A stretch of DNA of 35,254 bases, taken from Isosphaera sp. (GTDB lineage: Bacteria > Planctomycetota > Planctomycetia > Gemmatales > Gemmataceae). The notes below the pieces were generated by a model. The model had not been told where the DNA came from. It was given only the letters and a program-made list of their open reading frames with translations, and did no database searches. The stretch covers positions 1 to 35,254 of the forward strand of contig PNKH01000082.1 of NCBI GenBank assembly GCA_013822345.1, in the 5' to 3' direction. Below, piece after piece: positions 1 to 35,254 of this stretch; position 1 is the stretch's first letter, and each line of letters begins with the position of its first letter. The translations under genes were made by a program, and so were the position numbers.

Positions 1-39
1 GCCGCAGCAGCCGACCCGACCAGGTTCGCACGCGACGGG

Positions 40-837
40 TCAGTAGCCGCCCCCTCCGAGGGAGGCCCCGGCCCGTGCGGCCTCTCCGCGATCGCCCAGG
101 GATTCACGGCGGCGGTACTCGTCGAGCATGGCGGCGGTCGCGGTCGCGGTCGCCCCGCACCGGGTCGCGCCGAGGTCGCGAACCCGGATGAGCCCGTCCA
201 GGTCCCGTACCCCGCCGGCCGCCTTCACCTGCACCCCAGGGCCGCACGCCGCCCGCATCAGCGCCAGATCATGCTCGGTCGCCCCCGCGTAGCCGTAGCC
301 GCCGTCCGGCTGCCTCACGAACCCGTACCCGGTGGACGTCTTCACCCAGTCCGCCCCGGCCCGCTCGCACACCTCGCACAGCTTTCGCTTGAGGTCGTCG
401 GCCCCGAGCCCGGCCCCGCCGTGCGCCAGGTAGTCGGTCTCGAAGATGACCTTCACCCTCGCCCCGTGCCGGTGCGCCTCGTCGCACACCGCCCGGACGT
501 CCCGCTCGACGTACCCCCAGTCGCCGCCCAGCGCCTTGCCCACGTTGATGACCACGTCGATCTCGGCCGCCCCGTCCCGGCAGGCCAGTTCGGTTTCGTA
601 CCGCTTGGCCTCGGTGCACGAGTTACCGTGCGGGAACCCGACCACCGCACCGACCAGCACCCCGCTCCCGGCCAGCCACCCGGCCGCCTGCCTGACGGCG
701 TACGGCTTGACGCACACGGACGCGACCCCGTACCGGGCGGCGAGTCGGCACCCCTCCTCCAACTCCCGGTCGGTCAGGGTCGGGTGCAGGAGGGAGTGGT
801 CGATCGTCTTGGCCAACTCGTCGTAGCTGTACTTCAT
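40..837 (-). CDS. deoC: Deoxyribose-phosphate aldolase
   Basis: This 265-residue protein cleaves 2-deoxyribose-5-phosphate to glyceraldehyde-3-phosphate and acetaldehyde in cytosolic deoxynucleoside catabolism. It has the class I aldolase (beta/alpha)8 signatures: Asp94 in EIDVVINVG, the Schiff-base lysine Lys166 in VKTSTGYG, and the second conserved lysine Lys205 in VKAAGGVR. Length is normal for the family (about 220-260), with a short Gly/Ala-rich tail. The ATG at 835-837 opens with the conserved MKYSYDELAKTIDHSLL, so the start is secure. Upstream on the same strand lie a broken ROK-kinase gene and a GntR-type regulator, so it was probably the last gene of a small sugar or nucleoside operon. 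Family assignment is confident; the physiological substrate could be a related deoxysugar phosphate. Confidence 0.95.
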   Translation of the reverse strand: MKYSYDELAKTIDHSLLHPTLTDRELEEGCRLAARYGVASVCVKPYAVRQAAGWLAGSGVLVGAVVGFPHGNSCTEAKRYETELACRDGAAEIDVVINVGKALGGDWGYVERDVRAVCDEAHRHGARVKVIFETDYLAHGGAGLGADDLKRKLCEVCERAGADWVKTSTGYGFVRQPDGGYGYAGATEHDLALMRAACGPGVQVKAAGGVRDLDGLIRVRDLGATRCGATATATAAMLDEYRRRESLGDRGEAARAGASLGGGGY

Positions 838-876
838 GAACGCTCCAGAAAGGGATAAGTCGACCCGGCCCGCGCG

Positions 877-1096
877 TCAGAGCGCCCCCATCACCCGGGC
901 ATGACCGCCGAGCCGGGACCGCTCCACCCGCACCCCGGCGGCGGGGAACATGCCCACCCGCCCCGCGACCGCCCGGCCCGACGGTCGCGGCGCGGTCGGC
1001 ACTGAGCGGCCGGCGACCACCTCCCCGGCTGCGGTGGCGAGCACTGCGTTGATCGACGTTAGCCAGGGTCGCGCCGGCCACCAGCGGGGTACTCAT
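877..1096 (-). pseudogene. Remnant of a ROK-family sugar kinase/repressor gene
   Basis: No intact ORF is present, but reading the minus strand gives recognisable ends of a ROK protein with the middle missing. An ATG at 1094-1096 starts MSTPLVAGATLA. One frame over, SINAVLATAAGEVVAGRSVPT resembles the usual ROK N-terminus (a Gly-rich sugar-kinase start, then dG.v....vPT). After a short junction the same frame gives VGMFPAAGVRVERSRLGGHARVMGAL and a stop at 877-879, which resembles a ROK C-terminus. About 220 nt remain of a gene that normally has about 900. I infer a large internal deletion plus a frameshift near the 5' end. The regulator upstream reads through the first part of this remnant. 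The assignment rests on pattern memory, without an alignment. Confidence 0.5.
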
Positions 1097-1886
1097 TTCG
1101 GCTCGCCCCGCTGGCCGCCGCGTCCGTCCGGAGGGCCCCACGGGCGGGGGTGGCAGACGAGATCGGCCCGAGCCGGGTGTGGAACTCGTACCGGTCGGCC
1201 CGGTACAGGGTCCGCTCCCACCACAGCCGGCGGCCGTCCGCCAGGAAACCGACGGCGGTGACCTCCAGCGCCGGGGACCGGGCCGGGACTCCGAGCTGCG
1301 CGGCCTGCTCCCGGCCGAGCGGTATCGCCCGGATGACCTCGTCGGCACCGCCGATCGCCAGCCTGTGCCGGCCCGTCCACGCCTGGTACAGCGACCCCTT
1401 CGCCTCCGCCCGGGTCAGTCCGGGGCAGAGGGCCTCGACTACGTACCGGTGCTCCAGGATCACCGGCACGCCGTCGGCCGTCCGCAGCCGGTCGAGCACC
1501 CACAGGGTGTCCGCCTCAGCCCCCAGCCCGTCCCGGGCCTCGGGCTCGACCTCGGCCGCGGGCACCCGGCCGAACGTCAGCAACTCGGTGGCCGGTACCT
1601 TCCCGGCGGCCCGGGCCTTCTCGGTGAAGCTGACCAGGGAGCGGACATCGTACGCGATGGCCCGCGGCCGGATGAACGTGCCGACCCCCTTGCGGAACTC
1701 CAGCAACCCCTCGGACACCAGGCTGGCCAGCGCCTTGTTCGCGGTCGCCCGGCTGACCCCGAACCGGTCAACGATCTGCCTCTCGGTCAGGAACTGGTCG
1801 TCGAGCTGGTAGTCGCGGTGCATCAGCGCCTTCAGCTTGGCGTTGAGCTGTTGGTACACCGGGTCGCGAACGAGGGGTGAATCCAT
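1059..1886 (-). CDS. GntR-family (HutC-type) transcriptional regulator
   Basis: A 275-residue DNA-binding regulator. Residues about 10-73 form a GntR winged helix-turn-helix: LTERQIVDRFGVSRATANKA is the HTH and EGLLEFRKGVGTFI the wing. Residues about 95-240 look like a UTRA ligand-binding domain of the HutC subfamily, with the typical VILEHRYV and ALEVTAVGFLADGRRL stretches. The start is the ATG at 1884-1886. The last 30 or so residues (after EFHTRLG) run into the decayed ROK gene and are low in complexity, so the native protein was probably shorter. It lies upstream of and codirectional with the ROK remnant and deoC, suggesting it controlled that sugar operon. A promoter with an overlapping palindrome sits just upstream (1938-1977), which suggests autoregulation. 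The ligand cannot be predicted. Confidence 0.88.
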   Translation of the reverse strand: MDSPLVRDPVYQQLNAKLKALMHRDYQLDDQFLTERQIVDRFGVSRATANKALASLVSEGLLEFRKGVGTFIRPRAIAYDVRSLVSFTEKARAAGKVPATELLTFGRVPAAEVEPEARDGLGAEADTLWVLDRLRTADGVPVILEHRYVVEALCPGLTRAEAKGSLYQAWTGRHRLAIGGADEVIRAIPLGREQAAQLGVPARSPALEVTAVGFLADGRRLWWERTLYRADRYEFHTRLGPISSATPARGALRTDAAASGASRNEYPAGGRRDPG

Positions 1887-1937
1887 AGGACGGGTTCCGG
1901 GGGTCGCGTGGCCGAGTCTAAGCGGAACCAGAGACGC

Positions 1938-1977
1938 AGTGGCTAAGCCACTATACTCGACGCGGCTTCGGAATCAA
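1938..1977 (-). promoter_or_regulatory. Promoter with overlapping palindromic operator for the GntR regulator
   Basis: On the minus strand TTGATT (1972-1977) and TATAGT (1950-1955) are separated by 16 bp, a good sigma-70-type promoter directed at the ATG at 1886. A 15-bp palindrome, AGTGGCTAAGCCACT (1938-1952; 7-bp arms around a central A), overlaps the -10 and covers the predicted start point. A symmetrical site there is where a GntR-type autorepressor would bind. That the GntR protein binds it is inferred. Confidence 0.6.
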
Positions 1978-2012
1978 CTCATCGGTCTCCTCGGAGGAAC
2001 CCCACGGGGTGT

Positions 2013-2310
2013 AACTCTCGACCCGATTCACGGCATTTGGTGGCCGTGCGGATGCGGCGGGATCACCCGACGTGGGAGGCCGTGTTGATCCGGGTGCTAC
2101 CGAGCGACCAGTGCCCGGATCAAACGTGGTCGTCCGAGCGGGCCATCCAGCGGTGGCTGAAGGCGGCCGGACTCGCCCCCGCCTCGCTGGGTCATCGGCC
2201 GGCGGGGTGCCACGGGCGACCGCCCCGCATCACACCTGGCAGGTGGACGCGGCTGAGGGGATGCGGGTCGCCGACGAGTCCGGGGTGAGCTAGCTGGTAG
2301 TCGTGCTCTC
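2013..2310 (+). pseudogene. Fragment of a winged-helix/DDE transposase
   Basis: The plus strand carries a broken piece of an insertion-sequence transposase. In one frame RMRRDHPTWEAVLIRVL and SERAIQRWLKAAGLAP form the end of an N-terminal helix-turn-helix (DNA-end binding) domain. After a frameshift near 2205 a second frame gives [21 protein letters not shown], which resembles the start of the DDE catalytic core with its first Asp. A TAG where TGG would be expected follows (2292-2294), then LVVV. The rest of the catalytic core is absent and no terminal inverted repeats are evident. The fragment ends within the truncated DUF1348 gene on the other strand, so this element or its loss probably removed that gene's 3' half. 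Confidence 0.6.
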
Positions 2311-2518
2311 GCTCCCACTTGCCGGCGAGGAACGCCCGGATGGCGTCGCGGCCGGTGACGAACTCGCTCCGGTTCCGCCACACCGAGTCCTCGGTGTAGG
2401 CCAGGCTGACCCGGTGCGGGTCGCGGCTGTTCCAGGCGTCCTCGGCCAGCCGCACCTTGCGGAGGTCGGTTTCGAGGCTGAACGGCGGGGCGATCACGGG
2501 CGGTGCGGTCGGGGTCAT
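2192..2518 (-). pseudogene. Truncated DUF1348 (NTF2-like/SnoaL fold) protein
   Basis: From the ATG at 2516-2518 the first 65 or so residues match my knowledge of the DUF1348 family: [37 protein letters not shown] and [16 protein letters not shown]. Family members are about 150 residues and adopt an NTF2-like cone fold of unknown function. Here the match stops at about 2300, where the sequence becomes the transposase fragment of the opposite strand, and the ORF runs on with unrelated residues to 2192. The conserved C-terminal half (strands with the Trp-rich motif) is missing. I read it as a gene disrupted by an insertion sequence and non-functional. Confidence 0.6.
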
Positions 2519-2561
2519 GGCGGTCTCCGTTGTTCGGGCGTGGCCCCTCACCGGCCCCGCG

Positions 2562-2850
2562 GGCATCACCGCCGAAGGCGGTCGATTGGCCATCGAGCTT
2601 CCGAACGCGCGCGGCCGCACCGCTCCGCCAGCCCCCGTTCGTCGCCCCCGACCGAGTGCTGACCGATGCCGAGGTGCGGAAAATGGAGGCGGACAACATC
2701 CGGGCGGCGCTGAAACAGGCGAACGGCAAAGCGTCCGGCCCCGGCGGGGCGGCCGAGTTGCTCCACCTCCGGCCCACGACGCTCGCTTCTCGCATCAAGT
2801 CACTGGGCCTCGGCGACCGTCGCGCCACCGACGGACAAGACGGCTCGTGA
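2562..2850 (+). pseudogene. C-terminal remnant of a sigma-54-dependent activator (Fis-type HTH)
   Basis: Two overlapping frames on the plus strand give the tail of an NtrC/FhlA-type enhancer-binding protein. [16 protein letters not shown] in the first frame resembles the linker after the AAA+ domain. In the second frame [20 protein letters not shown], then [19 protein letters not shown], is a typical Fis-type DNA-binding domain ending at the TGA at 2848-2850. The AAA+ domain with its GAFTGA and Walker motifs is absent. A frameshift lies near 2625. It stands head-to-head with the truncated DUF1348 gene. It is almost certainly non-functional, although the second-frame ORF could in principle encode a small HTH peptide. 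Confidence 0.6.
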
Positions 2851-3471
2851 GCCGGTCACACAATGAGGGGTGAGGATTTCTCTTGTTCCACGACAACGGA
2901 AAGCAAGCCTTGCCCGCAGGGCTATGGCCGGGCGTTCGCCACCCGAACCCTTGTGTGGAACCGGGTTTCTATTTTCGATCGGCATCGCGGCCATTTCCAA
3001 CTGGAGAGCGTAAGGCGGGATATCCCTGCCAAATCCCTTCCAACAACCCTTCAGCCTCGACACGTGCCACCAGGATCCGATTGACGCAAACGCAGTTCAA
3101 GAGCAGAGATGTGACAGATGGGCGGATGCAACTCCTACTTTACTTGCCGATTCAGAGAAACAACTACTTGCCAATGCAGAAGCGCCTTCCGCCCGTCACG
3201 GCTGGCACGGGTGGCACGTTTTCCAGGCGTTTTCGGGGGGTGTCGCGATCCAGTCGCGTGCCCGGAAGGCCGTTTTTGACACCGTTGCACGCCTTTCCGT
3301 GCGGATTCCGTGCGGACGATTTTGCCTCTCTTCGGCGAGCCTACCCGACCCCTCGAGAGCTTGGCACCCTCGGTGGTGTCCACACAGATGAGTTACAGCG
3401 AGCGGACCTCGGCGAGAAGTGGTGTGCCCCGGCGGCTCGACAGCGGGCACTGCCTTCGGTACGACGGAACA
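2851..3471. other. Intergenic stretch without a supported gene
   Basis: About 620 bp with visibly lower GC than its surroundings at 2860-3200. ORFs on both strands lack any recognisable protein pattern. A TTGACA hexamer occurs near 3275, but no convincing -10 follows at 16-18 bp. The HNH reading frame remains open back to 3310, so part of this segment could be coding if translation starts upstream. I see no RNA gene or obvious repeat. Confidence 0.5.
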
Positions 3472-4200
3472 ATGCAGCCACCGACCGCACCGGGTTCGGG
3501 TTTTGGTTCGAGGCAGGGGATGGGAAAGCGCCAGTTCAGCGATGAAGAGCGGTACGCCGTGTACACCGTACACGCCGAGAAGTGCTACCTGTGCGGCGTG
3601 CCGGTCGACCTGCTCAGCATGGAGGTCGATCACGTCATCCCCGAGGCCCTGCTGGACGACCCGCCGAAACTCGCGGAGGTCCTCGCGGGGTTCGGCCTGT
3701 CCCCGGGTTTCGACCTCCAGTCGTTCGCCAACTGGATGCCCGCCTGCGGGCCGTGCAACGGCCGGAAGCGGAGCCGGGTGTTTGACCCGACCCCGCGTAT
3801 CCAACTCGAACTTCAGATCGCGGCCGAGAAGGCCCCGAAGGCGGCCGCCCTCGCGGCAGAGGTGGTCACCAGCCAGAAGCTCACGAAGTCCTGGAATGCC
3901 ATCAAGCGGGCGGCCGCCGGGGGTTATCTGCGAGAGGACCTCCGCGCCGCGATCTGCGAGTTCGCCTCGCAGACCGCGCCCCACCGGGAGCCGGAGGTCG
4001 CCGCACGGCCGATGCGGCTCACCCCGCTCATCGAGGTGATCAGCGAGGCGGGCGGCATCCGACTGGTCAGGGGCCCATACGGGGTTGGGGGCGGGCCCGT
4101 CGGCCCGGACGTCCACGGGAGCTTTCGCTGCTCGACCTGTGGTCACACGGCGTGGAACGGCGCGCGGTGTGTGGTGTGCGGTCAGATGGACGACGACTGA
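3472..4200 (+). CDS. HNH endonuclease with C-terminal zinc ribbon
   Basis: A predicted nuclease of 242 residues. Cys38-x2-Cys41 (CYLCG), Asp53-His54 in EVDHVIPEAL, and Cys92-x2-Cys95-Asn96 in NWMPACGPCNGRK form a complete zinc-stabilised HNH (beta-beta-alpha metal) motif. A second CxxC pair set near the C-terminus (CSTCGHTAWNGARCVVCG) is a small zinc ribbon, probably for DNA or protein binding. The frame is open from 3310. I chose the ATG at 3472 because upstream residues look non-coding, but the ATG at 3520, just before the conserved region (MGKRQFSDEERYAVYTVHAEKC), is equally possible. It converges on the DUF932/methyltransferase module and may belong to it. HNH proteins of this kind occur in mobile elements and restriction systems; the target is unknown. 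Confidence 0.8.
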   Translation: MQPPTAPGSGFGSRQGMGKRQFSDEERYAVYTVHAEKCYLCGVPVDLLSMEVDHVIPEALLDDPPKLAEVLAGFGLSPGFDLQSFANWMPACGPCNGRKRSRVFDPTPRIQLELQIAAEKAPKAAALAAEVVTSQKLTKSWNAIKRAAAGGYLREDLRAAICEFASQTAPHREPEVAARPMRLTPLIEVISEAGGIRLVRGPYGVGGGPVGPDVHGSFRCSTCGHTAWNGARCVVCGQMDDD

Positions 4201-4324
4201 ATCGCCGGACGGTCGCACTGCCCGTCAGACAGGAGCGGAAATGGGGGAGAGGTCGGGGTCGCACGGGGCACCTCGGGAAAAAACCTCTCCGGTCGTTGCT
4301 CGGGCTGCTCGGCCGGGGATCGCG

Positions 4325-4684
4325 CTAGATCGGGATCTCCTCCTCGGCCGTCACGTCGGCGGTGGCGGCGGGCTGGGTGCCGTTCTGCTGGGCGATCCAC
4401 AGGAACGCCTGCCGGCACACCTCGGCCACGACCAGCAGGTCGTCCTTGCCGAAGTTCGTCGCCTGCCGCCACTCGTCCCCGACCTTGTAGGTGCGGCTGA
4501 CGGTGACCGAGTACCAGACCCCCTGCACCTCGTGGTGGTTCCGCCAGCAGGCCGCCTTGATCCGGCCGACCCGGCAGACGTAGGCCGGCGGCTCGCGGTC
4601 GCCCTTCGGCTCGGCCTCGGGCTTCGGCTGCGGCTGCGGCGCGGCCTTCGGGGCGGGCTTGGCAGCGGTGTTCGTCTTGACCAT
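4325..4684 (-). CDS. Small conserved hypothetical protein with Ala/Pro/Lys-rich N-terminus
   Basis: A 119-residue protein. The first 35 residues are a disordered Lys/Pro/Ala/Gln-rich tail (KPAPKAAPQPQPKPEAEPKG). Residues about 38-100 look folded: VGRIKAACWRN, a beta-strand pair around VWYSVTVSRTYKVGDEW, and a helix KDDLLVVAEVCRQAFLWIAQQ. I recall proteins of this kind next to DUF932 genes in planctomycete accessory regions, but no function is known to me. A role as a small nucleic-acid-binding partner is a guess from the basic tail. The start is the ATG at 4682-4684. It is followed upstream, 116 bp away and codirectional, by the DUF932 gene, with which it is probably cotranscribed. Confidence 0.75.
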   Translation of the reverse strand: MVKTNTAAKPAPKAAPQPQPKPEAEPKGDREPPAYVCRVGRIKAACWRNHHEVQGVWYSVTVSRTYKVGDEWRQATNFGKDDLLVVAEVCRQAFLWIAQQNGTQPAATADVTAEEEIPI

Positions 4685-4800
4685 CGGACTACCCTCTCTT
4701 TCGTGGGAACGGGGAAGGGAACGGAAGGAGCGGGCGGGCCTCATGCCCGCGCCGCCCTGGACTCGGTGCGGCCTCGTCCGTGCGGCCGCTGAGACGGCGG

Positions 4801-5865
4801 CTACGCGGCCAGGAGCGCGATCCGGTCGGAGGCGTCGGCCACGAGCTTCAGGAGCGAGGCGGCGCGGATGTCGGCCTCGGTGCGGTCGCCGGCGAACCGG
4901 GCCTCCCGGTTCATCTGGGTCAGGGCGTCCACCAGGGCGAAGATGGTGAACCGCTTCCCCTGCTGGTGGCACTGCTCGCACGCGAGCCGGCCGAGGCCCT
5001 GCGGGATGCCGTGCCGGGTGAGGGCCTTCAAGGCCTCCTCGGCGTCCGACCCCAGTTCCGTCCGGACCGCCTTCCGGAGCACCTTGACGAAGGTGTCCTT
5101 CCGCTCGTCCCGCTTCCGGGCGAGGGCGGCTACGAGCTTCCGGATGGTTGGGACGGCCTCGTCCACCCGGCCCGTGTGCGTCCAGGTGGCCTCCTCGATC
5201 TCGGTCGCGTCCCACACGATGTGGTTCTGGCAGACCTGCTGGAACCAGAACGTCTGGACGCCGACCGAGCGGCGGCCGACCTCCGAGTTCCAGACGAAGA
5301 AGCCGGGGGCGAACGCCTCGCCGTCCACCTCGCACCACCCGTCCGGGTCGATGAGGAAGGCGAACAGGTCCTGCTCCCCGAGGTACAGGCCGGTCGCGCC
5401 GTTGAACCCCTTGGGCGGGGCGGCGAAGGTGCCGGCCGCGGCGTCGGCCACGGCGTCCACCAGGTCGGCGTTCCAGAGCCGGCTGTAGTTGGTGCCGTGG
5501 ACCGCCCGGACGGCACCCCCGGCGGTGAGGAGCTGGGTCGGCTTCTTGCCGACCGGGAGCGTCTCGGCCAGGGCGGTGGCGGCCGTCTCGGGGGTGAGCT
5601 TGTTGACGGTCTCCTTGCTCACCTGGGCCATCTTGCAGAGCTGGGTGAAGCTCCAGTCGTTGAGCGCGAACCGCTCGCCCCCCTCGACCTCGAGCCCGAC
5701 GCCCCCCTCGAGGGGGACGGGGGTGATGGTCTGGGGGAGCTGCCAGCGGTCGCGGCTCCGGTTCCTCTGCTCCCAGCACCGGTCGAGCAGCGTGCCGAAG
5801 TCCGGCACGGACTCGTCCGGGGTGCGGGCGAAGAGTTGGCGGGAGGCCTTGGTCAGAACTGCCAC
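4801..5865 (-). CDS. DUF932 domain protein
   Basis: A protein of about 354 residues with the DUF932 layout common in phages, plasmids and integrative elements. It contains the N-terminal FALNDWSFTQLCKMAQVSKE block, the central AVHGTNYSRLWNADLVDAV block, GEAFAPGFFVWNSEVGRRSV, and the later TFWFQQVCQNHIVWD segment. The function of DUF932 is not established; some members are linked to single-strand DNA metabolism or plasmid maintenance. I place the start at the GTG at 5863-5865 (VAVLTKASRQLF) because an AGAGGG sits about eight bases upstream; an upstream start at 5934 would add residues that look non-native. It lies downstream of the methyltransferase-helicase block on the same strand, separated by a dispersed repeat element. 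Confidence 0.8.
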   Translation of the reverse strand: MAVLTKASRQLFARTPDESVPDFGTLLDRCWEQRNRSRDRWQLPQTITPVPLEGGVGLEVEGGERFALNDWSFTQLCKMAQVSKETVNKLTPETAATALAETLPVGKKPTQLLTAGGAVRAVHGTNYSRLWNADLVDAVADAAAGTFAAPPKGFNGATGLYLGEQDLFAFLIDPDGWCEVDGEAFAPGFFVWNSEVGRRSVGVQTFWFQQVCQNHIVWDATEIEEATWTHTGRVDEAVPTIRKLVAALARKRDERKDTFVKVLRKAVRTELGSDAEEALKALTRHGIPQGLGRLACEQCHQQGKRFTIFALVDALTQMNREARFAGDRTEADIRAASLLKLVADASDRIALLAA

Positions 5866-5956
5866 GGGAAAGCCCTCTGCGGGGTGCAGAGGGATAGGGC
5901 ACGAAAACCTCTTCGTGCGACTCCTACCCCTCAAGGGCGTTGAGGGGTGGAACGGT

Positions 5957-6032
5957 GTTTGATTTCTCGTCTACCCGCGGCCAGGGTGCCAGCTCCGGCG
6001 GCGCTAAGCCAGCTGGGCGACGACATTTTTTT
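5957..6032 (+). repeat. Dispersed repeat, copy A (direct repeat of 12554-12627)
   Basis: About 76 bp closely matching 12554-12627 in the same orientation. Both start GTTTGATT, contain CAGGGTGCCAGCTCC, then an identical 21-nt block starting GCGCTAAGCC and ending CTGGGCGAC, and finish in a run of 7-8 T. The CCAGCT and AGCTGG segments can pair across the GCTAA region, giving a hairpin followed by the T-run, so a terminator or structured RNA is possible. The two copies bracket the methyltransferase/helicase block. Confidence 0.75.
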
Positions 6033-6116
6033 GGTGCCCAAGGCGGGGGTGGTGGCCGGCCGGCGGGCGGCGTACCCCGCGCTGCGGCCGGTCGGGGTCG
6101 GGACATCAGTCCACCA

Positions 6117-6935
6117 TCAGCCCTCGTCCAGCCGCCGGGCGGCGGCCTCGCAGTACCGCCCCTCGGCCTCGACACCGATCGCCCGGCGGCCGAGCCGGCG
6201 GGCGGCGAGGAGTGTGGTCCCGCTCCCGGCGTACGGGTCGACGACCAGGTCGAGCGGGTCGGTGTAGGTCCGGACGAGGTACTCCATGAGGCCGAGCGGC
6301 TTCTGGGTCGGGTGGCGGGAGTCCTGCTGCCGGAGGCTCGGCACGTCGATGACGCTCCCCGGATACCGGGCGGCGCGGGTCTCGTTCGGCTGGTAGGTGG
6401 CCCGTCCGAACGTGCCGTACCGGGTGTCCGCCCGCGGCCGCTGGGTGCGGCTCCGGTAAGCCGACCCGGGGACGAGCACCGGCCGGTACTTGTACCGCCG
6501 GGGGGCGAAGACGAGCACCGACTCGTGCTTCTTCATAGGCTGGTAGCGGGCCCCGCCGAAGTTCGCCGCCCGGGACTTCCGCCAGATCCACTCGTGCCGG
6601 AACCACCCGAGGTTGCTCGTCACGGCGGCGGCCGTGAACGGCTGGCTGGCGGTGAGGGCGACCGACCCGGCCGGCGCGAGCAGCCGGGCGCAGGCCCGCC
6701 AGAACGCCGGCAGGTCGGGGGGCGTGTCCCACGGCCGGGCGGTCGCCCCGTAGGGCGGGTCGGTGAGGACGAGGTCGACGCTCCCCGGCTCGAGTGCGGG
6801 GAGGACGTCCCGGCAGTCGCCGTGGTAGAGGACGACCCCGCCCCGCTCGTAGAAGGGCGGCGGTCGCCGCGCGGGTGGGGGAACCTCGACGCCCGCGGCC
6901 GCCCTCCCGGCTCGCCGTTCCCCGGACCCCGTCAC
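6117..6935 (-). CDS. DNA (N4/N6) methyltransferase, beta class
   Basis: A protein of about 272 residues that would transfer a methyl group from S-adenosylmethionine to an exocyclic amino group of adenine or cytosine. The catalytic motif DPPYGAT (about residues 58-64) precedes the SAM-binding motif DPYAGSGTTLLAA (about 231-243), which is the beta-class order. HPTQKPLGLMEYLVRTYT just before the SAM motif is also typical. The segment between holds the predicted target-recognition region (WIWRKSRAANFGGARYQP, KKHESVLVF). The GTG at 6933-6935 overlaps the TGA of the helicase gene (GTGA), implying translational coupling. No cognate restriction enzyme is adjacent except possibly the HNH protein 2 kb away, so it may be an orphan or anti-restriction methylase. 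The recognition sequence is not predictable. Confidence 0.88.
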   Translation of the reverse strand: MTGSGERRAGRAAAGVEVPPPARRPPPFYERGGVVLYHGDCRDVLPALEPGSVDLVLTDPPYGATARPWDTPPDLPAFWRACARLLAPAGSVALTASQPFTAAAVTSNLGWFRHEWIWRKSRAANFGGARYQPMKKHESVLVFAPRRYKYRPVLVPGSAYRSRTQRPRADTRYGTFGRATYQPNETRAARYPGSVIDVPSLRQQDSRHPTQKPLGLMEYLVRTYTDPLDLVVDPYAGSGTTLLAARRLGRRAIGVEAEGRYCEAAARRLDEG

Positions 6936-9900
6936 ACGCCCCCCCGGCCGGACGGGCTCGACGTCCCTACGCCCCCAGCCTCCTCCGCCCGGCGGCGGAT
7001 CCGCGCGGTGACCGGCTCCTCGGCGGCGGGGCGGGGCCGGGCCGCCCGCTCGGTCGCGGCGGCGGCGGTGGTCCCGGCCCGGAGCGCGGCGATCCGGGCG
7101 GCGATCTCGGCGGCGTCCAGCGGGCTGCCGTCCCGCTCGTCCACGCCGCCGGAGAGGGCGACCTTGAGGGCGTCGCGGAGGGCCGAGAGCTCCGCCAGGT
7201 AGCCGTCGTGCGGGAACGGCCGCCCGAGCCGGGCCTGGTAGTCGCGGAGCTGGGACTCGGCGATCGAGAGGTCTTGCCGGACCCGTCCGCACTCGTCGTC
7301 GTAGGACGCGGCCAGCCGCTCCAGGGCGTTCAGGACGGCCCGCGGTCCCTGGTGGTCGCGGAGGGAGGCGGTCCGGCGGACGGCCCCTTCGAGGTACACG
7401 TCCGGCTCGAAGTGCGGGTGGAGGACGAGGCCGAAGGGGAGGCCGCGGTAGACCCCGAGCGGCACGGGGCGCGCGTCCCGGACCGACGCCGGCAGGAGGT
7501 CGAGGCGGCGGCCGAGGGCGCGGGTCGCGTCCTCGCACAACAGCGGGCGGCCGTCGATGGTCACTGGCTCGGTCGCGCGGGCCGCGGCCGTCTCCCTGTC
7601 GGCCGAGAGGTCGGCCAGCCGCTCGGAGAGTCTCCCGATCTGGGCCGGGAGGTCCCGCACCCGGCACCGGGCCACGTACTGCTCGTCGACGTGGTTCTTT
7701 TTGAGGAGCGCGAGCCGCTTGAGCTCGGCGTCGGCCTCGGCCAGCGTCAAGACCGCCGGGTTCCCGGACGCGATCGCCTTCACCTCGGCGTAGGAGAGCT
7801 CCTGGCCGCCCACGTCCTCGGCGGTCCGGGCCACCCCGTCCCCGCTCATCACCTGGGCGATGAACCGGGCCTTGGTCTCGAGGGCCTGCCACATGTAGGC
7901 GTCGAAGGAGCCTTCCGTCACGTAGCGGTAGACCGCCACCTCCGCGTTCTCGTTCCCCTGCCGGAGGATGCGCCCGTCCCGCTGCTCGACCTCGGCCGGC
8001 TTCCACGGGGCGTCCAAGTGGTGGAGCGCGACGAGCCGCTTTTGGACGTTCGTCCCGGTCCCCATCTTCTGGGTGCTCCCGAGGACGACCCGCACCCGGC
8101 CCGACCGGACCCGCTCGAACAACGCCTGCTTCTTCGCGTCCGAGTCCGCGTCGCCGACGGCCGCAAGCTCCTCCCGAGGGATGCCGCCGGCCTCGAGCTT
8201 TCGGAGCACCTCGTCGTAGGCCGAGTACCCCCACGGGGTGGGGTGGACGCCCATGTCGCAGAAAACCATCTGCGTGCCGCGGACGGCCGCCGTCCGCTCC
8301 CAGACGGCGAGGACCGTTTCGACGAGCGCGTTCACCTTCGAGCCGGGGAAGTCGGGGGCACCGGCGGACAGCATCCGGGCGTCGAGGGCGAGCTTCCGCC
8401 CGTCGGTCGTGATGGCGAGCGCGTTGTCGTCCCGGGGGTCCACCCGTTCCGACCGGAGCCGGTCGTACCGCTCGATGAGGCCGTTCTGGAGCTCGCGCTG
8501 CGCGTCGGACATCGGGCAGCCGATAACGACCGGCTTCCCGCCGGTCAGGCGTGGCCGCGGGAGGTCGAGCATGTCCGCCGTCTGGACGTCGGCGAACGCC
8601 CGGAACATCTGCTGGAGCTCGGGCAGGTTCGTGAACCGGGCGAACCGGCTCCGGGGCCGGAGGCTCGCCCCGTCGGGGGCGATCTCCATCGTGTCCACCA
8701 CCTCCCCGAAGGTCGCCGCCCAGGCGTCGAAGTGCTCGATCCCCCGCGCCCGGAGGCCGTCCGGCTCGAGGAACCGCTGGGCCGTGTAGAGCTCGACCAT
8801 CGTGTTGCTGATGGGCGTGCCGGTGGCGAACGTCAGGCCGTGCCCCGGGTGCCGCTCGCCGAGGTAGCGGGCCTTCATGTAGAGGTCGAACGCCCGCTCG
8901 CTGCCCCCGGTCTGGATGCCGGCCACCCGGTCCATCTTGGTCGGGGTCTCGAGGTTCTTGAAGTAGTGGGCCTCGTCCACGAACAGGTGGTCCACCCCGA
9001 GCTCGTCGAACACGAGGCCGTCGTCCTTCTTGTCGGCGGCGAGGAGGTCCTTGAGCCGCCCCTCCCGGGCCGCCTTCTGCTTCTCGATGGTCTTGATCAG
9101 GTTCCGGCCGGTGCCACCCGTGGCCGCGTGCTCGGCGAGGAGCCGATCGTACTCGGCGATCTGGTCCCGGAGGAACCGCTCCTGGTAGTCCCGCGACATG
9201 CCGATCCGCTCGAACGACGAGTGGGTGACGACCACCCCGTCCCAGTCGCCGCTGGCGATGCGGGCGGTCAGGAGCTTCCGGCGGTCCCGGGCCAGATCCT
9301 CCTTCGCGGCGACCAGGAGCCGAGCGTTCGCGTAGAGCTGGAGGAACTCGCGGGCGAACTGCTCGAGGAGGTGGTTCGGGACCACGTACATGGGCTTCTG
9401 GACGAGCCCGGCCTGCCGCATCTTCATGCCGGTCGCGGCCATCGTGAACGTCTTGCCGGCACCGACGGCGTGGGCCAGGAGCGTGTTCCCGGCGGTCATC
9501 CCGCGCCACACGGCCGCCGTCTGGTGGGGCCGGAGCCGGACCGTTTGGTTCATTCCCGGGAAGTCGAGGTGCGAGCCGTCGAAGAGCCGGGGGCGGAGGT
9601 TGTTGAAGGCGTCGTTGTAGAGCCGCACCAGCCGCTCGGTCCGGTCCGGGTCGGCGAACACCCAGTCCCGGAACCGCTCTTTGATGAGCTTCTGCTTCTC
9701 CCGGGCGGCGAGAGTATCCTCCTTGTTCACCACCCGCTCCTCGCGGCCCTCGACGCGGACGGTGTCGTACACCACCGGGGCCTTCATGTTGAGGGCGAGT
9801 TCGAGGAGCCAGGTGCCGTTCGCCCGGACCGTCCCGTACTCGGACGTCGCGGCGACGGAGCGGAGGGCCGCCGGGTCGGCGGCGAGGTTCCAGACGGCGT

Positions 9901-11992
9901 CCTTGGCCAGGTGGGCGACCGGAACCGACGCGGGCTCGACCCGGAAGAGTTCTGCCGCGAACGCCTGAACGTCCGGTTCGGGTATCCACGGGGCACCGAG
10001 GTTCGCTTCGATGTCGCCCGGGAGGACGTCCTCCGGCTGGACCGCCCTCAGAGAGTCTGCGTTCCGGGCGTACTCCGGGCCGGCCCGCTCGGCGACGGAG
10101 AGCTTCGCCCGGACGTTCCCCGAGAGGTAGGCGTCGGCCGTCTGCCAGGAGCCGGACTCGGGGTCGCGGTAGACGAGGTCGCCGAGCTCCCGGACCACCT
10201 CGCCCTCGGGCCGGCCATAGAGGCCCGCAATGAACGCGAGATCGACTGCGCCCCGTTGGTTCAGCGAGACGAGGAGGCCCTCTTCGGCGGACCCGACCCG
10301 GGTGACGGGCGGGGCCTGCCCGACCACGTCACGTACCATGACGGCGGCCTTCCCGGCCGTCCCCGCCACTTCGTCGTAGTCCTCAAGGGACATGACGAGC
10401 ATGGCGTCCGGATCCTCCCGGAACTTCACCAGGTTCGGCATCCGCCGGACGACGGCCCCGTCGGCGGTCTCGGAGAAGGTGGTGGCGTTCACCGGGCCGT
10501 AGCGGGCGGCGAACCGGTCGTAGGCCCGGTTCAGCTCCCGGCGGGCCTCCTCCCGGTGGGCTTCCGGCCAGGCCTCGTTCTGGGACCGGAGCACCCGCCG
10601 GGCGAGGTCGCGGAGGTCGATGAGAGCGGCGACTTGCCTACCGACGACACCTCCGTCGGCCCGGAGCGTCCGCCCGCCGTAGACGACCGGCACGGCCTCA
10701 CCGCCGAGCGACTGGCAGACGGTGCCGCCGTCCGCGACAAAGAAGCTCCCCTCGGTGACGTGCCGATCGGGAGGCGGGAGCGGGGCGACCGCCGGGGCCG
10801 CCCGTGGCGCGGACGCCCGGAATGGGGGGAACTCCGGCAGGCGGCCGACCGCGACAGCGAGCGCGGCCGGGAGGTCGCCCGTCCCGCGGACGCTGTACCC
10901 CTCGCCGCCGTACAGGGTGTCCGTGAGCGCCCAGGTGCCGAGCACCATCTCGGGGCGGGCCAGGAAGTAGCGGTTCACCGCCACCCCCTCCGCCCCGGGG
11001 ACGGGGAGCGGGCCGACCGCGAGCCAGTCGGGGGCGGCGTGGCGGGCCGGCTCGCCCGCGGCCCGCTTGCGGAGGAACAGGAGGTCGGTGACGACGGCCG
11101 TCCCCTCCCGCTTGAACGCCTCGGACGGGAGGCGGATCGCCCCCACGAAGTCGGCGGCGGACGCCAGGTACTCGCGGGCGGCGGCGTTCTGCTTGTCGAG
11201 GGTGAAGTGCGAGGTGACGGCGGCGAGCACGCCCCCCGGGCGGAGGGCGTCCACCGCCTTGGCGAGGAAGTAGTCGTGGAGCGACAGCTTCAGCCCGGCG
11301 TGCTCGTACTTGAGGTCGGCGAACGGGACGTTCCCGACCGCGGCGTCGATCCCCCCGTCGGGCAGGCGGGTGTCCCGGAAGTTCTCGACCCGGATGTCGT
11401 GCCCGGGGTGGAGGAGCCGGGCGATCCGGCCGGAGACGGAGTCCTGTTCGACCCCGATGAACCGGGCCGCCGGGGGGGCGTAAGCGAGGAAGTGGCCGAC
11501 CCCGCAGCCGGGCTCGAGGAAGGTGGCGTCGGGCGGCACCCCGAGCCGGGCGGCGGCGGCGAAGGCGGCCGCCATGACGGCCGGGGCGGTGTAGAAGGCG
11601 GTGAAGGTGGTCCGCTTGGCGCTCGCGTACTCCTCCGGGGTGAGGAGTTGCCGGAGCTCGGTGCCGAGCGCCTCCCACCCGGCGTCCCGGTATCGGCCGG
11701 TCTGGGGGTTCGGGAAGATCGCGCGGGCGAGCGGGCCGAAGCCCGGGAAGCGGGCGAGGAGGTCTTTCTCCGCGGGCGTCGCCGGCCGCCCGTCCGCCTC
11801 GGCGTCCTTGAGGGCCCGGACGGCGGCGAGGAGGTCGGCCGCCTTGGCCTTCTCCCCGCCCGCGATCCCGGGACGGGGCGGCGGGGCCGGTTGGTCGTCC
11901 CGCGGCGGCGGGGGCGGGAGGACGGCCGGCCCGGCGGGGTCGGGCTCCGCTCCCGGGAGCAGGTCGAAGAGGGTGGGCTGGAGGCGGCTCAG
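6932..11992 (-). CDS. Giant SAM-methylase/SNF2-type helicase fusion (N12-class methylase-helicase)
   Basis: A protein of about 1686 residues. The N-terminal third has methylase features: FLEPGCGVGHFL (SAM motif I, about residue 155) and AVGNVPFADLK in the position of the (N/D)PP(Y/F) motif. The second half is a superfamily 2 helicase: Walker A AHAVGAGKTFTMA (about 840), DEAH box VDEAHYFKN (about 1004), TGTPISNTMVELY, and motif VI QRDGRILRQGNENAEV (about 1337), followed by a coiled, charged C-terminus. Such proteins occur on plasmids, integrative elements and phages (DarB-like), where they protect incoming DNA from restriction or aid transfer. The start is uncertain. The frame is open to 12463, but 11992-12400 overlaps another gene. 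A CTG at 11990-11992 overlapping that gene's TGA is the tightest coupled candidate, with no ATG, GTG or TTG nearby. It is followed by the overlapping methyltransferase gene. Confidence 0.85.
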   Translation of the reverse strand: MSRLQPTLFDLLPGAEPDPAGPAVLPPPPPRDDQPAPPPRPGIAGGEKAKAADLLAAVRALKDAEADGRPATPAEKDLLARFPGFGPLARAIFPNPQTGRYRDAGWEALGTELRQLLTPEEYASAKRTTFTAFYTAPAVMAAAFAAAARLGVPPDATFLEPGCGVGHFLAYAPPAARFIGVEQDSVSGRIARLLHPGHDIRVENFRDTRLPDGGIDAAVGNVPFADLKYEHAGLKLSLHDYFLAKAVDALRPGGVLAAVTSHFTLDKQNAAAREYLASAADFVGAIRLPSEAFKREGTAVVTDLLFLRKRAAGEPARHAAPDWLAVGPLPVPGAEGVAVNRYFLARPEMVLGTWALTDTLYGGEGYSVRGTGDLPAALAVAVGRLPEFPPFRASAPRAAPAVAPLPPPDRHVTEGSFFVADGGTVCQSLGGEAVPVVYGGRTLRADGGVVGRQVAALIDLRDLARRVLRSQNEAWPEAHREEARRELNRAYDRFAARYGPVNATTFSETADGAVVRRMPNLVKFREDPDAMLVMSLEDYDEVAGTAGKAAVMVRDVVGQAPPVTRVGSAEEGLLVSLNQRGAVDLAFIAGLYGRPEGEVVRELGDLVYRDPESGSWQTADAYLSGNVRAKLSVAERAGPEYARNADSLRAVQPEDVLPGDIEANLGAPWIPEPDVQAFAAELFRVEPASVPVAHLAKDAVWNLAADPAALRSVAATSEYGTVRANGTWLLELALNMKAPVVYDTVRVEGREERVVNKEDTLAAREKQKLIKERFRDWVFADPDRTERLVRLYNDAFNNLRPRLFDGSHLDFPGMNQTVRLRPHQTAAVWRGMTAGNTLLAHAVGAGKTFTMAATGMKMRQAGLVQKPMYVVPNHLLEQFAREFLQLYANARLLVAAKEDLARDRRKLLTARIASGDWDGVVVTHSSFERIGMSRDYQERFLRDQIAEYDRLLAEHAATGGTGRNLIKTIEKQKAAREGRLKDLLAADKKDDGLVFDELGVDHLFVDEAHYFKNLETPTKMDRVAGIQTGGSERAFDLYMKARYLGERHPGHGLTFATGTPISNTMVELYTAQRFLEPDGLRARGIEHFDAWAATFGEVVDTMEIAPDGASLRPRSRFARFTNLPELQQMFRAFADVQTADMLDLPRPRLTGGKPVVIGCPMSDAQRELQNGLIERYDRLRSERVDPRDDNALAITTDGRKLALDARMLSAGAPDFPGSKVNALVETVLAVWERTAAVRGTQMVFCDMGVHPTPWGYSAYDEVLRKLEAGGIPREELAAVGDADSDAKKQALFERVRSGRVRVVLGSTQKMGTGTNVQKRLVALHHLDAPWKPAEVEQRDGRILRQGNENAEVAVYRYVTEGSFDAYMWQALETKARFIAQVMSGDGVARTAEDVGGQELSYAEVKAIASGNPAVLTLAEADAELKRLALLKKNHVDEQYVARCRVRDLPAQIGRLSERLADLSADRETAAARATEPVTIDGRPLLCEDATRALGRRLDLLPASVRDARPVPLGVYRGLPFGLVLHPHFEPDVYLEGAVRRTASLRDHQGPRAVLNALERLAASYDDECGRVRQDLSIAESQLRDYQARLGRPFPHDGYLAELSALRDALKVALSGGVDERDGSPLDAAEIAARIAALRAGTTAAAATERAARPRPAAEEPVTARIRRRAEEAGGVGTSSPSGRGGV

Positions 11993-12303
11993 GCGGGCCG
12001 CAGCCGGCCCCGCTCCGCGATCGCCGCCGGGAAGTCCGCCGGCTCCGTCCCCTCGGCGAGGAGCCGGGCCACCAAGTCCTCCACGTCCCAGAGCGCCAGC
12101 TCCAGCCCCTCGCTCCCGGCCTGAACCTCCCCCCGCGGCGGGCAGGACCGGGCCAGCCGCCTCGTCCAAGCCTCGTGGCCCGCCTTCAACTCCCGCGCGA
12201 GGTTCTCCGTCGTCCGGAGGAGCAGCCGCTCCGCCTTGAGTCGGTGGTGTAGCCGGGGCCGGCTTTCGAGGAGTCCGAGGGCCATCGTCTTGTACAGCAT
12301 CAT
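11989..12303 (-). CDS. Small helical hypothetical protein upstream of the helicase
   Basis: A 104-residue protein beginning MMLYKTMALGLLESRPRL at the ATG at 12301-12303. It is rich in predicted helix (RLKAERLLLRTTENLARELK, then GLELALWDVEDLVARLLAEG) and may form a coiled coil. I cannot assign a function. Its TGA (11989-11991) overlaps the presumed start of the helicase-methylase, so it is likely a cofactor or regulator made with it. The frame is open upstream to 12351. One frame over, an ATG at 12398-12400 starts a 30-residue stretch (MATTHTKHSRRPAPTAGATL then FDLDTP) that would fit as its N-terminus if one base were skipped near 12330. The gene may therefore be frameshifted or start at 12400. 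Confidence 0.65.
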   Translation of the reverse strand: MMLYKTMALGLLESRPRLHHRLKAERLLLRTTENLARELKAGHEAWTRRLARSCPPRGEVQAGSEGLELALWDVEDLVARLLAEGTEPADFPAAIAERGRLRPA

Positions 12304-12466
12304 CTGATCCTCCGGGGTGGAGCGGGGTGTCGAGGTCGAAGAGCGTAGCACCGGCCGTCGGGGCCGGGCGGCGCGAGTGTTTGGTGTGAGTCGTCGCCAT
12401 GGCCGCTACCCGTTCGCGCCCGCCAGGGGGCTGCGGCGGGCCGCGGGGGCAGCCGGCCGGCAAAGA

Positions 12467-12494
12467 ACGGCCCGCGGCGTGTGCCGCGGGCCGT
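12467..12494 (-). terminator. Perfect 12-bp hairpin upstream of the helicase operon
   Basis: ACGGCCCGCGGC (12467-12478) and GCCGCGGGCCGT (12483-12494) are perfect inverted repeats around a 4-nt loop. On the minus strand the hairpin is followed by TTCTTT, a short U-rich tract, so it could terminate transcription coming from the right, or act as an attenuator in the leader of the methylase-helicase operon. Confidence 0.5.
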
Positions 12495-12553
12495 CGGGTC
12501 GGGAATCACTCGTGCGTTGTCTGACCATGAACACTCGGGAGATGTGAAACGAC

Positions 12554-12627
12554 GTTTGATTCCTTGACCTGCGCGCAGGGTGCCAGCTCCCGCAGCGCTA
12601 AGCCAGCTGGGCGACAAAGTTTTTTTT
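12554..12627 (+). repeat. Dispersed repeat, copy B (direct repeat of 5957-6032)
   Basis: The second copy of the ~75-bp element, in the same orientation as copy A. It starts GTTTGATT, shares CAGGGTGCCAGCTCC and the 21-nt GCGCTAAGCC...CTGGGCGAC block, and ends in eight T. Differences are concentrated in the 20 nt between GTTTGATT and CAGGG and in the base pair changes flanking GCGCTAAG. Placement at the far end of the helicase module suggests a mobile-element boundary or a repeated regulatory RNA. Confidence 0.75.
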
Positions 12628-13000
12628 CATCGGCAGGTGGTGGGCGATGGGCTGCTCCGGGACGAGCCCTGGGTAGTTCCGCGCCGGGTTCTCGGCCAAG
12701 CTCCCGTGGGTTCGGGGGAGTTGCTCGTCGCCGATGGAGTGCTACACGTCGAGGTCGCCGAGTTGCTGGAGGCGCGGGTGGCCCTGGCCGGCTTCGGCTC
12801 GTCGATCCGGCGGGCACCCCTCACTCGCCGGTCGCCCGGCGGACGTCCCCTGACAGCTTTTGACAGCCATCAGACCGAGGCCCAAGTCGGGAACGACATC
12901 AAGGCCCGGGCGGCCCTCGTCGTCGACGGTAGGAAGCCGCCCGGGGAGCCGGTCGGCGAAGTGGCAGAGTGGGCTCAGTGCCTCTGAGGCTCCCCAGCGG
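12628..13000. other. Intergenic stretch without a supported gene
   Basis: About 370 bp between repeat copy B and the 3' end of the CDF transporter gene. An open frame on the plus strand (12580-12987) begins inside the repeat and has no recognisable pattern. The stretch may be decayed coding DNA, for example around RAALVVDGRKPPGEPVGEVA, but I cannot name a parent family. Confidence 0.4.
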
Positions 13001-13993
13001 TCAAATCGCGTCCGCGTGGGTTGCCACCGGCAGTTCCCCTGCGTGCGGGTGTTCGCCCGGGCAGTGGTGGACCTCGACGGTGATGTGGACGAGCTCCTCG
13101 TGTACCCGGAGCCGCTCCTTGTAGTGGTCCGGCGGCTCCGGGTGGGCCGTCACCAGCCCGACGATGCAGGCGTACTTCCCCGGCCCCACCCGCCAGACGT
13201 GCAGGTCCACGACGACCGCCTCGCCGTCGCCCTCGATCGCGTCACGGACCTCCTGCACGACCGGGTCGTCCATCTCGCGGTCGAGCAGCACCCGGCTGGT
13301 CAGCCGCAGAAGTCCCCAGGCCCAGTGGGTGATGACGGCGGCCCCGACGATGCCCATCGCGGGGTCGAGCCAGTCCCAGCCGAACAGCTTGCCGCCGGCC
13401 AAGGCGACGATGGCGAAGACCGAGGTCAGCGCGTCGGCGAGGACGTGCAGGTACGCGGCCCGCAGGTTCAGGTCGTGGTATCCGTCCCCGGTGTGGTGCC
13501 CGTGGTCGTGGCGGTGGCCGAGCTGGTCCGGGTCGTGCTCGTGACCGCGGAGCAGCCACGCGCTCAAAAGGTTCACCGCGAGCCCGATCACCGCCACGAC
13601 GATGGCCTGGTCGTACCGGATGGGGAGCGGAGTTATCACCCGAAGGGCCGACTCGTAGGCCATGTACAGGGCGACCACGCCCAGGATGACGGCGCTGGTG
13701 AACCCGGCGAGGACGCCGACCTTCCACGTCCCGAACGCGAACCGGGGGTCGACGGCGTGCCGCCGGGCGTACCAGTAGGCGAACGCGGTGATACTCAGGG
13801 CCGCGACGTGCGTCCCCATGTGCCAGCCGTCCGCGAGCAGGGCCATCGAGTTGGTGAGCCACCCGGCGACGATCTCGGCCACCATCATTGTGGCCGTGAG
13901 CAGGACGACCCGACGGGTGCCCCGCTCGCCCGACCGGTTGCCGGTGTCGAAGTCGTGGCTCTCCTGCCACCGTGTGGGATCAGTGTTGTGCAT
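13001..13993 (-). CDS. dmeF: Cation diffusion facilitator, DmeF-like (Co/Ni/Zn efflux)
   Basis: A 330-residue inner-membrane proton/cation antiporter. TM1-TM2 carry MVAEIVAGWLTNSMALLADG followed by WHMGTHVAALSI, the HxxxH-like site seen in DmeF-type CDFs rather than the classic CzcD HxxxD. TM5 has AYLHVLADALTSVFAI with the HxxxD metal site. Between TM4 and TM5 lies a His-rich cytosolic loop (GHEHDPDQLGHRHDHGHH). The C-terminal ~90 residues form the cytosolic ferredoxin-like domain with VEVHHCPGEHPHAGE. The ATG at 13991-13993 is preceded by GGGGAGGACACG, a good ribosome-binding site; an upstream start at 14041 has none. It is the last gene of the minus-strand metal operon. DmeF is known for Co/Ni export, but CDF specificity is hard to read from sequence. 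Confidence 0.88.
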   Translation of the reverse strand: MHNTDPTRWQESHDFDTGNRSGERGTRRVVLLTATMMVAEIVAGWLTNSMALLADGWHMGTHVAALSITAFAYWYARRHAVDPRFAFGTWKVGVLAGFTSAVILGVVALYMAYESALRVITPLPIRYDQAIVVAVIGLAVNLLSAWLLRGHEHDPDQLGHRHDHGHHTGDGYHDLNLRAAYLHVLADALTSVFAIVALAGGKLFGWDWLDPAMGIVGAAVITHWAWGLLRLTSRVLLDREMDDPVVQEVRDAIEGDGEAVVVDLHVWRVGPGKYACIVGLVTAHPEPPDHYKERLRVHEELVHITVEVHHCPGEHPHAGELPVATHADAI

Positions 13994-14010
13994 CGTGTCC
14001 TCCCCCCAAA

Positions 14011-14039
14011 GGGCCGGCCGCCTTGCTGGCGGCCGGCCC
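14011..14039 (-). terminator. Perfect 12-bp hairpin between the lipoprotein gene and dmeF
   Basis: GGGCCGGCCGCC (14011-14022) pairs with GGCGGCCGGCCC (14028-14039) around a 5-nt loop. On the minus strand it lies 38 bases after the lipoprotein stop and 17 bases before the dmeF start, followed by TTT and then the dmeF ribosome-binding site. It could be a partial terminator lowering dmeF expression, or an mRNA-stabilising structure. Confidence 0.55.
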
Positions 14040-14077
14040 ACGTCGGTTAAAAGTGCCTTGTCTGCATCCCGCCCGGC

Positions 14078-14560
14078 CTACTCCTTGAACTCCCCCTGGG
14101 ACGGCTTCCCGTCCACCTCGCCGATGACCGTGCCCTCGAAGTCCGCGACGTTCCCGATGCCGGGGTCGGAACCGACGAACTTCGATGCCTTCCCGTTCGC
14201 CTCGTCCTTCGGGAGGAGCTTCACCGTCATCGCCGGCACCACCTTCCCGTCCTTCGTCTTCGTCTCCTTGATGGTCAGCGTCAGCTCCTTCGCGGCGACG
14301 GCGACAGGCGTCTTCTCGTCGTTCCCGATGATGAGGACCGTCGCCTCGGCCTTCCCGTGGTCCACGGTGAACTCGGCGTGGTACTTCCCGAAGTCGAACA
14401 GCACCCCGCCGTTCGGCCCGTGCCCGTGGCCGTGCTCCTTGCTCTCCTTTGCCGGCGGCGTGTCCTTCTTCGCGTCCGTCCGTTTGCTCCCCGAGTCACA
14501 ACCCGTGGCGACCACCGCCGCGATGATCAGGGCGCATCCGATTTTCAGTCCGTTCTTCAT
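14078..14560 (-). CDS. His-tract lipoprotein of the metal-efflux operon
   Basis: A 160-residue exported lipoprotein. The signal peptide is MKNGLKIGCALIIAAVVATG with the lipobox VATGC. The mature protein starts with a Ser/Lys-rich linker, then HGHGHGPNGGVLFDFGKYHAEFTVDHG, where the HxHxH tract and PHGG-like motif look like a periplasmic metal-binding site. The rest is beta-rich (TVLIIGNDEKTPVAVAAKEL, TIKETKTKDGKVVPAM). Related small His-rich proteins accompany CusCBA/CzcCBA systems and are thought to pass metal to the pump. The ATG at 14558-14560 follows GGAGGACGAG. It is 43 bp downstream of the RND pump gene and upstream of dmeF, so it is part of the same transcript. Its metal is not known. 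Confidence 0.8.
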   Translation of the reverse strand: MKNGLKIGCALIIAAVVATGCDSGSKRTDAKKDTPPAKESKEHGHGHGPNGGVLFDFGKYHAEFTVDHGKAEATVLIIGNDEKTPVAVAAKELTLTIKETKTKDGKVVPAMTVKLLPKDEANGKASKFVGSDPGIGNVADFEGTVIGEVDGKPSQGEFKE

Positions 14561-14603
14561 CTCGTCCTCCACTTGTTAAGTGTTACCAGTCCTATGTCAC
14601 CCT

Positions 14604-17600
14604 TCAGGCCGCCGCACGGAGCAGCGCCTCGTCCGAGTCCTTCGTCCGTGCCAACCGCTCGGCGTCCCTGCCGCTGAACCGCCAGAACAGCCCGGGGTGG
14701 ATCAGGAACTCGCAGAACGTCGAGGTCAGGAGCCCTCCCAGGATCACCGTCGCGACGGGGTAGAGGATTTCTAGGCCCGGCTTCCGCCCGCCGAGAACGA
14801 TCGGGAGCAGCGCGATGCCGGCGGTGAGCGCCGTCATGAGCACCGGCGCGAGCCGCTCGAGGCTCCCCCGCATGACCATCTGCGGCGTAAAACTCTCGCC
14901 CTCCTCTTTCATGAGGTGGAAGTAATGGGTCACGAGCAGGATGCCGTTCCGGACGGCGATGCCGCCGAGCGAGACGAACCCGACGAGGCTCGCGACGGTG
15001 AGCGTTTGCCCGGTGACGAGGAGCGCCAGAACCCCGCCGATGAACGCCGTCGGAATGGCGTTCAGAATTTGGAGTGTTATCCGGGCGGACGGGTAGAGCA
15101 TCATCAGCACGATGAAGATGCCGGCGAGCGAGACGCCGGCGAGCACGCTGATGAGGAGCGTCGCCGACCGCTGGGCCTCGAACTGACCGCCGAACTCGAC
15201 GAAGTAGCCTTCCGGCATCGTGACGCGGCTCCTCACCCGGCGTTCGATCTCTTCGACCGTGGTTCCGAGGTCGCGCCCGGAGACGTTACACCGGACCACC
15301 TGCTTCCTGCGGACGTTCTCCCGGTTCACCAGGTTCGGCCCGCTCGAGGCGGTCGGGAAGTCCGCGACTTCGCGGAGCCGAATCTGCCCCCGCCCGTTCG
15401 GGAGGTCGAGCCGGAGGTCGCCGAGCTTAAAAGCGTCCGAGCGGTATGGTTCTTTCAGCTTAATGACGAGGTCAAACCGCCGCTGCCCTTCGAGCACCTG
15501 GGAGACGGCCTCGCCCTTGAGTGCGGTCTGAACGAACTCGGCCACGTACTCGCGGCTCAACCCGTAGAGCGCGAGGTCCTCCGGGCGGAGAACCACGTGC
15601 AACTCGTCCACCCGTTCCTGCGGGTCAATGATGGGCGGTGTCACCCCGGGGACGTCCGCGATGACGTCCCGAATCTGCCCCGCGAGCTCGCGGAGCTTAT
15701 CGAGGTCGTCGCCGTAGAGCTTGATCGCGATCTGAGCGTTCACGCCGGAGAGCATGTGGCTGATCAGGTGCGAGAGCGGCTGCTCTGCCTCGAGCTCGAC
15801 GCCGGGCACGTCGCTCCGGAGGCCCGTGAGGAGCGTCCTTAAGAACTCGTCCCGGCGGTAGCCCGAGTCCGGGTTCATGGTCAGGATGTACTCGCCGACG
15901 TTCACCGGCTGGGCGTGCTCGTCGAGCTCCGCCCGGCCGGTGCGGCGGGCGAAGTGGAGCACCGGCCCGTCCGGGTTCTCGGGCGTCCTCTGCATCGTCT
16001 TGAGCTTCGCGTCGATGAGGGCCGAGGCCTCGTTCGACGCCTTGAGCGACGACCCGCCGGGGAGGGCAACGTTGATCTGCACGCTCCCCTCGTCGAACTT
16101 CGGGAGGAAGTCGGACCCGAGCCGGGTGAGCTGCCAGGCGGAGAGCCCGACGACGACCCAGGTGACAACGAGCAGAGTCGTCGCCCGGTCCATGCTGAAC
16201 CGGATGAGCCGAGTCGCCGCCCGCTTGAGCACGCGGAGGAGAAGCCCGTCTTCGTGCCCGTGCGCCGCGGCGGAAGCGGGGAGCAGGTAGTACGAGAGAA
16301 CCGGGGTGACGGTGAGGGACACGACGAGGGAGGCGAGGATCGACACGATGTAGGCGATCCCGAGCGGGATGAAAAGCCTCCCCTCGACGCCCGAGAGGGC
16401 GAACAGCGGGAGGAAGGCGAGGATGACGACGGCGGTGCCGAAGACGATGGCCGAGCGGATCTCCCGGCTCGCCTCGTAGACGACGACCAGTGCCGGCTTG
16501 GGGGCGGGGAGGGCGTTGTTCTCCCGGAGCCGGCGGAAGATGTTCTCGACGTCCACGATGGCGTCGTCCACGAGCTCGCCCATCGCGACCGCGATGCCGC
16601 CGAGCGTCATCACGTTGATCGAGAGCTCGGTCCCCGTGAGGAGGCTGATCGCTCGGAACACGAGCGTCGTGATGACGAGCGAGAGCGGGATGGCGGTCAG
16701 AGTGATGAACGTCGTCCGGAGGTTCAGCAGGAACAGAAACAGGACGACGACGACCAGGGCCGCCCCGAGGAGGAGCGCCTCTTCGACGTAGTAGACCCCG
16801 CGGTCGATGAAGCTCTTGAGCTGAAAGAGGTCTGTGTTCACCACCGTGTCCGGTGGGAGCGAGGCCTCGGTGTCGCGGAGGACGGCCTTCACATCCTCGG
16901 TGAGCTTTCGGGTGTCGGCGTGCGGCTGCTTGACGATGGTGATGACGACCCCCGCGTGCCCGTCGATGCTCGCGTCGCCCCGCTTCGGGGCCGGGCCTTC
17001 CTCGATGGTCGCGACGTGGCCGAGGAGGACCGCCCGGTCGAGGGTCGTCTTCACCGGCACCTGGCGGAGGTCGGCGAGCACCTTCTGCGGGACCGGGCCG
17101 AGGCGGGCGATGACCCGCACCGGTCGCTCGCTCTGCCCCTCCTCGATGAACCCGCCGCTCGAGTTCAGGTTGTTCGACTTGATCGCCTCTTCGACTTCCT
17201 GGAGCGAGACGTTGTACTCCTGGAGCCGGTCCGGATCGACCAGCACTTGGTACTGCTTCCGGTCCCCACCCATGACGATCACTTCGGCGATGCCGGGTAG
17301 CTTCAGGAGCCGCGGGCGGACGAGCCAGTCGGCGGTCGTCCGGATGTCCATCCGCTCTTCGAGTGGGGTGCGGAACGTCGCGGTGTGGGTGCGGCCGCCG
17401 AGCACCGCGGTCGCCTTGCGGCCCGGGGCGGTAGGCTCCCAGGATAATTGCTCCGCCTTAACCTGCTCCCACTTCGACGGGTCGTTGCGCTCCCGCGGCC
17501 GCCAGACGGCGACAGTCGCTGTGCCACCACTTCCGACCCGCTCGGCGACGAGCCCGGTTTCACCGAGCATCGCGAGATCACCTCCCTTCGGACCCGTCTG

Positions 17601-18032
17601 GCGGTGAATGCCGACGTGGAGGATCTGCCCCATGATGGACGCCGGCGGGGTCATCTGCGGGCGAATGCCGGGCGGCATCGGGACTGTCGAAAGCCGCTCG
17701 GCGACGACCTGCCGCGCGTAGCGGACATCCGTCTTCCAACCGAACTCGACGTAAATGACGTTCATCCCCTGGCTCGACTGGCTGCGGACCGCTTCGACGC
17801 CGGACGCCCCGAGGATGGCCGTCTCGATCGGCTGCGTGACGAGCGTCTCGATCTCTTCCGGGGCGAGTCCCGGGCACTCAGTCAGGATCACCACCCGCGG
17901 CCGGTCGAGGTCCGGGAAGACGTCGATGGGGAGCGTCGTGGACAGATACCCCCCGTAGACGAGCACGACGAGGCACCCGGCGAGTACGAGCGGCCGGTGG
18001 GAGAGGGCGAGGCGGATGACGGCGTTGAGCAT
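14604..18032 (-). CDS. Heavy-metal efflux RND pump (CusA/CzcA family)
   Basis: A ~1142-residue inner-membrane proton-driven transporter, the pump of a tripartite efflux complex. Features in order: TM1 in LVLAGCLVVLVYGGYLSTTL, then PIDVFPDLDRPRVVI typical of heavy-metal RNDs; TM4 motif MGELVDDAIVDVENIFRRL with the paired Asp of the proton relay; the second periplasmic half from about residue 550; and the closing FLIHPGLFW in TM12. The TM4 motif differs from both the textbook CzcA (DFG..DGAV) and CusA (AIG..VDAAIVM) versions, so the metal is unclear. An insertion of about 85 residues sits in the first porter domain between GQILHVGI and RTTADWLVRPRL. The ATG at 18030-18032 lies 4 bases past the fusion-protein stop. 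Confidence 0.9.
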   Translation of the reverse strand: MLNAVIRLALSHRPLVLAGCLVVLVYGGYLSTTLPIDVFPDLDRPRVVILTECPGLAPEEIETLVTQPIETAILGASGVEAVRSQSSQGMNVIYVEFGWKTDVRYARQVVAERLSTVPMPPGIRPQMTPPASIMGQILHVGIHRQTGPKGGDLAMLGETGLVAERVGSGGTATVAVWRPRERNDPSKWEQVKAEQLSWEPTAPGRKATAVLGGRTHTATFRTPLEERMDIRTTADWLVRPRLLKLPGIAEVIVMGGDRKQYQVLVDPDRLQEYNVSLQEVEEAIKSNNLNSSGGFIEEGQSERPVRVIARLGPVPQKVLADLRQVPVKTTLDRAVLLGHVATIEEGPAPKRGDASIDGHAGVVITIVKQPHADTRKLTEDVKAVLRDTEASLPPDTVVNTDLFQLKSFIDRGVYYVEEALLLGAALVVVVLFLFLLNLRTTFITLTAIPLSLVITTLVFRAISLLTGTELSINVMTLGGIAVAMGELVDDAIVDVENIFRRLRENNALPAPKPALVVVYEASREIRSAIVFGTAVVILAFLPLFALSGVEGRLFIPLGIAYIVSILASLVVSLTVTPVLSYYLLPASAAAHGHEDGLLLRVLKRAATRLIRFSMDRATTLLVVTWVVVGLSAWQLTRLGSDFLPKFDEGSVQINVALPGGSSLKASNEASALIDAKLKTMQRTPENPDGPVLHFARRTGRAELDEHAQPVNVGEYILTMNPDSGYRRDEFLRTLLTGLRSDVPGVELEAEQPLSHLISHMLSGVNAQIAIKLYGDDLDKLRELAGQIRDVIADVPGVTPPIIDPQERVDELHVVLRPEDLALYGLSREYVAEFVQTALKGEAVSQVLEGQRRFDLVIKLKEPYRSDAFKLGDLRLDLPNGRGQIRLREVADFPTASSGPNLVNRENVRRKQVVRCNVSGRDLGTTVEEIERRVRSRVTMPEGYFVEFGGQFEAQRSATLLISVLAGVSLAGIFIVLMMLYPSARITLQILNAIPTAFIGGVLALLVTGQTLTVASLVGFVSLGGIAVRNGILLVTHYFHLMKEEGESFTPQMVMRGSLERLAPVLMTALTAGIALLPIVLGGRKPGLEILYPVATVILGGLLTSTFCEFLIHPGLFWRFSGRDAERLARTKDSDEALLRAAA

Positions 18033-18036
18033 GGTC

Positions 18037-19440
18037 TTACTCCTTCCCCTCGTCTTCGTTCTTGTGGAGGCTCCCGTCGGCGTGGACGTGGAAGCCCTTC
18101 GGGACGCCACCCGACTGCGACTTCGTCATCCGGCCGAGCTGCGTCGCGGCCCCCTGCACCACGAACGACCCGGGGACGATCGCACCGTCGTTCGCGACGA
18201 CCACCCGGTCCCGGTCTTCCGTGAGGACGCGGACCGGTTTCCGCTCGAAAGTATTCACGTTCTGGGTGAAGACGAACGCCTCCGCGCCGTCGCGGGCGAC
18301 GGCGTCCTTCGGGAAGACGAAGACGTTGTCGAGCCTCTCGACCCGGACGAGGAGCTTCACCTTCTGCCCCGGGCGGAACCGCCAGAGCATCTGCGTGCGG
18401 CCGTCGTCTTCGATCGCCCGGGACTGGTTCTCGAGCGGGATGCGGAAGGCGAAGGTGCGGTTGACCGGGTCGATGGTGTTCGCGAGGTGGCGGATGCGGA
18501 ACGGTTGGTCGAGTGTCGGCCAGTCGGTCGCCTCCTCCTCCTCCTGGAAGTCGATCTCGACCGGCCACTTCTCGCGGACGCTCCGCTCGAGGAGCGGGGT
18601 CTCGTCGCGAAACGCGCGGCCCTCGACGGCGAGGAGTTGGTGGTTTGCGAGCAGGCAGAGCGTCTGCCCGGCCTGCACCTGCTGGCCGAGCTCGGCCTTC
18701 AATTCCTGGACCTCGAACGTCGGGGCGGTCGGGTCCGAGCTCGGCCCCGCGAGGGACGGCGTCGGGGACGGAGCCGGAGCCCGCGCGGGGACGGGGATGG
18801 TGATCTCGGTCACGAATTTGCCGTCTGCTGCGGCGCTAACCTGATCCGGGCGGAGTCCGCGGTTCTGTAGGTCCTCGCGGTAGGCTTTCGCGGCCACCTC
18901 GAGCCGGCGGATCTGGTTGTCCACCTCGATGACCTTCGACTCGGGGACGGCACCGCCCGACGCCGCGAGCCGCTGCCGCTGGGCCTGTGCGAGCTTGATG
19001 TCCTGGGTCGCCTTGAACAGCTCGGTCTGCGCGAGGTGCAGCGACTCACTCATCAGCCGGAGGGTGAAGAGCGTGTCACCGGGCTTCACCGTGTCGCCGG
19101 GAAAGAAGCCGACCTTCGTCACGACGCCGGTCACGGGGGCCACGACCCCGCGGTCGCTCTGGCCGGGCCGGTCGACGACCATGCCGGGGACGCGGATCGT
19201 CTTCCAGAAGGTCTGCGGGGCGGCGGACTTCGCGGTGATGCCGAGGTTCTGTTGGGCCTGCTCGGAGACGATGATCTTCACCGGCGGGGGGCCGACCTCT
19301 TCCCCACCTGAAGGGGTCTCTGTGGGCGGCGTGCGGAGGACGTACGGCAGCCACGAGCCGCGGGTGAAGTAGGCGGCGAGCGCGAGCCCGGCGACGAGGG
19401 CGAGGGCGGAGAGCGGCTTGATAGTGCGGAGAAATCTCAT
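18037..19440 (-). CDS. Periplasmic adaptor (membrane-fusion) protein of the RND efflux system
   Basis: A 467-residue HlyD/CusB-type adaptor that bridges the inner-membrane pump to the outer-membrane channel. An uncleaved N-terminal membrane anchor (LSALALVAGLALAAYF) is followed by the beta-barrel strand region (NLGITAKSAAPQTFWKTIRV), the lipoyl half GVVAPVTGVVTKVGFFPGDT, and a helical hairpin (QTELFKATQDIKLAQAQRQR). Next come the second lipoyl half (ELGQQVQAGQTLCLLANHQL), the beta-barrel and the membrane-proximal domain. The C-terminus adds GFHVHADGSLHKNEDEGKE, a charged tail with two His, possibly for metal. The ATG at 19438-19440 starts MRFLRTIKPL. It is 5 bp from the channel gene and 4 bp from the pump gene, a typical cotranscribed triad. 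Confidence 0.9.
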   Translation of the reverse strand: MRFLRTIKPLSALALVAGLALAAYFTRGSWLPYVLRTPPTETPSGGEEVGPPPVKIIVSEQAQQNLGITAKSAAPQTFWKTIRVPGMVVDRPGQSDRGVVAPVTGVVTKVGFFPGDTVKPGDTLFTLRLMSESLHLAQTELFKATQDIKLAQAQRQRLAASGGAVPESKVIEVDNQIRRLEVAAKAYREDLQNRGLRPDQVSAAADGKFVTEITIPVPARAPAPSPTPSLAGPSSDPTAPTFEVQELKAELGQQVQAGQTLCLLANHQLLAVEGRAFRDETPLLERSVREKWPVEIDFQEEEEATDWPTLDQPFRIRHLANTIDPVNRTFAFRIPLENQSRAIEDDGRTQMLWRFRPGQKVKLLVRVERLDNVFVFPKDAVARDGAEAFVFTQNVNTFERKPVRVLTEDRDRVVVANDGAIVPGSFVVQGAATQLGRMTKSQSGGVPKGFHVHADGSLHKNEDEGKE

Positions 19441-19445
19441 GGTGT

Positions 19446-20876
19446 TCACCGTGTCTTTGTCGGTTGCGGCGCGGGCGCGGCCGGCCAGTTGTCTTCGAGG
19501 GTGAGTCCCGCGATCTCGCTCGCCGCCCGCCACATCTCGCCGAGCGCGCGGAGGTATTCGAGCCTCGCCTCGCCGACCGCGCGCTGGGCTTGGAGAACGC
19601 GGAGGTATTCGAACTGTCCGCCCTGGTACGCCTTGAGCGAGAGCTGGTAGGTCTCTTCGGCCCGCGGGAGGATGGCGGCCTTGTACCGCTCGGCCCGCTC
19701 GCGCGCGGCGGCGTAGGTGCCGACCGAGGTAGAGAGCCGTCCCACCAAGTCGTTCCGGACGCGTCCGACCTCCCCCGCGGCCTCACCCACCTGGGCCTTC
19801 GCCGCGTAGATGTTCCCCTGGTTCCGGTTCCAGAGCGGGACGGGCACGCTCACGCCCACGCTCCAGTCGTTCGAGTCGTTCTGCCCCTGGCGGGTGTAGC
19901 CGCTGCTCACGGTCACGTTCGGGACCGGGTCCACCTCGGCCCGCCGGGCGAGCAGCTGTGCCCGTTCGACGCCGAGTTCCGCCGACCGGAGCTCCGGGTG
20001 GACGGAGAGCATGTAGGCCCGGGTGCGGTCGAGGTCGTAGTTCGGGAGGGGTGTTTCGAGGTCGCCGGCGACGGTTGAGAGCGGAAGCTCCGGTGCGCCG
20101 ACGCTCGCCGCGAGCCGCTGGAAGGCCGGCGGGATGGACCGCTTGGTCGCGTTCAGGTCCGCCTGGTAGCGTTCCGCGTCGACTTCGAGTTGGACGACGT
20201 CGAGCCGCGCGACTTCCTTCGCCCCCAGGAGCTTGTTCGCGGTCGCGAGCGACTGGCCGGCGAGCTTCACCAAGTCGGAGAGCACCTCGGCCCGCTTCTG
20301 GAGGAGGAGCAGTTCGGCGTAGTTCTGCCGCACCTCGGTGAGCACCCGGTAGCGCTCGGCGGCGAGTGCGAGGCTCGCCCGATCGACCTGCTTCATCGCG
20401 GCTGCCCGGGAGAGCCCGAGCTTGTCGGCGGTGACGATCTCTTGCGACGCGCCGGCCGACCAGATGCCGCTCGGCCCGGTCCGGTCGCCGAGCTCGTCGC
20501 CGGTGACGCTCACGACCGGGTTCGGGTAGAGGCCCGCCTGGACCGCCTGCCCGCGGGCGGCTTCCACCGCCCACGACGCCTGAGCGAGCCGCGGGTTCCG
20601 CTCCATCACGAGGCGGGTGAGATCGGGAAGACCCAGGCTCGTCGGCAGGGACGCCTCGGGTGCCGCGACGGGCGGCTTCGGTGACAAAGAATTCGTGTCA
20701 CCCGGCTGTGGAGCGGGTCGCGAGTACGCGGCCTGGACGACTCCCGGCCCGGGCGTGGGGGAGGCGGCCGCGCGCGGACGCGAGACTGCCGAGTTCTGAT
20801 GCGCGGCGCATCCCGCCGCCCCGGCCACAGCAGTGGCCAAGGCAACCACCGCCACACGGGAGATGAACTGGTGCAT
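19446..20876 (-). CDS. Outer-membrane efflux channel lipoprotein (TolC/CusC family)
   Basis: A 476-residue outer-membrane factor. The signal peptide MHQFISRVAVVALATAVAG ends in a lipobox-like GAAGC, so it is probably lipidated like CusC. A Pro/Ser/Ala linker of about 60 residues precedes two tandem OEP repeats. The first begins LPDLTRLVMERNPRLAQASW with the conserved AxGxxxxAGLYPNPV motif (QAVQAGLYPNPVVSVTGDEL). The second begins HPELRSAELGVERAQLLARR with DPVPNVTVSSGYTRQ and VPLWNRNQGN. The ATG at 20874-20876 is preceded by GCGGAGGAATTCTT, a strong ribosome-binding site; the frame is open further upstream without a better start. It is the first gene of the channel-adaptor-pump set. Confidence 0.9.
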   Translation of the reverse strand: MHQFISRVAVVALATAVAGAAGCAAHQNSAVSRPRAAASPTPGPGVVQAAYSRPAPQPGDTNSLSPKPPVAAPEASLPTSLGLPDLTRLVMERNPRLAQASWAVEAARGQAVQAGLYPNPVVSVTGDELGDRTGPSGIWSAGASQEIVTADKLGLSRAAAMKQVDRASLALAAERYRVLTEVRQNYAELLLLQKRAEVLSDLVKLAGQSLATANKLLGAKEVARLDVVQLEVDAERYQADLNATKRSIPPAFQRLAASVGAPELPLSTVAGDLETPLPNYDLDRTRAYMLSVHPELRSAELGVERAQLLARRAEVDPVPNVTVSSGYTRQGQNDSNDWSVGVSVPVPLWNRNQGNIYAAKAQVGEAAGEVGRVRNDLVGRLSTSVGTYAAARERAERYKAAILPRAEETYQLSLKAYQGGQFEYLRVLQAQRAVGEARLEYLRALGEMWRAASEIAGLTLEDNWPAAPAPQPTKTR

Positions 20877-21049
20877 AAGAATTCCTCCGCGTAATGCGGG
20901 ACGTGATCGTGACGACTCCGAGGAGCCGGGGGCTGCTTGTTCTGGCGGAATGGTCGGAGGCGGGATGATGCCGCCGCGCTCGCCCGCAGTGGGCGGCAAG
21001 CACGCGCGTGCCGAGTACCCTCAGCCGACCCGTTGGAGATGAGGCGTGG

Positions 21050-21523
21050 CTAGATGAGGAGCGCGAGGTGGCGGATGTAGAGCGGGCGCGCAGGGGCGCG
21101 TTCGGCGGCCGAAGGTCTGGCTTGCAGAGGTGGATCGGCGGCGTAGAAGTCGCAGCCGATGACAAGGGCGATCGTCACGAGCCACGCCGAGAAATCGAAG
21201 TCGTTTTGCAGCCGCTCCCGCGGCGCGACCGTGCTCTCGGCGGGCAGGTAGACCGCGTCGTGATCGTGGGGCACAGGATGCTCTTGCGCGACCGCCGTTA
21301 CCGGATCAGCGTCGTGTCCGACGGCCTCGCCGTGATGGTGATGACAGCCGTGACCGTCGTGGTGGCCGTGAGCGTCGTGCGTGGAAACGGCGAAGGACGC
21401 ATGGACGTGTGGGCGCAGGTCGTGGCCGGCGGGAAGGCTCCCGCCGTGGGCGTGACCGATGGCCGCTGACTGGCTCAGCAGCAGGCACGGCAGCAGTAGT
21501 AGCGTGACGACCCGGCGCAACAT
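21050..21523 (-). CDS. Secreted His-rich protein heading the metal operon
   Basis: A 157-residue protein with a cleavable signal peptide (MLRRVVTLLLLPCLLLSQSA, cut near AIGHAHGG). The mature part carries many His in clusters: HAHGGSLPAGHDLRPHVHA, HDAHGHHDGHGCHHHHGEA and VPHDHDAVYLP, clearly suited to bind transition metals. Near the C-terminus, SAWLVTIALVIGCDFYAADP is hydrophobic and could be a membrane segment, suggesting an anchored periplasmic protein. It is not a member of a family I can name. It lies about 170 bp upstream of the channel gene, codirectional, and probably opens the operon as a metal-binding or sensing protein. A similar Cys/His-rich exported protein is encoded at 32365-32862. 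Confidence 0.7.
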   Translation of the reverse strand: MLRRVVTLLLLPCLLLSQSAAIGHAHGGSLPAGHDLRPHVHASFAVSTHDAHGHHDGHGCHHHHGEAVGHDADPVTAVAQEHPVPHDHDAVYLPAESTVAPRERLQNDFDFSAWLVTIALVIGCDFYAADPPLQARPSAAERAPARPLYIRHLALLI

Positions 21524-21715
21524 GTCTTCCTCATCGGAAAGATCGCCCCGGTAGTTTAGACGTTTCGACCGTTACCACCAGAGTATTTCTCTTGGCGGCC
21601 CTAACCTGCCGGGTCCCTCGGCATTACCGGGCGTTCATGTGCTCCATCGGATGCAGACAAGCTCCGTGCCGGTCCGGATGAGGAACATCCGCTTCGGGTC
21701 AGGAGCGCGGCCGTC

Positions 21716-22353
21716 TCACAGCTCGACTTTGGCGGCGGCGTTCTCGCGGAAAAGGGGCCGATCTCGGATGTATCGCTTTATGACGGCCAAGCTCTTGTGC
21801 CCCGACTGATCCTGGATTGCCCGCTCGCTCACCCCGGCCATCGCCGCCTGGGTGATGAGCCCGGCCCGCAGGCTGTGCCCGGCGTAGCGGCGGGCGCTCC
21901 GCCCGGCGGAGACGTGCCCGTGCCGGTTGACCGGCCGGAAGAGGGGGCCTTCGGCGACCCCGGACAGCTCCAGCCACGCCTGGACCGCCCGCACCGGGCA
22001 GGTGTCGGGGTTCTTGCCGAGCGGGTTGCCGAGCTTGCGGCCCGACCCCTCCTGGTTCGTCTTGCCCTTTCGGACCACGAGCCCCTCGTCGGCCGCGGCC
22101 ACGTCCGCACGTCGAGCCCGACGAGCTCGCTCCGGCGGATGGCCCCGGCGAATCCGAGGAGGAAGAGGAGGGTTCGGTGCCGGGCGCCGAGCAGCGAGTC
22201 GGGGAGGAGGGCGACCATCTCCCGGATGTGTGTGGTGAGGGCGGGCTTCATGTGCGCCCGGGCGGTGCCCCTCTCGCGGCGGATGCCGGACCACACGAGA
22301 CGGACCTGGGCCGACTTGTTCGGCGACTCGAATCCGGCCGCGCGGTGCGCCAC
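21716..22353 (-). pseudogene. Tyrosine recombinase (phage-type integrase), frameshifted and 5'-truncated
   Basis: The catalytic domain of a site-specific recombinase is readable across two frames. Upstream frame: SPNKSAQVRLVWSGIRRERG, then LLFLLGFAGAIRRSELVGLDV with the first catalytic Arg. Downstream frame: ADVAAADEGLVVRKGKTNQE with the beta-hairpin Lys, then YAGHSLRAGLITQAAM (HxxR), IQDQSGHKSLAVIKRYIRD (His and the nucleophile Tyr) and the common ending NAAAKVEL. The frames join at about 22107, where GTGCGGAC would restore the frame if one G were added, so a 1-base deletion is the likely cause. Most of the N-terminal core-binding domain is missing, cut at the 3' end of the E1 gene. It probably mobilised the neighbouring island once and is now dead. 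Confidence 0.75.
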
Positions 22354-22359
22354 GCCGGC

Positions 22360-23754
22360 TCACGTCGTGTACCCCGGGTTCCAGCTGTTCGAGCGGTGGC
22401 GGGCCGGCACGGCCGCCCGGCTCGCGGGGTCGCGGAGCGTCATGTCGATCACCTCGTACAGAGGGCCGCCGTTCAGCAGCCGCAGCACCTCCGCGACGAC
22501 GAGCGTCGCGGCCGTCGCCCCGACGAACGGCGCGCCGACCGTGCGGGTCGCGAGCCGCACGAGCCCGCACGCGTCCATGCCGTCCGCGGCGAGTTCGTCG
22601 TACGCGCCGCCTCGCGGCGCGGGGTCACCGACGGCCCGAACGTTACCGCCCCACTTCGCACGGGCCGTGGTCGAGGCGGGGAACGAGTGGAGTCGCAGCG
22701 CGAGGTACTCGGCCGGTCCCGCCCCGAGCCCGGCCTCGATCACGCAGTCGAAGCCCGCGTCCTCGTAGGCGGCCCGCGCCAGCGCGTTGTCCACCCCGCC
22801 GAGCAACAGCCGCGGCTCGTCGCCCGTTACGGTCATCCCGCCCGGGAACAGCCGCTCGACGATTCGCGTGCGAAACCCGCGCGCCTCCGCCCACCGCGCC
22901 ATCCCCCGCGTCTTGAGCTCCCCGACCAGCGCCGGACCGGTGAGGAGGGAGGTGCTGTCGTTGGCGAGCGTCAGCCGGTCGAAGTCCTGTAGGACCAGTT
23001 CGACCTCGTCCGGCTCGCGGTAGGGGAGGAGGCCCAGCGTCCAGAGGTACGCCTGCCCCAAGTGCCCGAGCCCCACGAGCCACAGCCGCGAGGGAAGGAC
23101 GATCGAGGTCGGGCCCGCCGGAGCACGCTCCCAGTCCGCGTGCTCCGGTGCCCAGAGCGAGAGCCCGATCGACCGCCGGCCGGCCATCGGGTTGCCCCGG
23201 ACGTGCTGGAACAACTCCGACACGCCGAGCGCGCCGGCGAGGACCGCGGCCGGCGTGATCGCCTTCGCCTCGCCCAGCCGCCGCCCGTCCGACACCGGGA
23301 TCACCCCGCCCCGCCAGTCCTCGAACGTGACGGCGAGCGACGCGGGGCAGTCGGGCCGGACGGCCCCGCCGCCGATCGCGAGCGCGGGAACGCCGGCCGG
23401 CAACTCCCGGACGACCCGCCCGCCCAACTTCTCCACCGCCTCCGCGAGCGTTTCGCAGTCGGGCAGCGGGACGACGAGTGGGCCGCCCAGATCGCCGGCC
23501 ACGGCCACCCCGCCGAGCATCGCCCGGCGCGCGGTGTTCACGGCCGTGAGGAGTGCCGCCTGGTGCGCCGGCGACTCCGCCGCCTCCGGCCCGACCGCGA
23601 CCGCGAGTCGGTAGGTGCGGAACAACTCGTAACCGGAGGCGACCGAGTCCACCTCGCCGGTGTCGAGCGCCATCTTCACGGCCCGGTGCAACGTGTCGGC
23701 GTTGGGCAGCGTCCCGGTTGTTTCGTCTGCGTCGGCGATGTGGTTCGTGATCAT
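22360..23754 (-). CDS. E1-like Ubl-activating enzyme (ThiF family)
   Basis: A 464-residue protein predicted to adenylate the C-terminus of a ubiquitin-like protein and take it as a thioester. Residues about 1-215 form an N-terminal domain I cannot assign. The ThiF/E1 Rossmann domain follows: WLVGLGHLGQAYLWTLG (GxGxxG, 228-233), LVLQDFDRLTLAND (Asp257/Asp259, Arg260, Asn265 for ATP-Mg), and LLLGGVDNALARAAYEDAG. Cys396 in DGMDACGLVRLA, just before a helix VGAPFVGATAATLVVAEVLR, is the likely catalytic Cys. The ATG at 23752-23754 overlaps the TGA of the JAMM gene (ATGA), so the two are translationally coupled. The cassette with Ubl, E2 and JAMM argues against a thiamine or molybdopterin role. It is the last gene of the operon, next to an integrase remnant. 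Confidence 0.85.
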   Translation of the reverse strand: MITNHIADADETTGTLPNADTLHRAVKMALDTGEVDSVASGYELFRTYRLAVAVGPEAAESPAHQAALLTAVNTARRAMLGGVAVAGDLGGPLVVPLPDCETLAEAVEKLGGRVVRELPAGVPALAIGGGAVRPDCPASLAVTFEDWRGGVIPVSDGRRLGEAKAITPAAVLAGALGVSELFQHVRGNPMAGRRSIGLSLWAPEHADWERAPAGPTSIVLPSRLWLVGLGHLGQAYLWTLGLLPYREPDEVELVLQDFDRLTLANDSTSLLTGPALVGELKTRGMARWAEARGFRTRIVERLFPGGMTVTGDEPRLLLGGVDNALARAAYEDAGFDCVIEAGLGAGPAEYLALRLHSFPASTTARAKWGGNVRAVGDPAPRGGAYDELAADGMDACGLVRLATRTVGAPFVGATAATLVVAEVLRLLNGGPLYEVIDMTLRDPASRAAVPARHRSNSWNPGYTT

Positions 23755-24236
23755 TTCCAGCTCCAGCGAACTTTGATGTACCCACGGGCCCGCCACCCGC
23801 TCAGGTTCGTCCACCTGTGGTCGCCCTCGTAGCGGTACACGCCGAGCCGGTGCCGCCAGATGGACCCGTCCGCGAACCGCGGCACGATGATGGCGACGTG
23901 GCCGGACCGGGCGACCATCGGGTTCCGGCGGTCGGCGTCACTCTGATACGGCTCGCCGGGGTGCGTGTGGATGTCGGCCAGGACGGTCAGCCCCCCGGCA
24001 CGGCACGTCTCCCAGAGTTTGGGGAAGGCATTGCCGTCCAGGATGCACACGCCGCTCGAGTAGGCCGCGGGGTCGAGCTCGTCGTAGTAGACGCAGCGGA
24101 CCGCCCGCTTCCGCCGGCCGCCCACGGTGCCGAGCACGAAGCAGCCGCTCTCGTGGCGGCCGCGGCCCCGCCGCTTCAGCTCGGCCATGCACCCGTACCA
24201 GAGCGCGCGGGGGAAGACGATCTTCGACTCAGCCAT
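23751..24236 (-). CDS. JAB/JAMM metallo-isopeptidase (deubiquitinase-like)
   Basis: A 161-residue zinc protease of the Mov34/MPN/PAD-1 (prokaryotic JAB) family, expected to process the Ubl C-terminus or cleave Ubl conjugates. The full JAMM set is visible: Glu29 in HESGCFVLG, His90-x-His92 in [11 protein letters not shown], and Ser99-x-x-Asp102 in [11 protein letters not shown]. The central strand [16 protein letters not shown] and the C-terminal [16 protein letters not shown] also fit the fold. Length is that of a stand-alone JAB domain. The ATG at 24234-24236 lies inside the end of the E2 gene (8-bp overlap), and its TGA overlaps the E1 start. Catalytic residues are intact, so it is probably active. 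Confidence 0.88.
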
Positions 24237-24717
24237 TCCGCACCCCCGTGTAGTCGCCCGAGTTCAGGAGCTCGTGGAGCTTCCGCAGATAGAGCACGAT
24301 CCCTTCCGTCTGCGACCAGACGCAGGACGGGTGCTCCGTGCGCCAGTTCTCGTGGCCCGCCGCGCTCACCCGGTCGCACGGCAGGTAGAGGCAGGTGCCG
24401 TTCTGCCAGTCGGGCCGGAACACGGACGGCACGATCGACCGCCCCGCCGGCCAGCGGTTCGTCGGCAGCGGCGCGTTTGCGTCCGGGTCCCACGGCCGCG
24501 CCGTCGGTGCCTGCTGCGGGTAGCCGACGCAGTCGAACCGGAACCAAAATTCGGGCGGGCCGCCCGGGCGCTCCGCGGCCGCGACGGCGGCATGCACGAA
24601 CGGCCACTCGATCGCCCCGGGCCGCCAGCGGCCGAGGCACACCCCCAGTTGGAACGGGCCCGCGTCGAGGTCGGCGCGGAGGGCCCGCTCGTCGGGCCGG
24701 ACGGCAACGGCTTCCAT
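24229..24717 (-). CDS. E2-like Ubl-conjugating enzyme
   Basis: A 162-residue protein I assign as a prokaryotic E2 from fold-level pattern and operon position. A central segment [20 protein letters not shown] looks like the E2 F.f..YP..pP strand and loop. A later [17 protein letters not shown] places Cys109 where eukaryotic E2s have NGxICL with the catalytic Cys. The C-terminal helix region ([20 protein letters not shown]) also fits. Conserved aromatic residues follow ([14 protein letters not shown]). Cys114 is a second nearby Cys. The gene starts 3 bp after the Ubl stop and overlaps the JAMM gene, a tight operon. E2-like families in bacteria are very diverse, so without a structure or profile search the call is good but not certain. 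Confidence 0.72.
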
Positions 24718-24720
24718 CGG

Positions 24721-25215
24721 CTAGCCCTCGATCCGCTTGATGGGCACGAGGTCGAAGCACAGCGCGCAGCACCCGCACACGAGCGAGCCGATGTGCGTGT
24801 CCGGGTCCGGCCGGTCGGTGGTCCCGCAGAGCTGGAGCACGTGCTCGGTGGCGTCCACCGGCGACATGCGGATCACCTTCACGAACTCCTTCTTCACTTT
24901 GTCCACCGTGGCCGCGGGCGGGAACGCGAGCGTCTCGGTCCGCTCGTTGAAGTGGAGCGTCACCTCGACCTTCTTGCACCGGTGCACGTGGACCCGGTGC
25001 TTGTCGCGGACGCCGGCGGCCTTCAGGGTCACGGCCGGGTCGAAGGGGGCGTCCGCGTCGTGTCCGAACACGCACGCGCCCTCCTTACGGTCGTCGGGGA
25101 GCCCGGCGCGGCGGGCGGCTTCGAGCACGTCGGCGATCGTCGCGTTCTCGTCGAGCTGGATCAGCTCCACGCGGCGGTGGCCTTCGTACTGGAGGAAGAG
25201 TTGAACGGTCGGCAT
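24721..25215 (-). CDS. Tandem ubiquitin-like modifier (two beta-grasp domains)
   Basis: A 164-residue protein that reads as two ubiquitin-like domains. Domain 1, residues about 3-79: VQLFLQYEGHRRVELIQLDE, helix TIADVLEAARRAG, and the closing strand KHRVHVHRCK. Domain 2, about 82-160: VEVTLHFNERTETLAFPPAA, helix TVDKVKKEFVKVIR, and FDLVPIKRIEG. The chain ends in Gly164 with no extension, so the C-terminus could be activated directly. Just before the last strand is an unusual Cys cluster (CGCCALC, residues 147-153), perhaps a metal site or disulfides. The ATG at 25213-25215 follows AGGAGAACCGACC. It is the first gene of the Ubl-E2-JAMM-E1 operon. It matches the multi-ubiquitin type of prokaryotic Ubl; the target is unknown. 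Confidence 0.78.
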   Translation of the reverse strand: MPTVQLFLQYEGHRRVELIQLDENATIADVLEAARRAGLPDDRKEGACVFGHDADAPFDPAVTLKAAGVRDKHRVHVHRCKKVEVTLHFNERTETLAFPPAATVDKVKKEFVKVIRMSPVDATEHVLQLCGTTDRPDPDTHIGSLVCGCCALCFDLVPIKRIEG

Positions 25216-25329
25216 GGTCGGTTCTCCTGTCGGGTTGACGGCGTTGTTTCGCCTCTACCCTTCTTCAACCGGGAGCCGAACCGGACCGGAAAGCAGCTGC
25301 GAGAAAAAGTGCGGCGTGCCGAAGAAAAC

Positions 25330-25374
25330 GCCGTCGGGGTTGGCGGACGACAAAGCGCCACCAACCCCGACGGC
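25330..25374 (-). terminator. Rho-independent terminator between the peptidase-helicase and Ubl genes
   Basis: GCCGTCGGGGTTGG and CCAACCCCGACGGC form a perfect 14-bp stem, with further GC pairing near the 17-nt loop. On the minus strand it lies about 35 bases after the helicase stop and is followed by GTTTTCTT, a U-rich tail. It should end the helicase transcript, so the Ubl cassette probably uses its own promoter in 25216-25330, where I see only weak candidates. Confidence 0.75.
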
Positions 25375-25409
25375 GAGGAACCGGAACCGATCAGCAAACG
25401 GACTGGGCG

Positions 25410-28400
25410 TTACAGCGGCGTGCCGTGGGACGGGCAGACGAAGAAGTACGGGCAGGTCGGGCACTCGTCGTCCCTCGCCGGCGCGGGCGCGAAGTCCCCG
25501 GCCGCCGCGTTCTGGACGAGCACTTCCAACTTCCGCAGTACCTTCTCGAGCTCCTTTCGCGTCGTCGTCTTGCTGACTCGGTCGCCGGTGAGCAGCGAGA
25601 CGTGCGTGAGCGTGACGGCCTCGACGCCGTCGTCGCTGCACACCGCGGCCTGCACCAGGTCGAACTTGGTCTTTGACTTCTCCGTCTTCGCGAGCCGGCT
25701 CGCTTTGAGCCGCAGCACGACCGGGCCGGCCGCGGTCCGTTGCACGCCGTCCGCACCGCAGCTGACGACCGTACCGCTGTCGGGAAGCCTGACGGTGCGC
25801 TCGTGCGGCAGGCTCTCGCCGTCCATCGCGGCCACCGCGTGGTCGATCATCCGCCGCGCGATCGGCCGGTAGATCGGCTCGAACGCGTGGTCGACCGGCC
25901 CGTGGGCGGCCCAGTCCGAGTCGAACCGGGCGGCGACGCCGGCGCGGCGTTCCTCGGCCGACGGCACGCCCCTCAGCCACCCGACGCTCGCGCGGATCGC
26001 CGACTGGAACCGGAGGTACACCGACCGCTCGTCGGTGCCCGGCAGTCCGAGCACGTGCGCGTAGTAGAACTGCCGCGGGCAGCGCTCGTACGCTTCGAGT
26101 TCGTATGCGGCCCAGGTCGTCCGCGTCGGCCCCGGCGTGAGGCGAGGGTGCGGCGGGTCCGACGGCCCCGATTCGGCCCAGCCGGCCGCACCGTCGATGA
26201 CGCCCGGGAGGTGCCCGGCGATCGGGTCGAGGAACGGCGACGGGGTGGCGTTCACGCCGCCGTTCCTCTTGGACCGTGACAGGTGGAGGGCGTCGCGGGC
26301 GCGGGACAGGGCGACGAAGAACAGGCTCTCCTCCTCGGCCCCCTTCGTCAGGAGATCGTCCGGGCGGGTCATGCCGTCCGGCGGCGGGCACGCCTCCGCC
26401 TGGTTTTTCAGAGGGAACTGCCCTTTCCCCAGCGTCGCCAGGTGCACCACCGGGAACTCGAGCCCCTTGCTCGCGTGCACCGTCATCAGCCGCACCGCGT
26501 CGATGTCGCGGGCCGCGGCCGGGAGCTGCCGTAGCTGCTTCTCCTCGTCCAGCACCTCGAGCCGGCGGACGTGGTCGAGGAACGCCCGCTTCGGGTCACA
26601 CCCCTTGGGTGCCTTGAAGGCGAACGCGAACTGGAGGAGCTGGTAAATGGCGAGAAGCCGCTGCTGACCGGCCACGCTCCCGTCGGCGAGCAACCGGCGC
26701 AGCGGGTCCGGACGCCCGAACAAGTAATTCGTCAGGAACCGGTGCGGGGGCATGGGCCAGTCGGCGAACGAGACATCGGCGAGCAGCCGCGCGAGGCGGG
26801 GCCGCCCGTCGGGGCTGACGCCATCGATCTCGTCCAGTCGCCGGAGCGCGTCGATGGTCGATACCTTCTGCGCTCGCCGCCACGCGAAGACCGTCACGAT
26901 GTCGTCGTGCGACACCCCGTAATGGTGGAACTGGGCGACGTGCATGAGCGCCGGCCCGTGCGGCTCGGCGACCAGGGAAAGCAGCGCGAGCAGATCCTGG
27001 ACTTCGGGCCGCTCGAAGAAGTCCCCGAAGTAGAGGCACGGGATCCCGCACCGTTCGAAGTGGCGGACGAGCCGCGCGAGCGTGATGTGCGACCGCGCCA
27101 GTACCGCGTGGTCGGCGTACCGGCCGCCTCCCGACACATGAGCCCGGATGCGTTCGGCGACCCCGTTCGCCTCAGCCTCGCGCGTCGCGGCGATGTCGTA
27201 CGTCACCGCGCCCGTGTTTTCGCCGCGGTGGGGTGAAAGGTTCTTTTGAGAGGAAACGCGGCCGGCGACCATCTGCCGGCCGAACGTCTCGAAGGTGCGG
27301 ACGATCGCCCCGCCCGAGCGGTAGTTGACCGACAGGTCGGTGAAGGCCGCGCCGGGGAAGTCGCCGGCGAACCGCGTCATGTTCAGCGGGGACGCCCCGC
27401 GGAAGCGGTAGATTGCCTGCCGGACGTCGCCGACCACCCACGGCCCCCGCCCGGGCGTCACGACCTCCCTCAGCAACTGGCTGCTGGCGTGGTTCATGTC
27501 CTGGTACTCGTCCACCAGGACGTGTGCCCGCTCGGCCCGCACCGCCTCGGCAACCTCGGGGTTGTCTCGCAGCAGGGTTACGGGCAGCGCGACCAGGTCG
27601 CCGAAGTCCACCAGGCCCCGCTCCCGGAGCGTGCGGTCGTACACCGTGTAGACGCGGCCGACCTCAATCGCCTTCTCGGCGGCCTCCTCGTCATCCCCCG
27701 TCGCGGCCGCGTCGCGCATCGCCCGGCCGAGCTCCGTGTACCGCACCGGCGACACGAGTTCGTCCTTGGCGCGGCCGATGGCGCCCAGGAGCGACTTGAG
27801 CGGCAGCACCGGGTCGTACAGGTTCAGGTGGTGCTGGAGACCGAGCTGCGGCAGGAGTTCTTCGAGCAGCATCAGGCTGTCGGTGCGGTCGAGCAGCTTC
27901 GGCGGCCGGGTGAACCCGATCTCGCCGCCGTACTTCCGCAGGAGTTCGAGCCCGTACGCGTGGAACGTGCCGGACCACACGGCGGTCGCCCGCTCGCCGA
28001 CCGCCGCGCGGATGCGCGACGCCAGGTCTTGCGCCGAGAGGTTGGAGTAGGTGAGGGCGAGGATCGAGGCGGGGTCTTCGCCCTGCGAAATCAGGTGGGC
28101 GGCCCGCCCGACGAGCGTCCGCGTCTTCCCCGACCCGGGGCCGGCCCGGACGAGCCGCGGGCCGGGCGGGCACTCAATCGCCTCGCGCTGGCTGTCGTCG
28201 GGCGGCGACTCCGGCCGGGGCGGGGGCTCGGGGGCCGACGCGGGCAGCAGCAGCGCGTCGGCGAGCTGGTGCATCACGAGGTCGACCGGCACCCCGAGCT
28301 CGGCGGCGATCGCGTCCGCGACGAAGTCGCCGCCGAGGCACCGGCGGCGGAGCTTCTCCCGCGGGACCAGGAACTCGCGCGCGAAGACATTCGCCAGCGC

Positions 28401-28787
28401 CTCGGCCCGCTCCTTCGGGCTGTACGCATCGACCTCGCCGACGAGCGACTCCTCCGGTGCCGACGGGCTTGACACGTCGAGGTCGCACCCGGCACACGCC
28501 GCGCCCGCTTCGTCGAGCCAGTGGTGCGCGAACTCGTGCGCGACGTGGAAGCGGGCGACCGGTTCGGCCGTCTCCTCCGCGTAGTAGATCTCCCTACGGT
28601 CGTGGTCGTACGCGGCCTCGGCCCCGTTGAGCAGCACGTCCCCGGCCGGCACCGCGATCCGCGTTAGCCGCGTCGCCGCCGCGGCCGCGTCGAGCAGCCG
28701 CCCCGCGGGCACGAGTTCGTCACCCAGCCCCGCGAGCTCTTGGTGCCGCTGCCGCGCGAGCCGCCGGACCTCGCCCCAGGTGCTCAT
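25410..28787 (-). CDS. ImmA/IrrE metallopeptidase fused to UvrD-type helicase with AddB-like Fe-S nuclease-fold domain
   Basis: A 1125-residue three-part protein. Residues 1-180 are a peptidase M78 (ImmA/IrrE, DUF955) domain: HEFAHH at 84-89 and RAEALANVFAREFLVP (Glu129 the likely third zinc ligand). Next is a superfamily 1A helicase: Walker A AGPGSGKT (215-222), LVDEYQDMNHASSQLL, GDVRQAIYRFRGA, VHASKGLEFPVVHL, and VALSRARDALHLSR. The C-terminus resembles the Fe-S PD-(D/E)XK domain of AddB/RecB-like proteins: YERCPRQFYYA (Cys about 902) and CPTCPYFFVC (Cys 1109, 1112, 1118). In the nuclease core, VVLRLKAS (Arg1026-Leu-Lys1028) has Arg where the D/E-x-K acid is expected. The ATG at 28785-28787 overlaps the TGA of the XRE-like gene. 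ImmA-type enzymes cleave repressors; the fusion suggests a DNA-damage or phage-sensing switch, which is inferred. Confidence 0.88.
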   Translation of the reverse strand: MSTWGEVRRLARQRHQELAGLGDELVPAGRLLDAAAAATRLTRIAVPAGDVLLNGAEAAYDHDRREIYYAEETAEPVARFHVAHEFAHHWLDEAGAACAGCDLDVSSPSAPEESLVGEVDAYSPKERAEALANVFAREFLVPREKLRRRCLGGDFVADAIAAELGVPVDLVMHQLADALLLPASAPEPPPRPESPPDDSQREAIECPPGPRLVRAGPGSGKTRTLVGRAAHLISQGEDPASILALTYSNLSAQDLASRIRAAVGERATAVWSGTFHAYGLELLRKYGGEIGFTRPPKLLDRTDSLMLLEELLPQLGLQHHLNLYDPVLPLKSLLGAIGRAKDELVSPVRYTELGRAMRDAAATGDDEEAAEKAIEVGRVYTVYDRTLRERGLVDFGDLVALPVTLLRDNPEVAEAVRAERAHVLVDEYQDMNHASSQLLREVVTPGRGPWVVGDVRQAIYRFRGASPLNMTRFAGDFPGAAFTDLSVNYRSGGAIVRTFETFGRQMVAGRVSSQKNLSPHRGENTGAVTYDIAATREAEANGVAERIRAHVSGGGRYADHAVLARSHITLARLVRHFERCGIPCLYFGDFFERPEVQDLLALLSLVAEPHGPALMHVAQFHHYGVSHDDIVTVFAWRRAQKVSTIDALRRLDEIDGVSPDGRPRLARLLADVSFADWPMPPHRFLTNYLFGRPDPLRRLLADGSVAGQQRLLAIYQLLQFAFAFKAPKGCDPKRAFLDHVRRLEVLDEEKQLRQLPAAARDIDAVRLMTVHASKGLEFPVVHLATLGKGQFPLKNQAEACPPPDGMTRPDDLLTKGAEEESLFFVALSRARDALHLSRSKRNGGVNATPSPFLDPIAGHLPGVIDGAAGWAESGPSDPPHPRLTPGPTRTTWAAYELEAYERCPRQFYYAHVLGLPGTDERSVYLRFQSAIRASVGWLRGVPSAEERRAGVAARFDSDWAAHGPVDHAFEPIYRPIARRMIDHAVAAMDGESLPHERTVRLPDSGTVVSCGADGVQRTAAGPVVLRLKASRLAKTEKSKTKFDLVQAAVCSDDGVEAVTLTHVSLLTGDRVSKTTTRKELEKVLRKLEVLVQNAAAGDFAPAPARDDECPTCPYFFVCPSHGTPL

Positions 28788-29416
28788 TTGGTTCCCTTCC
28801 TCTCGGATTCGACCGCGCGGACCCACTCGGCCTTCGCGTCGGGCGAGAGGCCGGACCCCTGAACGGCGTCGAGGAACTCCTCGGTCTTTAACTCCGGTTG
28901 CTTCTTCGCCTTGTAACTGTGTAGCGGGATCGGCTCGGCGGCGAACAGCCGTTGGACGACGGCGTCTCTGAGCCGAAGGACTTCCGAGACTAGCCGCACG
29001 AGCAGCGCCGGGATGCTCCCGGGGCGGATCAGCCGGCGGTCGAGCTTCGCCACGAGGCGGCCGTCCAGGTTGCAGCGGGCGGCGAACTCGGCCTCGGTGA
29101 TGCCGCGCTGGGCGATCGCTTTGCTCAGCCGCGTCACCTCAGCGTCCACGACGGCCGCGGGCTCGGCAGCGGTCTGACGGTACACGAGGTTGAGCGCGTG
29201 GCTCACGAGCCGGCTGCTGATCTTCTCCTCGTCGATCGCGGTCTCGTCGGGAACGGTCGCCTGCTCGGCCCACGTCGCGAAGAACTCGACGAGGTCGGCC
29301 TTGTGCTGCGGGTACACTGCGACCCACCGCTCCAGCGCCTCGTGGGTCGGCTTCGCCTCCTTGTACATGATGGTGTCCAGGATCTCCTCGAGGTTCATGG
29401 GTCCGTCACTGTTCAT
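28784..29416 (-). CDS. XRE-like helix-turn-helix protein, partner of the ImmA-type peptidase
   Basis: A 210-residue protein. Residues about 1-50 form a helical domain (MNLEEILDTIMYKEAKPTHE, then ALERWVAVYPQHKADLVEFF). Residues about 90-155 look like an XRE-type HTH: LSKAIAQRGITEAEFAARCN, LDGRLVAKLDRRLI, and IPALLVRLVSEVLRL. ImmA/IrrE peptidases usually pair with an XRE repressor that they cleave, so this is the obvious candidate substrate. The ATG at 29414-29416 overlaps the stop of the sigma-like gene by 11 bp (the ATG at 29396-29398 is an alternative), and its TGA overlaps the helicase start (ATGA). The three genes are therefore made together in fixed ratio. The N-terminal domain is not recognised. 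Confidence 0.65.
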   Translation of the reverse strand: MNSDGPMNLEEILDTIMYKEAKPTHEALERWVAVYPQHKADLVEFFATWAEQATVPDETAIDEEKISSRLVSHALNLVYRQTAAEPAAVVDAEVTRLSKAIAQRGITEAEFAARCNLDGRLVAKLDRRLIRPGSIPALLVRLVSEVLRLRDAVVQRLFAAEPIPLHSYKAKKQPELKTEEFLDAVQGSGLSPDAKAEWVRAVESERKGTK

Positions 29417-30218
29417 GGCTCACTCCTAGTGCATTTCGCATCTCCGAGAACGCGGTGCGCATCCAGTTGCGGATCGTGCGGTCGCAGACGCCGAAGTAGG
29501 TGCTGACCGTCTGCCGATTCGCGTCCTGGTCGGTGATCGGCCAGCCTTGTAGGTGGTGCAAACCGACCGCCAGTCGGTGGTCTGGGTTACTGACGGCGGC
29601 GAGGGCGCGACTGATTTGAGCCGGGGCCAGGGCTCGGAACTCCCTCTCGGCGACGAGGTCTTCGGGGGAGGGGCCGTCGTCCGGGACCGTTTGGGCTCCG
29701 TCCGTCACCGCGCCGTCGTCTTCGCTCACGTGCGTTGGGAACTGCCGCGTGCGCCCGAGGTGCTTTCGTTTCGCGGCCTGTTTGAACGCCCGCCGCTGCA
29801 CGGCCAGGTCGAACGAGCACTCCAGGAACTCGCTCTGGCCGCTCGTCTGTTCGGCCAGCGCCAACTCCATGACTTCGAGGCCGACCGCCCCGACGATCTC
29901 CTCGGTGATCGTCGGGCTGAACCCGCGGGCGGAGGCCGTGGCGATTCGGGTTGTCCGCTTCGCGAGGGCGTCGAGCAGGCGGCCCAGCACGGTCTTCTCG
30001 CCAGTCGGCCAGAGCCGCCGGATCAGGTGCATCACGGTCTCGCTCTTCAACCCGGCGGCCGTCCACTGGGACTGGTCGAGCGCGAGCATGCGCTCGATCT
30101 CGGCCTCGACGTCGGGGCGACGGGTGTAGACGTCACCGCCCGCCGAACGGTGGGTAAGCGGGGGCACCGCCCTCGAGGAGGGCGGTGGCGGATCAGGGGG
30201 TGGATCGGGCTCGCTCAT
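29406..30218 (-). CDS. Sigma-70-like factor (region 4 HTH)
   Basis: A 270-residue protein. After a Pro-rich disordered start (MSEPDPPPDPPPPSS), residues about 55-175 are helical and could be a divergent region 2 (SEFLECSFDLAVQRRAFKQA). The C-terminus, ISRALAAVSNPDHRLAVGLH then TVSTYFGVCDRTIRNWMRTA and FSEMRNALG, looks like a sigma region 4 HTH that would contact the -35 element. An acidic linker (HVSEDDGAVTDGAQTVPDDG) lies between. I chose the ATG at 30216-30218; a GTG at 30264-30266 would add 16 residues. It heads the unit with the XRE-like and peptidase-helicase genes (11-bp overlap), so it may switch on the island's own promoters. A DNA-binding regulator that only resembles a sigma factor is the alternative. 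Confidence 0.6.
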   Translation of the reverse strand: MSEPDPPPDPPPPSSRAVPPLTHRSAGGDVYTRRPDVEAEIERMLALDQSQWTAAGLKSETVMHLIRRLWPTGEKTVLGRLLDALAKRTTRIATASARGFSPTITEEIVGAVGLEVMELALAEQTSGQSEFLECSFDLAVQRRAFKQAAKRKHLGRTRQFPTHVSEDDGAVTDGAQTVPDDGPSPEDLVAEREFRALAPAQISRALAAVSNPDHRLAVGLHHLQGWPITDQDANRQTVSTYFGVCDRTIRNWMRTAFSEMRNALGVSHEQ

Positions 30219-30376
30219 AACCTGGCTCAACCGGGTGGCGGGGACGACCGGAAAGAAATATCGCACTTTTTTCCGCTCCGAGGTCGAAAGAGCGTACCGG
30301 CAGAACCGACGGGAAATAAAGGGCGGACCCGCCGCCGGGGTTTATCCGTCCCCCTGGCCTTCCGGCTGAATGGGCC

Positions 30377-30413
30377 TTGAGTTTGTAAGGAAAACAGGGT
30401 AAGATTCCTTACA
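30377..30413 (+). promoter_or_regulatory. abiE promoter with perfect inverted-repeat operator
   Basis: TTGAGT (30377-30382) and TAAGAT (30400-30405) are 17 bp apart. A perfect 9-bp inverted repeat, TGTAAGGAA (30384-30392) and TTCCTTACA (30405-30413), brackets the -10 and ends on the first base of the antitoxin ATG. AbiEi antitoxins are known to repress their own operon through inverted repeats, so this is the likely operator. The start point predicted from the -10 falls at or one base before the ATG, implying a leaderless transcript. Confidence 0.75.
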
Positions 30414-31039
30414 TGATCGGCACCAGAAAAGCGACACAAAGCATTGATTCTCGGATACTTACCCGCATCCACGGGCGAGGTCGTGGTTCCGTGCTCGTGC
30501 CAGGGGACTTCCTGGACCTCGGGAGCCGCGAGGCGGTGGACTTAGCCCTCCACCGGCTTGCCCGAAAGGGGACGATCCGGCGGCTCGCCCGCGGGGTGTA
30601 CGACTTCCCGAAGGAACACCCCGTACTAGGCCTGCTCTCGCCGTCCGCCGACACGGTGGCGAAGGCCCTGGCCGGCCGCGACCGCACCCGGCTCCAACCG
30701 GCCGGGGCGTACGCGGCCAACGCCCTCGGCTTGTCCGAGCAGGTGCCGGCGAAGGTGGTGTTCCTGACCGACGGCCCGAGCCGGACGGTGAAGATCGGCC
30801 CGACGACCATCCAACTCCGGCGGACCACGCCGAAGAACATGGCGGCGGCCGGCCGCCTGAGCGGCCTCTTGATTCAGGCGCTCCGCGAACTCGGGCAGGA
30901 GCACGTGACCCCGGCGCGGAGGGAGTACCTGAAGCGGACGCTCCCGGCCGACAAGCGGCGAGAGCTCGTGAAGGATCTGCCGCTCGCCCCGGCGTGGATG
31001 CACCCGATCTTTCGGGAGCTCGCGGAGGAGGAGGCATGA
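30413..31039 (+). CDS. abiEi: AbiEi-type antitoxin/autorepressor (DUF6088 family)
   Basis: A 208-residue protein. The N-terminal ~75 residues are a winged HTH (SVLVPGDFLDLGSREAVDLA, HRLARKGTIRRLARGVYDFP) that binds the operon promoter. The C-terminal part (TRLQPAGAYAANALGLSEQV, KVVFLTDGPSRTVKIGPTTI) is the AbiEi C-terminal domain. In this type IV toxin-antitoxin class the antitoxin counters the nucleotidyltransferase toxin without binding it stably, and represses transcription. The ATG at 30413-30415 is the first base pairs after the -10, with no room for a ribosome-binding site. The stop overlaps the toxin start (ATGA), so the two are coupled. Family assignment is confident; that the pair is active is inferred. 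Confidence 0.85.
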   Translation: MIGTRKATQSIDSRILTRIHGRGRGSVLVPGDFLDLGSREAVDLALHRLARKGTIRRLARGVYDFPKEHPVLGLLSPSADTVAKALAGRDRTRLQPAGAYAANALGLSEQVPAKVVFLTDGPSRTVKIGPTTIQLRRTTPKNMAAAGRLSGLLIQALRELGQEHVTPARREYLKRTLPADKRRELVKDLPLAPAWMHPIFRELAEEEA

Positions 31040-32040
31040 GGCTCGGCTTCCTCGAACTCCCGCCGGACGAGCGCCGCCTGTACGTCGAGCAGGCGGCGCT
31101 CCGGCGGAACGCGTCCGCCGTGGTCCTGGAGAAGGACTTCTGGGTGTGCTGGCTCTTGGGCGTGCTGTTCGGGTCGGAGTTCGCCGGGAGCTTGGTGTTC
31201 AAGGGCGGCACCTCGCTGTCGAAGGTGTTCGGCGTCATCGAGCGGTTCTCGGAAGACATCGACCTGTCGCTCGCGCCGGAGTTCCTCAAGCTCCCGGAAG
31301 CCGGGACGAGCCGCACCCAGGCGAACAAGTGGATGACGAAGGCCGAGGCCGCGTGCGGGGAGGCGGTGCGGGTGCAGATTGCGCCCGCGCTCGAGGCAGC
31401 GGTTGAGGCGGTGCTCGGGAAGAGGGGCGGCGGGTGGTTCGAGTACCTGACGGACCCTAACACGAAGTCGCCGGTCCTCCTGTTCCACTACCCGTCGGCG
31501 CAACCGCCGGGGTTCGAGTACCTGAAGCGTTCGGTGAAGCTCGAGTTCGGTTCGCTCACCGACCAGCAGCCGGTGGGCCGCCACCCGGTTCGGCCGTGGT
31601 TGGCCGACGCCCTGCCCGCCGCATTTCCCGACTGGCGGTGCGAGGTCGTCGCGCTGGAGGTGGAGCGGAGCTTCTGGGAGAAGGCGACGATCCTCCACAC
31701 GGAGTACCACCGGCCGGCCGAGAGGCCGACGCCCGACCGCTTCTCCCGGCACTACGCGGACACGGCGGCGCTCGCCCGGCACCCCGCGGCGGCCGGTGCG
31801 ATCGACCGGCACGACCTCCGCGACCGCGTCGTCGTGTGGAAGGGGCAGTTCTTCGGCAGCTCGTGGGCGAGCTACGACCTCGCGAAACCCGGGACGTTTC
31901 GGCTCGTACCGCCGGCCGCCCGCAGGGCCGCACTCCGGCGCGACTACGAGGCGATGCGGGACATGTACCTGACGGAGCCCGCCACGTTCGACGAGGTGTT
32001 GGCGGTCTTGGCGGAGGTCGAGCAACGCATCAACGGGTAA
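31036..32040 (+). CDS. abiEii: AbiEii-type nucleotidyltransferase toxin
   Basis: A 334-residue protein of the AbiEii/AbiGii toxin family, nucleotidyltransferases that add nucleotides to tRNA acceptor ends or otherwise stop growth and abort phage infection. Motifs: EKDFWVCWLLG (32-42), LVFKGGTSLSKVFG (the GGTSLSK fingerprint, about 53-66), and FSEDIDLSL (71-79) with the two metal-binding Asp. Further on, ERSFWEKATILHTEYHR carries the conserved Lys of motif III. All catalytic positions I know of are present. The ATG at 31036-31038 overlaps the antitoxin TGA (ATGA). Upstream the frame is open to 30994, but that would lie within the antitoxin gene. A hairpin follows about 90 bp downstream. Confidence 0.88.
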   Translation: MRLGFLELPPDERRLYVEQAALRRNASAVVLEKDFWVCWLLGVLFGSEFAGSLVFKGGTSLSKVFGVIERFSEDIDLSLAPEFLKLPEAGTSRTQANKWMTKAEAACGEAVRVQIAPALEAAVEAVLGKRGGGWFEYLTDPNTKSPVLLFHYPSAQPPGFEYLKRSVKLEFGSLTDQQPVGRHPVRPWLADALPAAFPDWRCEVVALEVERSFWEKATILHTEYHRPAERPTPDRFSRHYADTAALARHPAAAGAIDRHDLRDRVVVWKGQFFGSSWASYDLAKPGTFRLVPPAARRAALRRDYEAMRDMYLTEPATFDEVLAVLAEVEQRING

Positions 32041-32130
32041 GGTGAGACCGCCGGCTGGAACGCGGCATAGAAGCCCCGCTGACCTTACTCGAAGAGGCGT
32101 GGCCGCCCGCCCCGCCGCTGGCACCGGTTC

Positions 32131-32164
32131 CTCCACCCCGACAGAACTCGTAAGCGGGGTGGAG
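32131..32164 (+). terminator. Hairpin downstream of abiEii
   Basis: CTCCACCCCG (32131-32140) and CGGGGTGGAG (32155-32164) are perfect 10-bp inverted repeats around a 14-nt loop, 90 bp after the toxin stop. There is no T-run, so it could be a Rho-dependent or bidirectional terminator or only a stability element. The rest of 32041-32299 shows no convincing gene on either strand. Confidence 0.4.
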
Positions 32165-32299
32165 CGTAGTTGCAGTGGCGGGTCGGTTGACGGGACGGCA
32201 CAAAGATCGCGGCGAGCGGTCCGACTCGGCGGCTCCGAAAAGCTGCGGCGAGCCGGTAGTCCCTGACGGCCGGCTGTGAACCACCGCTTGTACAGGTCA

Positions 32300-32327
32300 T
32301 TGCCTTACGCGGGGTGCCGGATACATT
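32300..32327 (+). promoter_or_regulatory. Possible promoter of the Cys/His-rich exported protein gene
   Basis: TTGCCT (32300-32305) and TACATT (32322-32327) are 16 bp apart and lie 37 bp upstream of the GTG at 32365. The match to a housekeeping promoter is moderate. It supports a start after 32327 rather than the GTG at 32314. Confidence 0.35.
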
Positions 32328-32364
32328 AAGGGCGGTAATCTCGGCGAAGAGGGCGGGCGTTTCC

Positions 32365-32862
32365 GTGCGAGCGGTCCTTTCCCTATACCTGGTGTTCGCC
32401 ACGGCCGCCGGCCCCGTGCTGTGCTGTTGCACCACCTCGCACGCGTTCGACTTCCTGTCCGCCGCGTATTCCCCTCGCCCCGAGAGTTCGACCGCGAAAC
32501 CTGGCCACCAGTGCTGCCACCCGCCCGCCGGAAAGGTGGCCGGGCACCGGCACCACGCCGACCGGGCATCGGCGTCATCGCAGGAGCCGTCGCCTGGCCC
32601 GAAAGCCCCGACCGAGCCCGCCCGCCACTGTCCGTGCCAAGAACACGGGCGATCGGCGACCGTCGCCGTCGCGGCCGAGCAGTCGCGGGCACACTCGACC
32701 GCCCGCGACCTCACAACGCCGACCGAACCCGCGACGGCCTGCGGCTGGGATCCCTCGGCCTGTTCGGGCCGGCTCATCCGCGGCCCGTCCTCGTTCGGCT
32801 CCAATCTGCCCTTCCTCACGTCTGCCGAGCGGCTTTACGCTCACCATGCGCTTCGCTGCTAG
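32365..32862 (+). CDS. Exported Cys/His-rich protein
   Basis: A 165-residue protein from a GTG at 32365. The signal peptide is VRAVLSLYLVFATAAGPVLC, leading directly into CCCTTSH, so it could be a lipoprotein or begin with a metal-binding Cys cluster. The mature part has CxxxC/His patterns (HQCCHPPAGKVAGHRHHADR, RHCPCQEHG) and is otherwise Ser/Pro/Ala-rich and probably disordered. No family is recognised. Its composition, and the copper-type genes that follow on the same strand, suggest a periplasmic metal-binding role, echoing the His-rich protein at 21050-21523. The frame is open to a GTG at 32314, but the promoter position and signal peptide favour 32365. Confidence that it is a real gene is moderate. 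Confidence 0.6.
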   Translation: MRAVLSLYLVFATAAGPVLCCCTTSHAFDFLSAAYSPRPESSTAKPGHQCCHPPAGKVAGHRHHADRASASSQEPSPGPKAPTEPARHCPCQEHGRSATVAVAAEQSRAHSTARDLTTPTEPATACGWDPSACSGRLIRGPSSFGSNLPFLTSAERLYAHHALRC

Positions 32863-32900
32863 CAGGTCCCACCCCGATGTTGGCCGGGTGTGTCGGTCCG

Positions 32901-32917
32901 GCGGGACGAAGTCCCGC
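32901..32917 (+). terminator. Short hairpin after the Cys/His-rich gene
   Basis: GCGGGAC and GTCCCGC flank a GAA loop, 38 bp after the stop at 32862. A GC-rich 7-bp stem without a U-tract gives only weak support as a terminator. The remaining 32918-33143 has no gene I can support; a TTGACG near 33074 lacks a matching -10. Confidence 0.35.
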
Positions 32918-33143
32918 TCCCCGGCCCGCCCCGTTCGCTAGCATCCACCTTTCACGGCGTAGGGGTCGTACCCCGATCTCCTCCGGCACACACGGGCCGG
33001 GCGTCCCCTCAGTCCCGTCCGGCTGATTATCGCCGCAAGGCCCCCCTCCGGGCTCGATCGCTGTCATCCCGGTTTGACGTGAATGGCCCTGCGGGTGCTC
33101 CCCGCGCGGCACACCGCCTCCGCTGGTTTTGGGGACACACAGC

Positions 33144-34040
33144 ATGAGCAAGAAGTCGCGGGGGAGCGGGGGCAGACCGTTCCGCCCCGAGCCGTCCCCC
33201 GGGCGGCGGTGGGCGGCCCGCGCCGCGTTGATCGCGGCCGCGGTCGGCCTCGTCCTCGCGGTGTGCGTCCTGGTGTGCATGAGCATCGTCCGGAACGCCG
33301 CACGCCCCCCGGACGCGCCGGGCGGTGACCAGCACGACCACCCGCCCGGGCCGCACGGCGGGACCATCGTCGCCGTCGGCCGGGAGAACCGGTTCCACGC
33401 CGAGGCCGTGTTCGAGCGGTCGGGGGCGGTCCGGCTGTACACCTACGGCGAGGACGAGTCCCGGGTGTTCGCGGCCGAGGCGCAGCCGATCACGGCCACC
33501 GTCCGGAGGCACGGCGACAAGGCGGAATTCACCGTCCACCTGGCACCCGAGCCCCAGCCGGGCGACCCGCCGGGGAAGGCGTCCCGGTACGTCGGCCGGC
33601 TGCCGAAGGAGGCGACCGGCGGGCGGCTCGAACTCGTCGTGCCGTCGATGGTGATCGCCGGCGACCGGTACTGGTTCACCGTCCCGAGCGGCAGGGAGTG
33701 GCACCCCGACCCGATGCCGGCGAAGGTCACCGAGGAGGCGGAGCGGACGCTCTACCTGACGCCGGGCGGGAAGTACACGGCGGACGACATCCGGGCGAAC
33801 GGCGGGGTGACCGCGTCGGAGAAGTTCAAAGGGGCGCAGGCCGAGCACGACGCGAAGCCGAAGCCGGGCGACCGGATCTGCCCGGTGTCGCTGACGAAGG
33901 CGAACCCGAAGTTCGCCTGGGTGATCGGGGGGAAGGAGTACCAGTTCTGCTGCCCGCCGTGCGTGGACGAGTTCGTGCGGAAGGCCAAGGAAAAGCCGGA
34001 CGAAGTGAAGCCGCCGGAGAGCTACGTTCAGCCGCCGTAA
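33144..34040 (+). CDS. Membrane-anchored protein with C-terminal TRASH-type metal-binding domain
   Basis: A 298-residue protein. A basic N-terminus is followed by one membrane helix (ALIAAAVGLVLAVCVLVCMS), placing the rest outside the cytoplasm. A His stretch GGDQHDHPPGPHGGTIVAVG resembles the start of the lipoprotein at 14078-14560 (HGHGHGPNGG), as does the following beta-rich segment (FHAEAVFERSGAVRLYTYGE, then LELVVPS). The C-terminus, DRICPVSLTKANPKFAWVIG then QFCCPPCVDEFVRKAKEKPD, has the Cys-x19-20-Cys-x2-Cys spacing of TRASH/YHS domains, known for copper and other metals. The ATG at 33144-33146 starts MSKKSRGSGG. It lies in line with the Cys-rich copper protein downstream and probably acts in periplasmic metal capture. 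It may be a fusion of the His-lipoprotein domain with TRASH. Confidence 0.78.
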   Translation: MSKKSRGSGGRPFRPEPSPGRRWAARAALIAAAVGLVLAVCVLVCMSIVRNAARPPDAPGGDQHDHPPGPHGGTIVAVGRENRFHAEAVFERSGAVRLYTYGEDESRVFAAEAQPITATVRRHGDKAEFTVHLAPEPQPGDPPGKASRYVGRLPKEATGGRLELVVPSMVIAGDRYWFTVPSGREWHPDPMPAKVTEEAERTLYLTPGGKYTADDIRANGGVTASEKFKGAQAEHDAKPKPGDRICPVSLTKANPKFAWVIGGKEYQFCCPPCVDEFVRKAKEKPDEVKPPESYVQPP

Positions 34041-34204
34041 CGCGAAGGCCGGGGCGACACGGACGGCACGAGACGTGCCCAGGTAAGCGGAGATACGCAA
34101 GCCATCACGCATGTGTGCGAAACTGTCCCACTCGCTGTGGGAGCGGTGTGCGGGCCCGGCACGGGGCCGGGTCCGCGAGAGTCCCAGTTGCTCGGAGGTG
34201 TCAG

Positions 34205-34654
34205 ATGAACCGTCGAGATGCGTTGACCACGATGGGGGTGACCGCCGCCGGGCTGGCCACCCTGTCCACGGCCGCGACCGCCGCGGCCCAGGAGAAGAAG
34301 GACGACCACCACGCCCACTTCACGAAGTGCGCGAAGGCCTGCGCCGACTGCCAGATCCAGTGCGACATGTGCTTCGCCCACTGCAAGGGGCTGCTCGCCG
34401 CGGGGAAGAAGGAGCACGAGAAGACGACCCAGCTCTGCGTGGACTGCGCCGAGTGCTGTAAGCTCGCCGCCACCCTGACCGCCCGGATGAGCCCGCTCGC
34501 GGCCGAGGCCTGCGACTGCTGCGCGAAGTGCTGCGACAAGTGCGCCGAGGCGTGCGAGAAGTTCCCGGACGACAAGCACATGGTCGAGTGCGCGAAGTCC
34601 TGCCGGGACTGCGCCAAGGCGTGTCGGGAGATGATCCAGCACCTGAAGCACTGA
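34205..34654 (+). CDS. Four-helix-bundle Cys-rich copper storage protein (Csp-like), Tat-exported
   Basis: A 149-residue protein. MNRRDALTTMGVTAAGLATL is a twin-arginine signal, so it is exported folded, as for Csp1. The mature part is four Cys-lined helices: KCAKACADCQIQCDMCFAHC, TQLCVDCAECCKLAATL, EACDCCAKCCDKCAEACEKF and VECAKSCRDCAKACREM. I count 21 Cys, most spaced i, i+3/i+4 so that they point into the bundle, as in proteins that store many Cu(I) ions as thiolates. His residues near the N-terminus (DDHHAHFTK) may act as entry ligands. The ATG at 34205-34207 follows CTCGGAGGTGTC, a strong ribosome-binding site. It would buffer periplasmic copper together with its Met-rich and TRASH neighbours. 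Confidence 0.88.
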   Translation: MNRRDALTTMGVTAAGLATLSTAATAAAQEKKDDHHAHFTKCAKACADCQIQCDMCFAHCKGLLAAGKKEHEKTTQLCVDCAECCKLAATLTARMSPLAAEACDCCAKCCDKCAEACEKFPDDKHMVECAKSCRDCAKACREMIQHLKH

Positions 34655-34676
34655 CCGCCAGCCGATGTGACGGCTG

Positions 34677-34706
34677 CCGGGTGGCCCGGTGTAAGGGGCC
34701 ACCCGG
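34677..34706 (+). terminator. Hairpin after the copper-storage gene
   Basis: CCGGGTGGCC (34677-34686) and GGCCACCCGG (34697-34706) are perfect inverted repeats around a 10-nt loop, 22 bp past the stop codon. Only TTCGGATT follows, so termination would be partial, which would allow lower expression of the next gene. Confidence 0.5.
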
Positions 34707-34769
34707 TTCGGATTCCCCGGCGGCGGTCTGAGGCATCGGATCGCCGCCTCCCCACTCGGAGGTGTCTTC

Positions 34770-35254
34770 ATGACTTGGTTGCAATCCCCCCGAAGCAAGT
34801 ACGCCACCGTGGGCCTCGGCTCGGCACTCCTCGGCTTCCTGGTCGCCTGGCCGCTTTTCGCGGCGGGCCAGGACAAGAAGGATCCGCCCCCCGACCCCAA
34901 ACACGCCCACCCGGCGGACAAGGCCGCCGACCCGAACAAGGACTTGGTTGAGCAGATCAAGCTGCTCCAGGCGAAGGTGGTCCGCCTCGAAGCGGCCGTG
35001 GCCAAGATCGCCCCGCCGGCCGGCGGCATGGGCGGGATGCCCGGGATGGGGATGAGCGGGATGCCCGGCATGGGCATGGGCGGGTCGAAGGGCGGCGGGA
35101 TGCCCGGCATGGACAACATGATGATGGGGAACATGCCCGGGATGGGCGGCGGGTCCGGGGGGATGCCGGGGATGAGCGGCTCCGGCGGCGGGATGATGAT
35201 GATGGACGACATGGACATGATGGGCATGGGTAGCATGGGCGGGTCGAAGGGGAT
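34770..35254 (+). CDS. Exported Met/Gly-rich protein (partial, cut by the window edge)
   Basis: Open from the ATG at 34770-34772 to the end of the window (161 complete codons). The N-terminus has a hydrophobic export segment (YATVGLGSALLGFLVAWPLF ending near AAGQ). A charged linker with KHAHPADK follows, then a coiled-coil-like heptad segment (DLVEQIKLLQAKVVRLEAAV). From residue about 88 the sequence is a low-complexity array of GMPGM, GMGM, MMMG and MMMMDDMDMM units with more than 30 Met. Met-rich repeats bind Cu(I)/Ag(I) in the periplasm in other systems. The gene is led by CTCGGAGGTGTC, the same 12 nt as precede the copper-storage gene, so the two are probably coordinated. The C-terminus and total length are unknown. 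Met-rich low-complexity sequence could alternatively have a structural role. Confidence 0.75.
   Translation, partial: MTWLQSPRSKYATVGLGSALLGFLVAWPLFAAGQDKKDPPPDPKHAHPADKAADPNKDLVEQIKLLQAKVVRLEAAVAKIAPPAGGMGGMPGMGMSGMPGMGMGGSKGGGMPGMDNMMMGNMPGMGGGSGGMPGMSGSGGGMMMMDDMDMMGMGSMGGSKG

Follow-up and report, generated by a model that had tools for sequence, protein, structure and literature searches.

It is an open question how costly immune operons are restrained and then activated. In a 35,254-nucleotide stretch of Isosphaera sp. DNA (the window), a trio of overlapping genes is directly followed by a complete BilABCD ubiquitin-like conjugation operon (Table 1). The trio encodes a sigma-like protein, an XRE-like protein and a fusion of a peptidase with a helicase; the initial annotation had placed all three at 25410-30218, where they were found, and its choice of 30218 as the start of the sigma-like gene is judged likely. 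That annotation is silent on the Bil operon payload, and likewise on the apparent loss of the catalytic acid from the AddB-like nuclease.

Table 1. Trio genes, domains of the fusion, Bil operon and promoter-like motif copies in the window.
Feature	Position	Strand	Description
Motif copy 1, before sigma gene	30227..30254	minus	TTTCCGGTC-N11-CCGGTTGA
Sigma-like gene	29406..30218	minus	270 aa from ATG 30218 (mechanical ORF from 30266); ECF-like sigma with extra N-terminal region
XRE-like gene	28784..29416	minus	210 aa; helical N-terminus, XRE fold in the middle (aa 93-162), tail at the C-terminus
M78 peptidase-UvrD helicase-degenerate PDDEXK/four-Cys fusion	25410..28787	minus	mechanical ORF from 28826; conserved start 28787
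M78 (ImmA/IrrE) domain	28263..28613	minus	HExxH H97/E98/H101 and E142, numbered from 28826
UvrD/SF1A helicase domains	26268..28196	minus	motif residues kept
AddB/Cas4-like PDDEXK domain	25431..26114	minus	presumed catalytic acid apparently lost, Cys kept
Motif copy 2, before BilA	25265..25292	minus	TTTCCGGTC-N11-CCGGTTGA
BilA, ubiquitin-like protein	24721..25215	minus	PADLOC 7.7e-53
BilB (E2; Pfam DUF7665)	24229..24717	minus	PADLOC 5.5e-61
BilC (JAB peptidase)	23751..24236	minus	PADLOC 3e-60
BilD (E1)	22360..23814	minus	PADLOC 9.5e-164

The three-gene order is more than chance, as it recurs over wide divergence. Among 39 loci from several phyla, the XRE-like gene and the fusion are present in all 39 and a sigma-like gene is recognized by HMM in 38, so that the feared outcome, homologs of the fusion mostly lacking these partners, did not materialize. 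The trio adjoins a Bil (14) or Bub (21) operon in 35 of the 39; the remaining four comprise a locus with intervening IS66 genes (L017), two contig ends and a locus without a ubiquitin operon (L035). All seven loci added later (L119, L120, L121, L123, L145, L146, L147) also carry trio and ubiquitin operon, and in total, of the 44 trio loci whose flank can be seen, 43 have Bil or Bub alongside, in one case behind IS66 genes. Similarly, 198 genomes of the window's class contain six strong XRE-like sites (in five genomes), all with trio and ubiquitin operon. A search for related loci with two generic helicase patterns contributed 13 of at least 80 loci, with L080 left out, and a phylum-wide scan with the fusion profile gave 1/392, which is not an estimate of frequency because just two candidates were scored in each genome. 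The fusion protein had zero matches in phages at 1e-60, as had the DNA of a Kluyvera fusion in E. coli genomes. One locus has a Bil operon and a motif (see below) without the trio (L122), and two Bub operons (L124, L125), from four stretches fetched as presumably trio-less, have an upstream HTH gene paired with a separate ImmA/IrrE gene and no motif nearby.

In the fusion, Pfam recognizes Peptidase_M78 (aa 72-188, protein E 4.6e-9), UvrD-helicase (aa 211-491, 3.2e-60) and PDDEXK_1 (aa 905-1132, 5.4e-9). Met14 in window numbering is Met in 12/12 aligned rows (row starts picked by the analyst), and 28787 is therefore the likely start, overlapping the XRE-like stop by 4 nt. Other fusions are 31-59% identical to that of the window (11 rows measured). 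The HExxH residues, whose conservation the initial annotation had left to be checked, are kept in 43/43 rows (H97, E98, H101), as is E142, which we take to be the third ligand. The nuclease domain is different: with the (D/E)xK motif presumably at positions 1039/1041, the loosely aligned region has D or E at 1039 in 0 of 39 covered rows, and at 1041 Arg in 20 and Lys in 8. The catalytic acid thus seems to be missing from the AddB-like domain, and an active PDDEXK nuclease was rejected on this basis. Its cysteines C916, C1122, C1125 and C1131, kept in 39/39 covered rows, may hold an FeS cluster.

Pfam gives the XRE-like protein just one match, of poor quality (NikA-like, 0.073). Its AlphaFold model (pLDDT 85, built with 14 sequences) shows an XRE fold over residues 93-162, the part covered by structural matches to 3kxa (Z 8.3), CapH (7t5u, Z 7.2), DdrO (6rnz, Z 6.6) and also ImmR, for which Foldseek E-values are not significant; the C-terminal tail holds a conserved (S)(Y/F)K-x-x-x-KP-like motif. 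For the sigma-like protein, the region 4 HTH (Sigma70_r4_2) is matched by 11 of 14 aligned members, the window's member having no Pfam match of its own at 0.1. There is no Pfam region 2 match, and one of the 14 members matches Sigma70_ECF at 0.0017. In the model of the sigma-like protein, the first 32 Foldseek rows are all sigma chains (best E 0.0038), with a large rmsd because the two domains are placed differently; fold matches include 5fgm (Z 9.2) and 4lup (sigmaE region 2, Z 7.7), and Foldseek/VIA rows span residues 70-285.

A bipartite promoter-like motif, TTnCCGGT-N15-CGATTA or a variant of it, precedes the ubiquitin operon, with a second copy upstream of the sigma gene or within it. The initial annotation had proposed looking for a common -35/-10 type upstream of 25215, 30218 and 30413; matching -35/-10-like pairs indeed precede BilA and the sigma gene, and the AbiE pair at 30413 has no motif at score 11. 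Motif EM on a set of 36 regions, in which the L017 and L118 entries did not contain the true gap, reached a log-likelihood of 139.1, compared to 11.5 +/- 6.4 (max 26.1) for 40 dinucleotide shuffles, with seed and threshold picked after viewing the training loci; the in-sigma, before-sigma and later-fetched sites lie outside the training set. At score 11, 1.49 million strand-bases contain 53 matches, of which 24 precede a Ubl gene, 21 fall within the 3' end of the sigma gene, 5 precede the sigma gene and 3 are elsewhere. These last three stand before sigma (L016), before a Ubl gene located beyond an IS (L019) and ahead of a CBASS operon (L021). The model reaches 11 at the Ubl gene in 25/37 loci with a visible gap and in 4/7 later loci; at the remaining Ubl genes, the site is a variant recognized by eye or is absent. 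Individual loci depart in their own ways: L116 has neither motif nor recognizable sigma, L115 has its sigma gene split by an IS, and L121 has two ubiquitin operons with a motif pointing at each. The exact motif occurs just twice in the window's 7.5-Mb genome, before the sigma gene and before BilA, and in four other genomes all 8 exact sites lie within their islands. With one mismatch allowed, these four genomes have four sites outside the islands, and the reversed control has 8. A regulon reaching further through the window's own genome was rejected as far as a two-mismatch search goes, which gave four further sites with 2 for the reversed control.

The two motif copies of a locus tend to co-vary: in 29/34 loci they agree at no fewer than 14 of 16 positions, versus 16/204 with shuffled partners (L105 has just 13/16). 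Cross-locus motif pairs reach 14/16 in 137/408, a likeness that reflects descent, as related loci share motifs. This test left out L033, L035, L037, L115 and L116, and the L016 sigma and L019 post-IS gap were set by hand. For the in-sigma site, protein conservation alone was rejected as an explanation on the basis of codon choice: among 19 loci caught by protein pattern, Arg is CGG in 17 (expected 4.5), Ala is GCG in 18 (6.5) and Ile is ATT in 17 (5.8), the product of these probabilities not being a p-value because the loci are related. The L034 match is at another place, and L018, L019 and L027 carry the site yet were not caught. Collectively, a promoter link between trio and ubiquitin operon is well supported by these patterns, and the sigma-like protein appears, judging by sequence, to have a dedicated promoter that includes its own gene.

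Might the XRE-like protein instead be a classical DNA repressor, like CapH or DdrO, with the bipartite motif as its operator and the sigma-like protein an accessory? The inclusion of CapH, DdrO and ImmR among the structural matches fits this explanation, as do the two trio-less Bub operons with their HTH and ImmA/IrrE pairs. However, the motif taken as a whole lacks dyad symmetry, retains a set spacing and points towards the following gene at the listed sites, and the -10-like box of the copy in front of the window's sigma gene ends 8 nt before the ATG, which together suggest promoter geometry; recurrent sigma region 4 matches also count against a repressor-centered account, and we regard it as unlikely.

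The fusion could also be the defence effector itself, similar to GajB or an AddAB-like nuclease, with its neighbours merely regulators, and PADLOC does score the helicase part as GajB (3.6e-63). Gabija membership was rejected because no GajA was found among eight neighbouring proteins scanned, and the apparently missing nuclease acid, together with the conserved coupling to a sigma gene and ubiquitin operons under a common promoter motif, makes an effector role improbable. That unrelated modules merely share a defence island is the least probable explanation of all: AbiE, SbcCD-like and AddAB-like genes are indeed close by in some loci, but ubiquitin operons adjoin nearly all trios in constant gene order, both units have matching promoter-like sites, and the payload has been swapped, with at least 4 changes on the fusion tree (L033, L035, L037 and L114 left out), while the motif class mostly tracks the trio lineage (an exception, L028, groups with 13-nt-class trios and carries the 15-nt class).

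We therefore consider it likely, with some reservation, that the trio is a dedicated sigma-based expression switch for the Bil operon, its sigma factor probably freed through cleavage of the XRE-like protein by the peptidase-helicase. In the resting state, the XRE-like protein would silence the sigma factor or its promoters. Phage attack or damage would expose DNA ends or ssDNA, to be engaged by the UvrD motor and four-Cys domain; the engaged UvrD and apparently nuclease-dead four-Cys part would activate the M78 peptidase, which would cut the XRE-like protein, and the released sigma factor may then transcribe both its own operon, in a positive loop, and the Bil operon. The initial annotation had imagined a comparable circuit turning on island genes, and its reading is supported in part, by the conserved unit, the HExxH and the promoter pair at two of three places, the AbiE site being the place without one. 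More tentatively, and with somewhat less than even confidence, the XRE-like protein may be an anti-sigma factor rather than a DNA repressor, such that proteolysis driven by a DNA motor commits the cell to ubiquitin-like immunity (in L021 also CBASS) via one private sigma regulon; if so, one sigma switch could coordinate several defence systems.

The trio would be a further family of controllers for immune operons, and we know of no earlier one built on a dedicated sigma factor. The model predicts promoter sequence, transcript start and cleavage substrate, and the motif indicates regulon members, such as a CBASS operon (L021) and, in L121, the second of two ubiquitin operons. A literature search by title returned none on a sigma/XRE-like/peptidase-helicase trio, and the available text of PMC13373217, its datasets aside, does not mention one.

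Known systems offer several points of comparison. In ECF sigma/anti-sigma pairs such as SigW/RsiW, the sigma factor is released by proteolysis; like these, the trio places a candidate inhibitor gene after its sigma gene and has a promoter that is likely autoregulated, whereas the candidate inhibitor here is an XRE-fold protein and the protease an ImmA/IrrE-type enzyme joined to a DNA motor. PprI(IrrE)-DdrO of Deinococcus governs a global damage regulon and is not known to involve a helicase fusion or a sigma factor. Its ssDNA-activated metallopeptidase cuts the repressor DdrO, as described in the available part of PMC10904395, resembling the metallopeptidase and XRE-fold partner that the trio is proposed to use. 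CapK+CapS and CapW are DNA-damage-responsive controllers that lie next to operons of the Bub, Bil or CBASS kind (PMC13373217, in the text available) and differ in being kinase/STAS or WYL proteins without a sigma factor and matching promoter. According to the same text, CapW or CapH+CapP accompany 219/544 Bub operons and CapK+CapS 59/544, such that known controllers cover at most 278/544 (219 + 59). In CapH+CapP, a pair that serves CBASS and other immune operons, an M78 peptidase activated by ssDNA cleaves the repressor (PMC13373217; PMC10904395, both as far as available), and the trio shares with it an M78 peptidase with HExxH and third ligand, an XRE-fold partner and an adjoining immune operon; the Bub operons L124 and L125 likewise have a similar HTH and ImmA/IrrE pair ahead of them. 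CapH+CapP differs in having two genes and a free-standing peptidase, whereas the peptidase of the trio is fused to UvrD and a degenerate PDDEXK/four-Cys domain, its XRE fold is central rather than N-terminal, and a sigma factor is added, with a dedicated sigma-type promoter as the output. By this analogy, the best reading is that the trio would work like CapH+CapP, but as a sigma-based switch.

The unit that the initial annotation had proposed for the minus strand at 25410-30218 is present in the window, which is one entire contig of a 7.47-Mb genome, and all three overlapping genes were found: a sigma-like gene overlapping an XRE-like gene by 11 nt, which in turn overlaps by 4 nt, given the conserved fusion start (window Met14), a fusion with the Pfam domains M78, UvrD and PDDEXK_1. 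Directly downstream of this trio lie BilA, BilB, BilC and BilD, a ubiquitin-like conjugation (Bil) operon absent from that annotation.

We compared 39 loci (handles L): the window, 4 relatives, 21 plasmid stretches picked from 91 matching plasmid records with neighbours unseen at the time of choice, and 13 loci from a genome collection; the full-length fusion occurs in 5 of the 59 genomes searched, window included. Using HMMs from one to three seeds per gene, the XRE-like and fusion genes were detected in 39/39 loci and the sigma-like gene in 38/39, bearing out the expected conservation of the three-gene order. The sigma match stands ahead of IS256 in L115 and is split over two frames in L022, and the HMM gave no match in L116, where a 222-aa ORF without a Pfam match occupies the sigma position. 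Across 198 genomes of the window's class, the XRE-like profile matched seven places in six genomes, the six strong ones all trios and the single weak one not; the sigma-like profile matched in at least 100 of the 198 genomes, and among the matches listed many cover positions ~80-260 of ECF-sized proteins. In L149, a further locus, the match is limited to the first 71 positions, and the gene is, by its sequence, a truncated remnant. A 15-nt-class motif (score 13.5) is retained upstream of it.

Residues H97, E98, H101 and E142 (numbered from the ORF opening at 28826) are invariant in 43/43 fusion rows, as anticipated for the HExxH site, and the helicase motif residues are kept in covered rows apart from a single K to R at 787. 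With motifs of the PDDEXK domain placed where we take them to be, the presumed nuclease acid is D/E in 0/39 rows and Arg stands at the lysine position in 20 rows, Lys in 8, while C916, C1122, C1125 and C1131 occur in 39/39. Because the presumed acid is lost and the four Cys are kept, the C-terminal domain seems suited to binding DNA rather than cutting it. The sigma-like structure model (pLDDT 78.2) has sigma factors as its leading Foldseek rows (best E 0.0038), with VIA Z up to 9.2 (region 4). The XRE-like model (pLDDT 85.2) has an XRE fold at residues 93-162, and its structural matches include 3kxa, CapH, SinR, DdrO and ImmR, with Foldseek E-values that are not significant; such modelled likeness alone says nothing of function.

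A ubiquitin-like operon accompanies the trio in 35/39 loci, 14 of them Bil and 21 Bub-like, the latter having multi-Ubl (ubiquitin-like) and E1 genes, with DUF6527 in 20/21. In L017 the fusion is separated from a multi-Ubl gene by IS66 genes, L033 and L037 end at contig ends with the flank not visible, and L035 has no ubiquitin operon beside the trio. All seven later loci (L119, L120, L121, L123, L145, L146 and L147) have both, giving 43/44 loci with visible flanks, L017 included. The reverse linkage does not hold: among four stretches fetched as presumed trio-less, the Bub operons of L124 and L125 have an HTH + ImmA/IrrE pair in place of the trio, L122 has a Bil operon with neither (motif before BilA, score 9.3), and L123 has the trio after all. 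The islands are often flanked by SbcCD-like exonuclease/ATPase or PD-(D/E)XK + UvrD (AddAB-like) genes. Seven of the 39 initial loci (window, L015, L022, L027, L110, L111, L112) have AbiEi (DUF6088), mostly with AbiEii, in the neighbourhood of the trio, and L120 also has an AbiEi gene. In L116 (Robbsia) the trio and the ubiquitin operon run divergently; the gap common to both lacks a sigma motif, and the gene that takes the place of sigma is unrecognisable.

In many loci, TTnCCGGT-N13-16-CGATTA stands in the interval that separates the fusion from the Ubl gene. A two-block model from 36 regions reached a log-likelihood of 139.1, compared with 11.5 +/- 6.4 (max 26.1) over 40 dinucleotide-shuffled sets run from the same seed. 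Scanning both strands of the 39 loci gave 53 matches at score 11: 24 upstream of a Ubl gene, 21 within the sigma gene towards its 3' end, 5 upstream of that gene and 3 elsewhere. The in-sigma site encodes (Y/F)R..L..AI, with codons (n=19) CGG in 17, GCG in 18 and ATT in 17, against 4.5, 6.5 and 5.8 expected from fusion genes of the same loci. The two copies within a locus agree at >=14/16 positions in 29/34 loci, compared with 16/204 when the partner copy was shuffled base by base and 137/408 for cross-locus pairs, related loci having motifs in common. Several low-scoring loci also have their own pair (L031 16/16; L109, L106 and L020 15/16; L025 13/16), as by eye do L146 and L147 despite low model scores; no pair was counted for L105 (13/16), for L116 or for L115, whose sigma gene is interrupted by an IS.

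Both window copies read TTTCCGGTC-N11-CCGGTTGA, and this pattern, derived from those two copies, is found nowhere else in its genome; the sigma copy ends 8 nt from the ATG at 30218, a spacing as for a predicted leaderless transcript. The common -35/-10 type suggested earlier was recovered as matching promoter-like copies before 30218 and BilA, but not before the AbiE pair at 30413 (none at score 11). In four further genomes, 8/8 exact sites of the 15-nt-class pattern fall within islands, two of these in that of L021; one mismatch added one island site and four outside (reversed control, 8). L121, fetched once the model was fixed, has two ubiquitin operons, one divergent, with a motif directed at each and a CCGAT variant common to all three copies. 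The short CBASS operon downstream of the Bub operon in L021 has its own sigma-motif copy.

Among 42 fusions placed on a tree, 18 with Bil and 24 with Bub, the payload changed at least four times on well-supported branches. Promoter class mostly follows the trio, not the payload, since the sisters window (Bil) and L020 (Bub) are both of the 13-nt class, and L108 (Bil), placed amid Bub trios, bears their motif; L028 groups with 13-nt-class trios (93/82), yet is of the 15-nt class.

Features of the window and compared loci
Feature	Locus	Position	Strand	Remark
Trio	window	25410-30218	-	
AbiEi/AbiEii pair	window	30413-32040	+	divergent, upstream of trio
1843-aa ORF	window	6935-12463	-	ResIII/SNF2/Helicase_C matches
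Efflux genes	window	14607-20999		AcrB, HlyD, OEP families
Cut sigma gene	L149	7615-8073	-	N-terminal part left; transposase-like ORFs near
HNH-SAVED effector (CBASS)	L021	4406-5626	-	
Cyclase (CBASS)	L021	3249-4481	-	
E2 (CBASS)	L021	2594-3253	-	
Common gap of trio and ubiquitin operon	L116	4919-5069		palindrome TTTAGAGTGTTTACTCTAAA within
Other motif match 1	L016			ahead of sigma
Other motif match 2	L019			ahead of multi-Ubl gene, behind IS
Other motif match 3	L021			~50 nt ahead of HNH-SAVED effector gene
SbcCD-like or AddAB-like neighbours	L014, L015, L105, L108, L115, L119, L121; L111, L112, L120			

The comparison shows that the unit is conserved, that the residues of peptidase and helicase are intact, that the sigma-like protein has a sigma fold and that there are dedicated promoter-like sites. 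Two reports describe CapP and PprI as ssDNA-activated M78 peptidases (PMC13373217, PMC10904395). By analogy, the UvrD part of the fusion would engage DNA and trigger the peptidase, which would cut the XRE-like protein, as CapP and PprI suggest, and cleavage would free the sigma factor; the XRE-like protein may either block DNA or bind the sigma factor. We found no description of the trio in the part of the literature that was searched, and a mention elsewhere is possible. The trio would work in like manner to the CapH repressor and CapP peptidase pair, but is not the same system, as its peptidase is fused and its output is a sigma factor.
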